Part shown: piece after piece, positions 1-64,000 of the stretch
Numbering within the stretch: position 1 is the stretch's first letter
How the letters are laid out: each line of letters starts with the position of its first letter
Assembly: GCF_014196535.1 (NCBI RefSeq)
Contig: NZ_JACIDU010000018.1
Location: forward strand, 1-64,000
Origin: Allorhizobium borbori
GTDB taxonomy: Bacteria; Pseudomonadota; Alphaproteobacteria; Rhizobiales; Rhizobiaceae
Direction of reading: 5' to 3'
Length of the DNA stretch: 64,000 nt
The notes under the pieces: model-generated
What the model was told of the DNA's origin: nothing
What the model saw: the letters and a program-made list of their open reading frames with translations, nothing else
Database searches by the model: none
Made by a program: the position numbers and the translations under genes

Positions 1-198
1 GCCGACGGCATCCGCATCGATTTCCCGATCTCCCGCCAGGATATCGCCGAAATGACCGGCACGACGCTGCACACCGTCTCTCGCATTTTCAGCGCCTGGG
101 AGGCGAAGGGGCTGGTCGAAGGCGGGCGGCAAAAGCTGCTCGTATGCGATGTGACCGGCCTTGAGGCGCTCGCCAGAACCCGTCGGGACAACTCCTGA
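1..198 (+). CDS. Crp/Fnr-family regulator, C-terminal part (NnrR/FnrN-like)
   Basis: The first 65 codons read open from base 1 to a TGA at 196-198, so the gene starts outside the window. The visible part is a winged helix-turn-helix of the Crp/Fnr type: [20 protein letters not shown] is the recognition region, followed by a short wing and tail. Crp/Fnr proteins of this subtype without a visible cysteine cluster in this part include NnrR, which senses nitric oxide and controls denitrification genes. Position directly upstream of pseudoazurin on the same strand, and an NnrR-like box between the two, fit that role. The N-terminal sensory domain is not visible, so FnrN or FixK cannot be excluded. 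Confidence 0.8.
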
Positions 199-214
199 CG
201 GATCGCTGCGCTCT

Positions 215-228
215 TTGCGAACCGACAA
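215..228 (+). promoter_or_regulatory. Putative NnrR/FNR box upstream of pseudoazurin
   Basis: TTGCGAACCGACAA has the 5-4-5 layout of a Crp/Fnr box (TTGAT-N4-ATCAA) and is close to the TTGCG-N4-CACAA form I recall for NnrR. It lies 74 bases before the pseudoazurin start. Only position and similarity support it. Confidence 0.4.
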
Positions 229-301
229 AGAAGCCGCCGGCTGTCGGCTGTATATCCTCCTGCAAAGGGAACGGGATGTTCCCGCCATCAGGAGAACGAA
301 C

Positions 302-739
302 ATGAAAATCCGCCACGCCCTTCTCGCTGCCGCTGTTCTTGCCATGGCGGGTCCCGTTGCGGCCGCCGATTTCGAAGTCCACATGCTCAACAAGGGCAAG
401 GACGGTGCGATGGTGTTCGAACCCGCCGGGCTGAAGATTGCCGCGGGCGACAGCGTCACTTTCATCCCGACCGACAAGGGCCACAGTGTTGAATCGATCG
501 ATGGCCTGGCGCCGGAAGGAGCCACCAGGTTCAAGGGCGCCCTCAACGAAACCGTCAAGGTCACCTTCGACAAGGCAGGCGCCTATGGTGTGAAATGCAC
601 GCCGCATCTGGGCATGGGTATGGTCGCTGCCATCGTCGTGGGTGATGGCGCCCCGGCCAATCTCGAGGCCTTCAGCGCCGCCAAGCTGCCGCCCAAGGCG
701 CGCGAGCGCATGAATGCGGCCCTTGCTTCCGCCAAGTGA
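302..739 (+). CDS. paz: Pseudoazurin (periplasmic type 1 blue copper protein)
   Basis: This 145-residue cupredoxin carries electrons in the periplasm, typically to copper nitrite reductase NirK or nitrous oxide reductase. Residues 1-20 form a signal peptide (hydrophobic [16 protein letters not shown], cleavage before DFEVHM). The type 1 copper ligands are visible: His in KGHSVES and the Cys-His-Met set in [10 protein letters not shown] with the spacing C-x2-H-x4-M typical of pseudoazurin. The ATG at 302 is preceded by AGGAGAA at 290-296; a longer in-frame start at 161 would overlap the upstream gene and destroy the signal peptide. The neighbouring Crp/Fnr gene suggests expression under denitrifying conditions. 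Confidence 0.93.
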
Positions 740-786
740 AAGACAAGGCAAGATGCGCGGCATTCCCCCGACGCGCCTCTTTACCG

Positions 787-857
787 GTCACCGTTCTCCC
801 CGGAACGGTGACACCAAAAAGCCCATCCGGTTTCCCGGGTGGGCTTTTTGGTGTCAC
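787..857. terminator. Bidirectional terminator with two overlapping hairpins
   Basis: GTGACACCAAAAAGCCCA at 808-825 is exactly complementary to 840-857, an 18-bp stem with A-tract and T-tract flanks that suits the convergent genes on both sides. A second perfect 10-bp inverted repeat, GTCACCGTTC at 787-796 with 803-812, shares bases 808-812 with the first stem, so the two cannot form at once. Confidence 0.8.
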
Positions 858-893
858 ACATGCCCGGCACTCGGGGTGTTTCAGCCGGCGTTT

Positions 894-928
894 GCTGAAG
901 AGGCGGGCCGGAAACCCGCCTCTTCAGC
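894..928. terminator. Stem-loop between convergent genes
   Basis: GCTGAAGAGGCGGG at 894-907 pairs perfectly with 915-928 around a 7-base loop. It lies 30 bases past the stop of the minus-strand aldehyde dehydrogenase gene and probably protects or ends that transcript; there is no good T-run on either side. Confidence 0.55.
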
Positions 929-958
929 TTTCGTGGATACAATCCTGAGCGTCCAGCC

Positions 959-2491
959 TCAGTCGATGTCGAAGGAGACACCCTGTGCAAGCGGCAGCGA
1001 CTTCGAATAGTTGATGGTGTTGGTAGCGCGGCGCATATAGGCCCGCCAGGCATCGGAGCCGGACTCGCGACCGCCACCGGTTTCCTTTTCACCACCGAAA
1101 GCACCACCGATCTCAGCGCCCGAGGTTCCGATGTTCACGTTGGCGATGCCGCAATCGGAACCGTCAGCCGATACGAAGCGCTCGGCTTCGCGCATATCGA
1201 GCGTGAAGATCGATGAGGAAAGGCCGGCACCGACCGCATTGTGATCCTGAAGAACCGCGTCAAAGTCGCTGTACTTCATGACATAGAGGATCGGAGCGAA
1301 GGTCTCTTCCAGAACCGGACCCTCGTGCTTCGGCATTTCGACGAGCGCCGGCTTGACGTAAAAGGATTCCGCCGTGCCGCAATCGACGCGTTCACCGCCG
1401 TGGACGGAGCCACCGTGTTTTTTCGCCTCGGCCAGTGCCTTCTGCATGCCATCGAAGGCAAGCTTGTCGATCAGCGGGCCGACCAATGCCGAACCGTCGA
1501 GCGGATTGCCGACGGACACGCTCGCATAGGCTTTCTTCAGGCGCGGAACGAGCTGATCGTAAACGCTTTCATGGACGAAGAGACGGCGCAGCGTCGTGCA
1601 GCGTTGTCCGGCGGTACCCATCGCACCGAATGCGATGGCGCGCAGTGCCATGTCGAGGTCGGCCGACGGGCATACGATGCCGCCGTTATTGCCGCCAAGC
1701 TCAAGGATGGCGCGGGCGAAGCGCCTGGCGAGACGCGGGCCGACATCGCGTCCCATCCGTGTCGAGCCGGTGGCCGAGACCAGCGGAACCTTCGTGTGAT
1801 CGACCAGGACTTCACCAACGGCGCGGTCGCCGATCAGCACCTGCGAAAGATTGGCCGGGGCATCGCCGAAACGCTTGATGGCGCGGTCCAGCACGGCGTG
1901 AGCGGCGAGTGCGGTCAACGGCGTCTTTTCCGAGGGCTTCCAGACGACGCTGTTGCCGCAGACGAGTGCGAGCGCGGCGTTCCAAGCCCATACGGCGACC
2001 GGGAAGTTGAAGGCGGAGATCACGCCGATGACGCCGAGGGGATGCCACGTTTCCATCATGCGGTGGCCGGGACGCTCGGTCGCGATGGTCAGACCGTAGA
2101 GCTGACGCGAGAGGCCAACAGCAAAATCACAGATGTCGATCATTTCCTGGACTTCACCGAGCCCTTCGGACGGGATCTTGCCGGCCTCGATGGAAACCAG
2201 ACGACCAAGGTCGGCCTTTGCGGCGCGAAGTTCCTCGCCGAGCAACCTGACGAGTTCGCCGCGCTTCGGTGCCGGAACCAGCCGCCACTCGCGAAATGCC
2301 TTGTCGGCAGCGTCGATGGCCTTTGCCGCATCCTCGGAAGTCACAACCTTGAGATCTCCGGTCTGTTCCCCCGTTACCGGCGAAAACGCGGCAAGGGTGC
2401 CGCCCGTGTAGAGGGACGGTTCGACGCCGAGGCGTTCAAGGATCTGGGCCGCTTCGGCGGCAACGGACTTGGGGGTGGCAGAGATGTTCAT
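959..2491 (-). CDS. amaB: ALDH7-type aldehyde dehydrogenase (alpha-aminoadipate semialdehyde dehydrogenase)
   Basis: A 510-residue NAD(P)-dependent aldehyde dehydrogenase of the ALDH7/AmaB group. In lysine breakdown this enzyme oxidises L-2-aminoadipate 6-semialdehyde (in equilibrium with piperideine-6-carboxylate) to L-2-aminoadipate. The ALDH catalytic pair is visible: Glu in LELGGNNGG and Cys298 in TAGQRCTTLRR; the cofactor loop motif ISAFNFPVAVWAWN is of the ALDH7 type. It is the second gene of a minus-strand pair, 43 bases after hglS, whose enzyme acts two steps later in the same pathway. That context favours the lysine role over other ALDH7 substrates. Other genes of the route (pipecolate oxidase, aminoadipate aminotransferase) are not in the window. 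Confidence 0.88.
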   Translation of the reverse strand: MNISATPKSVAAEAAQILERLGVEPSLYTGGTLAAFSPVTGEQTGDLKVVTSEDAAKAIDAADKAFREWRLVPAPKRGELVRLLGEELRAAKADLGRLVSIEAGKIPSEGLGEVQEMIDICDFAVGLSRQLYGLTIATERPGHRMMETWHPLGVIGVISAFNFPVAVWAWNAALALVCGNSVVWKPSEKTPLTALAAHAVLDRAIKRFGDAPANLSQVLIGDRAVGEVLVDHTKVPLVSATGSTRMGRDVGPRLARRFARAILELGGNNGGIVCPSADLDMALRAIAFGAMGTAGQRCTTLRRLFVHESVYDQLVPRLKKAYASVSVGNPLDGSALVGPLIDKLAFDGMQKALAEAKKHGGSVHGGERVDCGTAESFYVKPALVEMPKHEGPVLEETFAPILYVMKYSDFDAVLQDHNAVGAGLSSSIFTLDMREAERFVSADGSDCGIANVNIGTSGAEIGGAFGGEKETGGGRESGSDAWRAYMRRATNTINYSKSLPLAQGVSFDID

Positions 2492-2534
2492 TTGGGGACT
2501 CCTGGTCGGATATCGGATTGGGCCGGTTCAGCAG

Positions 2535-3920
2535 TCACCGGGCAGCCGCTCTGGTTGCGAGGGTCGCAAGACATGCGTCGATCGATGCTTCTTCAATGCC
2601 GGCGTAATGGGCGAACTCGTTGAGAACCTCCGAACCGAGGTCAGCTTCAAAGCGCTTCTGGTTGGGGCTGGCGACAAACTCCTGCTGGGCGCTGTCGCCG
2701 AGGTTCGATTGGAAGATGCCCGCCGCACTGACCGGAAGGAAATCCTCGTACACGATCGGGTCGAACTGGACGACGTCCTGGGAAATGAGATCCTCAAGAT
2801 CCGTGCCGGACGACGCCGGCGCCTTGCCGGTCAGCGAATAGCTGAAGTAGCCCAGCTTTTGCGAGCGGATGGCAGCCCATGTGTCGGGAAAATCCGTAAA
2901 GGACAGAGCGAGCGCTTCTTCATATTCCTTCGCGTTCGATCCATCGGCGGCAGGCCGGACGCGCTTGCGGCAGTCATCCAGCAATTTGTCGTAGAGAGCC
3001 CGGCCTTTTGGCGTGAGCGCGATACCGCGCTGCTCGATCTCGCCGAAACGCGCGGTATGGGATCCTGTCTCGAACGATCCTCCGGCATCGGGGAAAGACA
3101 CCGCTTCCTCGAGGGCCTTGAAGGAGGTCTGGCGAAGCAGGATCGGGCATTCGCGAGCCGGCGGCCCTTCGACGACGGCCTTCGGAGCAATGCCGTATTC
3201 CGGCATCAGGGCCTGAACTTTGTTGATGTCGAGGGTGCGGGGCGTGAGGTGATTGATATGCGGCCCCTTGAAGGAAACGACGTCAGCAATCAGGCGATGG
3301 GCGTCATGCAGACGGTGGTACATCGAGGCGTCAACGCTCGCCTTGTCATGCCAGCGAAATGTCTCGAGCACTTCAGCAACGAAGCGGTTTGCGTCCGCTG
3401 CGGAAAGTCCGCCGTTCTTTTCGGCCTTCTCCGTCAGCTCGATCGCACCATCGGTAAAGATCTTGCGCTTGGCAAGAATGCGCTCGGCCTCTTCGCGAAG
3501 TCCTTCATCGGCAATCAGGTCCAGACGCAGGAGTGAAGTGAATACACGGAAGGGATTGCGCTTGAGCGCCTCGTCACCGACCGGGCGAAACGCGGTCGAA
3601 TGGACCGGAACCCCTGCTGTCGAGAGGTCGTAATAGCCGACGGGATACATGCCCATGACCGCGAAGACCCGGCGCATCATCGCCAGCTCGTCAGCGGTGC
3701 CAAGCCGGATGGCGCCGTGGCGCTCCTCGGATATGCGCTCGAGATTGTCGGTCGCGGTCAGGCGGCCCTTCAGTTCCGGATTTGCAGCGAGGGTCTCTGC
3801 GTTGACCTTCGAGACCAGCGTCATCAACGTCCCGTAGGCCGGCACCTCGTCGCGATACATTGCTGACATCGCGCTTGAGAAAGCCGTACGGATTTCGCTG
3901 GAGGAGACATATTCAGTCAT
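2535..3920 (-). CDS. hglS: 2-oxoadipate dioxygenase/decarboxylase, HglS (DUF1338 family)
   Basis: This 461-residue protein is a full-length DUF1338/HglS enzyme, an Fe(II) oxygenase that converts 2-oxoadipate to D-2-hydroxyglutarate in lysine catabolism. The family metal ligands are readable: His68 (in SEERHGAIRLG), His224 (in PHINHLTPRT) and Glu294 (in FGEIEQRG), with substrate arginine Arg72 four residues after the first His, matching the spacing known for Pseudomonas HglS. The ATG at 3920 has GGGAG seven bases upstream. It is the first gene of a two-gene operon with amaB and is divergent from a LysR gene 113 bases away, which is the likely regulator. Confidence 0.9.
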   Translation of the reverse strand: MTEYVSSSEIRTAFSSAMSAMYRDEVPAYGTLMTLVSKVNAETLAANPELKGRLTATDNLERISEERHGAIRLGTADELAMMRRVFAVMGMYPVGYYDLSTAGVPVHSTAFRPVGDEALKRNPFRVFTSLLRLDLIADEGLREEAERILAKRKIFTDGAIELTEKAEKNGGLSAADANRFVAEVLETFRWHDKASVDASMYHRLHDAHRLIADVVSFKGPHINHLTPRTLDINKVQALMPEYGIAPKAVVEGPPARECPILLRQTSFKALEEAVSFPDAGGSFETGSHTARFGEIEQRGIALTPKGRALYDKLLDDCRKRVRPAADGSNAKEYEEALALSFTDFPDTWAAIRSQKLGYFSYSLTGKAPASSGTDLEDLISQDVVQFDPIVYEDFLPVSAAGIFQSNLGDSAQQEFVASPNQKRFEADLGSEVLNEFAHYAGIEEASIDACLATLATRAAAR

Positions 3921-4033
3921 GGTAATTACTCCCGACGGAGAATGCGATATTATTCTTGATGCGCACTATAGACGGGTAACCGTCGCCCATGTTGTGAGAC
4001 ATCGGGCTAACTTGATGCCGAAATGGAATAGAT

Positions 4034-4936
4034 GTGAAGAGAAGCCTCGTCCCGGACATCGTCAATCTGCAGGCCTTCGAGTGTGCGGCGCGCCATCAGA
4101 ATTTCTCGCGCGCCGCAGAGGAACTCAATCTGACCCAGAGCGCGGTCAGCCGGCAGATTGCAGAGCTGGAACAACAGACGGGCGTTCAGCTATTCGAGCG
4201 GATCAGGCGCCGTGTCATTCTCTCCGACGCCGGCCGGCGGCTGCTGTCGGATGTCAGGGACCTGCTCGTCCGCTCCGAGCGGCTGATGATTGGCGCCGTG
4301 GCTTCCGGCCAGATGAAAGGATCGCTGAGGATCGCGACATTGCCGACCTTCGGGGCGAAATGGCTCGTCCCACGGCTGAAGTCCTTCATCTCCCAACATC
4401 CGGATATCGCGATAACAGTCGAGTCCCGCTCGAAACCTTTCAGTTTCTCCGAAGACAGCTTCGATCTTGCCATTCATTTCGGCCAGTCCGCCTGGGCGGG
4501 GGGCGTGACCGCGTTTCTTTGCAATGAAACGGTGCTGCCGACAACAAGCCCGGCGCTTGCCGAGCGGATTGCGTGCGGGGAAATCGACTTTCTGCACACA
4601 GCACCGCTCCTGCACCTCACGACACGTCCCAAATTGTGGTCCGACTGGTCCCAATGTTGGGCGCAGCCTCTCGAAAATGCATATGCCGGCCTTCGCTTCG
4701 ACCAGTTTTCGATGCTGACCGCGGCGGCCATTTCCGGATTGGGCGTCGCGTTGCTCCCAACCTATCTCATCGAGGATGAACTTCAGGCCGGAGTGCTCGT
4801 GCCGGTCCTCGACGCGCCCATGTCGACGGAGAATGCCTATTATGTAGTCCGGCCCGAGGAAAAACGCACAAACCAGATCGCTGATCTGTTCCAGCAGTGG
4901 CTCCTGTCGCAGGTCAGCCAGAATCAGCCCGGCTGA
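4034..4936 (+). CDS. LysR-family regulator (GcvA type), divergent from hglS-amaB
   Basis: A 300-residue LysR regulator. The N-terminal helix-turn-helix is clear (NFSRAAEELNLTQSAVSRQI, residues about 20-40), followed by the effector-binding fold with LRIATLPTFGAKWLVPRL, which is typical of the GcvA/AmpR subgroup. The start is GTG at 4034; the only nearby ATG is out of frame. The gene reads away from hglS-amaB across a 113-bp shared promoter region, the usual arrangement for a LysR protein that controls its divergent neighbour, so a role in lysine or aminoadipate catabolism is inferred. The inducer cannot be told from sequence. Confidence 0.85.
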   Translation: MKRSLVPDIVNLQAFECAARHQNFSRAAEELNLTQSAVSRQIAELEQQTGVQLFERIRRRVILSDAGRRLLSDVRDLLVRSERLMIGAVASGQMKGSLRIATLPTFGAKWLVPRLKSFISQHPDIAITVESRSKPFSFSEDSFDLAIHFGQSAWAGGVTAFLCNETVLPTTSPALAERIACGEIDFLHTAPLLHLTTRPKLWSDWSQCWAQPLENAYAGLRFDQFSMLTAAAISGLGVALLPTYLIEDELQAGVLVPVLDAPMSTENAYYVVRPEEKRTNQIADLFQQWLLSQVSQNQPG

Positions 4937-5231
4937 CGAGTTTCTGCGGTCAGGCGGGGCAGGACGCTTTTGGTGACCGAAGTTGCCGCTCCCTTCCACC
5001 AGGAGCGCGAAAAGCGCTATGGCTTCCGCGACTTTGAGGGCTATGTCGAGCGCGGTCGGCGCTCAACCGTCTTGCCCAGGGAAGTACGGTCGGTTTATTA
5101 CGGCGGCTCCTTCGTTCCCGTCGCCGGCTTGCTCCCGGCCAGAAGGCCTGTTGTTCTCGAACAGGAGGACACGGCCACATGGGGTCTGTCAGGCTGCGCG
5201 GGATATCAGGGCCGGTGCGCCGGGGTTGGGG

Positions 5232-6128
5232 TTAAGGATTCTTCCAGGTCTTCAACAGCATTTCCACGAACTTTTCGGCGGCAGGAGACAGGACGCTGCT
5301 CCGCCTTTGTACGATGCCGATCGTTCGGGACACGACAGGATCTACGATCGGTCGCGTCACAAGGAAAGGATGGTCATCCTGCGGCGTGGCCAATCGCGGC
5401 AGAACCGATATCCCAAGTCCGGCCTCCACGAGGCCCAGCGATGTGTTGAGGTGCGTGACCTCATAGAACCATGACAATTTGAGATTGTGTTTCGCGAGCG
5501 CGCTGTCAAGAAGCGTCCTGTTGCCGCTCGAGCGGTCGACGACAACCAGCGGGTAGGCCGCCAACTGGTTCCACTCGATTGTTTCGAATGCCGCCAGGGG
5601 ATGATCTTTTCGCATTGCCAGCACGAACGGGTCATCGATGAGCGGTTCGAATGAAAGCTCGGGATCGGAATTGCCCATCAGGTTTATGCCGAACTCGACC
5701 TCGCCCCTCGCAACCGCCTGCAGACCCTCATTGGCCGTAAGGTCTCTGATTCGCAGTCTGATGTGGGGATATTGCTGGCTAAAGGTCCTGATGACGGTGG
5801 GAAGAAAGTAGAAAGCGGCCGTGGGCACGCAGGCCATGGTGATAAGCCCTCGCCGTTGCGCGCCGTCCTTCATGGCAAAAAGGGATCCGTCAAATTCCTC
5901 CAGCATGCGCCGAACGAGCGGCATGACCTCCTGCCCCATGGCTGTGGGAGCCACGTGGCGTGTTGTCCGTTCCAGAAGCGGGGCCCCGATGGCCTGCTCC
6001 AGTTTCTGGATGCGGCGGGTGAGCGCCGGTTGCGAAATGTGTAATGCGTCGGCGGCTCTGTGGAAGCTTTCCAGCTCAACCACAGCTTGAAAAGCCCTCA
6101 GGTCGAGAATTTCGCAATTGATGCTCAT
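5232..6128 (-). CDS. LysR-family regulator divergent from the galD-like operon
   Basis: A 298-residue LysR protein: helix-turn-helix FHRAADALHISQPALTRRIQ (residues about 22-41) and a C-terminal substrate-binding domain with the motif TANEGLQAVARGEVEFGI that is common in CbbR/CynR-like and aromatic-acid regulators. The ATG at 6128 begins MSINCEIL. It lies 107 bases from, and divergent to, the tautomerase-ABC operon starting at 6236, which it probably activates. This pairing suggests that the inducer is an intermediate or substrate of that operon. Confidence 0.85.
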   Translation of the reverse strand: MSINCEILDLRAFQAVVELESFHRAADALHISQPALTRRIQKLEQAIGAPLLERTTRHVAPTAMGQEVMPLVRRMLEEFDGSLFAMKDGAQRRGLITMACVPTAAFYFLPTVIRTFSQQYPHIRLRIRDLTANEGLQAVARGEVEFGINLMGNSDPELSFEPLIDDPFVLAMRKDHPLAAFETIEWNQLAAYPLVVVDRSSGNRTLLDSALAKHNLKLSWFYEVTHLNTSLGLVEAGLGISVLPRLATPQDDHPFLVTRPIVDPVVSRTIGIVQRRSSVLSPAAEKFVEMLLKTWKNP

Positions 6129-6235
6129 TTCGCAATAATACCTCCGAACATTGCATTTAACAGATTATACTTCTTTCCTCATATTGCAACAACACGGCGC
6201 ATTGATCCGCCTTATGCAAGATTGAGGTTACCCAC
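6129..6235. promoter_or_regulatory. Divergent promoter region, LysR gene and galD-like operon
   Basis: AT-rich compared with the flanking genes. It holds repeated TTGCA/TGCAA elements (ATTGCATTTAACAG, CATATTGCAACA, TTATGCAAGATT) that could be parts of a LysR site, and a GAGG ribosome site before the ATG at 6236. No unambiguous -35/-10 pair was assigned. Confidence 0.45.
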
Positions 6236-7318
6236 ATGAATGATCTACTCAAGATACCCTGTGTGCTGATGCGCGGCGGAACATCTCGTGGGCCGTTCTT
6301 TCTGGCATCCGATCTTCCCCGTGATCAAGCTGAACGGGATGCTGCTCTTCTGTCCATCATGGGGTCGGGGCATCCTCTGCAGATCGACGGCATTGGCGGC
6401 GGCAATCCCGTAACGTCCAAAGTGGCGATCATCGGTCCTTCGTCCGTCAAGGGCGCTGATATCGACTATCTTTTCGCCCAGGTTCGTACCGACCGGCAAT
6501 ATGTTGATTATTCGCCCAATTGCGGGAACATGCTGGCAGCGGTCGGTCCCTTTGCGATTGAGGCTGGGCTCGTTGAGGCTCAGGGTAACGACACGCTGGT
6601 GCGCATTCATAACGTCAATACCGGCAAGCTGATCGAGGCGAAGGTGCCGACACGCGGCCGTGAGGTGATCTATCTCGGTGACGCTTCGATCGATGGTGTG
6701 CCGGGCCTTGCGGCGCCCATTGCCCTGACGTTCATGGATGCCGCCGGTGCAAAAACCGGCAAGCTGCTGCCCACCGGCAAAGCCGTCGACATGATAGACG
6801 GCGTGGCGGTAACGGCCATCGATTGCGCCATTCCGATGGTGATGATGCGCGCCGCCGATCTTGGCGTGACGGGTTATGAGGAGCCGCAGGCGCTCACCGC
6901 CAACCGCGCCCTTATCGAGCGCATGGGTCGCATCCGCGCTGAAGCCGGCAAGCTGATGGGCATGGGCGACGTGACCGACATGGTTATTCCAAAGCCTGTG
7001 CTCGTTGCACCGGCGCGCAAAGGCGGTACTCTTTCGGTCCGGTATTTCATGCCGAACGATTGTCATCCCGCCCTGGCTACGACTGGCGCTGTCGGCATCG
7101 CAACTGCGGCCGTTACCGAAGGCTCCATTGTCTATGACCTGGCGGGACGTCTTTCCGTACCAACCCAGATCCGCATCGAACATCCTGCGGGATGCCTCGA
7201 CGTGCAGCTTGAAATACGAAACGGTGCAGTCACCGCCGGGCTTGTGAGGACTGCCCGGAGACTTTTCGAAGGCTTCGCCTTCGCCAAGCCAATCGCTGCA
7301 ATTGAAGACGCCGCCTAG
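6236..7318 (+). CDS. galD: 4-oxalomesaconate tautomerase-like protein (GalD/PrpF family)
   Basis: A 360-residue member of the PrpF/GalD family, which has the duplicated diaminopimelate-epimerase fold and moves C=C bonds in unsaturated carboxylic acids. GalD interconverts 4-oxalomesaconate tautomers in gallate degradation; PrpF isomerises aconitate in the methylcitrate cycle. Signature regions are present: IPCVLMRGGTSRGPFFLASD at the N terminus, the conserved Lys62 in PVTSKVAII and Cys96 in YSPNCGNMLAAVGPFA. The overall wording (RIHNVNTGKLIEA, DCHPALATTGAVGIATA) is closer to GalD than to PrpF in my judgement. It is followed after 42 bases by an ABC importer, and no gallate dioxygenase or hydratase is nearby, so the physiological substrate is open. 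Confidence 0.8.
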   Translation: MNDLLKIPCVLMRGGTSRGPFFLASDLPRDQAERDAALLSIMGSGHPLQIDGIGGGNPVTSKVAIIGPSSVKGADIDYLFAQVRTDRQYVDYSPNCGNMLAAVGPFAIEAGLVEAQGNDTLVRIHNVNTGKLIEAKVPTRGREVIYLGDASIDGVPGLAAPIALTFMDAAGAKTGKLLPTGKAVDMIDGVAVTAIDCAIPMVMMRAADLGVTGYEEPQALTANRALIERMGRIRAEAGKLMGMGDVTDMVIPKPVLVAPARKGGTLSVRYFMPNDCHPALATTGAVGIATAAVTEGSIVYDLAGRLSVPTQIRIEHPAGCLDVQLEIRNGAVTAGLVRTARRLFEGFAFAKPIAAIEDAA

Positions 7319-7360
7319 ACGACAATACTTTCACAATCACGAAACGGGGAGGAGACCCTT

Positions 7361-8362
7361 ATGCGTAAATATTTGCTTGCAACCGCAGCGCTGTGTGCGC
7401 TGGCAGCATCCGCCAATGCCGAATCCGTCAGAATGAGCGTAGGTTCCTACAATCTCAACAACCTGCCGTTCCCTGTCGCTGCCAGCCTCGGCTTCTACAA
7501 GGATGAGGGGCTCGATGTGACGACCGAGAACTTCGCCCAGGGCGGGTCCAAGGTGCTGCAGGCGCTGGTTGCCGGTTCCACCGACGTCGCTGTCGGCTTC
7601 TACGATCACACGATCCAGATGCAGTCGCAGAACAAGCATGTGGTCGGCTTCGTGCAGCTCGCCCGCAATTCCGGCCTTGTCCTCGCCGGGAAGAACGACA
7701 CCGACTTCGACCCGGCCAAGCCGGAAACGATCAAGGGCAAGAAGGTCGGCATCACGTCGCCGGGCTCTTCCTCTGACTTCTTCATCCGTTACTACATGAA
7801 GCAGCACAATCTCAGCGACAACGACATTTCCATCATCGGTGTCGGTTCGGGTGCTGCCGCCGTGGCTGCCCTGCAGCAGGGCAAGATCGATCTGCTCGTC
7901 AACTACGACCCTGCCGCAACCATCGTCGTGGAGCGTGGGCTGGGCAAGATCCTCATCGATGCCCGTAGCGATCAGGGTGCCAAGGATGTCTATGGCGGGA
8001 TCTATCCGACCTCCGTCCTTTACGCCACGCAGGATTACATCAATGCCAATCCCGAAGTGATCCAGAAGGTCACCAATGCGACGGTTCGCGCGCTGCACTG
8101 GATGAAGCAGCACTCCGCCGAAGAGATCGTGGAAAAGCTTCCCGATGATTACGTCTCCGGCGACAAGCAGACCTACATCAAGGCCGTTGAGGCCGCCAAG
8201 GCCATCTTCTCCGAAGACGGCAAGTTCGAGCCTGCCGACCTGCAAACGCCGCTGGCCGTTCTGAAGAGCTTCAACGAGGCCGTTGCCAAAGCGACGATCG
8301 ATCTCAACACCACCTACACCAACAAGTTCGTCGAGGTTGCTGCCTCGAAGGCCGGAAACTGA
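7361..8362 (+). CDS. ABC importer substrate-binding protein, NMT1/SsuA type
   Basis: A 333-residue periplasmic binding protein. The signal peptide is MRKYLLATAALCALAASANA. The body has the NMT1/THI5-like layout shared by nitrate, taurine, sulfonate and aromatic-acid binding proteins (LPFPVAASLGFYKDEGLDV; LVAGSTDVAVGFYDHTI; GKKVGITSPGSSSDFF). A strong ribosome site GGGGAGGAG precedes the ATG at 7361. It is the first transporter gene of the galD-like operon, so it probably delivers the organic acid, or its precursor, that the tautomerase pathway handles. The exact ligand cannot be read from sequence. Confidence 0.85.
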   Translation: MRKYLLATAALCALAASANAESVRMSVGSYNLNNLPFPVAASLGFYKDEGLDVTTENFAQGGSKVLQALVAGSTDVAVGFYDHTIQMQSQNKHVVGFVQLARNSGLVLAGKNDTDFDPAKPETIKGKKVGITSPGSSSDFFIRYYMKQHNLSDNDISIIGVGSGAAAVAALQQGKIDLLVNYDPAATIVVERGLGKILIDARSDQGAKDVYGGIYPTSVLYATQDYINANPEVIQKVTNATVRALHWMKQHSAEEIVEKLPDDYVSGDKQTYIKAVEAAKAIFSEDGKFEPADLQTPLAVLKSFNEAVAKATIDLNTTYTNKFVEVAASKAGN

Positions 8363-8371
8363 GGATTTGCG

Positions 8372-9193
8372 ATGTCTTCGCCAGTGAGAAAGCTAGAGCC
8401 CGTGACGGAACTTAAACCCCAGCCGATGGTTGCCATCGATGATGTCACCATGGCGTTCGGTGCGTTCGTCGCCGTCCAGAACGTCAACCTGAAAGTCGGT
8501 GATGGAGAGTTTCTTTCCATCGTCGGTCCGACCGGGTGCGGAAAATCCACCATTCTCAACGCCATTGCTGGCCTGTTGAAGCCCGCACAGGGCAAGGTGT
8601 CTATCGATGGCACGACCGTTCAGGGCGTGCAGAACAACATCGGCTATCTTTTCCAGCAGGACGCGCTTCTGCCCTGGAAAACGGCGTTTCAGAACGTCGA
8701 ACTCGGCCTCATGTTCCGCGGCGTCCCTGAAGAGGAGCGGCGCGCCAAGGTGACAGTCTGGCTTGAAAAGGTCGGCCTGAAAGGCTTCGGAGACCGCTTC
8801 CCGCATCAGCTTTCGGGCGGACAGCGCAAGCGCGTGCAGATGGCGCAGGCCCTGATCACCGAGCCGAAGGTCATCCTGATGGATGAACCCTTCTCCGCGC
8901 TGGATATCCATACCCGCCACCTGATGCAGAATGAACTGCTGCGTCTGTGGCAGGAAGACCGCCGTGCGGTGGTCATGATCACCCACGATCTGGAAGAGGC
9001 GATCGCGCTCGGAGACCGTGTCGTAGTTCTCGCTGCCGGCCCGAAGAGCCGCGTCATCGAAAGCTTCCCTGTCGATCTCGAACGGCCCCGCAACGTCGCC
9101 GAAATCAAGCTCGATTCCAAATTCATGACGCTCTATCGCGATATCTGGGCGTCCCTGCGTGGCGAAGTGGAGAAAAGCTATGCAAGCCGTTAA
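8372..9193 (+). CDS. ABC importer ATPase, SsuB/TauB type
   Basis: A 273-residue ABC ATPase. It shows Walker A GPTGCGKST, the Q-loop in YLFQQDALLPWKT, signature LSGGQRKR, Walker B VILMDEPFSALD and the H-loop in VVMITHDLEEAI. The Q-loop wording is typical of the nitrate/taurine/sulfonate class, matching the NMT1-type binding protein 9 bases upstream. Its last 14 bases overlap the permease gene, consistent with translational coupling. Confidence 0.88.
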   Translation: MSSPVRKLEPVTELKPQPMVAIDDVTMAFGAFVAVQNVNLKVGDGEFLSIVGPTGCGKSTILNAIAGLLKPAQGKVSIDGTTVQGVQNNIGYLFQQDALLPWKTAFQNVELGLMFRGVPEEERRAKVTVWLEKVGLKGFGDRFPHQLSGGQRKRVQMAQALITEPKVILMDEPFSALDIHTRHLMQNELLRLWQEDRRAVVMITHDLEEAIALGDRVVVLAAGPKSRVIESFPVDLERPRNVAEIKLDSKFMTLYRDIWASLRGEVEKSYASR

Positions 9194-9956
9194 TATTCGT
9201 ATCATCCAGGTTGTTCTCCTGGTCGTGCTTCTGGGTGGATGGCAGCTTGGCGTTACCTCCGGTGCCATCGACCGGTTCTTCTTCCCGGCTCCTTATGACA
9301 TCGTCAAGCAGGTGATCGCCTGGGTCGCTGATACCGGCTTTTACAAGCATGTCGGCATTACCCTCAGCGAAACGGTGCTTGGTTACATCATCGGCACGGG
9401 TCTGGGCGTCGGCGCCGGCGTCTGGCTTGGTCTCAGCCCCTTTGTTGCCCGCGTGCTCGATCCGTTCATCAAGGCAGTGAACGCCATTCCGCGCGTCGTT
9501 CTGGCTCCGATCTTCGTTCTCTGGCTCGGTCTTGGCCTGTGGTCGAAGGTTGCGCTGGCCGTCACGCTCGTCTTCTTCGTCACCTTCTTCAATGCGATGC
9601 AGGGTGTGCGCGAAGTGAACCCGGTCGTGCTGTCGAATACCCGCATCCTTGGCGCCAAGCGCTCGGATCTGCTGCGCCACGTCTACTTCCCGGCTGCTGC
9701 CAGCTGGATCCTGTCGTCACTGCGCACCTCCGTCGGCTTTGCAGTGGTCGGCGCGATCATCGGCGAATATCTCGGTGCGTCCGCCGGTCTCGGCTACCTG
9801 ATTGCCCGCTCTGAAGGTAATTTCGATGCTGTCGGCGTCTTCGCAGGCATCATCATCCTGGCGATCTTCGTTCTCATCATCGATCTCATCCTCGATGTCG
9901 CAGAAAAGAAGCTGATCACATGGCGACCGAATGCGGGTGAGGAGCGGCCTGCATAG
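9180..9956 (+). CDS. ABC importer permease, SsuC/TauC type
   Basis: A 258-residue inner-membrane permease with about six hydrophobic segments. The EAA-like cytoplasmic loop VNPVVLSNTRILGAKRSDLL contacts the ATPase. The ATG at 9180 has GGAGA seven bases upstream and lies inside the end of the ATPase gene; a GTG at 9159 is possible but has no better ribosome site. It ends the four-gene tautomerase-importer operon, which is followed by a terminator hairpin. Confidence 0.87.
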   Translation: MQAVNIRIIQVVLLVVLLGGWQLGVTSGAIDRFFFPAPYDIVKQVIAWVADTGFYKHVGITLSETVLGYIIGTGLGVGAGVWLGLSPFVARVLDPFIKAVNAIPRVVLAPIFVLWLGLGLWSKVALAVTLVFFVTFFNAMQGVREVNPVVLSNTRILGAKRSDLLRHVYFPAAASWILSSLRTSVGFAVVGAIIGEYLGASAGLGYLIARSEGNFDAVGVFAGIIILAIFVLIIDLILDVAEKKLITWRPNAGEERPA

Positions 9957-9983
9957 GGTTTCCGACCAAGAAATCCCATCAAG

Positions 9984-10005
9984 GGACCGGCCCGTCGGCC
10001 GGTCC
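9984..10005 (+). terminator. Rho-independent terminator after the galD-ABC operon
   Basis: GGACCGGCC at 9984-9992 pairs with GGCCGGTCC at 9997-10005 around a 4-base loop and is followed by TTCCTGTT. It lies 28 bases past the permease stop. Confidence 0.7.
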
Positions 10006-10035
10006 TTCCTGTTGGGTGGCTTTCACACTGGCGTA

Positions 10036-10173
10036 TCAAACGGGAGCAATATGCTCGCAGTTGCGGCACTTGGTGTCGTGGGCCTGCACGCGCATGTGAA
10101 AACCTTTGTGAGAGCGCTCAACCCAACGATAATTCGCCGAATGATCAACGGGGATGTCTCATCCGTCCGTCAT
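10036..10173 (-). pseudogene. Possible small CxxC protein with an in-frame TGA
   Basis: On the minus strand an ATG at 10173 reads MTDG, then TGA, then a 40-residue open stretch ending at 10036. The stretch is protein-like, not a compositional shadow: it contains NYRWVERSHKGFHMRVQAHD followed by a CRNC motif and a short tail EHIAPV, so it could bind zinc. The only other ATG in frame (10095) would give 19 residues. It may be a small gene broken by one substitution, a sequence difference, or a gene with a non-standard start; no clear ribosome site is visible. I do not recognise the family. Confidence 0.3.
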
Positions 10174-10594
10174 CTGTTCACGGTCGCAGTAGCCTCAAAG
10201 CGGCGCTACCAGCGACCGGTCCCCAAGGCCACCTCGCCCTGAAAATGACGCCATTTGGACCGACAGTCTGCTTAGCGAAGTCGCTCATCAAAAGCATTGC
10301 CGGTCATCACCGGCTCTCTTGCCCGCATCAGCGGATGATTTTTTGATACTTGTCAAATTTGTGGCAGTGGCCGATAAGGCAAGCAGGCAAGATTGCCTCC
10401 GGCTATCGCGTGAGGGAGGGCGCCATATCCGGTGATCAAACAATAAAAATCCGCCTGGACGGTTCCAAATAACGGAATCTTCCACATATTTCCTAGCCGG
10501 ACGACAATGAGCCATCGACAGTGCGAATCTTCTTTCGGGTTGAGGCAACCGTTCCTTGTTTGTCGTTTCGATCGGCTTTCAAAGGAGTAGTTTT

Positions 10595-13024
10595 ATGGCT
10601 CAACAGAAGGGCTCTATCTCAGCGATCGCCAAGGCCTGGCTGATCCTGCTGGGCGCCGTGCTTATTCTTGCCGGTCTTTTTCTGGCCGTCGGGGGCACGA
10701 AGCTCGTTTCGCTCGGTGGCAGCTGGTATTTCGCCATCACGGGCGTCGCCGTTGTTCTTTCCGGCGTCCTCGTGCTCATCCGTCGCCCTGCAGGTGGCGT
10801 CCTCTTCGTCATCGTCACGGTCCTGACTGCCATCTGGGCGGTGTGGGATGCCAATCTTGAATTCTGGCCGCTGATCTCGCGCCTGCTCGCCTTCGGCATC
10901 GGCTGCACCGTCACGCTGGCATCGCTGCCGCTGCTGCGCAAGGCGCAGGGTCTTGCACCCCATTACGGCGCGGCGCTTGGCCTTGCCGCTATCACCGCAC
11001 TTGCATCGGCTGCGGGTGTGGCCGGAATGTTCCTGCCGCACCCCTCCGTTCCCTTTGCTGGCACGCCGATTGCCCGTACGCCGGTCAAGCCCGAGGACGA
11101 GCAGAAGAACTGGGAGCATTACGGTAACACCTCGGGCGGCAGCCGCTTTGCCGCGCTCGATCAGATCAACGCGGACAATGTCAAAAACCTGACCGTCGCC
11201 TGGACCTTCCACACCGGCGATACGCCGATCAGCCCCGGCAACAACGGCGCGGAAGACCAGGAAACGCCGCTGCAGGTCGGCGAGAAGCTGTTCATCTGCA
11301 CGCCGCACAACAATGTCATCGCAGTGGACATCGACAGCGGCAAGCAGATCTGGAAGGCAGACATCAACGCCAAATCCTCCGTCTGGATGCGTTGCCGCGG
11401 CCTTGCCTATTTTGACGCGACCCGCTCGCTGGAGCAGCCGACCGTACCGGGCTCCACGCCGGTTACCGATGTCGCCGTCGCACCCGGCGCGCTTTGCCAG
11501 CGCCGTATCCTGATGAACACCATCCAGGCCGAGCTGATCGCGCTCGACGCCGACACCGGCGCTTTTTGCCCGGATTTCGGCCAGAATGGCCGGGTTGATC
11601 TGAAGGTCGGCATGGGCGATGCGCCTGATCCGCAATATGTGCTGACATCCGCGCCGACCCTTGCCGGCACCACGGTTGTTGTCGGTGGTCGAATTGCCGA
11701 CAACGTGCAGGTGGATATGCCTGGCGGTGTCATGCGCGGCTTCGACGTGATCACGGGCGAACTGCGCTGGGCATTTGACCCGGGCAACCCCGAGATCACC
11801 AAGCTTCCGCCCCCGGGCCAGAGCTATACGCGTTCGACCCCGAACGTCTGGGCGGCCATGTCCTATGATCCGGCTTCCAACACGGTCTTCATGCCGGTCG
11901 GCAGCCCTTCGGTTGATCTTTATGGCGCGACCCGCACGGCACTCGATCACAAGTATGGCGCATCCATGCTGGCGCTCGATGCCACGACGGGCCGTGAAAA
12001 GTGGGTCTACCAGACCGTTCACAACGACCTCTGGGACTTCGATGTGCCCATGCAGCCTTCCTTCGTCGATTTCCCGAAGGCGGATGGCAGCAAGGTTCCG
12101 GCGCTGGTGTTCGGCACCAAGGCCGGTCAGCTCTACGTGCTGGACCGCCAAACCGGTCAGCCGCTGACAGAGGTCAAGGAAATCCCGGTCAAGCCCGCCA
12201 ACATTCCGAACGAGCCCTATTCGCTGACGCAGCCGCTTTCGGTCGGCATGCCGCAGATCGGAACGGGTCCCTTGACCGAAGCGGATATGTGGGGCGCTAC
12301 GCCGTTTGACCAGCTTCTTTGCCGCATCGCCTTCAAGTCGATGCGCTATGAGGGGCTTTACACGGCGCCGGGCACCGACACCTCGTTGGCCTTCCCCGGC
12401 TCGCTGGGCGGCATGAACTGGGGCGGCCTTTCCACTGATCCGGTCAACAACCTTATCTTCGTCAACGATATGCGTGTTGGCCTGTGGGTGAAGATGCAGG
12501 ATGCAGCGCCGTCGAACAAGACGTCGAACGGCGGTGAGAGCGTCAATACCGGCATGGGCCTCGTGCCGATGAAGGGGACGCCCTACGCGGTTTTGAAGGA
12601 TCGCTTCCTGTCTGCTGCGGGCATCCCCTGCCAGAAGCCTCCGTTCGGTACGCTGACCGCGGTGGATATGAAAACGCAGAAGATTGTCTGGCAGGTGCCG
12701 GTTGGCACGGTGATGGATCAGGGCCCGCTCGGCATCAAGATGGGCATGCCTATTCCGATCGGCATGCCGACGCTTGGCGGCACGCTTGCCACCCAGGGCG
12801 GTCTGGTGTTCATCGCCGGCACGCAGGATTACTACCTGCGCGCCTACAACTCCGCTACCGGCGAAGAAGCATGGAAGGCCCGTCTGCCGGTCGGCAGCCA
12901 GGGTGGCCCGATGACCTTCAAGTCGCCGAAGACCGGTAAGCAGTACGTGGTGATTTCCGCAGGTGGCGCTCGCCAGTCTCTGGATCGCGGCGATTATGTG
13001 ATCGCTTACGCGCTGCCGGAATAA
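10595..13024 (+). CDS. gcd: Membrane-bound PQQ-dependent glucose dehydrogenase
   Basis: An 809-residue quinoprotein that oxidises glucose to gluconolactone on the periplasmic side and passes electrons to ubiquinone; E. coli Gcd has 796 residues. Residues about 10-145 form five membrane helices, as in Gcd, and the rest is the eight-bladed PQQ propeller. Recognisable Gcd signatures are TPFDQLLCRIAFKSMRYEGL, the tryptophan-docking repeats (for example GEEAWKARLPVGSQGGPMTF) and the C-terminal YVVISAGGARQSLDRGDY. The ATG at 10595 has AAGGAG at 10582-10587. No PQQ biosynthesis genes are in the window. Quinate/shikimate dehydrogenases share the fold, but the motifs favour glucose. Confidence 0.9.
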   Translation: MAQQKGSISAIAKAWLILLGAVLILAGLFLAVGGTKLVSLGGSWYFAITGVAVVLSGVLVLIRRPAGGVLFVIVTVLTAIWAVWDANLEFWPLISRLLAFGIGCTVTLASLPLLRKAQGLAPHYGAALGLAAITALASAAGVAGMFLPHPSVPFAGTPIARTPVKPEDEQKNWEHYGNTSGGSRFAALDQINADNVKNLTVAWTFHTGDTPISPGNNGAEDQETPLQVGEKLFICTPHNNVIAVDIDSGKQIWKADINAKSSVWMRCRGLAYFDATRSLEQPTVPGSTPVTDVAVAPGALCQRRILMNTIQAELIALDADTGAFCPDFGQNGRVDLKVGMGDAPDPQYVLTSAPTLAGTTVVVGGRIADNVQVDMPGGVMRGFDVITGELRWAFDPGNPEITKLPPPGQSYTRSTPNVWAAMSYDPASNTVFMPVGSPSVDLYGATRTALDHKYGASMLALDATTGREKWVYQTVHNDLWDFDVPMQPSFVDFPKADGSKVPALVFGTKAGQLYVLDRQTGQPLTEVKEIPVKPANIPNEPYSLTQPLSVGMPQIGTGPLTEADMWGATPFDQLLCRIAFKSMRYEGLYTAPGTDTSLAFPGSLGGMNWGGLSTDPVNNLIFVNDMRVGLWVKMQDAAPSNKTSNGGESVNTGMGLVPMKGTPYAVLKDRFLSAAGIPCQKPPFGTLTAVDMKTQKIVWQVPVGTVMDQGPLGIKMGMPIPIGMPTLGGTLATQGGLVFIAGTQDYYLRAYNSATGEEAWKARLPVGSQGGPMTFKSPKTGKQYVVISAGGARQSLDRGDYVIAYALPE

Positions 13025-13050
13025 CGCGTTCTGCTCAGAACAAGGAAAAG

Positions 13051-13075
13051 CCGCCCGGAGATTGTCTCCGGGCGG
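13051..13075 (+). terminator. Rho-independent terminator after gcd
   Basis: CCGCCCGGAGA at 13051-13061 pairs perfectly with 13065-13075 around a 3-base loop, followed by TTCATATTTTT. It lies 26 bases past the gcd stop. Confidence 0.88.
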
Positions 13076-13263
13076 TTCATATTTTTGGCCCCTCGCCAGA
13101 TCACGTATTTGAACGCTGTCTTCGAGACGGATCACGGCAAATCGAAGCAGCCTGTCAAGCCGGTGCCCCGTCATTGAGAGGAAGGGCGCTGTCCGGATAA
13201 AGTTTTGCCTTTCGTGAGGGCAACGCGCTTCGCCAGACGTTATTCGTATGGATACATTATGTC

Positions 13264-14226
13264 ATGAATGAACTTGCCGCCCGGGACTGTGGTTCGGTGA
13301 GGCGTTCAGCGGGCTGGGGCAGCACTTTGGATTTTGCCGATCACGTTAGTCATCCTTTGAAAGAGGCGCTGGATTGCCAAGGTTCTTTCCATCATGAATT
13401 TCGTGTGGAATATGGAAAGATCGAAGCAGGCTGGACGACGGCGTGCGCATTTTTTGATGACGCCAAGGCTATCGATGACTTCCTGGCGTATGAGCGCTCG
13501 TATCACAGTCATATGGATGACAAGACCTGCGCGGCGTTGATGATAATCGATTACTGCTATGTACTTATGTTTGCGACGATCCCGCTCGTTGCCCAGTCAG
13601 GCATTGTTCCCGACCTTGCTCCGGAACAGATCGCATTGCGGATTTTCACCGATAACCAAGAACACGATGGCGAGATGCACAAGGTTCGTCGCGCCGATAT
13701 CCGCTACCTTTCCTCCCGGTTTTCGACCGATCGGCCAGCGTCTGGCCGTCATCGCGATGCGACACTGCTGTGCAGCCGCGAGGAACTTTGCGACAGGTAC
13801 CGGATTGAGATCGAGAGGCATCTCTCGCCGCTGGTCGACGGTCTGTTCAAGAGAGCCGGTCTCGCACGGCCGGCTTTGTGGAGATTGGTCGCAGATGCCG
13901 TTGCCGGTCGATGGCTGGAGGTGGGGCGGCTGCTTGGCCAAATGGATCAGGCGCGGGCAGACGCCATGCGCGTCGTGAAGCAAGCCGGTTCTCCCCTCTA
14001 TAACAAGCAACTGCATTTCTTCGACCTGACCTTGCATGACGATCATCGAAAGCCGCTCGGTTCCTGGACGTTTCGGGCAAGAGGCGGCTGTTGTCGGTAT
14101 TATACCGTGGTGGAGGGCGCATTATGCTCGACCTGTGTTCTGAAAAAGCCGGAGACGCGTGACGCCGAACTGCTTGAGACAATGCGCAAACACGTCGCGC
14201 GGCTCGCGGCCGGACAGCGAACGTGA
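13264..14226 (+). CDS. Siderophore-iron reductase, FhuF-like [2Fe-2S] protein
   Basis: A 320-residue protein whose C terminus carries the FhuF iron-sulfur motif C-C-x10-C-x2-C: Cys276, Cys277, Cys288 and Cys291 (RGGCCRYYTVVEGALCSTC). FhuF-type proteins reduce ferric siderophores in the cytoplasm so that iron is released. The N-terminal half is not conserved enough for me to assign further. It is the first gene of a same-strand iron cluster followed by a sigma factor, anti-sigma factor, TonB receptor and siderophore ABC importer, which agrees with the role. The ATG at 13264 lies just after an AT-rich stretch (GTATGGATACATTATG) that may be its promoter. Confidence 0.8.
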   Translation: MNELAARDCGSVRRSAGWGSTLDFADHVSHPLKEALDCQGSFHHEFRVEYGKIEAGWTTACAFFDDAKAIDDFLAYERSYHSHMDDKTCAALMIIDYCYVLMFATIPLVAQSGIVPDLAPEQIALRIFTDNQEHDGEMHKVRRADIRYLSSRFSTDRPASGRHRDATLLCSREELCDRYRIEIERHLSPLVDGLFKRAGLARPALWRLVADAVAGRWLEVGRLLGQMDQARADAMRVVKQAGSPLYNKQLHFFDLTLHDDHRKPLGSWTFRARGGCCRYYTVVEGALCSTCVLKKPETRDAELLETMRKHVARLAAGQRT

Positions 14227-14311
14227 CGATGATGTTTCACGGCAACAGCGTGCTCGGAAACCTGGTGAATGCGGAATTTAACTTGATTTTTTAATTCCAG
14301 TTTTAGCATAT

Positions 14312-14848
14312 GTGATCAAATGGATTTTGGGACATGAGCGTTGCGTGGTCGAAATGGGGACAAGCAGATCCAGCGAAATCGAGAGGCTCTACAATTCGGA
14401 GCGCCGACGGCTCGAACGCATGGTCACCCGGAAAGTCGGCCCTGTTCAGGCTTCCGACGTGGTTCAGGACGTTTTTACGCGTATCTGGGAAAAGGCAAAG
14501 GAACACGTTGTCCTGACGCCTTCCTATCTCAGCCGTTGCGCCAGCAACTCGGCGATCGATCAACTGCGCGTGGAGAAACGTCACCAGAGCCTCGCGGAGA
14601 AGATCACGGCCGACCAATATGCCGCGCCGGTCGCCACCCCCCTTCAGATTGTTGAAGCCCAGGACGGTATCCGTCATCTCGACGCCATCATTCGACATTT
14701 GCCGGAGCGGACCCGTCATATCTTTCTTTTGAATCGCGTTCATGGTTGCACCTATCAGGAAATCGCCGCCACGATGGGCCTGACCTACATCATGGTGGAG
14801 CGCGAAATGGCGAAAGCTCTGGTTGCCTGCCGAGAAGGCTTCAAATAA
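14312..14848 (+). CDS. ECF sigma factor, FecI type
   Basis: A 178-residue extracytoplasmic-function sigma factor that should direct transcription of the downstream receptor gene. Sigma region 2 is visible in VVQDVFTRIWEKAKEHV and ASNSAIDQLRVEKRHQ; region 4 is LPERTRHIFLLNRVHGCTYQEIA followed by the recognition helix. Two starts are possible, GTG at 14312 (used here) and ATG at 14354, which would give 164 residues, nearer the usual FecI length; neither has a convincing ribosome site. The gene sits between FhuF-like and FecR genes, so signalling through FecR from the TonB receptor is the expected control. Confidence 0.88.
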   Translation: MIKWILGHERCVVEMGTSRSSEIERLYNSERRRLERMVTRKVGPVQASDVVQDVFTRIWEKAKEHVVLTPSYLSRCASNSAIDQLRVEKRHQSLAEKITADQYAAPVATPLQIVEAQDGIRHLDAIIRHLPERTRHIFLLNRVHGCTYQEIAATMGLTYIMVEREMAKALVACREGFK

Positions 14849-14951
14849 CGCTCCCGGCATGAGGGTGTTTCATCTGGTGGCCCGTTATCATCCTGAATGA
14901 GGACACTTGATACGGTGCTTGCGCTTAGTTGGCGGAAAGTGATGGACGGCC

Positions 14952-15947
14952 ATGGCGGACAATAAAAAGGCGGACGACAAACGATCGGGCGTCGAAGCCG
15001 AGGCGATCGCCTGGTTCACCCGGATGAACGGCAAGCCGTCGCGTACCGACCGCAACCATTTCAAGACCTGGTTGAAGGCCGATCCTATCCACGAACGGGC
15101 CTATGATGAACTTCGTGCGCTCTGGTCGTCGGCAGGAGGGCCGGGTGCTGATGTCGCGCGTGAGGAAGAGCAGGCGCTTTCCCGTCATCTGGAGAATGTC
15201 CGGCGGATGCGGGAGACGAAAACGTCAGGGAAAACCGGCGGAATCGTCGGGCTCTGTCTGTGCGCCTTTCTGGCGGGCTCGTGGATATGGCTGGAGAGAC
15301 CGACCCTTTTGCAGGACTGGCAGGCCGACTATGTGAGTGCGCGTGGCGAACGGCGCTTGATCGATTTGCAGGATGGGTCGACCGTTCTGCTGGATGCCGA
15401 CACCGCCATCGACGTCGATCTCGGCGCGTCCGAGAGACGTGTCCGCCTCCTGCGTGGAACCGCGTTCTTTACCGTTACGCACTCGGACATTCCCTTTGTC
15501 GTCAAGGCCGGCGACGGCGAGGCCCGGGTTCTCGGTACGACCTTCGATGTCGCCATGCACGATGACGGCGTGTCGGTGGTGCTCGAGAATGGTAGTTTGC
15601 AGGTCACCGGCGCGACGGCATCACAGCGTGTGGTCCTTGCTCCGGGAGAAGGCGTCGCTTATCGCGCATCCGGGATGGGCAAGCCGGAAAAGGTCGACCT
15701 GGAAGAAAGTGCAGCCTGGCACGAAGGGCGTTTTGTCTTCAATAACGCCCGCCTCGGCGATGTTCTCAGACAGATCGAGCGCTATCGTCTGGGCCGCATC
15801 GTGGTTCTTTCCGGCACACTCGCTGAACGACGGGTCAGCGGTAGTTTCTCGATCGATAATCCCCATGCTGCACTCGCCTCCGTTCAGTCGTTGGTGGGCT
15901 TCAAGATGAACGAGGTCGCCGGCCGACTCGTGATCGTCAGGCCCTGA
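14952..15947 (+). CDS. FecR-type anti-sigma/sigma-regulator protein
   Basis: A 331-residue inner-membrane signal transducer. The cytoplasmic N-terminal domain (DUF4880, AEAIAWFTRMNGKPSRTDRN) holds the sigma factor, one membrane segment follows at about residues 96-114 (GIVGLCLCAFLAGSWIWL), and the periplasmic FecR domain covers about residues 135-230. The C-terminal part (FNNARLGDVLRQIERYRLG) resembles a secretin/TonB short N-terminal domain and would touch the receptor's signalling domain. It lies 103 bases after the sigma gene and 152 before the receptor, the standard fecIRA order. Confidence 0.88.
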   Translation: MADNKKADDKRSGVEAEAIAWFTRMNGKPSRTDRNHFKTWLKADPIHERAYDELRALWSSAGGPGADVAREEEQALSRHLENVRRMRETKTSGKTGGIVGLCLCAFLAGSWIWLERPTLLQDWQADYVSARGERRLIDLQDGSTVLLDADTAIDVDLGASERRVRLLRGTAFFTVTHSDIPFVVKAGDGEARVLGTTFDVAMHDDGVSVVLENGSLQVTGATASQRVVLAPGEGVAYRASGMGKPEKVDLEESAAWHEGRFVFNNARLGDVLRQIERYRLGRIVVLSGTLAERRVSGSFSIDNPHAALASVQSLVGFKMNEVAGRLVIVRP

Positions 15948-16099
15948 ACGGATTTCCGGTGACGCTGCAAAAGTTAATTTTTTCATTTTTCAATGAGGGT
16001 AGGCCCCGGTGCGTTCCGTTAACTCATTAGAATGACGGCAGATCGAATGTGGGAGAGCTGGCGTCATTCCCCAGTAATTTGAGGGAATAGGGGCGTTTG

Positions 16100-18511
16100 A
16101 TGAATTCCGGAAGATTGAGGCACAACGCGGCAATGCTGCTCGCGACGACTGTACTTGGCGCGGCGGGCGTTGGTAGTCTCGGGGCGGCGAGCGCACAGGC
16201 GCAAACCGCATCACAACAGGTCTACAGTTTCGACATTCCGGCCAAACCCATTCGTCAGGCGATGAACGATATCGGGCGGATCACCGGCCTGTCCGTCGTG
16301 TTCGACGAGACGGCAGCGGCTTCGGCGAGTGGGCGCGCGGTGCGTGGCTCGATGACGGCCTCCCAGGCGGTTTCGGCCCTCCTGTCAGGTACGGACCTCA
16401 AATACCGCTTCACCAATGGCAATACCGTCACCATCGCCAGCGTGCTGACGGTCACGACTGACGTTGCCGGTGCCTCGTCCGCCGACACGGTTCTCGCGCC
16501 GATCACCATTTATGGCGCGCGCAATGCGACGACGCTGAAAGACACGTCGGCAAGTGTCGGTGTCCTGACCGCGGAACAGATCGCCGACAGCCAGGTCCGC
16601 AGTATTCGTGACGGCTTCCGGCGCATGGCGAACGTGATGGATGGCGACTGGACCGATGCTGGTTTCGTTATTCGCGGCGTCAATTCCGAGGGGCTTGTTC
16701 CCGGTGGTGCTCCGCTTGCAACGCTTTACGTCGACGGCGTCCAGCAGACGGTGCGCGGCGCCCGGCGCGGCGCCCGTGGCCTGTTCGACGTCGAGCAGCT
16801 CGAAGTCTATCGCGGTCCGCAATCGACGCTGTCCGGTCGCGCTGCCATGGCCGGCGCCATCTATGTCAAAACCAAGGACCCGGTCTTCGAGCGCGAGGGC
16901 GAAGTCTCCGGCACGATCGGTACGGGCAATCTTTACGGCACCGCGTTCATGGTGAACACGCCGCTCGTGGAAGACGTGCTTGCGCTGCGTGTCACCGGGG
17001 AATTCCAGCGCAGCAAGAACGATATCAACTACCCGACTTTCGAAAGCTTCGATCGATACAACGAATTCACGCATGACACCTATTACCAGATCCGCGGCAA
17101 GGTTCTCTTCGAGCCGGCGGAAATGCCCGAGACGCGCGCCCTGCTGAGCTATTCGTTCTCGCACGATGATCCCTATGTTCGCGACATCGGCGGGCCCGCA
17201 CTTGGCTTCAGTTTTGGAGACGAACGCGGCGATTACCAGATCCCGGCCTATATCGAATACCGGCCGACCAATGTGCAAAATGTTGGTCTGGAAGTGACCC
17301 ACGAACTCACCGACGAGTTGAAGCTGACGTCGCTTTCGGCGTTCAGCTATTCCGACACGGATCGCTTTTCGCCGAACTACGGCACGGCGGGAGAGATCAA
17401 CACCTATCACGGCTATTACAAGGAATGGATCGCTTCGCAGGAACTGCGCCTCAATTACGAAGGTGACCGATGGAGCTGGGTTGGCGGCGTGTACGTTGCC
17501 TTTGAGGACGAGAAGAACTTCTACGATCGCACCATTCCGCTCTCGCCGGCGATCAGCCGCAACCAGGTGCAGCACAATACCCAGAAAGCCTTCAATGCCG
17601 CGATCTTCGGCGAGGCATCCTACGAGTTCGTGCCGACCTGGAAGGTCACTGTCGGGGGGCGTCTCGACTATACCGATCAGGACATCACCCAGCATCTCGT
17701 CCGCACTCAGCCATTGGGCGGTACGACGACCGTTCTGACCGATTACGGTGCGTCCTTCGACGAGATCAATTTCGTGCCCAAGATCGGCCTGTCGAAAGAA
17801 CTGACGGATACCCAGACCGTCGGGATCACCTATTCACAAGGCTTCCGGACGGGCGGCGCCAGCTATAGTTCGCTCAGCGCGGCAGCTTACACCTACGAGC
17901 CGGAAAAGGCTTCGACATACGAACTTTTCTACAAGGGCAGCTTCCTTGACGAGCGGCTGAAACTGAACTCAAACCTGTTCTTCACTAAGTATTCCGACCA
18001 ACAGGTCCAGATGCAGCTCGATCCGGCCGACCCGCTCACGCGCCGCATCCTCAATGCCGCATCCTCGGAAGCCTGGGGTTTCGAGATCGAGCCCTCTTTC
18101 AAGGTCACCGACAATCTCGAAACCTTTGTCTCGCTCGGCTATGTCCACACAGAGTTCAAGAGTTTCAACGATCTGACCTACGGTAACCTCTCCGGCCTGC
18201 CATTCCCGGAGGCACCGGAATGGTCCGTGGGGCTCGGCGGACGATACACATTCGACAATGGCGTTTTTGTCGGTGCCGACGCAAAATACACATCGAGTTA
18301 TCTGGCCCGCCTGGGCAGCCTGCCGCACGATTATATCGACAGCCGCTGGATCGTGAACATGCAGGCTGGCTACAAGGCCGAGCGTTGGGAGATCAACGCT
18401 TTCGCGCAGAACCTCCTGGACGAGAAATACTTCGTCTACAACGACAACAACATCGCCGCCACGCTTGGCGAGCGTCGCAGTGTCGGCATGAACCTGAAGA
18501 TCCGGTTCTGA
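16100..18511 (+). CDS. TonB-dependent ferric-siderophore receptor with STN signalling domain
   Basis: An 803-residue outer-membrane receptor. After the signal peptide (cleavage near ASAQAQ) comes an STN domain (YSFDIPAKPIRQAMNDIGRI to about residue 115), which transmits ligand binding to FecR. A TonB-box-like DTVLAPITIYG follows, then the plug (VIRGVNSEG; YRGPQSTLSGRAAMAGAIYV) and a 22-strand barrel ending in the expected aromatic residue (NLKIRF). ATG at 16100 is preferred; the TTG just before it adds only one residue. Together with the sigma/FecR pair it forms a cell-surface signalling unit, so the receptor probably induces its own operon when its siderophore is present. The siderophore is unknown. 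Confidence 0.92.
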   Translation: MNSGRLRHNAAMLLATTVLGAAGVGSLGAASAQAQTASQQVYSFDIPAKPIRQAMNDIGRITGLSVVFDETAAASASGRAVRGSMTASQAVSALLSGTDLKYRFTNGNTVTIASVLTVTTDVAGASSADTVLAPITIYGARNATTLKDTSASVGVLTAEQIADSQVRSIRDGFRRMANVMDGDWTDAGFVIRGVNSEGLVPGGAPLATLYVDGVQQTVRGARRGARGLFDVEQLEVYRGPQSTLSGRAAMAGAIYVKTKDPVFEREGEVSGTIGTGNLYGTAFMVNTPLVEDVLALRVTGEFQRSKNDINYPTFESFDRYNEFTHDTYYQIRGKVLFEPAEMPETRALLSYSFSHDDPYVRDIGGPALGFSFGDERGDYQIPAYIEYRPTNVQNVGLEVTHELTDELKLTSLSAFSYSDTDRFSPNYGTAGEINTYHGYYKEWIASQELRLNYEGDRWSWVGGVYVAFEDEKNFYDRTIPLSPAISRNQVQHNTQKAFNAAIFGEASYEFVPTWKVTVGGRLDYTDQDITQHLVRTQPLGGTTTVLTDYGASFDEINFVPKIGLSKELTDTQTVGITYSQGFRTGGASYSSLSAAAYTYEPEKASTYELFYKGSFLDERLKLNSNLFFTKYSDQQVQMQLDPADPLTRRILNAASSEAWGFEIEPSFKVTDNLETFVSLGYVHTEFKSFNDLTYGNLSGLPFPEAPEWSVGLGGRYTFDNGVFVGADAKYTSSYLARLGSLPHDYIDSRWIVNMQAGYKAERWEINAFAQNLLDEKYFVYNDNNIAATLGERRSVGMNLKIRF

Positions 18512-18519
18512 ACATGCAA

Positions 18520-18550
18520 GCGGGATCGATGCCCGGAGCATCGATCCCGC
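18520..18550 (+). terminator. Hairpin between receptor and binding-protein genes
   Basis: GCGGGATCGATGC at 18520-18532 pairs perfectly with 18538-18550 around 5 bases and is followed by CATTCTTTTC. It looks like a terminator or attenuator inside the iron operon that would lower expression of the ABC genes relative to the receptor. Confidence 0.7.
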
Positions 18551-18575
18551 CATTCTTTTCATGGGATTTCACGGC

Positions 18576-19505
18576 ATGAAGACGTCGTTGTGCCTTTTCA
18601 TTGGCATTCTGGGCATGCTCCTTTCGCCGGCGCCAGCCGCGGCGCAGTGTCCGGGTCGGGTGATATCGGAAAATATCCTCGACGCACCGGTCTGCGTGCC
18701 CGATGCGCCCTCCCGCATCGTCGTGCTGGACCCGTTCTACAATCTCGGCATGGGGCTGGAACTCGGTTTGCCGATTGTTGGCGCGCCGTTGACGACAGCG
18801 CAGGACGCGGATCTGCGCAAGGCCGCGGAAGCGGCATCGGTCACGGATATCGGCGATGCGCGGCAGCCAAGCCTTGAGCGCATCGTTGCCTTGAAGCCCG
18901 ACCTGATCATCGGCGACGCCACGCTCCACGCGCAGGTCAAAGGCATGTTCGAAAAGATCGCGCCGACGGTCCTGATCGACGTCAGGACCTGGAAGGATCA
19001 TCTGCGGGTGCTTGCGGACATGACCGGCCGCAATGAGGCGGCGGCAAAACTGCTCGATGGATATGAAGCGCGCGTCGCGGCCATCCGCGCCCGCGTTCCG
19101 AGCTTTCCGGTCTCCGTTCTGCGTGTGACCCCGGCAGGCTTCCACGTCTACGTCTCCGGCCCGGCATCCTATGCGCCCTATGCCGTGCTGCGCGAAGCGG
19201 GCGTTCAGCGTACGGCTTACGAAACCGTCACCGACAACACCGCGTTCAAGCGTCCGGGTTGGGAGGAGATCGGTCTTCTCGACGGCAGGATCCTGCTCTA
19301 TGTCGTCGTCAGCGGCTACGATCAGGCACCCGATGACGCGCTCGAGGCAGCGACCATCAAAAATCCGTTCTGGCAGATGCTGCCGGCCGTACAGTCCGGG
19401 CGGGCCTACAGGGTCGATCGCGGCACCTGGATGGGGTTTTACGGCGTGGCCTCCGCCCATCGTGTTCTCGACGATGTCGAGCGTTACATTGTGGACGCGC
19501 CGTGA
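18576..19505 (+). CDS. Siderophore ABC importer, periplasmic binding protein (FecB/FepB type)
   Basis: A 309-residue class III periplasmic binding protein. The signal peptide is MKTSLCLFIGILGMLLSPAPAAA. The body has the two-lobed siderophore-binding layout (APSRIVVLDPFYNLGMGLEL near the N terminus; RQPSLERIVALKPDLIIGD; linker helix around NEAAAKLLDGYEARV). The start at 18576 gives a proper signal peptide with GGGA nine bases upstream; an in-frame ATG at 18561 would add five residues. It receives the ligand from the TonB receptor and hands it to the permeases encoded next; the stop overlaps the next gene start (GTGA). Confidence 0.87.
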   Translation: MKTSLCLFIGILGMLLSPAPAAAQCPGRVISENILDAPVCVPDAPSRIVVLDPFYNLGMGLELGLPIVGAPLTTAQDADLRKAAEAASVTDIGDARQPSLERIVALKPDLIIGDATLHAQVKGMFEKIAPTVLIDVRTWKDHLRVLADMTGRNEAAAKLLDGYEARVAAIRARVPSFPVSVLRVTPAGFHVYVSGPASYAPYAVLREAGVQRTAYETVTDNTAFKRPGWEEIGLLDGRILLYVVVSGYDQAPDDALEAATIKNPFWQMLPAVQSGRAYRVDRGTWMGFYGVASAHRVLDDVERYIVDAP

Positions 19506-20518
19506 GAAGTGGACAGGCAGATGCTCTGCGGGTGCTCGGGCTCGCGATCCTGTTTTGCATGACCATTCTGGTCGCTGTGCTGTCGATCGGTGCGGGCACG
19601 GCACGGCTTTCGTTCGTGACCGTTGCCGAGGCGCTCTTCGCCTTCGATGGGTCCCGTGATCACCTCATTGTCACCATGCTCCGGCTTCCGCGTGTGCTGG
19701 CCGGTGCGATGGCGGGCGCGGCGCTTGCCGTTGCCGGTGCGGTGATGCAGGCCGCGACCGGCAATCCTCTGGCATCGCCCGGCCTGCTCGGCATTAACGC
19801 CGGTGGCGCTTTTGCCGTGGTCGCCGCCATGGCGCTTCAGATGACCGGCTCGCTGGGCGATGGTAATGGCCTCGTCTGGTATGCGTTCGGTGGTGCAGCC
19901 ATTGCCGGATTCGCGGTTCATGCGCTCGGTTCGCTCGGTCCGCGTGGAGGGACATCGTTGAAACTTGTCCTGGCGGGAGCGGTGATCGGCACCTTCCTTA
20001 CCTCGCTGACGTCGGCCATTCTGATTTTCGATCAGGCGACGCTCGACGCCGTAAGGCTCTGGACCGTGGGGTCGCTGTCGGGACGAACAATGGGGCAGGT
20101 CCTGGCTGTTGCCCCCTACATCGCAACGGGCCTCGCGGCCGCTCTTCTCCTGCGCGGGCAGTTCACGACACTTAGCCTTGGTTCCGACATATCCGGCGCG
20201 CTGGGACAGCACCCGCTCCTATGGCGCACTCTGTCTGTTGTCATCGTGGTGCTGCTTGCCGGGAGTGCCGTTGCGCTTGCGGGGCCGGTCGGCTTTGTCG
20301 GTCTCGTCATGCCGCATGTCGCCCGCCTGACAATCGGCGCCGACTATCGCTGGATCGTACCCTATAGCGCAGTTGGAGGCGCCTTGCTGCTCGTTATGGC
20401 AGATACGGTCGGACGAGGCCTGTTTGCCAGCCAGGATTTTCCCGTTGGCGTGACGATGGCATTGATTGGCGCGCCGTTCTTCCTGTGGCTTGCCCGTTAC
20501 CGGTTGCGTGGCGCATGA
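19502..20518 (+). CDS. Siderophore ABC importer permease 1 (FecCD family)
   Basis: A 338-residue FecCD-family permease, one half of the ten-helix-per-subunit channel. Family motifs are visible: RLPRVLAGAMAGAALAVAG, ATGNPLASPGLLGINAG, and GPVGFVGLVMPHVARLTIG in the ATPase-contacting loop. It starts with GTG at 19502, sharing GTGA with the stop of the binding-protein gene, and overlaps the next permease by ATGA, so the genes are translationally coupled. Confidence 0.92.
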   Translation: MRSGQADALRVLGLAILFCMTILVAVLSIGAGTARLSFVTVAEALFAFDGSRDHLIVTMLRLPRVLAGAMAGAALAVAGAVMQAATGNPLASPGLLGINAGGAFAVVAAMALQMTGSLGDGNGLVWYAFGGAAIAGFAVHALGSLGPRGGTSLKLVLAGAVIGTFLTSLTSAILIFDQATLDAVRLWTVGSLSGRTMGQVLAVAPYIATGLAAALLLRGQFTTLSLGSDISGALGQHPLLWRTLSVVIVVLLAGSAVALAGPVGFVGLVMPHVARLTIGADYRWIVPYSAVGGALLLVMADTVGRGLFASQDFPVGVTMALIGAPFFLWLARYRLRGA

Positions 20519-21504
20519 AGTCCCGTCGCATCCTGTTGGCAACCGCTCTCCTGTCCGTTCCAGCGCTGCTGCTCGCCAGTCTGATCCTCGGTGACCAGAC
20601 GATTTCGAGGGCGGATCTGGCGAGCTTGCTTGACGGTAGTGCCTCGGTACAGACCCGCATGATCGTCCTGGATCTGCGCCTGCCGCGTGCGTTGATGGCG
20701 TTTACCGCGGGCATGGCGCTCGGGATCGCCGGTGCAATCGCCCAGGCGGTGATGCGCAATCCTCTGGCAGAACCCGGAATTCTGGGCATCAATGCCGGAG
20801 CCGCACTTGCAGGAGGACTTGTCATCGTCGGCTTGAAAGGGGCAGGGGCAGCGCTGTTGCCACTGGCAGGCTTTGCCGGCGCAACATTGATGGCTACGTT
20901 CGTCTTTATCCTTTCCTGGCGCAACGGCACTTCGTCGCTGCGCATTGTCCTGATCGGTATCGCGCTCGGTGCGCTCGCCGGCGCCGGTTGCAGTTTCCTG
21001 ATTGCCTTTGCCGACGTCGCGGATGTGCAGCGATTGATGATCTGGCTTGCGGGCAGTGTTTATGCCGCCGATTGGGGCGCATTGGGCCTTCTGGTCGCCT
21101 GGCTCGTCGTGCCTGTGGCGCTTGCCTGTCTTGCCACCCGTCAGCTCGATCTCCTGCGCTTCGGCGACGATATCGCCGCAAGCCTCGGGCAGCGCGTCAA
21201 TCTCGGCCGCGCTTTGCTGATCCTGCTGTGTACGGCCATATCGGGTGCGACGGTCGCAGCTTGCGGGCTGATCGGCTTCATCGGCCTGATCGCGCCGCAT
21301 GTCGCCCGGAAGATGGCGGGCGCCGGCCATGCGCGGCTGATTCCGGCTTCCGCGCTCGTGGGTGGGCTGCTTCTCATGGCGGCCGATCTGGTCGCCCGAA
21401 CCGTCATGGCCCCGGCCCAGTTGCCGGCTGGCATCGTTACCGCGCTGATTGGCGCTCCTTTCCTTGGCTATCTTCTCTGGGGACGACGCCATGCCGCTCA
21501 ATGA
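20515..21504 (+). CDS. Siderophore ABC importer permease 2 (FecCD family)
   Basis: A 329-residue second FecCD permease that pairs with the preceding one. It has the same motifs in their usual order: DLRLPRALMAFTAGMALGIAG, MRNPLAEPGILGINAG and CGLIGFIGLIAPHVARKM. The ATG at 20515 overlaps the upstream stop by four bases. Two distinct permease genes side by side are the normal FecCD/FepDG layout, not a recent duplication. Confidence 0.92.
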   Translation: MKSRRILLATALLSVPALLLASLILGDQTISRADLASLLDGSASVQTRMIVLDLRLPRALMAFTAGMALGIAGAIAQAVMRNPLAEPGILGINAGAALAGGLVIVGLKGAGAALLPLAGFAGATLMATFVFILSWRNGTSSLRIVLIGIALGALAGAGCSFLIAFADVADVQRLMIWLAGSVYAADWGALGLLVAWLVVPVALACLATRQLDLLRFGDDIAASLGQRVNLGRALLILLCTAISGATVAACGLIGFIGLIAPHVARKMAGAGHARLIPASALVGGLLLMAADLVARTVMAPAQLPAGIVTALIGAPFLGYLLWGRRHAAQ

Positions 21505-22285
21505 GAACGAACCGGTGCCCGGCCTGTGCCTCGACAAGCTGTCGCTCGGCTACGGAAATAGAATGATCGTTGAAAGTCTGGACCTTACGCTGCCGACGAG
21601 TGCATTCACGGTTCTGCTTGGCCGCAACGGCTCGGGCAAATCGACGGTGTTGCGAGCCTGTGCCGGGCTGCTCAAGCCCAAGGCTGGCACTGTGTTGCTC
21701 GATGGCAAGCCGCTTGCCGGTTTCACGGCGCGCGAAAGCGCCAGACGCATCGCTATCCTGCCGCAAGGCCCCGCCGCGCCCGAGGGGCTCACGGTATCGG
21801 ATCTGGTGCGCCAGGGCCGATATCCGCATCGGGGTCTGTTTTCGCGCTGGTCCGGAGCGGACGAGGAGGCGGTCAGGGAAGCACTCGAACTGACAGGCAT
21901 GGCCGATCTGCGGGAACAGCCGCTTGAGAACCTCTCCGGCGGCCAAAGGCAGCGTGCTTGGATTGCAATGTCGCTCGCGCAACAAACGGAGATCCTTCTC
22001 CTCGATGAACCGACCACGTTTCTCGATCTTGCGCATCAGGCGGAAGTCATGAGCCTCATAACCATGCTGGTGAAATCCCGCCACAAGACCGTCGTCGCGG
22101 TGCTTCATGATATCAACCAGGCGGCCCGGCATGCCGATCACATCGTCATGTTCAAGGCGGGCAGACTGGTGGAGCAGGGGCCACCGGGCAGGATCATGAC
22201 CAGAGAGCATATTCGGCGCGTCTTCGATATCGATCCCGAAATCGTCCATGACGTAAAAACGAATGCCAGATTCATCCTGAGTTGA
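21491..22285 (+). CDS. Siderophore ABC importer ATPase (FecE/FepC type)
   Basis: A 264-residue ATPase with Walker A GRNGSGKST, a FepC-type Q-loop region (RRIAILPQGPAAPEGLTV, VRQGRYPHRG), signature LSGGQRQRAWIAMSLAQ and Walker B ILLLDEPTTFLD. Its ATG at 21491 lies 14 bases inside the preceding permease gene. It is the last gene of the iron cluster and powers uptake through the two FecCD permeases. Confidence 0.93.
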   Translation: MPLNENEPVPGLCLDKLSLGYGNRMIVESLDLTLPTSAFTVLLGRNGSGKSTVLRACAGLLKPKAGTVLLDGKPLAGFTARESARRIAILPQGPAAPEGLTVSDLVRQGRYPHRGLFSRWSGADEEAVREALELTGMADLREQPLENLSGGQRQRAWIAMSLAQQTEILLLDEPTTFLDLAHQAEVMSLITMLVKSRHKTVVAVLHDINQAARHADHIVMFKAGRLVEQGPPGRIMTREHIRRVFDIDPEIVHDVKTNARFILS

Positions 22286-22554
22286 AAGGTCAAGGAAACG
22301 TCGGCCTGGCAGGATGCGCGTGCAGGCGGCGGTTTTGAATATCCCGGTTGTTGCCGCCCCGCGATCCTCGTCGGCTTTGCGTGAAGCCGACAGCGTCGTC
22401 ACTGGTAGCCAAGATTCGCGGCCTGCACGGACGCTCGATCCGGCGCGAGTGAGGCGAACCTCAGGTTTCTGGCGTCGAGCATCCGCGTTATCTATAGTGA
22501 TACGCGTCGGTATCGGCTTGCCCTGCTCGGATTGGACGGGAAGAACTTGCACGG

Positions 22555-23463
22555 ATGAATACGAGATTCCTCGAAACTTTTCTCTGGGCTGCGCGCCTGA
22601 GCAGTTTTTCCGCTGCGGCGGAGCGCCTTCACACGACACAGGCTTCTGTCTCGAACCGCATTGCGGCTCTGGAACGGGAGCTGGGCGTGACCCTTTTCAC
22701 ACGCGATGTCCGCTGCGTTAACCTCACGCAGGCCGGGCGTCTGGCGTTGCAGCATGCTGAAAAGATCGTCAATCTCACCGGCGAGTTTCGTCAGATGGTC
22801 AGCAGCCGTGAGGCGCTGCGCGGTACGGTGCGCATCGGTGCCGCCGACACGATTGTCTATGCGTGGCTGCCGTTGCTGATCCGCCGGATGAACGAACATT
22901 ACCCCGGCGTCAGCCTGGATCTGACCATCGATACCAGCCTCAAGATTTCGCAGCGCATCCAGAACGGTGAGGTCGATCTCGGGTTTATCATGGGGCCGGT
23001 GATGGCGCCTGGAATTTACAGCGCGGCGCTCTGCACCTTCGAATCCTGCTGGGTCGGTGCGACCGACCTGCCCTTGCCGGAAAGCGGTTTGACCATCGAG
23101 GATATCGCACATTTTCCGTTGCTTACCTTCTCGACCGGTTCGCAGCCGCATCAGGCGCTGCGCTCCATGCTGGACGCGCACGGCCTCTCCGACAGCCGTA
23201 TCTACAATTCCAATTCGCTTTCGATCATGACACGCCTCGTTGCCGCCGGCGTGGGCGTGGGTGCACTGCCGCGTGTGCTGGTCGAAGACATTATCCGGGC
23301 CGGTGAGGCGCGTATTCTCGACATTTCACCGGCGGTGCCGTCCTTGACGTTTCACTCCGTCTATCAGGATCGGGGCGACAATGCGGTTGCCCGTGCAATC
23401 GCCGATATGGCGACGGAAATTGTTGCCGAATCCGTCAACGAATGGATGGTCGGTGCTGCCTAA
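22555..23463 (+). CDS. LysR-family regulator upstream of the amidase-eutBC operon
   Basis: A 302-residue LysR protein: helix-turn-helix SFSAAAERLHTTQASVSNRI (residues about 17-36) and a typical effector domain (GTVRIGAADTIVYAWLPLLI; AAGVGVGALPRVLVEDII). It lies 126 bases upstream of, and on the same strand as, the operon that starts at 23590. A short dyad in the gap (23493-23511) may be its operator. A role in controlling the amino-alcohol operon is inferred from position only. Confidence 0.83.
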   Translation: MNTRFLETFLWAARLSSFSAAAERLHTTQASVSNRIAALERELGVTLFTRDVRCVNLTQAGRLALQHAEKIVNLTGEFRQMVSSREALRGTVRIGAADTIVYAWLPLLIRRMNEHYPGVSLDLTIDTSLKISQRIQNGEVDLGFIMGPVMAPGIYSAALCTFESCWVGATDLPLPESGLTIEDIAHFPLLTFSTGSQPHQALRSMLDAHGLSDSRIYNSNSLSIMTRLVAAGVGVGALPRVLVEDIIRAGEARILDISPAVPSLTFHSVYQDRGDNAVARAIADMATEIVAESVNEWMVGAA

Positions 23464-23492
23464 AAAAATTGCTGCGATGCAAAATGATTAAT

Positions 23493-23511
23493 CCATAAGC
23501 TTTCCTTATGG
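23493..23511. promoter_or_regulatory. Inverted repeat, possible LysR operator
   Basis: CCATAAG at 23493-23499 is complementary to CTTATGG at 23505-23511. The centre contains a T-N11-A element (TAAGCTTTCCTTA) of the LysR type. It lies 79 bases before the amidase gene start. Confidence 0.4.
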
Positions 23512-23589
23512 GTTCCGATAGAGTTTTTCCGTTTGTCAAAAAATCCGTGGCCGTTCTTAATCCCTCTCGCAACATGAGAGGAAAGCAAC

Positions 23590-24393
23590 GTGAAAGTCTC
23601 ACTTGTTCAGATGAATTCCCAGGGCAACAAGGCAGAAAATCTCAAGATTGCTGCCGAGCTCATTGAAAAAGCAGTCAGAGAAGAAAAGCCAGACCTTGTT
23701 GTTCTTCCGGAATACTTTGCATTTCTCGGCGATAGTCCCGAAGCGATGCATGAGAGCGGTGAAGAATTCCCGGGTGGCGAAATCTACACGCTTCTTTCCG
23801 GTCTGGCCAGGAAGCACGCGATAACCCTTCATGCGGGTTCCATCGTGGAAAAGGAAGGCAACCGCTTCTACAATTCGACGCTGGTTTTCGGCTCCGATGG
23901 CAAGCAGATTGCCCGCTACCGGAAAATCCACCTGTTCGACGTCGATACGCCGAACGGCATCAGCTACCGCGAATCCGACTCCGTTGCCCGGGGCGAGGAT
24001 GTCGTGACCTATCAGGTCGGTGACAAGACGGTCGGCTGCGCCATATGCTATGATATCCGTTTCCCGGAACTTTTCCGCGCGCTCCGTGACAAGGGTGCCG
24101 ATGTCATCGTTCTGCCGGCGGCCTTTACGCTGATGACCGGCAAGGATCACTGGGAAGTGCTGGCCCGCGCACGCGCCATCGAAACCCAGACCTATTTCCT
24201 GGCCGTTGGCCAGATCGGTGCTCATGCCGATGGCAAGAAGGCCTGCTGGGGTCACTCGATGGTCATCGATCCGTGGGGGCATATCGCCGCCCAGTGCTCC
24301 GATACCGTTGGCACGGCCAGCGCCGTGCTCAACTTCGACTATACGGCCACTGTCCGCACCAATGTGCCGGTGGCGAACCACCACGTTCTCTGA
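23590..24393 (+). CDS. Carbon-nitrogen hydrolase, nitrilase superfamily (amidase-like)
   Basis: A 267-residue enzyme of the nitrilase superfamily, branch of the Nit2/omega-amidase type. The catalytic triad is visible: Glu in VVLPEYFAF, Lys in ARYRKIHLFD and Cys in GCAICYDIRFPEL. Such enzymes hydrolyse amide bonds, for example omega-amides of dicarboxylates or N-carbamoyl groups. There is no signal peptide. The start is GTG at 23590 after GAGAGGAAAG. It heads an operon with an RraA-like gene, a polyamine-type importer and ethanolamine ammonia-lyase, so it might release an amino alcohol from an imported amide; that is inference. Confidence 0.85.
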   Translation: MKVSLVQMNSQGNKAENLKIAAELIEKAVREEKPDLVVLPEYFAFLGDSPEAMHESGEEFPGGEIYTLLSGLARKHAITLHAGSIVEKEGNRFYNSTLVFGSDGKQIARYRKIHLFDVDTPNGISYRESDSVARGEDVVTYQVGDKTVGCAICYDIRFPELFRALRDKGADVIVLPAAFTLMTGKDHWEVLARARAIETQTYFLAVGQIGAHADGKKACWGHSMVIDPWGHIAAQCSDTVGTASAVLNFDYTATVRTNVPVANHHVL

Positions 24394-24405
24394 TCGGATA
24401 AAGCC

Positions 24406-25071
24406 ATGTTCACCATCAACCCCATGCCCGAACAGATCGGTGCCGACGTTATCGAACTTCTTGAGCAGGTCGAGGTCGCAACCATCGGTCATGTGTTGCA
24501 CTCGGGTTTTGTCGACCCGGAAATCCGCGCCGTTTTGCCGAACAAGCGTGTTGCGGGCACCGCTGTGACCCTTCGCATTCCGAATGCCGATTCGACGCTG
24601 CTGCATTATCTGACGCAGCTCGTACGACCCGGCGATATCGTTCTCATCGACCGTTGCGGCGATGTTCGCCATGCCTGCTGGGGCGGCGTCATCACCAACA
24701 CCATGAAGATGGCGGGTGTGAAGGCCGGCGTCATCGATGGCCCCGCGACCGACTTCTCGGAATTCACCAAGGTCGACATGCCCATGTGGTGCCGCGGTCC
24801 CTCGCCGATCACCACCAAGATCCTCGGCCTTGAAGGCGCACTGAACGTGCCGATCAGCGTCGGCGGCCAGACCATCAATCCGGGCGATGCCATTCTTTGC
24901 GACGAGAGCGGCGTTGTCGCCCTCAGCCCCGCGCAGGCCCGGCCGATGGCCGAGCGCGCGATCAAGATGCAGCAGGACGAAATCGTGCTTCTGCAGCGCT
25001 TGCGCGCCGGTGAGAAGCTTCCGGACATTTCCGGCGCCAACAAGCTGGTGCAGGCCAAGCTGAGCGCCTGA
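24406..25071 (+). CDS. RraA-family protein (aldolase-like fold)
   Basis: A 221-residue RraA-fold protein. Members include the RNase E regulator RraA and class II pyruvate aldolases for 4-hydroxy-4-methyl-2-oxoglutarate. The family core is clear: GTAVTLRIPNADSTLLHYLT, VLIDRCGDVRHACWGGVI and AGVKAGVIDGPATDFSEF. In the aldolases the last motif normally carries Arg-Asp; here the arginine position reads Thr, so aldolase or oxaloacetate decarboxylase activity is uncertain. It begins 12 bases after the amidase stop and belongs to the same operon. Confidence 0.8.
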   Translation: MFTINPMPEQIGADVIELLEQVEVATIGHVLHSGFVDPEIRAVLPNKRVAGTAVTLRIPNADSTLLHYLTQLVRPGDIVLIDRCGDVRHACWGGVITNTMKMAGVKAGVIDGPATDFSEFTKVDMPMWCRGPSPITTKILGLEGALNVPISVGGQTINPGDAILCDESGVVALSPAQARPMAERAIKMQQDEIVLLQRLRAGEKLPDISGANKLVQAKLSA

Positions 25072-25135
25072 CATTTACCGATCGGTGGCGGATACGTCCG
25101 CCACCTCCCCAAAAATCATAGAGGAGAACAGCAAA

Positions 25136-26176
25136 GTGAAAAAGTCCATCTTCCTGAGCGGCATCCTTCTGGCCGGCATGGCTGCCATTCCGGCCTATGC
25201 CGACCAGACCGTCACTTTCCTTGGCTATAGCGGGTTGTTCCAGGAACGCTACACCAAGGCTGTCATCGAGCCGTTCATGGCCGCCAACCCCGGCATCAAG
25301 GTCGAGTATTTCCCGCAGCAGGGTTCTGCCGCCATGCTCGGCGCGCTGCGCGCCCAGAAGGCCGCGCCGCAATCCGATGTCGCTCTCATGGACGTTTCCG
25401 TCGCCAAGACCGGCACGGACGAGGGCCTGTTCGACAAGATTGACGAGAGCGTCACCAAGAACTTTGCCGATCTCTATCCGAACGCCAAGTTTGAGGGCGT
25501 CGCCGGCGTCGGCGTGACGTTCGACAATCTTGTGCTGATCTACAATACCGATGCCATCAAGAAGGCGCCTGATAGCTGGAATGCGCTGAAGGATACCAGC
25601 CTCAAGGGCAAGGTCGCCATGCTCAGTGCACCGGATATCGTCGGCATCGGCACGACGATCATCATGAACCACATCAATGGTGGCACGGATTTCATCAAGA
25701 ACATCGATGCCGGCATCAACGCCATGGCTGAAGTTGCCCCGAACATCCAGACCTGGGAACCGAAGCCGGAAGTCTATCCGACGGTGGTCAACGGCCAGGT
25801 TTCGCTGGGCGTGGGCTGGAATGCCCGCAGCCAGGTCAACGCCGACGGCTCGAACGGCAAGATGAAGGTGGCTTTGCCCAAGGAAGGCACGATCCTGCAG
25901 ATCAACACGATCAATCTCGTCAAGGGCGGTCCGTCGGCCGAAGCCGCGCGCAAGTTCGTCGATTATGCGCTGAGCGCCGAAGCCCAGGCTGCCTTCACCG
26001 CTTCGATGTACTATGCTCCGACCAACGCCAAGGCCAAGGTTGCCGCCGAGGTCGCCGATCGCACGGTGATTGGCGCCATGGACAAGGTCATTCCGGTTGA
26101 CTGGATCGGTCTGTCCAAGGTCCGTGACCAGATCACGCAGGACTGGCGCCGCAAGGTCATCCCCCTCAGCCGTTAA
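25136..26176 (+). CDS. ABC importer substrate-binding protein, PotD/spermidine-putrescine type
   Basis: A 346-residue periplasmic binding protein with signal peptide VKKSIFLSGILLAGMAAIPAYA. The start is GTG at 25136 with GAGGAG at 25121-25126; an upstream in-frame start would hide the signal peptide. The fold reads as the polyamine/iron group (FMAANPGIKVEYFPQQGSAA; SLGVGWNARSQV; EAARKFVDYALSAEAQAA). With the PotABC-type genes that follow it forms a complete importer. Because the operon continues into eutBC, the ligand may be an amino alcohol or an amide of one rather than a polyamine. Confidence 0.85.
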   Translation: MKKSIFLSGILLAGMAAIPAYADQTVTFLGYSGLFQERYTKAVIEPFMAANPGIKVEYFPQQGSAAMLGALRAQKAAPQSDVALMDVSVAKTGTDEGLFDKIDESVTKNFADLYPNAKFEGVAGVGVTFDNLVLIYNTDAIKKAPDSWNALKDTSLKGKVAMLSAPDIVGIGTTIIMNHINGGTDFIKNIDAGINAMAEVAPNIQTWEPKPEVYPTVVNGQVSLGVGWNARSQVNADGSNGKMKVALPKEGTILQINTINLVKGGPSAEAARKFVDYALSAEAQAAFTASMYYAPTNAKAKVAAEVADRTVIGAMDKVIPVDWIGLSKVRDQITQDWRRKVIPLSR

Positions 26177-26292
26177 GGTTTTCCTCGGCACAATTCCCGT
26201 CGGTCTCCGGGCCGGCGGGTTCCGGTCAAAACCGCAAGACGTCGATTTCCAGACCAGCCGGCCTGGGTCGCTAAAGAAAGGCACAAGCCAGA

Positions 26293-27384
26293 ATGGGAAC
26301 CTCAGACACCATGCAGCCGGGATTCCTCTCGATCCGTTCACTGACCAAGCGCTATGAGACGATGGTCGCCGTCGATGACCTCAATCTGGAGATCGCCAAG
26401 GGCGAGCTGGTTGCTTTTCTCGGCCCGTCGGGCTGTGGTAAGTCGACTTCGCTGCGCATGATCGCAGGTCTTGCACCTGCCACCTCCGGCACGATCTCGA
26501 TCGGCGGCAAGGATGTTACACAGCTTGCCCCCTACAGGCGCGACATCGGGCTCGTGTTCCAGAGCTATGCTCTCTTTCCGCATATGTCGGTTCTCAAGAA
26601 CGTCATGTTCGGGCTTGAAATGCGCAAGGTTCCGGCTGCCGAAGCTGAAAGGCGTGCCCGTGAAGCAATTGCAATGGTCCAGCTCGAAGGCCGCGAGGAC
26701 CGCCGCCCAGCCCAGCTCTCCGGCGGCCAGCAGCAACGTGTTGCCCTTGCCCGCGCGCTGGTGATCCAGCCTTCGATCCTTCTTTTCGACGAGCCGCTTT
26801 CCAATCTCGACGCCAAGCTGCGCGATGAGATGCGCTCCGAAATCCGCAGCATCCAGAAGCGTCTCGGCATTACCTCCATCTTCGTGACCCATGATCAGGT
26901 GGAAGCGCTGAGCATGTGTGACAAGGTGGCGGTGCTGAACGGCGGACGCCTCGAACAGCTCGGCACACCCAACGATCTTTATGAACGTCCCGCAACTGCA
27001 TTTGTCGCTTCCTTCGTCGGCCGGACCAACCGGTTGAGCGGCGTTGCCGAAGGCGACTGCATTTCGGTTGGTGGTAAAGCCTTGCGTGCGCCCGGTGCAA
27101 GCAAGGGCAAGGTCGAGCTGATGGTTCGCCCGCACCGCATGGTCATGACGGCGGCAGGCGAGACGATGCCCGATTTTGGCAGCGAGCCGATCAACAGCAT
27201 CGACGGCGAGATTCGCGACGTCTACTATGCCGGTGACATCCTTCACTACGAAATCGATGCCGGCGGCCAGGTCATGTCCGTCGAGCGCACCACATCCGGC
27301 GGCGAGACGCCCGTTTCCCCCGGCAGTGCGGTGAACCTCACCTGGCGCGTCGCGGATACGCTGGTGTTCGGAGCGGCCCAATGA
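26293..27384 (+). CDS. ABC importer ATPase, PotA type
   Basis: A 363-residue ATPase with Walker A GPSGCGKST, signature LSGGQQQRVALARAL, Walker B ILLFDEPLSNLD and a C-terminal TOBE domain (about residues 280-360; VELMVRPHRM). This long form is typical of polyamine and iron importers. It follows the binding protein after 116 bases that contain an imperfect GC-rich hairpin, a common way to make less ATPase than binding protein. The stop overlaps the permease start by ATGA. Confidence 0.9.
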   Translation: MGTSDTMQPGFLSIRSLTKRYETMVAVDDLNLEIAKGELVAFLGPSGCGKSTSLRMIAGLAPATSGTISIGGKDVTQLAPYRRDIGLVFQSYALFPHMSVLKNVMFGLEMRKVPAAEAERRAREAIAMVQLEGREDRRPAQLSGGQQQRVALARALVIQPSILLFDEPLSNLDAKLRDEMRSEIRSIQKRLGITSIFVTHDQVEALSMCDKVAVLNGGRLEQLGTPNDLYERPATAFVASFVGRTNRLSGVAEGDCISVGGKALRAPGASKGKVELMVRPHRMVMTAAGETMPDFGSEPINSIDGEIRDVYYAGDILHYEIDAGGQVMSVERTTSGGETPVSPGSAVNLTWRVADTLVFGAAQ

Positions 27385-28256
27385 CCGCAGCAACCATGAT
27401 CACGGCTCCCGGTAGCCGCACCTCGTCCATCGTCTTTCTGGCGACGCTTCTTCTCGGGCCGATCATCGCGGTCAACGGACTTGCCTTCATCATGCCGGTC
27501 CTCAACCTCCTGATGCTCTCCTTCCGCGAGAGCCTCGGCGGCGGCGGGCTTGGCGATGCCTATACGCTCGACAACTGGTCTTCCACCCTTGTCGATGGCT
27601 TCTATATCGAACTCATCGTGCAGAGCATTCTGACGAGCCTGATGATCACGATCCTGACGCTTGTCGCCTCCTATCCGATCGCGCTCTACCTGCACCGGGC
27701 ACAGGGCCGCTGGCGCACGATCCTGCTCGTGCTTGTCATCTCACCGCTTTTGACCTCCGCCGTGGTGCGCACCTATGGCTGGATCGCCATTCTTGCCGAC
27801 GATGGACTGATCAACAACACCCTCAAGGCGCTCGGTGCTGATGCCATGAGGCTCCTCTTCAACAAGGTCGGTGTGGTCATCGGGCTCACCGAAATTCTGA
27901 TGCCCTACATGATCCTTGCGCTGCTTGCCGGTTTCGGCAGGCTCGACCCGCGCGTCGAAGAAGCGGCGGAAACGCTCGGCGCCTCGCCATGGAAAGTGTT
28001 CTGGCGGATCATTGTGCCGCTCACCATGCCCGGCGTTGCGCTCGGCTGCCTCCTGTCCTTCGTGCTGGCGGTCAGTTCCTTCATCACGCCCAAGCTCCTT
28101 GGCGGCGGGCGCGTCTTCCTCCTTGCGACGGAAATCTACGACCAGGCGATCGTCACGCTCAACTGGCCACTCGCCGCTACGCTGTCGATGATCATTCTCG
28201 TGATTTTCGGGGCCGCGCTCGTGCTTTATTCCCGGCTTCTGCGGGCCGTTCTTTAA
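27381..28256 (+). CDS. ABC importer permease, PotB type
   Basis: A 291-residue membrane permease with about six helices and the EAA loop RVEEAAETLGASPWKVFWRI. The N-terminal layout (NLLMLSFRESLGGGG) is of the PotB/HisM class. It starts in a 4-base overlap with the ATPase gene and is followed after 12 bases by its PotC-type partner. Confidence 0.9.
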   Translation: MTAATMITAPGSRTSSIVFLATLLLGPIIAVNGLAFIMPVLNLLMLSFRESLGGGGLGDAYTLDNWSSTLVDGFYIELIVQSILTSLMITILTLVASYPIALYLHRAQGRWRTILLVLVISPLLTSAVVRTYGWIAILADDGLINNTLKALGADAMRLLFNKVGVVIGLTEILMPYMILALLAGFGRLDPRVEEAAETLGASPWKVFWRIIVPLTMPGVALGCLLSFVLAVSSFITPKLLGGGRVFLLATEIYDQAIVTLNWPLAATLSMIILVIFGAALVLYSRLLRAVL

Positions 28257-28268
28257 AGGAGTTCAACC

Positions 28269-29063
28269 ATGGACGAACGTCCCGTTCCGCTGACGCTGAA
28301 AATCCTCGCCTTCGTCATGTTCGTGTTCCTGCTGGCGCCTGTCGTGCTGGTGGTGCCGATCTCTTTTTCGGCAGATACCTACATGACCTTTCCGCCTTCA
28401 GGCTGGAGCATGCGCTGGTATGTCGATCTGATGCATAACTCCAGGATGATCGGCGCGCTGGGCACGAGCACGCTGCTGGCGGTGATCGTCACGGTGCTGT
28501 CGATGCTGATTGCGCTTCCGGCGGCCTATGCCATCATCAGGATGCGCGTCATCGGCGCCGAGGCGCTGCTTGCCCTGTTCACCGCGCCGCTTCTCCTGCC
28601 AACCATCGTTCTCGGTCTTGCGATCCTGATCGTCTTTGCCGGTGCCGGTCTGCTCGGAACGTTTACCGGGCTGGTGATTGCGCACCTGATCATCGTGTTG
28701 CCCTATGCGCTCCGTGTTCTGACGACTTCGCTGGCCGGTCTGCCGCTTATCGTTGAAGAGGCCGCGTCCACGCTGGGCGCATCGCCGCTCACCGTCTTCA
28801 CGCGCATTACCATGCCGATGATGATGCCAGGCATCGTGGCGACGGCGGCGCTTTCTTTCCTCGTTTCGTTCGACGAGGCTGTGATCTCGCTCTTCCTCAC
28901 CGGTCCGCGCATCACCACCCTGCCGGTTGCCATGTACCAGCATGTGGAAACCCAGGCCGATCCGCTCGTTGCGGCAATCTCGGTGCTGCTGATCGTGCTG
29001 ACACTCGCTGTGGTGATGATCGTTGACCGGACGGCCGGCCTGACGAAAACCTTTGTGAAGTAA
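28269..29063 (+). CDS. ABC importer permease, PotC type
   Basis: A 264-residue permease, partner of the preceding PotB-type protein. It shows the PotC hallmarks of a short periplasmic segment after helix 1 (FSADTYMTFPPSGWSMRWY) and the EAA loop IVEEAASTLGASPLTVFTRI. AAGGAG precedes the ATG at 28269. The eutB gene follows after 15 bases, so transport and catabolism are co-transcribed. Confidence 0.9.
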   Translation: MDERPVPLTLKILAFVMFVFLLAPVVLVVPISFSADTYMTFPPSGWSMRWYVDLMHNSRMIGALGTSTLLAVIVTVLSMLIALPAAYAIIRMRVIGAEALLALFTAPLLLPTIVLGLAILIVFAGAGLLGTFTGLVIAHLIIVLPYALRVLTTSLAGLPLIVEEAASTLGASPLTVFTRITMPMMMPGIVATAALSFLVSFDEAVISLFLTGPRITTLPVAMYQHVETQADPLVAAISVLLIVLTLAVVMIVDRTAGLTKTFVK

Positions 29064-29078
29064 GGTTGGGGTTGCGAA

Positions 29079-30479
29079 ATGGCATATCGTCAGATTGCGG
29101 CGGGAACGACCTATCGTTTCGACGATCTGAAGTCGCTGATGGCGAAAGCCACGCCCGAACGGTCCGGCGACCAGCTCGCCGGACTGGCAGCCGAAGGCCC
29201 GGTGGAGCGTCTGGCGGCGCAGATGGCGCTTGCCGACCTGCCGCTCAGGACCTTTCTCGAACAGGAGCTTATCGCTTCGGATGACGACGAGGTTTCGGCA
29301 CTGATTGCCCGGCAGCACGACATGGATGCCTTCGGTGCCGTTTCGTCGCTGACCGTTGGCGAATTTCGCGAATGGCTTCTCAACCCCGCAGTCGGCCAGC
29401 CGGAACTGGAAGCCATCACCTGGGGGCTGACGCCGGAAATGGTGGCGGCAGTGTCGAAGATCATGCGCCTGCAGGATCTGGTCACCGTTGCTGCAAAGCG
29501 CGAGGTCATTACCCGTTTTCGCAACACGATCGGCCTGTCCGGGCGTCTCTCCACCCGCAATCAGCCGAACCACCCGACCGACGATTCCAGGGGTATCGCG
29601 CTCTCGGCCATCGACGGGCTGCTGCTGGGCAGCGGCGATGCGGTGATCGGCGTTAATCCGGCAACCAGTGCGGTGCCGGATTATATCCGTGTCGTGCAGT
29701 TGCTCGATGACTTGCGGCAATGGCTGGATATTCCGACCCAGACCTGCTGCCTCGGCCATGTGACCACGGCAATCCGGGCTATGGAACGGGCGGCCCCGGT
29801 CGATCTGGTCTTTCAGTCGATTGCCGGGTCGGAGAAAGCCAATGCCGGCTTCGGTGTCGATCTCGCCGTACTGCGCGAGGCACATGAGGCAGGGCTGGCG
29901 CTGAAGCGGGGTACGCTTGGCGACAATCTGATGTATTTCGAGACGGGGCAGGGCGCCGCGCTCTCCGGCGATGCTCATTTCGGCGTGGACCAGCAGACCA
30001 TGGAGGCTCGCGCCTATGCGGTGGCGCGTGAATTCTCGCCACTTCTCGTCAACACGGTCGTCGGCTTTATTGGTCCGGAATATCTCTATAACGGCAAGCA
30101 GATCATCCGGGCTGGTCTTGAAGACCACTTTTGCGGCAAGCTGCTCGGCCTGCCCATGGGGTGCGATGTCTGCTACACCAACCATGCCGATGCCGATCAG
30201 GAAGACATGGATGTACTGTTGACCATGCTATGCGCGGCCAATGTCAACTTCGTCATCACTGTGCCCGGCTCGGACGACGTGATGCTGAACTACCAGACGC
30301 TTTCGCATCACGATTCGATCTATGCCCGTGAAACGCTTGGACGTCCGCCTGCTCCGGAATTCGAAGAATGGTTGCGCAATGTCGGCCTGACGAATGCCGA
30401 TGGCCGGTTGGCAGACACGCCCGCGCTGGTGACACGCGCCTTGCGGGAACTCGACGTTCTCGAACAGGATGGTGCCTGA
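29079..30479 (+). CDS. eutB: Ethanolamine ammonia-lyase large subunit
   Basis: A 466-residue EutB, the substrate- and cobalamin-binding TIM-barrel subunit that splits ethanolamine into acetaldehyde and ammonia with adenosylcobalamin. Length and motifs match the family: GLSGRLSTRNQPNHPTDDSR, DLVFQSIAGSEKANAGFGVD, GLPMGCDVCYTNHADADQED. The start ATG at 29079 follows the PotC gene directly. There is no eutA reactivase, no acetaldehyde dehydrogenase and no microcompartment gene nearby, so this is the free-enzyme type of system and the aldehyde product must be handled elsewhere. Confidence 0.95.
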   Translation: MAYRQIAAGTTYRFDDLKSLMAKATPERSGDQLAGLAAEGPVERLAAQMALADLPLRTFLEQELIASDDDEVSALIARQHDMDAFGAVSSLTVGEFREWLLNPAVGQPELEAITWGLTPEMVAAVSKIMRLQDLVTVAAKREVITRFRNTIGLSGRLSTRNQPNHPTDDSRGIALSAIDGLLLGSGDAVIGVNPATSAVPDYIRVVQLLDDLRQWLDIPTQTCCLGHVTTAIRAMERAAPVDLVFQSIAGSEKANAGFGVDLAVLREAHEAGLALKRGTLGDNLMYFETGQGAALSGDAHFGVDQQTMEARAYAVAREFSPLLVNTVVGFIGPEYLYNGKQIIRAGLEDHFCGKLLGLPMGCDVCYTNHADADQEDMDVLLTMLCAANVNFVITVPGSDDVMLNYQTLSHHDSIYARETLGRPPAPEFEEWLRNVGLTNADGRLADTPALVTRALRELDVLEQDGA

Positions 30480-31273
30480 TGAGCAAACAGCGTCCGTCCC
30501 TGATCACCAAGGCGCCGGAACTTCTGGAATGCCTGAAGGCGGCGACGGAAGCCCGCATCGCGCTTGGCCGCTGCGGGCCGGGTTTGCCAACCGCCGCCGT
30601 CCAGGGTTTCCTTCTCGATCATGCGCGGGCGCGCCAGGCCGTCTGGCGTCCGCTCGATGTGGATGGACTGGAGCGGAACCTGACGGCTTGCGGCGGGGTG
30701 GTGGTGCATGCCGCCAGTCGGGTGGTCGACAGGGCCGAGTATCTTCGCCGCCCCGATCTCGGGCGAGCGCTCTCCGAAAAGAGCCGCCGAGCGCTTGCGG
30801 CAAAGGCAAGTGAATGTGACGTCGCGTTTGTGATTGCCGACGGTCTCTCGGCCACGGCTGTCGAGATCAATGCCGCGCCGCTGGTTGCAGCCCTTTTGCC
30901 CCTGCTGGCGGAGCAGGACTTTTCGGTCGGGCCGGTCACGATTGCGACCCAGGCCCGCGTTGCGTTGGGTGACGATGCTGGCGTTGCCCTTGGTGCGCGG
31001 ACGGTGATCGTCATTATCGGCGAGCGTCCGGGGCTTTCCGCTGCCGACAGCCTCGGGGTCTACATGACCCATGCGCCGGAAGCTGGCCTGCCGGACTCGC
31101 GGCGCAACTGCATATCGAACATCCGCGACGGCGGCCTCCCTGTCCCGGAAGCCGCTGCCAAGGTCATGTCCCTGCTTCTGGCCATGCGTGCACAGGCGAC
31201 CAGCGGCGTCGATCTCATCGAGCAGGAGGATGGTATCCCGTTAGTGCCGGATGCCCGCGATCAGCGTCTTTGA
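30479..31273 (+). CDS. eutC: Ethanolamine ammonia-lyase small subunit
   Basis: A 264-residue EutC, which forms the cobalamin-binding interface with EutB. Motifs include TEARIALGRCGPGLPT, DFLLDHARARQAVW-like text (here FLLDHARARQAVW), CDVAFVIADGLSATAVEINA and SDRRNCISNIR-like LPDSRRNCISNIRDGG. The ATG at 30479 shares one base with the eutB stop. It is the last gene of the operon; the next gene is convergent. Confidence 0.95.
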   Translation: MSKQRPSLITKAPELLECLKAATEARIALGRCGPGLPTAAVQGFLLDHARARQAVWRPLDVDGLERNLTACGGVVVHAASRVVDRAEYLRRPDLGRALSEKSRRALAAKASECDVAFVIADGLSATAVEINAAPLVAALLPLLAEQDFSVGPVTIATQARVALGDDAGVALGARTVIVIIGERPGLSAADSLGVYMTHAPEAGLPDSRRNCISNIRDGGLPVPEAAAKVMSLLLAMRAQATSGVDLIEQEDGIPLVPDARDQRL

Positions 31274-31347
31274 GACAGAACCGGCTTCGCCGAGAAGAGA
31301 GGATTTTCGGCTATTCTTCAAATCCCGGCAGATTCCGCGCCCGCATC

Positions 31348-32349
31348 TTACTGGAAGGCCTGCGCCAGAAGGGTATAGTTGCGGAGCCGCAATTCCGGCT
31401 GGTCGAGGAAATCCTGGACCATGAACTCGCGGACACCCGTTTCTCTGGCCATACGTTCAATGGCGTGGCGCACGCGTTCAGGCGTACCGACGAGGTAATC
31501 GGGCCAGTCGGTGTCTTCGGCCCCCACATGCCCGCCAAGAATAAGCTCGGCTTCTTCCGGTGTGGGCAGCCTGTCCAGAAAGATGCCCTCTTCCCGGCGT
31601 AGCTTGAAGACAGCCCGCACAGGCATGGCCAGACGTTCCGCTTCCTGCTGGGTTTCGCCGATGACGACGCGTAGCGCCAGAAGCGTTTGCGGCTCGGAAA
31701 TGCCGGCCTGCCAGGGCGATGGCCGGAAATGTTTCCGATAGGCTGCCACTGCATCCGGTGCATTGGCAGGAATGTGAAATGCGCTGCAGGCGAGCGCCAG
31801 CCCATGGCGCGCCGCGCGGACGGCGCTCGCCTCGGTTGCCGCGAGAATCCACGGGAGAGGGCCGGCCGGCTCGTCGGCCATGATGGTGAGGTCCCGGAAC
31901 GGCGAACCATCAGGCAGGTCGTTTCCGAGCCAGCCGACGAGTTCACATACCTGCTGTTCATGATCGTCCGGTGTCTCTGCATCGCGCAGGCGCTTGAGCG
32001 CCGTATCGACCTTGATGCCGGCCGTCGCACGGCCGATCCCGACATCGATGCGTCCGGGGAAAAGCGCGTTCAGCGTGCGCAGCGCTTCGGCGGCCTTGTA
32101 GGGACTGTAGTGGTTGAGCAGCACGCCACCCGCACCGATGCGGATGGTTTTCGTTGCGCCGGCAAGGGCCGCGACGAAAACTTCCGGTGCGGGATTTGCC
32201 TCGAACCGGATGCCGTGATGCTCAACCACCCAGTAGCGCGTATAGCCAAGCCTCTCGGCCTCCTGCGCAAGAGCGATCGAGCTTTGCAGCGCGCCCGAAG
32301 AGGTCATGCCGCGAGGGATTTGTACGGGGTCGAGGATCGAGAGTTTCAT
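31348..32349 (-). CDS. LLM-class flavin-dependent monooxygenase
   Basis: A 333-residue luciferase-like protein of the group with a C-terminal YhbW/MsnO8-like layout (ILDPVQIPRGMTSSGALQSS at the N terminus, RYWVVEHHGI, GAGGVLLNHYSPYKAAEALR, FPGRIDVGIGRA). These enzymes use reduced FMN and oxygen. It is the last gene of a minus-strand operon encoding a sulfonate-type ABC importer, 58 bases after the binding protein, so cleavage of an imported organosulfur compound for sulfur supply is a fair inference. It differs from SsuD in length and signature, and no flavin reductase is adjacent. Confidence 0.82.
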   Translation of the reverse strand: MKLSILDPVQIPRGMTSSGALQSSIALAQEAERLGYTRYWVVEHHGIRFEANPAPEVFVAALAGATKTIRIGAGGVLLNHYSPYKAAEALRTLNALFPGRIDVGIGRATAGIKVDTALKRLRDAETPDDHEQQVCELVGWLGNDLPDGSPFRDLTIMADEPAGPLPWILAATEASAVRAARHGLALACSAFHIPANAPDAVAAYRKHFRPSPWQAGISEPQTLLALRVVIGETQQEAERLAMPVRAVFKLRREEGIFLDRLPTPEEAELILGGHVGAEDTDWPDYLVGTPERVRHAIERMARETGVREFMVQDFLDQPELRLRNYTLLAQAFQ

Positions 32350-32379
32350 GGCGTCCTGCCGGGCATGGATCGGGAAAGG

Positions 32380-32400
32380 GCCGGGGCACATGGCCCCGGC
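32380..32400 (-). terminator. Hairpin between binding-protein and monooxygenase genes
   Basis: GCCGGGGC at 32380-32387 pairs with GCCCCGGC at 32393-32400. It lies in the 58-bp gap inside the operon and lacks a T-run, so it is more likely an mRNA-stabilising or attenuating element than a full terminator. Confidence 0.45.
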
Positions 32401-32407
32401 TCCCGGC

Positions 32408-33364
32408 TTATTTCGCCTCAAAGGCGCTCGGGGCGATGAGATCGGCCTTGATGTCGATGGCGCTTGCCTTCTGAAGCATATTGGCCTCGATCATGAAGGC
32501 CTGATCTTCCGTCAGGTTGGCGACGTCATCTTCACTCATTACCGGCGTGAAATCATAAAGGGGCATCTGCGCCCTGGCGTCTTCGATGGAGATCTTCTGT
32601 TCCTTCGCCGCTATGGCGAGTGCTTCCTCCGGATGGGCTTTCATGAAGGAGAGCGCTTTGTTGTGGGCGTCGAAATAGGCCTTTACCAGATCGGGATGCG
32701 CATCGAGGAAGGCCGTGCGGGCGGCGATGACAGTTGTCGGCTTGATCAGGCCCTCACCGCTGGTCAGCGGCTTGCCGCCGGCTTTTTCGACGGCAACGGC
32801 GTTTGCCCCAGCAAGGGTTGCGACATCCACCTGACCGCTGAGAAGAGCGGCGCGGGCCGTCGGCAGGTCCATGTTGATATATTCCACATCCTTCAGCGTC
32901 AGCCCCTGCTGGGCCAGAGCGGCGACGAGAAGCTGGTTGAGCACGGTGCCCTTCGGGCCGGCGATTTTCTTACCCTTGAGGTCGGCAAGCGTCGCGGGAC
33001 CGTCACCACGGGTCATCAGGAAGTAGGCTTTGGGCGAACGGGCATAAGCTGCGATAACCTTGAGGTCGACACCATTCGCCTTGGCGAGAATGGCCGACGT
33101 GCCCCCTAGAACGCTGGCAATGTCGATTTCCTCGGCGGCGATGGCCTGCGTCTGCTGTGCGCCTGACGTGATTTCCGGGCTCTCGACCTTGACCCCTCTG
33201 GCGGCGAAGGTTTCGTCCAGATAGCCCTTCTCGCGCATCACGATGGAGGGCACGTTGAACGGCGAGGCTACGTAGGTGATGCGGACGCTTGAAGGCTGGT
33301 CAGCGGCAAGGGCCGGTGCGGCGATCAGCGTGGCGGCAAGAGCGATGGTCCGGATGAGCTTCAC
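32408..33364 (-). CDS. ABC importer substrate-binding protein, SsuA/NMT1 type
   Basis: A 318-residue periplasmic protein with signal peptide VKLIRTIALAATLIAAPALA. Body motifs fit the sulfonate/taurine group (VASPFNVPSIVMREKGYLDE; EEIDIASVLGGTSAILAKAN; LKGKKIAGPKGTVLNQLLVA). The start is GTG at 33364 with GAGGAGAAA just upstream. The permease and ATPase genes precede it and a flavin monooxygenase follows, the composition expected for uptake and oxidation of an organosulfur compound. Confidence 0.85.
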   Translation of the reverse strand: MKLIRTIALAATLIAAPALAADQPSSVRITYVASPFNVPSIVMREKGYLDETFAARGVKVESPEITSGAQQTQAIAAEEIDIASVLGGTSAILAKANGVDLKVIAAYARSPKAYFLMTRGDGPATLADLKGKKIAGPKGTVLNQLLVAALAQQGLTLKDVEYINMDLPTARAALLSGQVDVATLAGANAVAVEKAGGKPLTSGEGLIKPTTVIAARTAFLDAHPDLVKAYFDAHNKALSFMKAHPEEALAIAAKEQKISIEDARAQMPLYDFTPVMSEDDVANLTEDQAFMIEANMLQKASAIDIKADLIAPSAFEAK

Positions 33365-33374
33365 GGCTTTCTCC

Positions 33375-34124
33375 TCAATCAGGTTTTGTTTGCATTCGAT
33401 CCGGCGTGGCCGGTGTGAGAAGGCGGGCGAGGACCGCGCGCCGACAGAGAGAGGCTTCGACACCCGTAGGGTCGCGCGGGTAGGGGATGTCGACGGTTTG
33501 CCGTCCAACGACACGGCCCTCCGAAAGCTCGATCACGGTCTGGCCGAGCACGACGGCTTCCTCCACGTCATGGGTGACGAAGACGATTGTCGGCTTTCGT
33601 GCCTGCCACAGGGAAACGAGTTCATTCTGCATGCTGCGCCGGGTAAAGGCGTCGAGCGCGGCGAAGGGTTCGTCCATGAGAAGCAGGTCGGGTTCCATCA
33701 CGAGTGCCCGGGCAAGGGCCACGCGCTGCGCCATGCCCCCCGAAAGCTGGGCCGGCATGGCGCTCCGGAAGGCGCTCAGTCCCGTGAGATCGAGAATGGC
33801 GGACACCCTTTCATCGATCGTTTTGCGATCGACGCGCTTGCGCAGGCCGAAGGCGATGTTTTCGGCAACCTTGAGCCAGGGCATGAGCCGCGCTTCCTGG
33901 AAGACGACGCCAATGCGCGGGGCAGGGCCACCCGAAAGGACTTCGCCGGTGTCGGGCGATGCAAGCCCCGCCAGAATGCGTAGCAGCGTTGTCTTTCCGC
34001 AGCCGCTGCGACCGACAATCGTTGTAAAACTGCCGCGCGTCAGCGTCAGGTCGATGCCCGACAAGGCTGCGACCCGGTGGCCCGCGACGTCATAATGTTT
34101 CCCGATGTTGGAAAGCTCAAGCAC
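33375..34124 (-). CDS. ABC importer ATPase, SsuB type
   Basis: A 249-residue ATPase: Walker A GRSGCGKTT, Q-loop GVVFQEARLMPWLKV, signature LSGGMAQRVALARAL and Walker B LLLMDEPFAALD. The LSGGM variant and the Q-loop wording are typical of SsuB. It starts with GTG at 34124, overlapping the permease end by 8 bases. Confidence 0.88.
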   Translation of the reverse strand: MLELSNIGKHYDVAGHRVAALSGIDLTLTRGSFTTIVGRSGCGKTTLLRILAGLASPDTGEVLSGGPAPRIGVVFQEARLMPWLKVAENIAFGLRKRVDRKTIDERVSAILDLTGLSAFRSAMPAQLSGGMAQRVALARALVMEPDLLLMDEPFAALDAFTRRSMQNELVSLWQARKPTIVFVTHDVEEAVVLGQTVIELSEGRVVGRQTVDIPYPRDPTGVEASLCRRAVLARLLTPATPDRMQTKPD

Positions 34125-34905
34125 GCGCCATCTCCAGATCGCCGGCGAGCCACGGAGCCAGGCGTGCGCAAAGGCGCTTCAGCAGGAAATCGGTTGCAAG
34201 GCCGACGACCCCGATCACGAGAATGCCGACGAGAACGATATCGGTGCGCGCGAGGTCCTGTGCGTCCGTGATCAGATATCCGAGGCCGACAGAAGAGGCG
34301 ATCAGTTCGGCACCGACAAGCGCGCGCCAGCTATAGCCGAGGCTGATCCGCAATCCGACGACGAGGGCCGGCAAGGCGGAGGGCATGACGATGCGGCGAA
34401 TGATCTCCCATCGGTTGAGGCCACAGACCTTGCCAACCTCGATCAGTTTGCGATCTGCCTGGGCGATGCCGCCGCGCATGCCGAGGAAAACCGGAAAGAA
34501 GCACGCCAGTATGATGATCCCGATCTTCTGCGCTTCGCCAATCCCGAGCCACAACATCAAGAGCGGCATGAGGGCCAGCGGAGGGATCTGGCGGAGGAAC
34601 TCCAACAGGGGTTCCGCGACCACTCGAACGATACCGCTTGCCGAAAAGACGATAGCCAGCGGGATGGCGACGGACACGGCGAGTCCATAGCCGATGCCCA
34701 CGCGCATGGCGCTGGCCCATGTGTGATGCAGGAGTTCGCCGCTTGACCACAGCGCCACAAAGGCACGCCAGACCTTGACCGGCGGTGGAAGCAGGAAGGG
34801 ACTGACAAGCCCGGCCCACGACACAGCCCACCAGACCGTCAGGCAGCCGCCGATGGCAATGAGGACTCCGAAAATTTTGTCGCGAACAGGCATGAGGAAA
34901 GGCAT
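34117..34905 (-). CDS. ABC importer permease, SsuC type
   Basis: A 262-residue permease with about six membrane helices and the EAA-like loop IEVGKVCGLNRWEIIRRIVM. The N terminus (SPFLLPPPVKVWRAF) is typical of SsuC/TauC. It is the first gene of the minus-strand operon; the ATG at 34905 is used, with an ATG at 34893 as alternative. The region upstream is AT-rich and carries a palindrome at 34938-34953. Confidence 0.88.
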   Translation of the reverse strand: MPFLMPVRDKIFGVLIAIGGCLTVWWAVSWAGLVSPFLLPPPVKVWRAFVALWSSGELLHHTWASAMRVGIGYGLAVSVAIPLAIVFSASGIVRVVAEPLLEFLRQIPPLALMPLLMLWLGIGEAQKIGIIILACFFPVFLGMRGGIAQADRKLIEVGKVCGLNRWEIIRRIVMPSALPALVVGLRISLGYSWRALVGAELIASSVGLGYLITDAQDLARTDIVLVGILVIGVVGLATDFLLKRLCARLAPWLAGDLEMARA

Positions 34906-34937
34906 TTCATGGTCGGTCAGGACCGTTTATTCTAAAA

Positions 34938-34953
34938 ACTTGATTTTTCAAGT
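34938..34953. promoter_or_regulatory. AT-rich palindrome in the ssu-like operon promoter
   Basis: ACTTGA-TTTT-TCAAGT is a perfect 6-bp dyad in an AT-rich stretch (about 34928-34975), 33 bases before the permease start. It is a plausible operator or promoter part; the binding protein is not known. Confidence 0.4.
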
Positions 34954-35126
34954 CATAAATTATTTTTTGATTTATCGGTCGACCATGTCAGGTTTGAAAT
35001 CCGATCTGCAGATTTCTGGCCGGTCATTGATTTCGCGAAATAGATCAAGTCTTTATGGGTCCGCTTCGGGAATGCGTTCGATGCCGGTTCACATCTGCGG
35101 CACGTTACCGTGTGCGGCTGGTCTAT

Positions 35127-36140
35127 TCACCGTGCTGGCGGCAGCAGAATTTCGAATGTCGTGCCATCGTCACCGGTCTCGTGCAGGCGTATTGAACCGC
35201 CATGGGCGGATAGCACCGCACTGACGATTCCAAGGCCCATGCCCGTGCCGCCATCATCGCGGCGGGTTGAAAAGAATGGTTCGAAGATCCGGCTTCGGTT
35301 GCCTTCGGGAATACCGGGGCCATCGTCCTTCACTTGAACCGTCATCATGTGGCCCGTGTCCCCGGTTTCCAGGGTTAGGCCTTGTGCGCCGTGCTGAAGG
35401 GCATTTTCGGCCAGATTGCCGAAGACGATCATGGCCGCATCCGGGGGCAGGGCGATAAGATCGACGCTCCGCTCGGGAAGGGTGATGGTCACGGTGGGAA
35501 AGCGTGCCTCCAGCATGGTGACGATATCTGCGAGGCTGCTCTTTCCGGCTGTTGCCGGCAATTCGGCACGTGCCAGATCCCGCAGGCGCGCCAGCAGCGT
35601 ATCGAGCCGCTTGGTATCGGCGATGATATTGTCGAGGAAGCGCTGGCGCTCGGCACCGGTCATCGGTGTTTCGATGTCATCTTCGCGCAGCAGCTCCGCC
35701 GCGCCGCGGATGGATGTTACCGGCGATTTCAGTTCGTGCGAGACATGGGTTGCGAAGGACCGGACATAGTCGGAGTGATCGACCAGCTTGCCGGCAAGGT
35801 CGAGAAAACTCTGCGAGAGGGCGGCGATCTCCCGGGTGCCGTAATTGTCGAGCGGTTGGATCGCGGCCCGCCCGCCCCGTGCGATGGCGTCTGTCCGGGC
35901 GATCAGGGCATGGATCGGCCCGGTCAGGGTGCGGGTGAGCACATAGGCGACCGCAAGCGTCAGCAGCGGAATAATGACGAGGGCGGTCAGTTCCGCCGGC
36001 GCCATGGCGTTCGAGTTTGCCGCTATGAGACGGAACCAGAGAACCGCTAGGGCCGGAAGGGTCATCACGGTCAGCAGGACGGCATAGACGATGAGTGCCA
36101 GCGGCGGGCGCCACTTGGGTTTGACGCGAAGCTGCGGCAT
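35127..36140 (-). CDS. Sensor histidine kinase
   Basis: A 337-residue membrane kinase with two N-terminal membrane helices (about residues 13-36 and 48-68), a HAMP-like linker (RTLTGPIHALIARTDAIARG), a dimerisation helix with the phospho-acceptor His in THVSHELKSPVTSIR, and the ATP-binding N, G1, F and G2 boxes (NLAENALQHG; DDGPGIP; FEPFFS; GMGLGIV). The periplasmic loop is very short, so it may sense a membrane or cytoplasmic signal. The ATG shares one base with the stop of the response-regulator gene, so kinase and regulator are made together. Confidence 0.92.
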   Translation of the reverse strand: MPQLRVKPKWRPPLALIVYAVLLTVMTLPALAVLWFRLIAANSNAMAPAELTALVIIPLLTLAVAYVLTRTLTGPIHALIARTDAIARGGRAAIQPLDNYGTREIAALSQSFLDLAGKLVDHSDYVRSFATHVSHELKSPVTSIRGAAELLREDDIETPMTGAERQRFLDNIIADTKRLDTLLARLRDLARAELPATAGKSSLADIVTMLEARFPTVTITLPERSVDLIALPPDAAMIVFGNLAENALQHGAQGLTLETGDTGHMMTVQVKDDGPGIPEGNRSRIFEPFFSTRRDDGGTGMGLGIVSAVLSAHGGSIRLHETGDDGTTFEILLPPAR

Positions 36141-36832
36141 CAGTCGGTGCTCCCGGGTTCGATGGCAAGCTTGAAACCGATGCCGTGAACGGTGGCGATG
36201 ATGCCGTCGCCGCCGGCGACCGCAAGCTTGGCGCGGATGTTGCGAATATGGCTGTCGATCGTTCGGTCGGCAACGTAAGTACCGACACCATAGGCCGCTT
36301 CCATGAGTTGGGTGCGGCTGAAGACGATGTTCGGCCGCGAGAGCAGGGTATCGATGATTGAAAATTCAAGTGCGGTCATTGACAGCAAGACGTCGCCAAA
36401 CGCAACGCTGCGTCCGCCCCGGTCGAGACGCAGCGCGCCCGCGCTAAGGGTTGTGGCCGGCTGTGTGGGGCTGGCGCGCTTTAGGATGGTTTTCACCCGG
36501 GCCACCAGCTCGCGTGGGCTGAACGGCTTGGTGACATAATCGTCACCGCCGATCTCGAGGCCGAGAATCCGGTCGATCTCCTCGTCGCGGGCCGAAAGGA
36601 ACAGGATCGGCAGGTTGGAACTCTGGCGGATCTGCCGGCAGACATCGAGGCCGTCCATGTCTGGCATACCGATGTCGAGCACGATGAGATCCACCTGGCC
36701 CCGGCGAAAGGCCATGATGGCCTCTGTGCCGTTGCGGGCAGTGGTCGTGGCCATGCCGGCGCGTTCCAGCGCAAAGCAGATCACTTCGCGGATATTGGGT
36801 TCGTCGTCGACGACAAGAATACGGTGCGTCAT
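36140..36832 (-). CDS. Response regulator, OmpR/PhoB family
   Basis: A 230-residue two-domain regulator: receiver domain with the acidic pair DDE near residue 10, phospho-acceptor Asp in LIVLDIGMPDMDG, and Lys in YVTKPFSPREL, then an OmpR-type winged helix (TALEFSIIDTLLSRP; VADRTIDSHIRNIRAKL). The ATG at 36832 starts MTHRILVVDDE; an upstream in-frame start adds a non-conserved tail. It is encoded between a DUF4173 membrane protein and its cognate kinase. Confidence 0.93.
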   Translation of the reverse strand: MTHRILVVDDEPNIREVICFALERAGMATTTARNGTEAIMAFRRGQVDLIVLDIGMPDMDGLDVCRQIRQSSNLPILFLSARDEEIDRILGLEIGGDDYVTKPFSPRELVARVKTILKRASPTQPATTLSAGALRLDRGGRSVAFGDVLLSMTALEFSIIDTLLSRPNIVFSRTQLMEAAYGVGTYVADRTIDSHIRNIRAKLAVAGGDGIIATVHGIGFKLAIEPGSTD

Positions 36833-36875
36833 GGGAGGCCTGCGGTGGTTTGATCCTGTTTTGGTCGTTTTGGCG

Positions 36876-38363
36876 TTATCTTGCAACCGGTGCGGTCAGG
36901 AGAATGTAGGCGTTCTGCCGCGCCTTGCGGAAGGTCCAGCTTCGCCAGTCGTCTGGGCGACGAAGGGCCGCGTAGGCCAACCGGCTACGAATGTCCCGGG
37001 CGAGATCGCGCTGCGGCCCGGCCATTGTTTCAACAGCCGCGATATAGGTGTCGAGCGCAGGTAGCGCGGAGGGGCCGAGTTCCCTGAGGTAAAAAAGGTC
37101 GAGTGGGAGGCCTTTCCCGGAAATTTCGCGGCTGTGTTCCACATTGAAGCGGGCGATGAAGGCCGGCAAATCGGCAAGTGCGCTGACGAACAGGACGGTT
37201 GCGAGCGCTATGCTGCTCAAGCTGACAAGCCATGCATTGGATTGGTTGAAGCGGATGCGCAGCAGGATGAGGAGCAGACCGGTCGCGACGAGGCCCATCC
37301 AGATGCCTGCGGCGAGCCGCAATTCGGTCAGCGAGTAGATTTCGACATAGAGATCGAGCCGTAGCATGGCGGAAAGGCAGAGAAGGACATTCTGGGCAAT
37401 CCAGAGGTAGACAAGGCCGCGAATGAGCCGGCTGCGGCTGCCCGGCCCACCGGGACGCATGGCGGCAAGCACGAACACGGCGGCAAGCAGGGCCGTAACG
37501 ATAAGCGGATAAGCGCCGCGATGGGCATATCGCGCATAACTCATATGCGCCGGCAATTCTGCGCCACCCCATAAGTAGGTCAGGTCCAGACCGGTCTGCA
37601 GCGCAAAGACCACATTGAACAACGCCAGCGAGCGCAGGAGCATGGCTTCGCCGAACAGGACGTTGAGCGAAGCGTCGCAGCGGCGCCGGATGGTAATATG
37701 CTGGAGATGTGGACGCAGCAGCGCGCCGCCGAGAACGCCGACCACGATCCACAGGCCGATGCGGTCGAGGTCAAACAGGCGCAGCAAGAGGTCGAAGCTC
37801 AGGTGATCGAACAGAATTCCGATCATCGGGTTGGCGATGGAGAAGAGGGTGAGGAAGCCGCAGGCGAGACCGACCGGAATGATCCAGGCCTTGATTTGTG
37901 ACCAGAGATGGCTGGATGTCACTTGCTGCCGACCACGGCCCATGACGTGGGACGGCGCCCGTCGGACCCTGCCGGGAATTGCGAGGAAAAATCGCAGGAT
38001 GGCGGCTGGGATGCGCGTGCGTTGTCTGGGCATGAGGCCGGCTGCGGCGAGCGCCACGACGGCCAGTGCCGCAAGCGCAATGGCGATGCCCATCCAGCTT
38101 GCCTGTTCCAGAAGCGGCGTGGTCGCAGCAAGCGATAGAAGCAGGCATCCGGCCTGTTGCAGGCGGGACAGATGTGCGCGGGCAACGATGAGAAGAACGG
38201 CGGAGACGAGATTTGCGAAGACGAAAAGGTTGATACCGGGCTGAAGCCCGAGCAGCAGGACATCCGCCGAGATGATGAGGAAGAGCAAGGCAAGAAGCCG
38301 CAATCGCCTGCTCTGGCCAGGGGTGAGAGGACGCCGGGACGAGGTCGAGGAAGACATGGTCAT
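36876..38363 (-). CDS. DUF4173-family multi-spanning membrane protein
   Basis: A 495-residue protein with about ten to twelve hydrophobic segments over residues 20-420 and a soluble C-terminal tail. The central wording (AHRGAYPLIVTALLAAVFVL; YLWIAQNVLLCLSAMLRLDLYVEIYSLTELR) is the DUF4173/DUF4153-like core. No enzymatic function is known to me. The start ATG at 38363 follows a purine-rich GGGGAGCGGG. It is the first gene of the operon with the response regulator (43 bases on) and kinase, so it may be a target or accessory sensor of that system. Confidence 0.75.
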   Translation of the reverse strand: MTMSSSTSSRRPLTPGQSRRLRLLALLFLIISADVLLLGLQPGINLFVFANLVSAVLLIVARAHLSRLQQAGCLLLSLAATTPLLEQASWMGIAIALAALAVVALAAAGLMPRQRTRIPAAILRFFLAIPGRVRRAPSHVMGRGRQQVTSSHLWSQIKAWIIPVGLACGFLTLFSIANPMIGILFDHLSFDLLLRLFDLDRIGLWIVVGVLGGALLRPHLQHITIRRRCDASLNVLFGEAMLLRSLALFNVVFALQTGLDLTYLWGGAELPAHMSYARYAHRGAYPLIVTALLAAVFVLAAMRPGGPGSRSRLIRGLVYLWIAQNVLLCLSAMLRLDLYVEIYSLTELRLAAGIWMGLVATGLLLILLRIRFNQSNAWLVSLSSIALATVLFVSALADLPAFIARFNVEHSREISGKGLPLDLFYLRELGPSALPALDTYIAAVETMAGPQRDLARDIRSRLAYAALRRPDDWRSWTFRKARQNAYILLTAPVAR

Positions 38364-38865
38364 GTGCCCGCTCCCCTGTTGGGACGCTCGGCGTTGTTCC
38401 GGAGGACTTCGGGAACTGTCGGTGTGAAGGCGGGGGGAGGAGTAGTCTCCTCCAGCCACCAGGCTTCCATGCGCAAGCGGCACGGTAGGGGAAGAGGAAG
38501 GGTGATGGGGCGTTTGCGTTCATTTTTCATGTGGCCATAGTCTGCCCCGTATTTGCAGTTTCCGTGCAGTCTTCGAGGAGTTGTTCAGGAAAATGCCGCC
38601 TGTTTCGGTTCACCGAGCGACGTTCCCGGCTGCCAAAATTTCACAGCAGCATGAGGGGGTGAGCCAGCATCTCCTGAATGTGTGGAAGACGAGGTGCGCG
38701 CCATAGCAAACGATGAGGCCAAGGAAACCCGGCGGGCAGCATGCTTGATCCACGGCGGGTATCGCTCTTGCGCTCTCGTGATGTGGAAGGTCGTGACCAC
38801 ATGAAGAGGGGGCTGTCCGTGATTTCAATTTCTTGAACTGGACATCCCCCTCTCGCATCCTGTCA
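38364..38865. other. 502-bp region upstream of the DUF4173 gene
   Basis: It should hold the promoter of the DUF4173-two-component operon and the 3' end of the choline-importer transcript. A stem of two 14-base arms with one mismatch is present at 38805-38818 and 38840-38853; it probably marks the end of the latter transcript. I see no convincing gene and no toxin-like partner for the ribbon-helix-helix gene next to it. Confidence 0.5.
38805..38853 (-). terminator. Inverted repeat after the choline-importer operon
   Basis: Arms AGAGGGGGCTGTCC (38805-38818) and GGACATCCCCCTCT (38840-38853) pair with a single G-T mismatch; TTCAA/TTGAA inside the loop can extend the structure. It lies 12 bases beyond the stop of the ribbon-helix-helix gene. 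No strong T-run follows on the minus strand. Confidence 0.5.
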
Positions 38866-39108
38866 TTAATGACCGAACATGCGGCCAAATGCGAAGATGC
38901 CGCCGCTCTTCACAGGTTGGGCCGGCAAGGGTGCTGGATGATGTTGCAGGTAGAAGCGTATTGCCGCGGCAATCAACTCGTTTTCGTTCGGATGAGCGCC
39001 GCGAATGATCTCGCCGCGCACCAACGCGGCAAGATCAGATGGCAGAGACACGTTCAGAACGCTTGTCGTCTGACGGCTGGGGTTCCGGTGAACGGGCTCG
39101 TTTTTCAT
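38866..39108 (-). CDS. Small ribbon-helix-helix (CopG/ParD-like) protein
   Basis: An 80-residue protein. Residues about 15-57 have the ribbon-helix-helix pattern: a beta-strand TSVLNVSLPSDL, then two helices with NENELIAAAIRFYLQHH. Such proteins bind DNA as dimers and are common as antitoxins or autoregulators. It begins 6 bases after the stop of the choline-importer ATPase gene, with GAGGGG as ribosome site, so it is the last gene of that operon. No toxin gene (ParE/RelE-like) is adjacent, so a local transcriptional role is as likely as an antitoxin role. Confidence 0.72.
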   Translation of the reverse strand: MKNEPVHRNPSRQTTSVLNVSLPSDLAALVRGEIIRGAHPNENELIAAAIRFYLQHHPAPLPAQPVKSGGIFAFGRMFGH

Positions 39109-39114
39109 CGCCCC

Positions 39115-40200
39115 TCACTCGGTTCGAAGCATGTTGCGCGTCACGTCCATCAGATCGACAACGCCGCGCGGTCTCCCTTGCCGGGAAAGAACCGTGGCTT
39201 CGCGAATATCGGAGGAGGTCAGTTGCTTTGCAGCCTCCTCGAGCGTTATCGAACCGGACAGCGTCAGGGACGGCCAGGACGTATCGGGTTTGTGCGGTCG
39301 TGTAATGGCGCGTAATTGAATGACGCGGGCGCGGTTCACTTCACGCACGAAAGCGCGGATGTAGTCGTTTGCCGGATTGAGAACGATGTCCTGTCCCGTG
39401 CCCTGCTGGGATATTTCGCCGGCGCGCAGCACGACGATCTTGTCGCCGAGCCGCAATGCCTCATCCAGATCGTGGGTGATGAAGACGATGGTCTTGCGCA
39501 ACTCCTGTTGCAATTCGAGCAGGACGCTTTGCATGTCGACACGGATCAACGGGTCGAGCGCAGAGAAGGCCTCGTCCATCAAGAGAACGGGCGCGTCATT
39601 GGCCAGTGCGCGGGCAAGTCCGACGCGCTGTTGCATGCCACCGGAAAGCTGCGTCGGATACTGATCTTCATAGCCTTTCAAGCCGACCCGTTCGATCCAC
39701 CTGCGGCCGACGGGTTCGCTTTCCTTGCGGGAAATGCCCTGGATATCCAGCCCGTAGAGGGTATTCTCCAGTACGGTCCGGTGTGGCAGCAGCCCGAATT
39801 TCTGGAAAACCATCGCTGTTTTATGGCGTCTGAATGTGCGTAACTCGGTCTCGCTCATCTTCGCGACATCTTGTCCGTCAATCAGGACCTGACCGGCGGT
39901 TGGGGCGATCAGGCCGTTGATATGGCGCAACAACGTCGATTTTCCCGAACCGGACAGTCCCATGATGACCGAGATGCTGCCCGCGGGCAGTTCGGTATCG
40001 ATGGCCTTCAGGCCAAGGGAATGACCATGCTTGCGGTTCAAATCGCTTTTGGTCATGCCTTTCTTGACGGCATCGATATGGCGGTCGGGATGGGGGCCGA
40101 AGATCTTGTAGAGATCCTGAATAATGATCGCGGGAACGACGGCTTCATCATCCGCTTCAAGGGCAGCCGGCTCGGCGGCAGTGTTGGATAGATCAGTCAT
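39115..40200 (-). CDS. choV: Choline/glycine betaine ABC importer ATPase
   Basis: A 361-residue ATPase of the quaternary-amine (ProV/OpuA) class. The class marker is the N-terminal DLYKIFGPHPDRHIDAVKKG followed by Walker A GLSGSGKST, signature LSGGMQQRVGLARAL and Walker B VLLMDEAFSALDP (the MDEAFSALD form is typical of this group). A C-terminal CBS-like extension covers about residues 290-361. It overlaps the permease gene by 8 bases. Choline rather than betaine is suggested by the binding protein but is not certain. Confidence 0.88.
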   Translation of the reverse strand: MTDLSNTAAEPAALEADDEAVVPAIIIQDLYKIFGPHPDRHIDAVKKGMTKSDLNRKHGHSLGLKAIDTELPAGSISVIMGLSGSGKSTLLRHINGLIAPTAGQVLIDGQDVAKMSETELRTFRRHKTAMVFQKFGLLPHRTVLENTLYGLDIQGISRKESEPVGRRWIERVGLKGYEDQYPTQLSGGMQQRVGLARALANDAPVLLMDEAFSALDPLIRVDMQSVLLELQQELRKTIVFITHDLDEALRLGDKIVVLRAGEISQQGTGQDIVLNPANDYIRAFVREVNRARVIQLRAITRPHKPDTSWPSLTLSGSITLEEAAKQLTSSDIREATVLSRQGRPRGVVDLMDVTRNMLRTE

Positions 40201-41104
40201 GCTGGACCTCCGTATGCTTTTGCAGGCGCTGGCCGAAGGCCTGGCTTGCCCGGTCGAAGGCTATGGCGATGGCAACAAGCGCGAATCCATTCAGGAAACC
40301 CATGGTGAAGAACTGGTTGTTGATGGCCTGAAGCACATTCTTGCCAAGGCCGCCGACGCCAACCATGGAAGCGACAACGACCATGGACAGCGCCATCATG
40401 ATGGTCTGGTTGATGCCGGTCATGAGAGTGGGCAGGGAGAGCGGCAGTTGCACGTTCCACAGCTTCTGCCGTTCGGAGGAGCCAAAGGCATCCGCCGCCT
40501 CGATGACTTCCTTGTCCACCAGCCGGATACCCAGATTGGTCAGGCGGATCATCGGGGGCGTGGCATAGATCACAACGGCGATCATGCCGGGCACCTTGCC
40601 GATGCCGAAAATGACGACGACCGGGATGAGATAGACGAAACTCGGCAATGTCTGCATCACGTCGAGTATGGGCATGATGAGTTTTTCAGCCCGGTTCGAA
40701 CGGGCGGCCAGAATGCCGATCGGCAAGCCGATAATGACCGCCACGATCGTGCACACCGTCACCATTGAAAGCGTGACCATCGTATCCTGCCAAAGGCCGA
40801 CCCAGCCAATTGCCAGAAGGGCCAGGACCGTGCCCAGCGTGATGCGCCATGAACGGCTGGCGGCGTAGGCGATGGTCACAAGCACCAGGAAGACGATAAT
40901 CCAGGGTGAATTGGCGAAAGCATCTTCAAGCCCATTGAGAAAGCGCTGAAGTGGCGCGGTCGCCGCATCGATCAGGGGCGAGATTTCGCGAACAAGATCG
41001 CGGAATCCGCCATCGACGGTGCGCCGGATTTCGCGCAAGCTCCGAGAACTGAGTTCCGGCGCTTCGCAAAGAAGGGTGGGCAATCCCCAGCAGGATGAAG
41101 CCAT
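40193..41104 (-). CDS. choW: Choline/glycine betaine ABC importer permease
   Basis: A 303-residue permease with a hydrophilic N-terminal stretch of about 65 residues followed by membrane helices, the ProW layout. The EAA-like loop is KEVIEAADAFGSSERQKLWNV. The ATG at 41104 has AAGGA eight bases upstream. It sits between the binding protein and ATPase genes on the minus strand. Confidence 0.88.
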   Translation of the reverse strand: MASSCWGLPTLLCEAPELSSRSLREIRRTVDGGFRDLVREISPLIDAATAPLQRFLNGLEDAFANSPWIIVFLVLVTIAYAASRSWRITLGTVLALLAIGWVGLWQDTMVTLSMVTVCTIVAVIIGLPIGILAARSNRAEKLIMPILDVMQTLPSFVYLIPVVVIFGIGKVPGMIAVVIYATPPMIRLTNLGIRLVDKEVIEAADAFGSSERQKLWNVQLPLSLPTLMTGINQTIMMALSMVVVASMVGVGGLGKNVLQAINNQFFTMGFLNGFALVAIAIAFDRASQAFGQRLQKHTEVQHD

Positions 41105-41206
41105 GGGCTATCCTTTTATGTCATAGCATTTCCCGTCGCGAAGCCGCCCCGGGTTTCGGCTGGAAAGGCTGAGGTGAATTCGAGAATGCGGGGTGGTGGG
41201 ACAGGT

Positions 41207-41226
41207 CGCCTGCCCTGCCGCAGGCG
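41207..41226 (-). terminator. Hairpin after the choline-binding-protein gene
   Basis: CGCCTGC at 41207-41213 pairs with GCAGGCG at 41220-41226, six bases past the binding-protein stop and before the permease gene. Such intercistronic stems often raise the level of the binding-protein mRNA. Confidence 0.45.
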
Positions 41227-41231
41227 CGGTC

Positions 41232-42233
41232 TTAGAGGGCGGCTTCGACCTTCTTTGCGCTTTCAGGCGCAAGCCACGCCTTCCAGACATCCGGATAGGT
41301 TTCGAGGAAGTGGCGGGCGGCGTCCTCGTTCGTGGCCTGATCCTTCTCCTTCCAGGCCAGAATCCCATTCACCATGTCATTCTTCCAGCTACGCTTGCCC
41401 AGATAATCCATCGCGGCGGCGTTCTTCTCTGCAAAGGATTTCGTCACCACGGTGAACACCTCGGACTTCGGATAGTCCGTCACCTTCGGGTCTGGGCAGT
41501 CCGCTACCACGGTGCAGCGGTCGAATTCCGCACGGTCGAGCGGCTTTTCGAATGGCAGTTTCACCATGTCGTACTTGCCGAGAATGGCGGTTGGCGCCCA
41601 GTAATAACCAAGCCAGCCCTGCTTGCGCTCATAGGCATTGGCAATGGAGCCGTCGAGACCGGCAGCCGAGCCGCTATCGACGAGATTGAAGCCTTTTTCA
41701 TCGCCCTTCAGCGCGCGGTAGAGGTTGGCGGTGGTGATCTGGCAATTCCAGCCGGCAGGGCAATTCAGGACACCGCCGCGTTCGGGGTTTTCCGGTGCGG
41801 GAAAGAGTTCTGGATTTTCGAGTGCTTTTTCTACCGTCGTGATTTCGGGATGCGTCTTGGCGATATAGGCGGGAATCCACCATCCTTCCACGCCGCCATC
41901 TTCCAGAATGCGGGCGGCTTCAACCAGACGGCCTTCGGCGAATGCCTTTTCCAGCGGGTCTTTCACTGCATTGATCCACAATTCTGGCGCAATATCCGGT
42001 TCGCCCTTTTCATTCATGGAGGTGAAGGTCGGCATGGTATCGCCGCTCACGAGATCAACCTTGCAGCCATACCCCTCTTCGAGGATAATCTTGTCCACCC
42101 ACGCGGCAACGCCTGCAGATGCCCAGTTCATCTCGGCGATCGTAACACGGCCACAGGCTTCCTGAGCCTGCGCGGATGTTCCGAGGAGGCTCGTGCAAGC
42201 CGCGAAAAATGAAAATGCGAGCAACTTCGTCAT
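41232..42233 (-). CDS. choX: Choline/glycine betaine-binding periplasmic protein
   Basis: A 333-residue binding protein of the ProX/ChoX (OpuAC) family, signal peptide MTKLLAFSFFAACTSLLGTSAQAQ. Ligand boxes in this family are built from tryptophans and tyrosines; candidates here are EMNWASAGVAAW, APELWINAV and QGWLGYYWAPTAIL. Cysteine pairs (CGR/YGC and NCPAGWNC) suggest disulfides. The ATG at 42233 gives the proper signal peptide. It is the first gene of the minus-strand operon. No betaine-aldehyde dehydrogenase or choline oxidase gene is nearby. Confidence 0.86.
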   Translation of the reverse strand: MTKLLAFSFFAACTSLLGTSAQAQEACGRVTIAEMNWASAGVAAWVDKIILEEGYGCKVDLVSGDTMPTFTSMNEKGEPDIAPELWINAVKDPLEKAFAEGRLVEAARILEDGGVEGWWIPAYIAKTHPEITTVEKALENPELFPAPENPERGGVLNCPAGWNCQITTANLYRALKGDEKGFNLVDSGSAAGLDGSIANAYERKQGWLGYYWAPTAILGKYDMVKLPFEKPLDRAEFDRCTVVADCPDPKVTDYPKSEVFTVVTKSFAEKNAAAMDYLGKRSWKNDMVNGILAWKEKDQATNEDAARHFLETYPDVWKAWLAPESAKKVEAAL

Positions 42234-42258
42234 GACAGACTCGTCCCTTCGTCGTTGT

Positions 42259-42295
42259 GCAGCGGTCAAGTCAAACGCCGAACGGGAACCGCTGC
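42259..42295 (-). promoter_or_regulatory. Inverted repeat in the choX leader
   Basis: GCAGCGGT at 42259-42266 is complementary to ACCGCTGC at 42288-42295. It lies 26 bases upstream of the choX start, on the leader side, and could be an operator or a 5' untranslated structure. Confidence 0.3.
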
Positions 42296-42583
42296 GCGCC
42301 CGTTGACAGAGGTGATTGTTACGGTTTCCACAAAGGCCAAGGGGCAAAGGAAACCAGACGCGACACAGAAGCATCGCGAGGCGCAGAACGGCTGAACGCC
42401 TGGAGCGGGAACTCAAGAGAACCTGATGCGCCGGTTGGAATGACCGCCAAGAAGCGGTGCGAACGGCTGAAGGGGTATCCAGAAAAAGCCACAATTGCAA
42501 CCCGACAACGGGCAATTTGTTGTCTCTGGTGACTCTCTGTTCAGATGGCTTCGAGATTTATTAAATTATTACAATGGATTAAG

Positions 42584-42706
42584 CTAATCGGCGAATTTTG
42601 CTTTTGTGCATTCGGCTTGCGGGTCGTTGCTGGTCAGCTCGAAGATCGCGGCCTGGCTGTGAGCGCGCACCGAACGGTTGCCCTCGGAGAAAATGCAATA
42701 AGTAAC
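42584..42706 (-). pseudogene. C-terminal fragment of an unidentified protein
   Basis: On the minus strand a protein-like stretch of about 40 residues (containing YCIFSEGNRSVRAHSQAAIF and ending in CTKAKFAD) runs to a TAG at 42584-42586. It has no start codon: reading back, the frame reaches a stop without any ATG, GTG or TTG. It abuts, head to head, another gene fragment on the plus strand at about 42706. It is probably the remnant left by a deletion or rearrangement. I do not recognise the family. Confidence 0.4.
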
Positions 42707-42826
42707 CGGGCCTGACGGCTGGGATTGCCAGTGCCGCCGAGGCCATCAAGGCCGGTATCATGCTGCCACTTAGCGGTCCTTCCGCTGCGGCTGGTAATCA
42801 GACCCGTGAAGGCGTTGAGACACGCG
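42706..42826 (+). pseudogene. Remnant of a branched-chain amino acid-type binding protein (LivK family), N terminus
   Basis: The plus-strand reading LTAGIASAAEAIKAGIMLPL and then SGPSAAAGNQTREGVE is the signal-peptide end plus first strand of a LivK-type periplasmic binding protein (the IKxGxxLPLSGP motif). The frame lacks an upstream start (stop at 42703-42705) and loses similarity within about 30 further residues. No body of the protein and no LivHMGF genes follow, so this is a decayed or truncated gene. Confidence 0.55.
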
Positions 42827-42905
42827 ATGGTGACATTGTCGGGAAGAGCCTGACAAATGGGAGCCTTCGTCTGATTTCTCCTTTGCTACAACCAGCCCCT
42901 TCAGA

Positions 42906-43883
42906 TCACGGCTGTTCGCGCCTCAGTGTCCGTGGCGATTGCCCGAAATGGTTCTTGAAACGGGTAGAGAAATTGGCGGCAAAGCCATATCCCACTTCCG
43001 CTGCGACCTGCGAAACGGACATATCCGTTTCAAGCAGCAGCCGGCGAGCCTTGTTCATGCGCAGACCATCGATGAACTGCACCGTCGATGTGCCATAAAG
43101 GCGCTTGAAGCCGTAGAACAGTTTCGTGCGGTTGATGCCGATCCGCCGGCTGAGAGTCCGGATATCCGGCGGGGCATGAAGTGATTCCTCAAGCAACATT
43201 CGCGCGCTTCTTATGGCGGCGATGTCCGTCGAGGTCAGGCGCTGTCGTTCCACTCGGCGCTTTTGCGCAACGCCATCGACCGTCGCGAGAATGATTTCCT
43301 GCGCCTTGGTCGTGATGAAGGCAGCGTCGAGGCGGGCCGCTGCTCGACGATTGAGAATGGCCTGTGTCGCGCCACGCAGATTTGCGGTGAAGTTCAGCGG
43401 GTGATGTACATAGTCTTCATCGGGCTGCGTCAGATGATCCTGTATCCGCACACCGAAGAAATCCTCGAGCCATGCCGGGCGACAGGCAATGGTCACGAAA
43501 CTCTGATGCCGCCCGCCCGGCACGCGCTCCTTCATGAGTTCGTCGGGCGAGGCCATCAGAACGCCGGCGGCATTTTCCGCGATTTCCGGCAGGCCGGAAT
43601 CGCCTAGCCACGTTTCGATGGAAACATCGAAGCCGAAATGGAAACGGAAAAGGCCGTCGTCGTAAACTTCGTATTGTCGGTCGCCCTGAAAAGAGCAATC
43701 TGCAACTAAAACACGAATATCGGGGGCGTCGACATAAAGAAGCCGCCCACTGCCCTCATCGCCGCTCAGTTGCTTGGCAGTGAACCTGAAAGCGCCGTTG
43801 TCGTCCTGTGCAAGGTTGCGGTCTTCCACAATGCCTGCGTCGACAAATTCTGAAAAACGCCCCCAGCGAAACGGCTTTGTCAC
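42906..43883 (-). CDS. AraC-family transcriptional regulator
   Basis: A 325-residue regulator. The C-terminal 100 residues contain the two AraC helix-turn-helix units (DIRTLSRRIGINRTKLFYGF and MSVSQVAAEVGYGFAANFST, ending with FKNHFGQSPRTLRREQ). The N-terminal part has no motif I can assign, but its length fits the PchR-like group that responds to siderophores or small ligands. It is followed by gene fragments and separated from the choline operon by about 670 bases, and is divergent from the autotransporter gene at 44110, so either could be its target. Confidence 0.85.
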   Translation of the reverse strand: MTKPFRWGRFSEFVDAGIVEDRNLAQDDNGAFRFTAKQLSGDEGSGRLLYVDAPDIRVLVADCSFQGDRQYEVYDDGLFRFHFGFDVSIETWLGDSGLPEIAENAAGVLMASPDELMKERVPGGRHQSFVTIACRPAWLEDFFGVRIQDHLTQPDEDYVHHPLNFTANLRGATQAILNRRAAARLDAAFITTKAQEIILATVDGVAQKRRVERQRLTSTDIAAIRSARMLLEESLHAPPDIRTLSRRIGINRTKLFYGFKRLYGTSTVQFIDGLRMNKARRLLLETDMSVSQVAAEVGYGFAANFSTRFKNHFGQSPRTLRREQP

Positions 43884-44021
43884 GTCTTCTCCTCTTGCTT
43901 CCCCCGTCTAAGTAACTGGCATCGTTGCATACTGCGTGCAAGAGCCTCCGCCGCACCAGCGGTTATAATGTTGAACGCAAATGTTTTGCTGCGCCCAGAA
44001 AAAGACGGTGAGGAAACTTGA

Positions 44022-44153
44022 ATGTCATCTACCATCAAAGCGCGTCCTCAGGCGGGATTCGCGTTCGGGTCGTGTGCGTTGGTGAAAGTGGATTTGCCGG
44101 GGGGCGGAAATGAAGTGTGCCGGGTTGAGCAAGCGTCGGGGCGGGGATCATGA
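44022..44153 (+). CDS. Possible 43-residue leader peptide before the autotransporter
   Basis: ATG at 44022 has AGGAAA at 44011-44016 and opens a 43-codon frame ending at a TGA (44151-44153), overlapping the start of the autotransporter gene in another frame. It may be a translated leader that sets translation of the downstream gene. It resembles no protein I know, and it may be chance. Confidence 0.25.
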   Translation: MSSTIKARPQAGFAFGSCALVKVDLPGGGNEVCRVEQASGRGS

Positions 44154-47100
44154 AAAAAGGCGGCTTGGCAGCGGCGTAAGGGTCAGGTGGAACGAGGCCG
44201 TTCTGTGCTCCACGAGCATGCTGGCGCTTATCCTTGGTGGCGCGTTGGCGCAACCGGCCTTTGCCGATTCCGTTTTCTGGAATGGCGCCGCCGGTGGAAA
44301 CTGGTTCAGTGACGCCAACTGGGTGTGGGACGGCCACACGCCAACCGCTGGCGACAATGCCTATATCAACTCGAATGGACCGTTGCTGGCGTCCGGCACC
44401 CATGGCTATGCTGGCGGTCTCTTCATCGGCACGAACCTGACAGGCACGCTTGGCATAGATGGGCAGTTGACCACCACAACTGCCACCCTTGGCAACAGCG
44501 CCGGCGCAAGCGGCTCCGTTTCGGTTTCGGGCATATGGAGCCTGGGCGGTGCGCTTTATGTCGGCAATGAAGGCGATGGCGCCGTTACCGTCACAGGTGG
44601 CGATGTTTCTGCAGGAACGACCTATCTTGGCGCTGGCTTGGGTGGCTCGGGCACGTTGACGGTGGAGAGCAACGGTTCGTTTGGCACCGGCGGCCTTTAT
44701 ATTGGATACGCGGGCACGGGTGGCGCGCCCGGTGCTGTGGGTGGCGATGGAATACTGACGGTCACGTCTGGAGACGTTTCCACGGACGTTGCGGTGATCG
44801 CGGACGGTGTCGGCAGCACGGGAACGGCGACCATCTCGGGTAGTTCGAGCTCCATGACCAATGCGGGAGCTTTTGTCGTCGGTGGCGGCGGCGTGGGCAG
44901 TCTTGTCGTCGAAAATGGTGCGACGGTCGACAATTCCGTTTCGACGACCATCGGCAATCTCGCCTCCAGCGCAGGCAGCAGCATTGTCGTTCGTGGCGCG
45001 GGTTCGACCCTTCAGGATACGGGCGCGCTCATCGTCGGCAATAGCGGCGCTGCGACACTCAGGATTGAGAACCAGGCAATGGCCACCAGCAACGGCAGCA
45101 TCATTGGTCGCCACTCGACAAGTTCCGCAACGGTGACGGGAACCGGGTCTGAGTGGTCGACGGGTGATTTGCGTATCGGTGGCGACAGTAACGATGCCGG
45201 TGGGACTTCCGGCGATGGCACATTGAATGTGACGGCCGGAGGTGCGGTCACGAGCACATCGGCACGTCTTGGCGATGTGGCCGGCATGGAAGGCGAGGCG
45301 ATCGTGGACGGCGCGTCGTCCCGCTGGGAGGTGACAAGCGGCTCCCTCGAAATCGGCCGTTCCGGCTCCGGCTCCGTTACGATCCGAAATGGCGCGACCC
45401 TTGAGACCATTCATGCCCTCCTGGGCTCGAACGCCGGTGCAGAGGGTACGGCAACCATTACCGGCACCGGCAGTTCCTGGGCCGCGTCGGGCAATATTTA
45501 CGTCGGCAATGTCGGCAATGGCGATTTGTCGGTGCTTAACGGTGCAACCGTCACAAGCGCTGCCGGTTATATCGGGACGGACGCGGCTTCGAACTCGTCC
45601 GTGACCATCAATGGCGCGAGCTCGGAATGGAGCATGACCGAGCCCTTCATTGCCGGATATATGGGCGATGCGACTGTTACTCTTGGTGCCGGCGGACGGA
45701 TCAGCGCGCTTCAGGGGACACTGGGGGATATGGCCGGCTCTTCGGGCACGATGACGGTTACCGGTGCCGGTTCGAACTGGAATGCCTTTGTCGATAACAG
45801 CATTGCCTATTCCGGTTACATGAATGTCGGCCGCTTCGGCGACGGTGACCTTACGGTTTCTTCGGGCGGCAGCGTGACCGGCTATCGTCTCTATATCGGC
45901 AATGAAACCGGCTCCAACGGCACGGTTCTTTTGACGGGCACGGGGTCCGAGATCGAGATGGCGAGCCGTCTTTATATCGGGGCCTACGGCAACGGGTCCC
46001 TGACGGTGCAGGACGGTGCACGCCTTGCGGCTTCGGACATAAGGATCGCCTATGATGCGGGCGTTACGGGTTCGCTGAACATCGGTGCCGCATCGGGCCA
46101 GACGGCGGCAGCGGCCGGCACGCTTGATGCCGGCGGTATTGCTTTTGGTGCCGGTGACGGCAAGCTGGTTTTGAACCACACCGGCACGGCATACGCGCTT
46201 TCCGCGGATATCAGCGGCGATGGCCGGGTTCGCGTAGAGAATGGTACGACGACCCTTTCAGGAACCAATACCTACACGGGCGGTACGTTGATTTCGGGCG
46301 GTACGCTGATCGGTAACTCCGGAGGCAGTTTCGGCACAGGCGCCATCGTTAACAATGCGGCGTTGGTCGTGAATGGCGGCGGCACGCTGTCGAACGGTAT
46401 TTCCGGCAGCGGTTCGTTCGAAAAAGCCGGTAGCGGCACGCTCACCCTTTCGGGGGCCAATACTTATGCCGGTGGCACGACGATTTCGGGCGGTACGCTT
46501 GTCGCGACGACGACCAGTCTTGCGGGTGACGTAGCCAATTATGGCACCCTTGTCTTCGACCAGAATACGGACGGCACTTTTGCCGGTGACATTTCCGGAA
46601 CCGGTAATCTGGTGAAGGACGGCACGGGGATCGTCTCGTTGACAGGGACACTGACCTATCGCGGCACGACGACGGTTCGCGCGGGCAAGCTGATCGGCAA
46701 TACCTCGACGCTCGGCGGTTCGGTCGTCAATGAAGGCCGTTTGGAGTTCGATCAGGCCTTCAACGGAACCTATAGCAGTGTCATTTCCGGTTCAGGGAGC
46801 GTTTTGAAGACGGGTGCCGGTGTTCTGACCATGACGGGCGCCAACAGCTATACGGGCGGAACGACGATTGCCGCGGGCACTCTGGCCGGCAATGCCGACA
46901 GTTTTGGAACGGGCGCTATCGTCAACAACGGTTCGCTGGTCATCAACGGGGCGGGTACCTTTGCGAATGCCGTTTCGGGAGCAGGTTCTCTCGAGAAGAT
47001 AGGCGCCGGCAAGCTGACCGCCACGGGAAACAGCTCCTATACCGGTTCAACGCAGGTCTCCGGGGGCACCCTCTCCGTCAACGGCAATCTGGCCAGTATC

Positions 47101-48648
47101 GTTACCGTGGGGAACGGGGCTTTCCTTGGCGGCAACGGCGCGATTGGTGGTTTGTCACTGTTATCGGGTGGAACGCTGGCGCCGGGCAACTCCATCGGCA
47201 CCCTTACGGTCAATGGGAATGCCAACCTTGCCAGCGGTTCGACCTATGCGGTCGAAGTGGATGGCAACGGCAATGCCGACCGGCTGGCAGCCACGGGTAC
47301 CGTCACGATCGGCAACAATGCCAATCTTCTCGTCACGCCGGAAAATGGCACGGATACCGGGGCGACCTATGCGCTCAACACCCAATATACCATCATTACC
47401 GCAGATGGCGGCGTGACGGGGACGTTTGACAACGTAACGGAAAACTTCGCGTATCTGACAGCGGCGGTCGAGAAAAGCGTCGATCAGAAATCGATGTTCC
47501 TGACGTTGAACCGAACGACGACCGATCCGGGTGCTTTCGCCGCGGCGGTTTCCACGCGAAACGCGAAATCTGCCGCCAATGCGGTCGAAGCGCTCGGTTC
47601 GGGTAATACGCTGTATGACAAGGCGCTATACCTGAGAGCGGATGAAACCCAGACGGCTTTCGCCCAGCTCTCAGGCGAGCTGCATGCGTCTGTCGGGGCA
47701 GCCCTGACGGAACGCAGCCGCTTCAGTCGCGATGCGATCCTCAACCGTCTGCGCGATGCCTTCGCGCCGGAAACGCCGGCCGGCTCTGGCAATGCAGGCC
47801 TTGGGGCAAACCCGTCGTCGCTTGACGGTGTTACGGTCTGGTCGCATGGGTTCGGTTCGTGGAGCGACTATGGGTCCGACGGCAATGGCGCGGCCGTTGA
47901 TGTCAATGGAGGCGGCCTCCTCATGGGTGCCGATACGCGCGTCGGCGACAATTGGCGTTTCGGTCTGGCCGGCGGTTACGGCCAGGATCGGGTTTCGGAG
48001 AATGCGCTCGATGCCTCTGCGGATGTGGGCAGCTACTACATCGCCGCCTATGGCGGCACGACGGCGGGCCCGGCTTCTTTGCGCTTTGGTGCCGTTCATG
48101 CGCTGCAGAATGTGGAAAGCCGACGCGCGATCTCCTTCTCTGGCTTCACGGATAGTCTCAAGGGCGATTATGACGCATCCACCAGCCAGATTTTCGCGGA
48201 AGGCTCCTGGCGTTTCGATTTCGACCAAACGCATGTCGAACCCTATGCCAATCTGGCCTACGTGAATACGCGTACCGATGGCTTTGCGGAAACCGGCGGT
48301 GCCGCGGCGCTTTCGTCTTCCTCGCGCCATTACGAGCAGGTCTATTCCACGGTCGGGCTTCGCGTCGGACATGACTTTATGCTGGAAGACATGACCGGCA
48401 AGGTGACGGCGGGGATCGGCTGGCGTCATGCTTTCGGCGATATGACGCCGGACACGGACCTGTCATTCGCAAGCGGTGGCGGCTTTACCGTGGCCAGCAC
48501 CGGTCCGGCACGCGACGCAGCGTTGCTCGATCTCTCCTTCGGTTTCGATTTGACAGAAAAGGCGTCTCTGTCGCTTGGCTATAATGCTGTGCTCGGCGAA
48601 CGCATCGCGGATCAGGGGGCTACGGCCAGGCTCGGGATCAGGTTCTGA
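44110..48648 (+). CDS. Large autotransporter adhesin (type Va secretion)
   Basis: A 1512-residue type V secreted protein. A long presequence ends in the signal peptide CSTSMLALILGGALAQPAFA (about residue 52). The passenger has two repeat classes: about ten T5SS/PEP-CTERM-type repeats of roughly 50 residues (core TxTGTGSxW then YVGNxGxGxLxVxNGATV) over residues about 95-690, then five autotransporter beta-strand repeats (LTLSGANTYAGGTTISGGTL) over about 710-1000. Residues about 1240-1512 form the outer-membrane barrel (VWSHGFGSWSDYG to ARLGIRF, ending in Phe). The start ATG 44110 has only a GGGGCGG ribosome site. No cleavage residues or catalytic triad were seen, so adhesion or surface coating is the likely role. 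Confidence 0.88.
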   Translation: MKCAGLSKRRGGDHEKRRLGSGVRVRWNEAVLCSTSMLALILGGALAQPAFADSVFWNGAAGGNWFSDANWVWDGHTPTAGDNAYINSNGPLLASGTHGYAGGLFIGTNLTGTLGIDGQLTTTTATLGNSAGASGSVSVSGIWSLGGALYVGNEGDGAVTVTGGDVSAGTTYLGAGLGGSGTLTVESNGSFGTGGLYIGYAGTGGAPGAVGGDGILTVTSGDVSTDVAVIADGVGSTGTATISGSSSSMTNAGAFVVGGGGVGSLVVENGATVDNSVSTTIGNLASSAGSSIVVRGAGSTLQDTGALIVGNSGAATLRIENQAMATSNGSIIGRHSTSSATVTGTGSEWSTGDLRIGGDSNDAGGTSGDGTLNVTAGGAVTSTSARLGDVAGMEGEAIVDGASSRWEVTSGSLEIGRSGSGSVTIRNGATLETIHALLGSNAGAEGTATITGTGSSWAASGNIYVGNVGNGDLSVLNGATVTSAAGYIGTDAASNSSVTINGASSEWSMTEPFIAGYMGDATVTLGAGGRISALQGTLGDMAGSSGTMTVTGAGSNWNAFVDNSIAYSGYMNVGRFGDGDLTVSSGGSVTGYRLYIGNETGSNGTVLLTGTGSEIEMASRLYIGAYGNGSLTVQDGARLAASDIRIAYDAGVTGSLNIGAASGQTAAAAGTLDAGGIAFGAGDGKLVLNHTGTAYALSADISGDGRVRVENGTTTLSGTNTYTGGTLISGGTLIGNSGGSFGTGAIVNNAALVVNGGGTLSNGISGSGSFEKAGSGTLTLSGANTYAGGTTISGGTLVATTTSLAGDVANYGTLVFDQNTDGTFAGDISGTGNLVKDGTGIVSLTGTLTYRGTTTVRAGKLIGNTSTLGGSVVNEGRLEFDQAFNGTYSSVISGSGSVLKTGAGVLTMTGANSYTGGTTIAAGTLAGNADSFGTGAIVNNGSLVINGAGTFANAVSGAGSLEKIGAGKLTATGNSSYTGSTQVSGGTLSVNGNLASIVTVGNGAFLGGNGAIGGLSLLSGGTLAPGNSIGTLTVNGNANLASGSTYAVEVDGNGNADRLAATGTVTIGNNANLLVTPENGTDTGATYALNTQYTIITADGGVTGTFDNVTENFAYLTAAVEKSVDQKSMFLTLNRTTTDPGAFAAAVSTRNAKSAANAVEALGSGNTLYDKALYLRADETQTAFAQLSGELHASVGAALTERSRFSRDAILNRLRDAFAPETPAGSGNAGLGANPSSLDGVTVWSHGFGSWSDYGSDGNGAAVDVNGGGLLMGADTRVGDNWRFGLAGGYGQDRVSENALDASADVGSYYIAAYGGTTAGPASLRFGAVHALQNVESRRAISFSGFTDSLKGDYDASTSQIFAEGSWRFDFDQTHVEPYANLAYVNTRTDGFAETGGAAALSSSSRHYEQVYSTVGLRVGHDFMLEDMTGKVTAGIGWRHAFGDMTPDTDLSFASGGGFTVASTGPARDAALLDLSFGFDLTEKASLSLGYNAVLGERIADQGATARLGIRF
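44392..46180 (+). repeat. Coding repeats of the T5SS/PEP-CTERM type in the autotransporter passenger
   Basis: About ten degenerate units of roughly 150 bases, each encoding a GTGS.W core, a (L/Y).IG..G.G segment and an NGA.V/GG.V turn. They predict a long right-handed beta-helix stalk. The units differ strongly at DNA level, so expansion is not recent. Confidence 0.7.
46247..47090 (+). repeat. Autotransporter beta-strand (PATR-like) coding repeats
   Basis: Five units encode variants of (T/S)LSG.N.Y.GGT.I..GTL: near 46253, 46440, 46635, 46826 and 47018. They lie between the first repeat block and the linker to the barrel, the usual place for these repeats. Confidence 0.7.
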
Positions 48649-48675
48649 TGCGATCGGCCGGACCGTTTTGCCGTT

Positions 48676-50070
48676 CTAGCCGCGCCAGCCGCGCGCGCGG
48701 GCCACGGCATCCTTGAAGCGCTTGTGGTCCTCGTCGGAAATACCGCCGTCTGATGAAAAGACGTGCGCGGCTTTTCGGGCTGCTGAGGCATCGATCCCGC
48801 ACAGTTCGGCAAGTCCGACAGCGGTCAACTCGTGCATGGCGGGCACGGCCACGTCATGTCCGCTGGCGCCGGCCAGCATGCGGGCGAAGTAACGGCTTTT
48901 GGAAAGCCCGCCGTCGATTGATATGGTGGACGATAGCGGCATTGTTTTCGCTGCGGAAGCGATCAATCCGGCGGTCAGCATTGCGATGCCTTCCAGTATG
49001 GCGCGCACCAGATCGCGGCGGTCTGTCGCGTGATCCATGCCGATGAAAAGAGGCGCGGCCCGGCGGTCCCAGTAGGGGGCGGCCAGTCCGGAAAGCGCAG
49101 GCACGAAAGCCAGGCCACGGCTGATTCCGGTCGGCCCCTCGAATATGTCGAGTTCCTCGACATCCGTGTAAAGGCCGATACGATGGGCCCATTCGAGCGC
49201 GGAACCGGCGTCGTAAATACCGCCCTCGATAGCGAACACGGGCGCTGAGCCGCTGAGATTCCAGCCGATTGTTGGCAGGAGATCGCCATCCGCAGGTCGC
49301 GTGGTACCTGCCACGGCCAGCAGGAAGGCGCCGGTGCCGAAGGTGATCTTGCTGTCGCCGGGTTTGCGGCACCCATGCCCGAAAAGGGCGGCCTGCTGAT
49401 CGACGATGGAAACCGCAACGGGCACGCCTTCGATCGTTCCGAACCCTTCATTGGCGGAAACGATGCTTGGCAGACATCTCTTTGGAACGCCGTGCAGATC
49501 GCACAGTTCATCGCTCCACTCACCCGTTTTGAGGTCGAGCAGCCCGGTGCGGGAGGCGGTCGCCAGATCGGTTGCGAATGTGCCGCACAGCCGGTCGAGG
49601 AAGAAGGCATCGGTTGTGCCGAGGCGCAAACGCCCGGCCTTGAACGCCGATGCCGCCGCCGGCAGGTTGCGCAGAATCCATGCCATCTTGCTTGCGGAGA
49701 AATAGGGGTCGAGCGGGACGCCACCGATGTGTCGGGACAGGGTGTCGGCCTCAGGGCCGAGGGCCGTCAGCACGTCAGCGGTGCGTGCATCCTGCCAGAC
49801 GATGACCGGCGAAAGTGCTTCCCCGGTCAGGGCATCCCAGGCCAGACAGCTCTCACCCTGATTGGCGATAGCGATAACGTCCACCGGACCTGCGGCCGCA
49901 AGCACGGCCCGGACATTGGCAAGAAGCTCTTCCGGGTCATGCTCGACCCATCCGGCCTTCGGGTGATGCTGGCCATGCCGCCGGCTGGCGGCCAGATGCC
50001 AGGCTCCGCCATCCGAAATGACAATGCAGCGCGTCGATGTCGTGCCCTGATCGATCGCCGCGATCTGCAT
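48676..50070 (-). CDS. FGGY-family carbohydrate kinase, glycerol kinase-like with altered substrate site
   Basis: A 464-residue kinase aligned throughout with GlpK: DQGTTSTR at the N terminus, HPKAGWVEHDPEEL, SPVIVWQDARTADVL, DPYFSASKMAWIL, IVDQQAALFGHG, ITFGTGAFLL. Of the GlpK residues that hold glycerol, Glu73, Trp92, Tyr123 and Asp224 are kept, but the arginine (Arg83 in E. coli, in NQRETT) is Gly72 (NQGESC). The substrate is therefore probably not glycerol but a larger or differently substituted polyol. It is the last gene of a minus-strand operon and overlaps the previous stop by one base. Confidence 0.82.
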   Translation of the reverse strand: MQIAAIDQGTTSTRCIVISDGGAWHLAASRRHGQHHPKAGWVEHDPEELLANVRAVLAAAGPVDVIAIANQGESCLAWDALTGEALSPVIVWQDARTADVLTALGPEADTLSRHIGGVPLDPYFSASKMAWILRNLPAAASAFKAGRLRLGTTDAFFLDRLCGTFATDLATASRTGLLDLKTGEWSDELCDLHGVPKRCLPSIVSANEGFGTIEGVPVAVSIVDQQAALFGHGCRKPGDSKITFGTGAFLLAVAGTTRPADGDLLPTIGWNLSGSAPVFAIEGGIYDAGSALEWAHRIGLYTDVEELDIFEGPTGISRGLAFVPALSGLAAPYWDRRAAPLFIGMDHATDRRDLVRAILEGIAMLTAGLIASAAKTMPLSSTISIDGGLSKSRYFARMLAGASGHDVAVPAMHELTAVGLAELCGIDASAARKAAHVFSSDGGISDEDHKRFKDAVARARGWRG

Positions 50071-51299
50071 CAGCTTTCCTCCCTGAAACGGAAATGGACA
50101 TGATTGGCTTCCGTCACGCCCGCCGGCATCGGTACGAGCACGCGGCGCTCCGGTGTCCATAGTCCCGAACGTTCGAAAACCGTCCGGCCATCCACTTCGA
50201 GCATAAGGCAGCCGCGCGCGCGTCGCGTGAACCGCAACTGGAAGCTGGACAACGCATTATGGGGGCCGCCTCCCTTTCGCAACAGGTTTGGAACGACGAG
50301 TTTGACGGGATCGTCATGAAGGACGGCTATCGGGGCAGTCTCTACGGGCTGTTGAAGCAGGTCCCGTGCAATGGCGGTGCCGACGGCGCGCCCTTCGCGA
50401 AATGCCCATCCACCTGTTTCAATCGGTCGGAGGACGTTTCCGGCCGCAAAATAGAGGGGGTTTGCACAGCGCCCGTCCTGATCGACCGCAGGGCCTCCTG
50501 TGTCTGTATCGAGCGCCATGCCAGCGTTGCGTACCAGTGCCGCCTCCGGCGTGAACTGGCCGGTGAGGAGAAGCCCGTCGCATTCCAGGACCATTTCATT
50601 GCCGTCCTCCTGCACGATCCGTATGGCTTCGACCCGCTGGCGGCCGATGATATCCACCACGCGTGCGCTGGGATAAAACGGAACACCTGCCAGCCGGGGG
50701 AGCCAGTTGAAGGGTGCGCGCGCCAGCGGGTGCGGGGTTGTCTCGACCATCGCGACGGGACGGGCGCCGTGGGTGAGGCAGGTCAGAAGCGCGGACTGGG
50801 ACACAAGTTCCGATCCAAGAATGACCGGGCGTCTGAAGGGCATGAGGCCATGGAAGGCCACATAGGATTGCAGGGTGCCCGTGGTGACGATCCCGAGCGG
50901 CCGGTCGCCCGGCAGAAGGCGAGCGGAGCGCGGGGCCTCGCGGGCACCCGTGGTTACAAGGATGCGGCGCGCCAAAAGGCTTTCCACACCTTGCGCGTTG
51001 GAAACGGTCAACCTGCCGTCAGTGCCGAGATCGACCACGGAGTGCCCGGGCCGCACATCTATTCCCGCTTGCAGCGCTGCGCTTTCCAGCTTTCGGCCAT
51101 AGGCGCCGCCGATATAGATGCGTCCGAATTCCAGCATGCCGAAAGGCGAGTGGCCGCAATGGCGTGTCGCGCCGCCAAGGGTCTGCTCGCGATCCAGCAG
51201 GATAACCCGTTCCACGCCCTGCCGGCGCATGGCGATGGCTGCCGCGACACCGGCGGGCCCACCGCCTATTACAATTGCGTCCGCATCCGGCCTCGTCAT
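50070..51299 (-). CDS. FAD-dependent oxidoreductase (GlpA-associated, HcnB/opine-oxidase-like)
   Basis: A 409-residue pyridine-nucleotide-disulfide-type flavoprotein: FAD site VIGGGPAGVAAAIAMRRQG, the group motif GGATRHCGHSPFG (family form GGxxxxCxHxxFG), second dinucleotide site around VILGSELVSQSALLTC, and an ATG-like AAGNVLRPIETGGWAFREG near residue 300. In other bacteria such proteins are encoded beside GlpA-like dehydrogenases and pass electrons onward; subunits of opine oxidases and hydrogen cyanide synthase are related. The C-terminal 75 residues are not familiar. It overlaps both neighbours (4 bases with the GlpA-like gene, 1 with the kinase). Confidence 0.78.
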   Translation of the reverse strand: MTRPDADAIVIGGGPAGVAAAIAMRRQGVERVILLDREQTLGGATRHCGHSPFGMLEFGRIYIGGAYGRKLESAALQAGIDVRPGHSVVDLGTDGRLTVSNAQGVESLLARRILVTTGAREAPRSARLLPGDRPLGIVTTGTLQSYVAFHGLMPFRRPVILGSELVSQSALLTCLTHGARPVAMVETTPHPLARAPFNWLPRLAGVPFYPSARVVDIIGRQRVEAIRIVQEDGNEMVLECDGLLLTGQFTPEAALVRNAGMALDTDTGGPAVDQDGRCANPLYFAAGNVLRPIETGGWAFREGRAVGTAIARDLLQQPVETAPIAVLHDDPVKLVVPNLLRKGGGPHNALSSFQLRFTRRARGCLMLEVDGRTVFERSGLWTPERRVLVPMPAGVTEANHVHFRFREES

Positions 51300-52705
51300 A
51301 GATCGTCCTTTCCAGGCACATCCAGAGCCGCTTCGAAGCGACCCCTGGTCATTTCGGCCAGCCGTGCGTTGCAGTAAAAGCCCTGGCAGCGCCCCATGCC
51401 GGCCCGTGTGCGCCTGCGCAATCCGCCGAAGTCACCGGGCGGAAGCGGGCTGTTCAATGCCGCCTCGATTTCGCGTTTCGTAACCAGTTCGCAATGGCAG
51501 ACGATCTCGCCGTGATCAGGCTTCTGCCAGTCTCGCGGTTGGGTTTCCGTCAGGTTCGGCATGCCGGGCGTGGGCGGTGAATCCGGAGCTGCTGGCAGGG
51601 ATGCGAAGGTTTCGTAGAGGCCGAGCGCATGCTGGCCAAGCCCGAGCGCGGCGGAAAGCCCTGTCGAACGGATTCCACCCAGCGTGATTGCCCTTTTCTC
51701 CGGCCGAACCGCGATACGATATGCCTTCTTCTCAGAAGCAGGGCGAAGGCCGGCATAGACGGCCGTCACGGGCATATCGGCAAGTGCGGGTATCAGACGC
51801 CCGGCGTGGTCCTTCAGCATCTCCAGCGTTGCGGTTTCCACGGTGGCCCGCGTGCGGTCTTCCTGTTCCTCCGCAGTCGGGCCAACAAGAACATTGCCGA
51901 AGGCGGTGGGGCAGATCACGATTCCCTTGGTGATTTCGGTGGGTACGGGCAGCACGATCTTCGGAACATGGCGGGCGGCGGCCTTGTCCAGAACGATGAA
52001 TTGCCCCTTGCGCGGACGGATCTCGAACTCCGGCTCGAAGCCCAGACGGCTGTCCACGACATCGCCGAACAGGCCGGCTGCGTTGACGACGGCACCGGCC
52101 TTGATGATTCCCTGTGTCGTTTCCAGATGCCACTCGCCTTCGAACCGGCCTGAAAGCACCTCGCAATTGCGCAGAACCGTGGCGCCGAGCGCCATGGCCT
52201 GGGTAATGTAGGCAAGGGGCGCCGACCATGGGTCGATGACATGCTCTCCCATCACCTCGACGGCAGCCTGAAGCGTTTGTGAGAGGGCAGGGGCCAGACC
52301 TCGCGCCGTGGCGGCTGAAATGACGCGCAGCGCCGCAATGCCGTTTTCAACGCCCTGCGCGGCGATCGCCTCCAGCATTCCAGCCTGCTCCGGTGTCCAT
52401 GCGCAGACAAGGGCGCCGGTCTCCACGATGGACAGGCCGAGATCACCGCAAATGGAAAGATATTCCTCGCGACCGGCACGGACAAGCTCCAGTTCCAGAC
52501 TGCCGGCGGGTGCGTCGAAACCCGTATGCAGAATGGCACTGTTTGCCTTGGATGCGCCGGACAGGATATCGCTGCCCTTTTCCAGAAGCACGACTTTCGC
52601 TCCGGCGAGCGCAAACCTGCGGGCGGTCGCGCATCCGACCACGCCGCCGCCGATGATCGCGACATCATGGAACTCCGCTCCGCCGGGCGGGGCAATTTTA
52701 CACAT
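51296..52705 (-). CDS. GlpA-like FAD dehydrogenase with C-terminal [2Fe-2S] (BFD-like) domain
   Basis: A 469-residue flavoprotein. N-terminal DAO-type FAD fold (VAIIGGGVVGCATARRFALAG; SGASKANSAILHTGFD), a middle lobe with IVNAAGLFGD-like text (VVNAAGLFGDVVDSRL) and PTEITKGIVICPTAFGN, and a C-terminal BFD-like [2Fe-2S] domain with CHCE and CQGFYC cysteines. GlpA oxidises glycerol 3-phosphate; here a related phosphorylated alcohol made by the adjacent kinase is the likely substrate. AAGGAAA precedes the ATG at 52705. It starts 29 bases after the transferase gene. Confidence 0.82.
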   Translation of the reverse strand: MCKIAPPGGAEFHDVAIIGGGVVGCATARRFALAGAKVVLLEKGSDILSGASKANSAILHTGFDAPAGSLELELVRAGREEYLSICGDLGLSIVETGALVCAWTPEQAGMLEAIAAQGVENGIAALRVISAATARGLAPALSQTLQAAVEVMGEHVIDPWSAPLAYITQAMALGATVLRNCEVLSGRFEGEWHLETTQGIIKAGAVVNAAGLFGDVVDSRLGFEPEFEIRPRKGQFIVLDKAAARHVPKIVLPVPTEITKGIVICPTAFGNVLVGPTAEEQEDRTRATVETATLEMLKDHAGRLIPALADMPVTAVYAGLRPASEKKAYRIAVRPEKRAITLGGIRSTGLSAALGLGQHALGLYETFASLPAAPDSPPTPGMPNLTETQPRDWQKPDHGEIVCHCELVTKREIEAALNSPLPPGDFGGLRRRTRAGMGRCQGFYCNARLAEMTRGRFEAALDVPGKDDL

Positions 52706-52734
52706 CTGATTTTCCTTGTTCCGCCAGATGGCGG

Positions 52735-54402
52735 TCATATGAGAAATGTCACGCCTTCATCCGCCAGCCCGCCGCCGAGTGCGGACACTGTGCCGTCGGC
52801 GCGCCAGCAGGCGGCGCCGGTCATCTCGCCATCGTCGCCAAAGGCGATGGCGTTCATGCCACCTCCGATATGCGCGACGGCTCTGGCATCGTGCCCTCGT
52901 AAACGCATCGCTTCGACATGATGGGCGAATGCAGGCTCCAGTTCGATATGGCCGCCATCCGTCCACACGCGCGGCGCTTCGACCGCTTCCTGCAGGGACA
53001 TGCCGTGATCAATGAGGTTGACGATTGCCTGCATGGCGGAGGGAAAGATGCGCACGGCACCCGGCAGACCGAGTGCGAAGGCAGGCCGGCCCCCTTTCAG
53101 CACGATCATCGGCGCCATGCTTGTCGGCACGCGCTTGCCCGGCGCGATGGAAAGCGCCTTGCCCGGATGCGGGTCGAAATTGTGCATGTAATTGTTGGGA
53201 ATAATCCCCGTATCGGGCACCATGAAGCGCGCGCCGAACAGACCATTGATCGTATGCGTTGCCGAAACGATATTGCCGTCACGGTCGGAAACGGTCACAT
53301 GCGTGGTGTTGTGGCTTTCGTAAGCCGGTAGAGCACTGATGGCGCCGCCAACCTGCCTCAACCGCGCACGGGCTTGCGCCGCATAGGCTTTGGATGTGAA
53401 CCGGTCCACCGGAATGTCGACGAAATCGGGATCGCCGGAAGCGGCCCGACGATCCTCGAAGGCAATCCTGATGACCTCGAGAAGAAGATGGATACGCTCG
53501 GCATTGTCGAACCCCATGCCCGCCAGATCGTAGGCTTCAAGCATGTTGAGCATTTCCGTGACATGGACGCCCGAAGAGGCAGGCGGCGGCGGGCCGACAA
53601 TTTCGTGGCCCCTGTAGCTACCTGTTATCGGTGTGCGTCTGACAGGGCGATAGGCCCGCAGATCATCCATGGAAACCTTGCCTTCCGGACCTTGATCGAG
53701 AGCCAGCCTCGCGACAAGCGCAGCGCCAAGTGCGCCTCCATGCAATGCGGAGGCTCCCTGTTTTGCGATCAATCGCAGGCTTTCGGCATAATCGCCCTGA
53801 ACCAGCCTGCTGCCTGCGGAAAGCGGAGAGCCACTCGGTAGGTACAGCTTCGAAAGGACGGTATCCTGCAACATATCGGCCGCATGCTGGCCAATTGTGC
53901 CGACGAGATAGGATGACACGGCAAAGCCGTTCTCGGCATAGCGGATTGCGGGCATGAGGAGGTCGGCGAAAGGGAGCCGTCCGTGGCGCTCATGCAACAT
54001 GCACCAGCCAGCGAGGTTGCCGGGCACCGCAACGGATGCTGCGCCGAACTGGTTTCGCCGCCCGGCTGCCTCGATATAATCCGGGCCGCTGTCTGCCACG
54101 GGCGTGAACATTTCCGGCGTCGCAGCAGCCGGGGCCGACGACAGCATGTCTATAACGAAGTGTTCGCCGCTGCCGAGCCTCACGTGGGAAAGTCCGCCAC
54201 CGGCGATGCCGACCATCATCGGCTCCACCACGGTCAGCGCGAACAGGGACGCAACTGCTGCATCGATCGCATTGCCCCCGGCCGCCAGCATTTCATGACC
54301 GGCAGCCGAACCCAGCGGATGGTTCGTCACCACGACGCCGCCCGTACCGCTTGCTGGTCGCTTCCTGCATGTGAAGGGTAAAGGCATTCCGCGCGAACTC
54401 AT
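52735..54402 (-). CDS. ggt: Gamma-glutamyltransferase-like N-terminal nucleophile hydrolase
   Basis: A 555-residue GGT-family proenzyme. The autoprocessing site is readable in SHNTTHVTVSDRDGN; the new N-terminal nucleophile would be Thr366. Other family motifs: TNHPLGSAAGHEMLAAGGNAI near the N terminus, GPPPPASSGVH, and the SMAPMIVLKGG segment of the small subunit. There is no signal peptide, so the enzyme is probably cytoplasmic, like GGT-like acylases or hydrolases of imported gamma-glutamyl compounds. ATG at 54402 has GGAGAAG upstream and is preferred to ATG 54417. It is the first gene of the four-gene operon. Confidence 0.85.
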   Translation of the reverse strand: MSSRGMPLPFTCRKRPASGTGGVVVTNHPLGSAAGHEMLAAGGNAIDAAVASLFALTVVEPMMVGIAGGGLSHVRLGSGEHFVIDMLSSAPAAATPEMFTPVADSGPDYIEAAGRRNQFGAASVAVPGNLAGWCMLHERHGRLPFADLLMPAIRYAENGFAVSSYLVGTIGQHAADMLQDTVLSKLYLPSGSPLSAGSRLVQGDYAESLRLIAKQGASALHGGALGAALVARLALDQGPEGKVSMDDLRAYRPVRRTPITGSYRGHEIVGPPPPASSGVHVTEMLNMLEAYDLAGMGFDNAERIHLLLEVIRIAFEDRRAASGDPDFVDIPVDRFTSKAYAAQARARLRQVGGAISALPAYESHNTTHVTVSDRDGNIVSATHTINGLFGARFMVPDTGIIPNNYMHNFDPHPGKALSIAPGKRVPTSMAPMIVLKGGRPAFALGLPGAVRIFPSAMQAIVNLIDHGMSLQEAVEAPRVWTDGGHIELEPAFAHHVEAMRLRGHDARAVAHIGGGMNAIAFGDDGEMTGAACWRADGTVSALGGGLADEGVTFLI

Positions 54403-54417
54403 TGAAGGCTTCTCCAT

Positions 54418-54887
54418 TTGAACACATTGCCCGGAAGCGGTCGCCTTGCATGGGGGCAAGAGGCTCGGCCGTTGAATGTGCGAGTCTAGAATGACGCACG
54501 CATGGCGGAAAGGCAACAAATATGACTGATACAAGGGAAATTATAAACCGAAAACCACATTCAGTCATTTAATGTTGGTGATTTGCATTTTTTAATTGTT
54601 ATATTTGGTCAAATTGTGTGCTTTCTGCGTATTTTTTGCCCTGAGTGACCGAAAGGCGAATATTTTCGCATATTATGATTGCCATTCAAAAGCGCTGTGT
54701 TACTGAATAATGGCCATACGAGCATCAGACCGAGCATTGCGGAAGAACTCTCTGGTGTTGGGTGAACAATAATTGACCGAATAGTCAAATCGGCAATGAG
54801 GGGAAGCATTTCAGGATTTTCTGAACCGCGGGGCCGCGCTGTGGACGATCGCTGCCACCATCGCCGTGACCATGAATGGAGCAATAC
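54418..54887. promoter_or_regulatory. Divergent control region between ggt-kinase operon and TRAP operon
   Basis: This 470-bp AT-rich region holds several copies of TGAC(C/T)GA(A/T): 54523-54530 (TGACTGAT), 54559-54567 (reverse of TGACTGAAT), 54646-54653 (TGACCGAA) and a palindrome at 54774-54787. Both flanking operons start here. No gene is present. Confidence 0.6.
54774..54787. promoter_or_regulatory. Putative DeoR-type operator before the TRAP genes
   Basis: TGACCGAATAGTCA has TGAC/GTCA arms and lies 100 bases before dctP. It shares arms and the CGAAT centre with the palindrome before the DeoR gene at 57822. Confidence 0.5.
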
Positions 54888-55883
54888 ATGACCAGACCCC
54901 TATTTCGAGCCATCTTGACGGTTGCCGGTGTGGCAATGCTTTGGGCATCGCAGGCGGAAGCGCGCAACCTCAAGGTCGGGCATTTCGGTTCTCCGTCGAC
55001 CCCGTTTAACGATGGCATCGAGTTTTTTGTGAAGAAGATCGAGGACGTTTCCGGTGGTGAAATCACCGCAACAAACTTCCCCTCGGGCCAGCTCGGCAAC
55101 GAAGCGCAGCAGATCGGCGCTCTTCAGGGCGGGCTTCAGGAAATCCTGATTACGTCCTCCACCAACCTGATCAAGTACAATCCCCGTTTCCAGCTTATCG
55201 ATATACCTTTCGCCTTCGCGGACGATGCGGCGACGGACAGGGTTCTCCTCGGATCGGTCGGCCAGACCATGCTCGATGGCCTGGCAGGCTCCAACATGGT
55301 TGGCCTGACCTTTATCGACAACGGCTTCCGCGACCTGACGAATTCCAAGCATCCGATCACGAAGCTTGGGGATTTCAAGGGGTTGAGCTTCCGCGTTATC
55401 GGTGCGCCAGTGTTCATCGATACCTTCAAGGCGCTTGGCGCCAACCCGGTGCCGATGCCGTTTCCGGAAGTGTACACCGCCCTCGAGACGCACACTGTCG
55501 ATGGTCAGGACAATCCGCTCCTGACGGCACGCGACCAGAACTTCTATGAGGTTCAGAAATACCTGACCCATTCCAAGCACGCTTACTCGGCGCTTGTGTT
55601 CCTGATCAGCGAGCCATTCTGGAAGAGCCTGAACGACAAGGAGCGTCAGCAGATCAAGGAAGCCGCGGACGCCGCCGCTCTCGAAAACCGCAAGTTCATG
55701 CGTGCGGCCGTCGAGCAGGCGCGCACGTTCCTCGCTACGGAAGGAAAGATGGACGTCGTGGAATTCGCGCCGGAAGCGCTTGTTGATATTCACGCTGCCG
55801 TCGAGCCGGTTGTGAAGGGTATGGTCACCGACGCTCTTCGTCCGCTCTACGAAGAAATGCAGGCTGCGGCCAAGGCCAACTAA
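54888..55883 (+). CDS. TRAP transporter solute-binding protein, DctP family
   Basis: A 331-residue periplasmic protein with signal peptide MTRPLFRAILTVAGVAMLWASQAEA. DctP features are clear: SGGEITATNFPSGQLGNEAQ, ITSSTNLIKYNPRFQLIDIPF, FKGLSFRVIGAPVFIDTF with the conserved carboxylate-binding arginine in FRV, and PFPEVYTALETHTVDGQDN. The ligand therefore probably has a carboxylate group. The ATG at 54888 has GGAG six bases upstream. It opens the TRAP-DeoR transcription unit that is divergent from the transferase-kinase operon. Confidence 0.9.
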   Translation: MTRPLFRAILTVAGVAMLWASQAEARNLKVGHFGSPSTPFNDGIEFFVKKIEDVSGGEITATNFPSGQLGNEAQQIGALQGGLQEILITSSTNLIKYNPRFQLIDIPFAFADDAATDRVLLGSVGQTMLDGLAGSNMVGLTFIDNGFRDLTNSKHPITKLGDFKGLSFRVIGAPVFIDTFKALGANPVPMPFPEVYTALETHTVDGQDNPLLTARDQNFYEVQKYLTHSKHAYSALVFLISEPFWKSLNDKERQQIKEAADAAALENRKFMRAAVEQARTFLATEGKMDVVEFAPEALVDIHAAVEPVVKGMVTDALRPLYEEMQAAAKAN

Positions 55884-55945
55884 GGCCGGCTTCTGGGGGC
55901 GTCCGGATCCGGCGTCCCCGTTTCATTCGACACGGGAGTCATCAG

Positions 55946-56455
55946 ATGCGCGCCTTGCGCCTTTGCGAAATATTGCTGGAAGTGATCGTTGCCGCGCTGA
56001 TGCTGGCTCTGGTCGTCATGGTTTTCACCAATGTCGTCCTGCGCTTTGCGTTCAGTTCGGGGATTGTGGTGACAGAAGAACTGTCCCGCATCACCTTGAG
56101 TCTGCTTGTCTTTATCGGTTCTGTCCTTGCGCTTATACAGCATGGACACATCGCCATGACAATGATGATCGACCGCTTTTCACCCGGATTGAAGAAGGTC
56201 GCGGTACTCGCTACGGGCGCGATCATGGTCTATTGCAACTGGCTTCTGGCAGATGGGTCCTGGGTGCAGGCAAAGCTGAACTTCAGTTCCAATTATCCCC
56301 TCTCCGGTTTGCCGTCAGAGACGATTTATGTCGTCGCGGCCATTTGTGGCCTGCTCATGACTATCATTATTCTCGCAAGAATGCTGCTCATTCTCGTGGG
56401 GCGGATGCCTCCGGAGCAGTTCTTCCAGTCCGCTTCGGCCAATCTCGGGGAGTGA
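55946..56455 (+). CDS. TRAP transporter small membrane subunit, DctQ family
   Basis: A 169-residue protein with four hydrophobic helices and the DctQ wording VVMVFTNVVLRFAFSSGIVVTEELSR and GHIAMTMMIDRFSP. It pairs with the DctM protein encoded 4 bases downstream. GGGAG precedes the ATG. Confidence 0.88.
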   Translation: MRALRLCEILLEVIVAALMLALVVMVFTNVVLRFAFSSGIVVTEELSRITLSLLVFIGSVLALIQHGHIAMTMMIDRFSPGLKKVAVLATGAIMVYCNWLLADGSWVQAKLNFSSNYPLSGLPSETIYVVAAICGLLMTIIILARMLLILVGRMPPEQFFQSASANLGE

Positions 56456-56459
56456 AGCC

Positions 56460-57737
56460 TTGACCCTTATCGTCTTTCTCGGCTCGCTCATGGGCTGTAT
56501 TGCGCTCGGCGTTCCCATTGCCTGGGCATTGACGGCGTGCGGCGTCGCACTGATGTTCTATCTGGATTTCTTCAACTCCCAGATCGTCGCCCAGAACCTC
56601 ATCCTTGGCACCGACAGCTTCATCCTGCTTGCCATCCCTTTCTTCATCCTTGCCGGTGAACTGATGAACAGAGGCGGCCTGTCCCGCCGGATTATCGATG
56701 TTGCCATATCGGGTTTCGGGCACATCCGCGGCGGTCTCGGCTATGTCGGCATCTGTGCGTCGCTGCTGATGGCTTCCCTTTCCGGTTCCGCTATCGCCGA
56801 CAGTGCGGCGCTCGCTGCAATCCTGCTGCCGATGATGAAGCAAAGTGGTTATCCGGCCGGTTCTTCCGGTGGTCTCCTCGCCGCAGGTGGCATCATCGCG
56901 CCTATCGTGCCGCCATCGATTGCGCTTGTGGTGTTCGGCGCGGTCGCAAACATATCGATCAGCGGCCTGTTCATCGCTTCGATCGTTCCCGGCCTGCTGA
57001 TGGGGCTTTCCCTTGTGGTGACCTGGTATTTCGTTTCCCGGGGCGGCGACTACAAGCGTCTTGAAAAAAAGCCGCGTGCCGAAACCATGGCGTCGCTGTG
57101 GCGGGCAATCCCGGCGCTTTTTCTGCCTTTCGTGGTGATTGGCGGTCTGAAGGTCGGCATTTTCACGCCGACGGAAGCGGCTGTCATCGCGGCGGTTTAT
57201 GCAGCCGCAGTCGGCGCGTTCGTCTATCGTGAACTGGATATGAAAGGCTTTTACGAGGCGCTTGTCGCGTCCGGCAAAACCTCGGCCGTGGTCATGTTCC
57301 TCGTGGGAACATCGATGGTGTCTGCCTGGCTGATCACCGTCGCCAATCTTCCCACCCAGATCGTTTCCTTTCTGTCGCCCTTCATGGATAGTCCGCGCAT
57401 GCTGGTGTTCATGATCATCATGCTGTCGCTGCTTCTGGGTACGGCACTCGATTTCACACCCCTCATGCTGATCCTGATGCCGATCATGATTCCCATCTGC
57501 AAGAAGGCCGGCATCGACCTGACCTATTTCGGCGTCGTTTTTACCATTTCTGGCGCGCTGGGAATGCTGACCCCGCCTGTTGGCAACGTGCTGAATGTGG
57601 TTGCGGGCGTCGGCAAGGTTGGACTGGACAAGATCACCTGGGGGGTCATGCCGTTCCTTCTTGCGCAAACGATCGTTCTGCTGCTGCTCGTCGCGTTCCC
57701 GGAAATTGTGACCGTGCCGCTTTCGTTGATGCGATAA
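56460..57737 (+). CDS. TRAP transporter large membrane subunit, DctM family
   Basis: A 425-residue sodium-coupled permease with 11-12 helices. Family motifs: FILAGELMNRGGLSRRIIDVA, ASLSGSAIADSAALAAILLP, GGIIAPIVPPSIALVVFG and the late helices with LTPPVGNVLNVVAGVG. It starts with TTG at 56460, four bases after the DctQ stop, preceded by GGGGAGTG. A terminator hairpin follows the gene, before the DeoR gene. Confidence 0.92.
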   Translation: MTLIVFLGSLMGCIALGVPIAWALTACGVALMFYLDFFNSQIVAQNLILGTDSFILLAIPFFILAGELMNRGGLSRRIIDVAISGFGHIRGGLGYVGICASLLMASLSGSAIADSAALAAILLPMMKQSGYPAGSSGGLLAAGGIIAPIVPPSIALVVFGAVANISISGLFIASIVPGLLMGLSLVVTWYFVSRGGDYKRLEKKPRAETMASLWRAIPALFLPFVVIGGLKVGIFTPTEAAVIAAVYAAAVGAFVYRELDMKGFYEALVASGKTSAVVMFLVGTSMVSAWLITVANLPTQIVSFLSPFMDSPRMLVFMIIMLSLLLGTALDFTPLMLILMPIMIPICKKAGIDLTYFGVVFTISGALGMLTPPVGNVLNVVAGVGKVGLDKITWGVMPFLLAQTIVLLLLVAFPEIVTVPLSLMR

Positions 57738-57749
57738 ACGCATGTGACG

Positions 57750-57783
57750 GTCCGCCCCGGTTATGGAAAAAGCCGGGGCGGAC
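57750..57783 (+). terminator. Rho-independent terminator after dctM
   Basis: GTCCGCCCCGG at 57750-57760 pairs perfectly with 57773-57783 and is followed by TGTCTTTCG. It lies 12 bases past the dctM stop and separates the TRAP genes from the DeoR gene. Confidence 0.8.
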
Positions 57784-57821
57784 TGTCTTTCGATGGAACT
57801 CTTGTTGCTCGGAACGCAGGT

Positions 57822-57837
57822 TGACTGAATTCGGTCA
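57822..57837. promoter_or_regulatory. Putative DeoR operator in front of its own gene
   Basis: TGACTGAATTCGGTCA is a 16-base near-perfect palindrome (one C/T asymmetry), 39 bases before the DeoR start. It matches the half-sites in the 54418-54887 region, suggesting autoregulation and a shared regulon. Confidence 0.55.
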
Positions 57838-57876
57838 TATCGTTAGCTATCTCTTGATAAACCTGAAAGCGAGCGA

Positions 57877-58650
57877 ATGCGCCCGAACGAACGCCGTCTG
57901 GAAATTCTTGCGCTGGTCAATCGCCTTGGTCTGGCAACTGTCGAGGATCTGTCCGAGAAACTGGATGTATCCAGGGAAACTGTCCGTCGCGACCTGACGG
58001 CGCTCGAGGCTGCGGGGACCATCCGCAAATATCACGGCGGCGCTCGGGCATTGGACAACAGATCCGTTCCGGATGACGTTGAAAGCCCGTTCGATCAGCG
58101 CATGACCCACAATATGGACGGTAAGCGGGCGATCGCGGATGCGGCGAGCCAGCTTTTTCAGCGCGGAGATACCATCTTTATCGATACGGGCAGTACAACG
58201 CTGGCCGTTGCCGAAAGTCTTTCGCACATTCCCTCTCTTCTGGTCATTACCAACTCGCCGAAAATTGCCGCTATCATCGCCGGAAACGGCAGCAGCAAGG
58301 TGTTCCTGATTGGCGGCGCTTATGGCGTGGAACCGGCAGAAAGCCTCGGACCGCTGGCACTCGAACAGATAGCCAAGTTTCGTGCCCAGCACGCTATCCT
58401 CACCGTAGGCGCCATCGATGCGGCGGGGGTCATGAACTTTGATCTGCAGGAGGCGGAGGTTGCCCGGGCCATCATAGACCGCGTGGAGACGGTCACGGTG
58501 GTTGCAGATCATACGAAGTTTGGCCGGCGTGCCGTCTTTGAGGTCGCTCCGCTTTCCCGGATTTCGCGTATCGTCACGGACAGCGTGCCCACCAGAGAAA
58601 TCAGCAGCGCCATTGAGGCTGCTGGCGCTTCGCTGATCATAGCAAAGTGA
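57877..58650 (+). CDS. DeoR-family repressor (GlpR-like)
   Basis: A 257-residue DeoR regulator: helix-turn-helix ATVEDLSEKLDVSRETVRRDL (residues about 19-39), then the ribose-5-phosphate-isomerase-like effector domain (FIDTGSTTLAVAESL; ITNSPKIAAIIAG; VVADHTKFGRRAVFEV). DeoR proteins are usually released by a phosphorylated sugar or polyol, which suits a regulon containing a kinase. It follows the TRAP genes behind a terminator and has its own palindromic operator. The ATG at 57877 has GAAAGCGAG upstream. Confidence 0.88.
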   Translation: MRPNERRLEILALVNRLGLATVEDLSEKLDVSRETVRRDLTALEAAGTIRKYHGGARALDNRSVPDDVESPFDQRMTHNMDGKRAIADAASQLFQRGDTIFIDTGSTTLAVAESLSHIPSLLVITNSPKIAAIIAGNGSSKVFLIGGAYGVEPAESLGPLALEQIAKFRAQHAILTVGAIDAAGVMNFDLQEAEVARAIIDRVETVTVVADHTKFGRRAVFEVAPLSRISRIVTDSVPTREISSAIEAAGASLIIAK

Positions 58651-59038
58651 AATCCTGAGCCCGCGCCCGTCTTCAGACACGCCCGCGCGAGCTCCATCGC
58701 ATCGATGGGAAACCTTCGGCGTATCTGCTCCCAGGTCAGAAGATTGAAGTCGCTCCCTGCGGCTGCGTTATCAAAGACCGATGACAATGGCCAGGCGCGC
58801 GAAGCCTGGTCGGTTCGGGTCGCGGGGGGCTTTGCCTTGATCGGGAAGGTCGTTGTGCAGTCCGCAACAGTCGTGGACCTTGCTATTTTCTTTCATTGTG
58901 CATCGCAACACGCGAAGACGTCCAGAAGACGTTACTAGAAATTGCGTTGCTAATTCATAATCGATTAACCAAGGGATGTTCTTCTTCAATCAGGTTTGGT
59001 TTTGCGTCCGTTCAAGTCTGTGTTCGAGGAGAAGAACG
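58651..59038. other. 388-bp region upstream of the second autotransporter
   Basis: No gene is recognised. The last 100 bases are AT-rich (ATTGCGTTGCTAATTCATAATCGATTAACC region at about 58936-58970) and probably carry the autotransporter promoter. A GAGGAGAAG ribosome site at 59026-59034 serves the ATG at 59039. Confidence 0.5.
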
Positions 59039-62000
59039 ATGCGCAAATTCCAGGATTCTGTGCATGATCCGGAAGTCACGCCTGTTGATCCTAACCACGG
59101 GGGTTTTCCCCACACGTTGCCGATCCCGGCCGCGTACACGCGGCTCCTGTCGTCAAGCGCATCCATGCGAGTTCGCCCCGAAGGCGAACCTCTCGTCAGA
59201 TGGTACCATCTGCACCTGCCGCGCGTGGTCTTGCTGGGTTGCCTTATGGCTGGTGCCACATATCCTGCCCTTGCGCAGACAGTCTGGACCGGCGCATCGG
59301 GGAATGACGACTGGTTTGATGCGGGCAACTGGGACACCTCGACCGTGCCGGATGCTTCCACCTCTGTCGACGTCACGACCGGCAATGCTGTGATTTCCGG
59401 CAACGCCGCCGAGGGCGACTATATCAACATACAACCCGGCGGTACGCTGACCGTAACCGGGACAGGGTCCACATTCACGACTACGGAAACACGCACCACT
59501 GACGGAACGCTCACGATCGAGGATGGCGGCCTTGTCACCAACAGCAGCGGTGTTGTCGGTGGTGTCGCCACCGTCTCAGGCGCCGATGCTGGCGGCAACG
59601 CATCGACGTGGATCAACAACGATTATTTTGCGGTCGGAGATGGCGGCGCGGGTACCCTGAACATCCTTGATGGCGGCAAGGTTGTCGTCAACACCGATGC
59701 GTTTCTGGGCCAATCGTTCCATGCCGATGCGTTGGTCTCGGGGGTAGGGTCCTCCTGGGAAAATACCGGGCGGCTGACCATCAACAACGGGCGTCTGCGC
59801 ATTGAAGGCGGTGGCAGTGTATCGAACTCATTAGGTCTTGTCGGCAGTTCGGATACCGGCGATGTTATCGTGACTGGCCTTGGCTCGACATGGAGCAACG
59901 CGGGACAATTGACGGTCGGGAGCTATGCTGCGGGCACCATGCGTGTCGAGAATGGCGCTACCGTTACCAGCAATCAAGGCTATGTCGGTGCGAGTGCCGG
60001 CATCAGTGGAAGTGTCACCGTAACGGGAAGCGGCTCCTCTTGGCAGGTGACGGATTTTAACCTCACTCTGGGCAATTACGGGCTCGGTGAGATGACGATC
60101 GAAGATGGAGCGCGGGTTTTTGCAAACACGGGCGTTTGGCTTGGCATTTCGACTACGGATGCAACAGGAACTCTGAACATCGACGGTACGCCTGGCGCGC
60201 GCGGGGTTCTGGAGACCAGAGGGTTCCGTGGTGGTCTGGGAACAGCGGATGTGACCCTCGATGGAGGCATTGTTCGTGCCATTGCTGACAATGCCTGGTT
60301 CTTTTCCAGCTACGGCACTCAGCAAGTGGCGTTGGGCGCCGGTGGTGGCACATTCGATACGAATGGCCACGATATCGGTATCGCTCCTGTCATCGCCGGG
60401 GCTGGTGGCTTGACCAAGGACGGGGCGGGCACGCTGACCCTGACGGGCGAAAACACCTATACCGGCGGCACCACCATCACCGAAGGCACATTGCAGCTCG
60501 GCGATGGTGGAACGACGGGTTCGATCCTTGGCGACGTGACCGACAACGGCATCCTGGCCTTCAACCGCTCGGATGTCGTGACATTCGACGGCACCATTGC
60601 GGGAACGGGGGGCGTCTCCCAGATTGGTACCGGCAAGACCATTCTCTCAACCGACAATTCCTCTCTCACTGGCATCTCGCAGGTCCAGAACGGCATCCTC
60701 TCGGTCAATGGCATTCTCGGCGGTTCGATGGACGTCAGGGGCGGGCGGCTTCAGGGAACCGGACAGGTGGGGGACACGGCCAACTTTGCCGGCGGCGTCA
60801 TCGCACCCGGCAATTCGATTGGCACGCTGACCGTTTCCGGAAATTACATTGGCAATGGTGGAACCCTGGAAATCGAGACGGAACTGGGGGACGACAGTTC
60901 CGCCACGGACAAGCTGGTCGTCACCGGAGACACGTCGGGCAATACCAATGTCCAGGTCATCAATGTCGGCGGTGTCGGGGCGCAGACGATCGAGGGTATC
61001 AAGATCATCGATGTCGCCGGCGCATCGGATGGAAGCTTCACGCTTGCGGGCGACTACACGTTCGAGGGCGATCCGGCGGTCGTCGCAGGGGCTTATGCTT
61101 ATCGCCTCTATCAGGGCGGGGTCAGCACACCCACCGACGGCGACTGGTATCTGCGTTCGTTTCTGCTGGATTCCGATCCGCCCACGACGCCTCTCTACCA
61201 GCCGGGTGCCCCCGTCTACGAAGTCTATGCAGAAGTATTGCAGAGCTTCAATGCGCTCGACACGCTGCAACAGCGCCTGGGCAACCGCGCGTGGTCTGAC
61301 AGTGCGGTTGCCGCGACCACGCCCAGTGGGGACGATGCCGGAAGCGGTCTGTGGGGGCGGATCGTTGGCAGCCATGCCAGCATCGATTCCAAGTCTTCGA
61401 CAACCGCGGCGAGCTATGATGCAGACCTCTGGCAATTGCAGGCGGGGGTTGACGGACGATTCTATTCCGGCGATGCCGGCGATCTGATCGGTGGCATCTC
61501 GGCGCGCTACGGCACCGTTTCGGCCGATGTATCCTCGGTTTTCGGCGATGGTTCGATCAGGAGCACGGGCTACGGCCTGGGTGGATCGATGACCTGGTAC
61601 GGCAAGACCGGCTTTTATGTCGATGCCCAGGCGAATACCACCTGGTATGACAGTAACCTTTCCTCCTCCACCTCTGGCACAAGGCTCGTTTCCGGCAATG
61701 ATGGTTTCGGCTATTCACTCGGACTGGAAGCAGGACAGCGGATTGCTCTTGTTCCCAACTGGTCCGTGACACCGCAGGCGCAACTGACCTATTCGTCTAT
61801 CGACTATGACGACTTTACCGATGTTTTCGGCAGTGCGGTTTCGCTGGCCGACGCCCGTCAGCTCAAAGGGCGCCTCGGCATTTCCTCCGACTATGAGGAA
61901 GGATGGACGGACGCCAGCGGCCAGACAAGCAGCATCCATGCCTACGGTATCGCCAATCTCTACTACGATTTCCGCGCCCATTCGAATGTCAGGCTTGCCG

Positions 62001-62179
62001 GCGTTACGCTCAGGAACGAGCAGGATGCGCTCTGGGGTGGGCTCGGTCTCGGGGGAACCTACAATTGGGGAAATGACAAGTATGCCGTTTATGGCGAGGC
62101 TATGCTCGATACAAGTCTAGCCCGGTTCGGAGAAAGCTATACCCTGAATGGGAAAGTCGGTCTCAATGTCAAATTCTAG
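59039..62179 (+). CDS. Autotransporter adhesin (type Va secretion)
   Basis: A 1046-residue type V protein. The ATG at 59039 has an excellent GAGGAGAAG ribosome site but gives an 80-residue presequence whose hydrophobic core is only at LPRVVLLGCLMAGATYPALAQ; an in-frame ATG at 59165 would give a normal-length signal peptide without a good ribosome site. The passenger carries about four T5SS/PEP-CTERM-type repeats (GSGSSWQVTDFNLTLGNYGL) and one beta-strand repeat (LTLTGENTYTGGTTITEGTL), then an acidic linker. The barrel spans about residues 770-1046 (GLWGRIVGSHASID to LNGKVGLNVKF, ending in Phe). It shares both repeat types with the larger autotransporter at 44110. Confidence 0.88.
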   Translation: MRKFQDSVHDPEVTPVDPNHGGFPHTLPIPAAYTRLLSSSASMRVRPEGEPLVRWYHLHLPRVVLLGCLMAGATYPALAQTVWTGASGNDDWFDAGNWDTSTVPDASTSVDVTTGNAVISGNAAEGDYINIQPGGTLTVTGTGSTFTTTETRTTDGTLTIEDGGLVTNSSGVVGGVATVSGADAGGNASTWINNDYFAVGDGGAGTLNILDGGKVVVNTDAFLGQSFHADALVSGVGSSWENTGRLTINNGRLRIEGGGSVSNSLGLVGSSDTGDVIVTGLGSTWSNAGQLTVGSYAAGTMRVENGATVTSNQGYVGASAGISGSVTVTGSGSSWQVTDFNLTLGNYGLGEMTIEDGARVFANTGVWLGISTTDATGTLNIDGTPGARGVLETRGFRGGLGTADVTLDGGIVRAIADNAWFFSSYGTQQVALGAGGGTFDTNGHDIGIAPVIAGAGGLTKDGAGTLTLTGENTYTGGTTITEGTLQLGDGGTTGSILGDVTDNGILAFNRSDVVTFDGTIAGTGGVSQIGTGKTILSTDNSSLTGISQVQNGILSVNGILGGSMDVRGGRLQGTGQVGDTANFAGGVIAPGNSIGTLTVSGNYIGNGGTLEIETELGDDSSATDKLVVTGDTSGNTNVQVINVGGVGAQTIEGIKIIDVAGASDGSFTLAGDYTFEGDPAVVAGAYAYRLYQGGVSTPTDGDWYLRSFLLDSDPPTTPLYQPGAPVYEVYAEVLQSFNALDTLQQRLGNRAWSDSAVAATTPSGDDAGSGLWGRIVGSHASIDSKSSTTAASYDADLWQLQAGVDGRFYSGDAGDLIGGISARYGTVSADVSSVFGDGSIRSTGYGLGGSMTWYGKTGFYVDAQANTTWYDSNLSSSTSGTRLVSGNDGFGYSLGLEAGQRIALVPNWSVTPQAQLTYSSIDYDDFTDVFGSAVSLADARQLKGRLGISSDYEEGWTDASGQTSSIHAYGIANLYYDFRAHSNVRLAGVTLRNEQDALWGGLGLGGTYNWGNDKYAVYGEAMLDTSLARFGESYTLNGKVGLNVKF

Positions 62180-62190
62180 GGGCGAGAATG

Positions 62191-62215
62191 GCTCAGGAGA
62201 CGATATCTCCTGAGC
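62191..62215. terminator. Hairpin after the second autotransporter
   Basis: GCTCAGGAGA at 62191-62200 pairs perfectly with 62206-62215 around 5 bases, 12 bases past the stop and between convergent genes. There is no T-run, so its efficiency is uncertain. Confidence 0.6.
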
Positions 62216-62279
62216 GCACCCTTGAAGGCTGCCCGGTTCCTCTGGCCGTGGCGTTTCATGAAATCTGGCAGGCTTGCAC

Positions 62280-63500
62280 CTATCCTGCTTCATGGGAGCG
62301 GAATGCACTTTGGCGGTTGGCGAAGACCACAAGCGCGCAGGGCATAAGGAGCGCAAGGGCGGCAGGTGAAAAACTTGCGACGCCACTGTGTTCAAGCAAT
62401 ACGCCGCCGATGATGCCGCCACCCGCGATCGCCAGATTCCATACCGTCACCAGCAGCGACTGGGCCACATCCGTTTGACGTGGCGCTGCGCGGGCCGCCG
62501 CAGTCTGGAAAATGGTTGCCGCGCCGCCGAAAGATAGCCCCCACAACAGAACAGCCAGATAAATCGCAGCAGGGTCTCCCGGCCACAGCCCCCACACGAG
62601 GACTGCACCGATGAAGGTGACGCAGTTGGTAAATGCCAGCGCCCAGATGTGCCGGTCAATCAAGATCCCGGCAATACAGATGCCGGCCAGGGCGCTGCAA
62701 CCGAACACGAGCAAGACGACATCGGTGACTGTACTCATCTCCGCCGGGTGAAGAAGAGGGCGGATATACGTGTAAAGAATGTTGTGGGCGAGAACGAATG
62801 TCAGCGTGACAAAGAGGATCGATCTGATCGTGGGGCGCTTGGCGATGGCGAGGAACGACGTCTTTTGCGACGGAACCTGTCCGGGGAAATCCGGTAATCT
62901 TGCCCATATCCAGACCGTGAGCAGCAGGGCCATGACGCTCATGATTGCAAAGCAGGCCCTCCATCCGATTGTTGTTCCAAGGAAGGTTGCGGCGGGAACC
63001 CCGATCGAAAGCGCCAGTGGTGTGCCCGCCATGGCGACCGCGATTGCCCGGCCTTTCTGTTTATCGGGCACCATGCGGGCGGCATAGCCCGCCAGTAACG
63101 CCCATAGAAGTCCGGCCGAAACGCCGGCGGCCAGCCGTGCCACCATCGTCAGCGCGTAAAACGGCGACAAGGCGGTAATGAGGTTTGCGATGGCGAAGCC
63201 GGCAAGGGCTGACGCGAGCAGGGGGCGCCGGCGCATGCCCTGCGTTGCCTGGACAAGGGGAATGGCCGCCAGGAACGAGCCGATCGCGTAGATGGTGACC
63301 ATTTGGCCGGCTGCGGCCGTGGACACGGTGAGATCGGCGCCGATCTGCGTCAGCAGTCCGGCGGGAAGCGCTTCGGTCAGGATTGTGACGAAGCCGCAAA
63401 GGGCGAGCGCAATCAACGCCGGCAGAGGAAATCCTCCACCGCCGGCTCGATGCGGGCCCGACAGATCGTGTCGCGAATGAAGCCCGGTCATTGCGATCAT
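62280..63500 (-). CDS. MFS transporter, DHA1 (AraJ/YdhP-like) exporter family
   Basis: A 406-residue protein with twelve predicted membrane helices. The N-terminal region (LIALALCGFVTILTEALPAGLL; AGQMVTIYAIGSFLAAIPLV) is typical of the AraJ/arabinose-efflux-like DHA1 group, and a motif-A-like loop follows helix 2 (TQGMRRRPLLASALAG). Such proteins export sugars or drugs. The ATG at 63500 overlaps the stop of the small monooxygenase gene by four bases, so the two are coupled. Confidence 0.88.
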   Translation of the reverse strand: MIAMTGLHSRHDLSGPHRAGGGGFPLPALIALALCGFVTILTEALPAGLLTQIGADLTVSTAAAGQMVTIYAIGSFLAAIPLVQATQGMRRRPLLASALAGFAIANLITALSPFYALTMVARLAAGVSAGLLWALLAGYAARMVPDKQKGRAIAVAMAGTPLALSIGVPAATFLGTTIGWRACFAIMSVMALLLTVWIWARLPDFPGQVPSQKTSFLAIAKRPTIRSILFVTLTFVLAHNILYTYIRPLLHPAEMSTVTDVVLLVFGCSALAGICIAGILIDRHIWALAFTNCVTFIGAVLVWGLWPGDPAAIYLAVLLWGLSFGGAATIFQTAAARAAPRQTDVAQSLLVTVWNLAIAGGGIIGGVLLEHSGVASFSPAALALLMPCALVVFANRQSAFRSHEAG

Positions 63501-63853
63501 TCAGCTTTCTTCAGCTTGGGAAGAACGAGATCGTCGACCGAATAGGTGTGGAATTCGCTTCTGGAGACCGTATCCAGTCGCTTGAACTTTTCGACGAAAA
63601 CGGGATCGGAGAAAAACTCGTCGACATTGCCGGCACCCTGGATCGCCTCGATATTCACGACGGTGAGACCATCGGTGCTCTTGGCGAGATTGCTCCATAG
63701 AAATCCCTCTTTCCGTTCGGCCACGTAGTGCACCACATCCTGAATGTTCTCAAAGGCTTCCTGCTGCTTGCCCGGATGGGCGTGGATGACATTGACGATG
63801 AAGGTGGTTGCTGCGGGGGCGCTGGCGAAGGCGGCGAGAGGAAGGGATGTCAT
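63497..63853 (-). CDS. ABM-fold small monooxygenase-like protein
   Basis: A 118-residue protein with the dimeric alpha/beta-barrel layout of the antibiotic biosynthesis monooxygenase family (TTFIVNVIHAHPGKQQEAFE; FLWSNLAKSTDGLTVVNIEA; FVEKFKRLDTVSRSEFHTYS). Members oxidise quinones or aromatic compounds without a metal, or simply bind them. The ATG at 63853 has AAGGAGA upstream. It is the first gene of a pair with the MFS exporter and is divergent from a probable regulator, an arrangement seen for detoxification of reactive aromatics. Confidence 0.75.
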   Translation of the reverse strand: MTSLPLAAFASAPAATTFIVNVIHAHPGKQQEAFENIQDVVHYVAERKEGFLWSNLAKSTDGLTVVNIEAIQGAGNVDEFFSDPVFVEKFKRLDTVSRSEFHTYSVDDLVLPKLKKAE

Positions 63854-63977
63854 TTCGGTCTCCTTTGATCTGCATGGCGACAATCGGCATGCAGGCTCTG
63901 GATAACCGGCCGCAAATAGCGGATAAATGAGCGGTAAAGCTCAACATATCGGATAAAAATTCCGGAATAAGGTGTAC

Positions 63978-64000
63978 ATGGACAAGCTGGGAACCCTCGG
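63978..64000 (+). CDS. Start of a gene, probably a LysR-family regulator
   Basis: ATG at 63978 opens MDKLGTL and runs off the window. The seven residues fit the beginning of many LysR proteins (MDKLxxLxxF), and the position, divergent from the ABM-MFS pair across 124 bases, is where its regulator would be. An in-frame GTG at 63972 is possible. Evidence is thin because only 23 bases are visible. Confidence 0.45.

Follow-up and report, generated by a model that had tools for sequence, protein, structure and literature searches.

A clade of GlpK-like FGGY kinases with glycine in place of Arg83 and its conserved flavoenzyme cassette, a candidate system for amino-alcohol catabolism

Genetic organization of the kinase locus in Allorhizobium borbori

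The window analyzed in this study comprises 64,000 nucleotides of the A. borbori genome (contig NZ_JACIDU010000018.1, positions 1 to 64,000 of the forward strand), and the features relevant to the kinase gene are compiled in Table 1. The minus strand of the kinase region is an open frame, while the same frame of the plus strand is interrupted by stops. The gene belongs to an operon with the order gamma-glutamyltransferase, GlpA/GlpO-like oxidoreductase, Pyr_redox_2 oxidoreductase and kinase, in which successive genes overlap by 4, 4 and 1 bases, and the TRAP transporter genes and the gene of the DeoR-type regulator are located on the opposite strand. A sequencing artefact or a pseudogene is ruled out by the open frame, by these overlaps and by the presence of Gly72 in every alignment row examined.

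Table 1. Genes and sequence features of the kinase locus and of the distant eutBC region (model scores in bits)
Feature	Coordinates	Strand	Remarks
FGGY kinase, GlpK-like, Gly72 for Arg83	48676..50070	-	464 aa
Codon of Gly72 (NQGES motif; NQRET in glycerol kinases)	49855-49857	-	
Pyr_redox_2 FAD/NAD(P)-dependent oxidoreductase, second flavoprotein of the cassette	50070..51299	-	409 aa; stop overlaps kinase start by 1 base
GlpA/GlpO-like FAD oxidoreductase (DAO) with C-terminal BFD-like [2Fe-2S] domain	51296..52738	-	480 aa
Gamma-glutamyltransferase	52735..54534 (start tentative)	-	TIGR00066 401.1, cut-off 357.85; stop and next start overlap by 4 bases (ATGA)
TRAP substrate-binding protein DctP, divergent from the cassette, non-EtoX type	54876..55883	+	TIGR00787 230.6, cut-off 175.05
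TRAP small permease DctQ	55946..56455	+	
TRAP large permease DctM	56460..57737	+	
DeoR/GlpR-family regulator	57877..58650	+	
Ethanolamine ammonia-lyase EutB, about 20 kb from the kinase, membership in the system uncertain	29079..30479	+	NF011649 665.7, cut-off 554
Ethanolamine ammonia-lyase EutC, membership in the system uncertain	30368..31273	+	NF003971 287.7, cut-off 230

The cassette and transporter region is flanked by two genes (44110-48648, plus strand, 1512 aa; 58976-62179, plus strand, 1067 aa) that specify long repetitive proteins, judged by eye to be autotransporter-like adhesins. Elsewhere in the window, the gene at 2535-3920 (minus strand), by eye a DUF1338-type 2-oxoadipate decarboxylase, adjoins an aldehyde dehydrogenase gene (959-2491, minus strand), which suggests lysine catabolism. 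The eutBC genes (29079-31273, plus strand) follow a transporter that resembles, again by eye, spermidine/putrescine ABC systems, and the genome has two EutB proteins in total, one encoded in this region (665 bits) and one on contig C9 (188137-189480, 727 bits).

Substrate pocket of the kinase and definition of the clade

The deduced kinase belongs to the FGGY family, since it exceeds the gathering scores of both domain models (152.2 versus 28.8 bits for PF00370 and 90.9 versus 27 bits for PF02782); it matches only FGGY_N and FGGY_C, and no choline/ethanolamine kinase domain (EC 2.7.1.82 fold) was detected in it. The score against the GlpK model TIGR01311 is 372.2 bits and thus below the cut-off of 590.35, and the scores against the sugar kinase models are likewise below their cut-offs (XylB, 143 versus 380.25; GntK, 91.4 versus 648.55; the others lower still), with the set of family models compared containing none for erythritol kinase. 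The AlphaFold model of the protein (mean pLDDT 94.1) has its best structural match in the glycerol kinase of T. kodakarensis (Z 50.3, rmsd 1.7 over 455), followed by a Z score of 49.2 with the E. coli glycerol kinase; the nearest solved structures are hence glycerol kinases.

In GlpK, the substrate is contacted by Arg83, Glu84, Tyr135, Asp245 and Phe270, and a bridge between Arg83 and Glu306 is involved in closure (PMC3245297 and PMC2680290, both in part). Arg83 is one of five specificity positions, the residues of which are described as identical and very highly conserved among GlpKs (PMC3245297, in part). The preliminary description of the locus had proposed that the kinase keeps the substrate residues Glu73, Trp92, Tyr123 and Asp224 and carries Gly72 at the position of Arg83, and both statements were confirmed. 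The translation contains Q71, G72, E73, W92, Y123, D224, Q225 and F249, and in an alignment of 63 clade rows with 59 rows of canonical GlpKs position 72 is glycine in all of the former (63/63), whereas it is arginine in all of the latter (59/59). The residues E73, W92, Y123, D224, Q225 and F249, which provide the equivalents of Glu84, Trp103, Tyr135, Asp245, Gln246 and Phe270 in the clade kinases, are invariant in both sets alike.

Two further exchanges, absent from the preliminary description, accompany that at position 72. Position 223, located just before the catalytic Asp (Gly244 in GlpK numbering), is valine in 63/63 clade rows versus glycine in 59/59 GlpK rows, and position 284 is glycine in 63/63 clade rows versus serine, alanine or proline in the GlpKs; F157 and A77 are likewise invariant within the clade. 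The acid at position 282, equated with Glu306 of GlpK by motif alone, is glutamate in 59/59 canonical rows and glutamate or aspartate in 62/63 clade rows. Arg149 is the sole new conserved arginine found in the clade (62/63; the GlpKs mostly have alanine, leucine or cysteine and show arginine in 4/59), and it could in principle compensate for the lost Arg83, a point against the amino-alcohol reading given below. Because the loss of Arg83 coincides with the exchange of glycine for valine in front of the catalytic Asp, the pocket looks reshaped rather than simply enlarged. These sequence comparisons support the view that the kinase is a relative of GlpK with a re-tuned substrate pocket.

The relatives were drawn from the best 80 of 587 matches, supplemented by a further set in which loci were obtained for the best 30 of 51; among the 63 clade rows, L012 and L105 stem from the same contig and the gene of L021 has a broken frame, and the other FGGY genes of the A. 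borbori genome (L003-L008) were kept out of both the clade and the GlpK set. The relatives examined fall into two steps, as all proteins with 44-70% identity have the motif (N/H)QGE(S/T) and, after a gap, all those with 41% identity or less have NQRE. When the alignment columns 72, 223 and 284 were omitted, 51 clade rows were still placed on one side of a branch with an SH-aLRT value of 100, in a quick tree calculated without bootstrap and with one long outgroup branch. The exchange of arginine for glycine together with the coupled exchange of glycine for valine, without exception in the rows examined, marks a monophyletic clade of FGGY proteins.

Conservation of the cassette and distribution of the clade

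The kinase, the GlpA/GlpO-like flavo-iron-sulphur protein and the Pyr_redox_2 oxidoreductase form a conserved cassette that is often accompanied by a DeoR-type regulator. In 71 of 74 clade loci, each of the two flavoproteins is encoded no more than 10 kb away from the kinase, and a regulator belonging to one cluster of DeoR-type proteins accompanies the cassette in 35 of 63 loci. The GlpA-like partner carries the cysteines of the BFD motif and has its nearest relative in the GlpO protein of Mycoplasma (125.6 bits), and a His, a Lys, an Arg and a Ser of the type II glycerol-3-phosphate (G3P) oxidase are aligned in 60 of 60 partner proteins; we take these to be the catalytic and phosphate- or anion-binding residues of the oxidase. 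The scores against the models of GlpABC-type proteins are below the cut-offs (124.8 versus 552.8 for TIGR03377; 195.5 versus 460 for NF033460). The Glu of the GPTAE motif in the flavoenzyme was considered as an ammonium binder and dropped, as only two controls were available for this position and Glu is usual there in related oxidoreductases. A polyol dehydrogenase or an aldolase was not noticed, by eye, as a fixed gene of the cassette. In a single case, that of Agrobacterium HAMBI 105, a fructose-bisphosphate aldolase and an FBPase are encoded by the third and the fourth gene behind the kinase, which would fit a triose phosphate as product.

As further observations on the neighbourhood, 8 of 74 loci (L024, L026, L135, L171-L173, L179 and L180) encode a small DUF1937 protein no more than 10 kb away from the kinase, in L171 and L172 directly behind it, and in locus L179, located on a plasmid of Ensifer adhaerens, the annotation predicts an AAC(3) gene for aminoglycoside resistance (17683-18495; 74% identity) at a distance of about 4 kb from the kinase.

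Members of the clade were detected in 51 of 397 sampled genomes of the order to which A. borbori belongs and in 12 of 385 of its class, the Alphaproteobacteria (its own genome being included in both samples), and they occur in Gammaproteobacteria as well, including Providencia and Pseudomonas. Altogether 61 foreign genomes yielded a match, and 20-kb regions (shorter near contig ends) were fetched for 40 of them, with G617 being the contig of L012. Among plasmids, 11 of 12 records with the kinase and 8 of 12 records with the other type of substrate-binding protein described below were fetched. The gene is annotated as 'glycerol kinase' or 'FGGY family carbohydrate kinase' in 9 of the 12 plasmid records with the kinase. 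Among the papers listed in a literature search, none ties an FGGY kinase to an amino alcohol, and a search by two locus tags presumed from synteny to belong to the Pseudomonas locus, a weak test, found no paper that contains them.

The A. borbori genome contains on contig C8 another gene that scores 662.2 bits with TIGR01311 (cut-off 590.35) and accordingly encodes a full GlpK. A GlpK above the cut-off was also found in 31 of 34 other clade genomes, in a test that covered 21 of the 40 fetched foreign genomes and 13 of 22 clade contigs from the list of relatives; the three genomes without a further GlpK are G649 and the metagenome-assembled genomes (MAGs) behind L014 and L018. Since a full GlpK is encoded elsewhere in the genome and the kinase scores only 372 bits, it is unlikely to be the main glycerol kinase of the cell, and a role as the sole glycerol kinase was rejected on account of the second gene.

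Ethanolamine-type genes in the vicinity of the cassette

In 33 of 74 clade loci, that of the window not among them, the 10 kb on either side of the kinase contain a gene for an EtoX-type substrate-binding protein (SBP), EutH, EutB or an ethanolamine-permease-like protein; score thresholds of our own were applied, and several loci extend less than 10 kb on a side. None of the four marker types was found in canonical GlpK loci, be they from clade genomes (0 of 32) or from elsewhere (0 of 58). After removal of near-copies, markers were present in 32 of 72 loci (kinases more than 97% identical removed) or in 29 of 65 (more than 85%), and the comparison of 32/72 clade loci with 0/32 GlpK loci gave a p value of 5e-7 in the Fisher test, which ignores shared ancestry. 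The remaining 41 of the 74 clade loci, including that of the window, have no ethanolamine marker within 10 kb, and this count speaks against an amine as substrate.

The most frequent marker is the EtoX-type TRAP binding protein, which is encoded in 26 of 74 clade loci and whose representative from L158 matches PDB entry 4uab with 464 bits. EutB and EutC are encoded near the cassette in seven of the 74 loci, for instance in Chelatococcus, and EutH in four, namely in two Providencia loci, in an Emcibacteraceae MAG and in Pseudomonas aeruginosa; the EutH of Providencia (L024) scores 639.7 with NF011668 (cut-off 575), and that of Pseudomonas was taken from the annotation of the record. The ethanolamine-permease-like gene of L014 scores 358.7 with TIGR00908 and is thus below the cut-off of 381.75. 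Amine-type neighbours of another kind precede the cassette in L011 and L013, where a GntI-like protein (pre-guanitoxin N-oxide kinase; the L013 copy has 133.9 bits with a cut-off of 357) and an 820-aa protein, by eye similar to dimethylglycine dehydrogenase, are encoded upstream.

An SBP for ethanolamine was reportedly first described by Vetting in 2015. The protein of entry 4UAB is Csal_0678, in which an acidic platform set among aromatic residues holds ethanolamine (PMC12410723, in part), and the homologue EtoX from Phaeobacter binds ethanolamine with a Kd of 7.9 uM (PMC10132767, in part). The 26 cassette-linked SBPs constitute a clade of their own, apart from nine others and 4uab (support 100/100). 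In these proteins the Glu at index 217, taken as Glu220 of the PDB numbering, is retained, and the changes are T175G, F176V, I215F, D218A, T220E and F230A (D218A and F230A in 24 of 26). On the basis of these residues, the cassette-linked SBPs would perhaps bind a sister ligand, which might be larger than ethanolamine.

The two types of SBP are also distributed differently among plasmids, as the close type (72-77%) was confined to records with the kinase (5/5), and all records with the other type (57-62%) lacked a kinase match (12/12). Seven of the eight fetched plasmids with the other SBP are annotated, and six of these seven contain the GS-ALDH-ADH operon of the gamma-glutamylethanolamide pathway; the operon is missing from the Loktanella plasmid, and the Shinella plasmid is the one without annotation. 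Genome G636 encodes both types of SBP, one near the kinase and the other beside a gamma-glutamylating synthetase.

The occurrence of EutB was analyzed in 25 clade genomes, namely that of A. borbori and 24 in which a marker lies close to the cassette (in six of these, EutB itself). EutB was detected in 14 of the 25, some of which had been chosen because EutB adjoins the cassette, and among the 11 genomes without EutB a gamma-glutamylating synthetase is closely related in six and distant in two, with none in three. Consequently, 20 of the 25 clade genomes have another route for ethanolamine, which argues against ethanolamine itself as the substrate of the cassette; ethanolamine was therefore rejected as a sure substrate.

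No EtoX-type binding protein was found in the A. borbori genome. The TRAP permeases of the window are closest to the 2,3-diketo-L-gulonate system, with scores below its cut-offs, and the nearest PDB chains of the binding protein indicate no ligand. DctP-type TRAP binding proteins typically bind carboxylates (PMC4646407, in part). The gamma-glutamyltransferase occurs in four clade loci (three of them distinct), all without the EtoX type, and in L132, which has the same gamma-glutamyltransferase as the window, eutBC adjoin the cassette, whereas they are 20 kb away in the window. In A. borbori the DctP-type TRAP system and the gamma-glutamyltransferase might thus stand in for the transporter of the free amine, and their combination suggests that the amine would be taken up in conjugated form, bound to a gamma-glutamyl or similar group, and set free afterwards.

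Proposed function of the cassette and alternative explanations

From the gene neighbours and the pocket residues we infer that the small cassette rather probably serves the breakdown of a small alcohol that bears an ammonium group, with the kinase, accordingly an amino-alcohol kinase of some kind, acting first. In GlpK, Arg83 and Glu84 would clamp the hydroxyl groups, and Arg83 would aid domain closure by its salt bridge to the acid. With Gly72 the guanidinium group is gone and the acids remain, so that the ammonium group of the substrate itself may take its place. The predicted ammonium site would consist of E73 as a lone acidic platform beneath the aromatic residues W92 and F249, which is the same recipe of acid and aromatics as in known ethanolamine binding sites. 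D224 would serve as the base when the kinase phosphorylates a hydroxymethyl group, after which the pair of flavoenzymes would oxidize the neighbouring C-N bond with release of ammonia; in its residues the flavoenzyme corresponds to an alcohol oxidase, with nothing indicating C-N oxidation, and this counts against the proposed deamination.

The first candidate substrate is serinol (2-amino-1,3-propanediol, i.e. 2-aminoglycerol), which would be converted via serinol phosphate to dihydroxyacetone phosphate (DHAP), and the second is ethanolamine, via phosphoethanolamine. Serinol is favoured because it is both a 2-amino alcohol and glycerol-like and would give DHAP without a further enzyme. That a whole glycerol-type module has been re-tuned for serinol, with uptake often by a sister-clade TRAP transporter, phosphorylation and oxidative deamination to DHAP and ammonia, and with the loss of the arginine as specificity switch, is a tentative and on balance doubtful extension of the amino-alcohol reading; serinol is described as a less common metabolite, which tells against it.

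The kinase could instead be a glycerol kinase isozyme in a module of GlpK and G3P dehydrogenase that consumes glycerol released along with ethanolamine when phosphatidylethanolamine or glycerophosphoethanolamine is broken down, with R83G merely lowering the affinity. The GlpK fold at a Z score of 50 and the retained equivalents of E84, W103, Y135, D245 and F270 are in agreement with this explanation, as is the partner flavoenzyme, which is closest to G3P oxidase and has relatives in the canonical GlpK loci L032 and L076; moreover, S. acidocaldarius possesses two GK/G3PDH pairs of similar activity (PMC11962113, in part). Metallophosphodiesterases that are GpdQ-like by eye and match each other at 136 bits would also fit the use of glycerol or glycerophosphodiesters, and thereby argue against an amine; they are encoded near the kinase in L018 (6088-6897, minus strand), whose genome is among the three without another GlpK, and in L045 (12251-13072, minus strand), yet no more than 2 of 74 loci show this arrangement. 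With a part of E. coli GlpQ as query, no match was obtained in the clade loci; a search of three whole genomes, which revealed GDPD genes in all three and none near the cassette, is uninformative on this point. Since the specificity residue R83 is replaced by glycine in every clade row examined and 31 of 34 genomes already hold a GlpK above the cut-off that the kinase falls far below, an isozyme appears unlikely.

A reversed order of reactions, in which the flavoenzymes deaminate the free amino alcohol first and the kinase then phosphorylates dihydroxyacetone (DHA) or glycolaldehyde, is quite improbable. Pairs of DAO and Pyr_redox_2 proteins resemble enzymes of the sarcosine oxidase type, opine and sarcosine oxidases act on amines, and GlpK accepts DHA; furthermore, a Streptomyces enzyme turns serinol into DHA (PMC3222319, in part). 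A neutral carbonyl substrate, however, gives no reason for the loss of the arginine, and the conservation of the presumed anion-binding Lys, Arg and Ser in 60/60 partner flavoenzymes suggests a phosphorylated substrate. The preliminary description had favoured a bulkier polyol or a substituted glycerol, the pocket being opened by the loss of the arginine. Taken as a kinase for a larger polyol, for instance a tetritol, or for a glycerol substituted at oxygen, this reading we regard as very improbable. Erythritol kinase works together with a GlpD-like flavoenzyme, which would suit a polyol, as would the relationship of the window's TRAP permeases to the diketogulonate system, albeit below the cut-offs. 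Erythritol kinase is also an FGGY protein and was confined to Alphaproteobacteria in one survey (PMC3245297, in part). The alignment does not support the notion of a pocket that was opened to fit a bulkier polyol, as the coupled V223 refills part of the space and the acids are kept (E73 in 63/63 rows, E or D at position 282 in 62/63). Moreover, the recurrent markers in part of the clade are of the amine type and no fixed polyol dehydrogenase or aldolase was noticed by eye; an erythritol or xylitol kinase was likewise dropped, as no supporting neighbours were noticed by eye. What stands of the earlier substrate reading is the re-tuned relative of GlpK, with a substituted glycerol still a live option.

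If the amino-alcohol reading is correct, the cassette would provide a new route for the nitrogen and carbon of amino alcohols into triose phosphates, i.e. an undescribed breakdown pathway, and its kinase would define a class of FGGY kinases for cationic substrates, the first with such a substrate. It would also represent a clean case in which the loss of a single charged residue marks the change from a polyol to an amino alcohol. Many genes of the clade would then probably be misnamed, and the reading turns them into a directly testable pathway.

Comparison with known systems

The kinase is a variant within the known FGGY family, possibly with a new pathway. With GlpK (TIGR01311) it shares the fold, the two FGGY domains, the catalytic Asp and the equivalents of Glu84, Trp103, Tyr135, Gln246 and Phe270, and it differs from GlpK by the exchange of Arg83 for Gly, by that of Gly244 for Val in all 63 rows, by the score below the cut-off and by a neighbourhood that is partly of the amine type. 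The GlpA/GlpO-like partner has the DAO family in common with the type II L-alpha-glycerophosphate oxidase (Mycoplasma GlpO, PDB 4x9m) and with GlpA, and it shares with the former the His, Lys, Arg and Ser residues mentioned above (60/60); unlike the Mycoplasma enzyme, it carries a BFD [2Fe-2S] domain, as E. coli GlpA does, and has a second flavoprotein as partner.

The EtoX TRAP/gamma-glutamylethanolamide pathway of Phaeobacter and Chromohalobacter is related to the cassette by its SBP, which represents the sister clade of the cassette-linked SBPs, and in Paracoccus albus GS-ALDH-ADH genes like those of this pathway adjoin the TRAP genes of the cassette. Unlike the cassette, the pathway activates ethanolamine by gamma-glutamylation, without a kinase, and has a regulator of the RpiR type. 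Of the 74 loci, seven have EutBC and four have EutH close to the cassette; in contrast to the cassette with its kinase, EutBC constitutes a B12-dependent lyase route that proceeds without phosphorylation.
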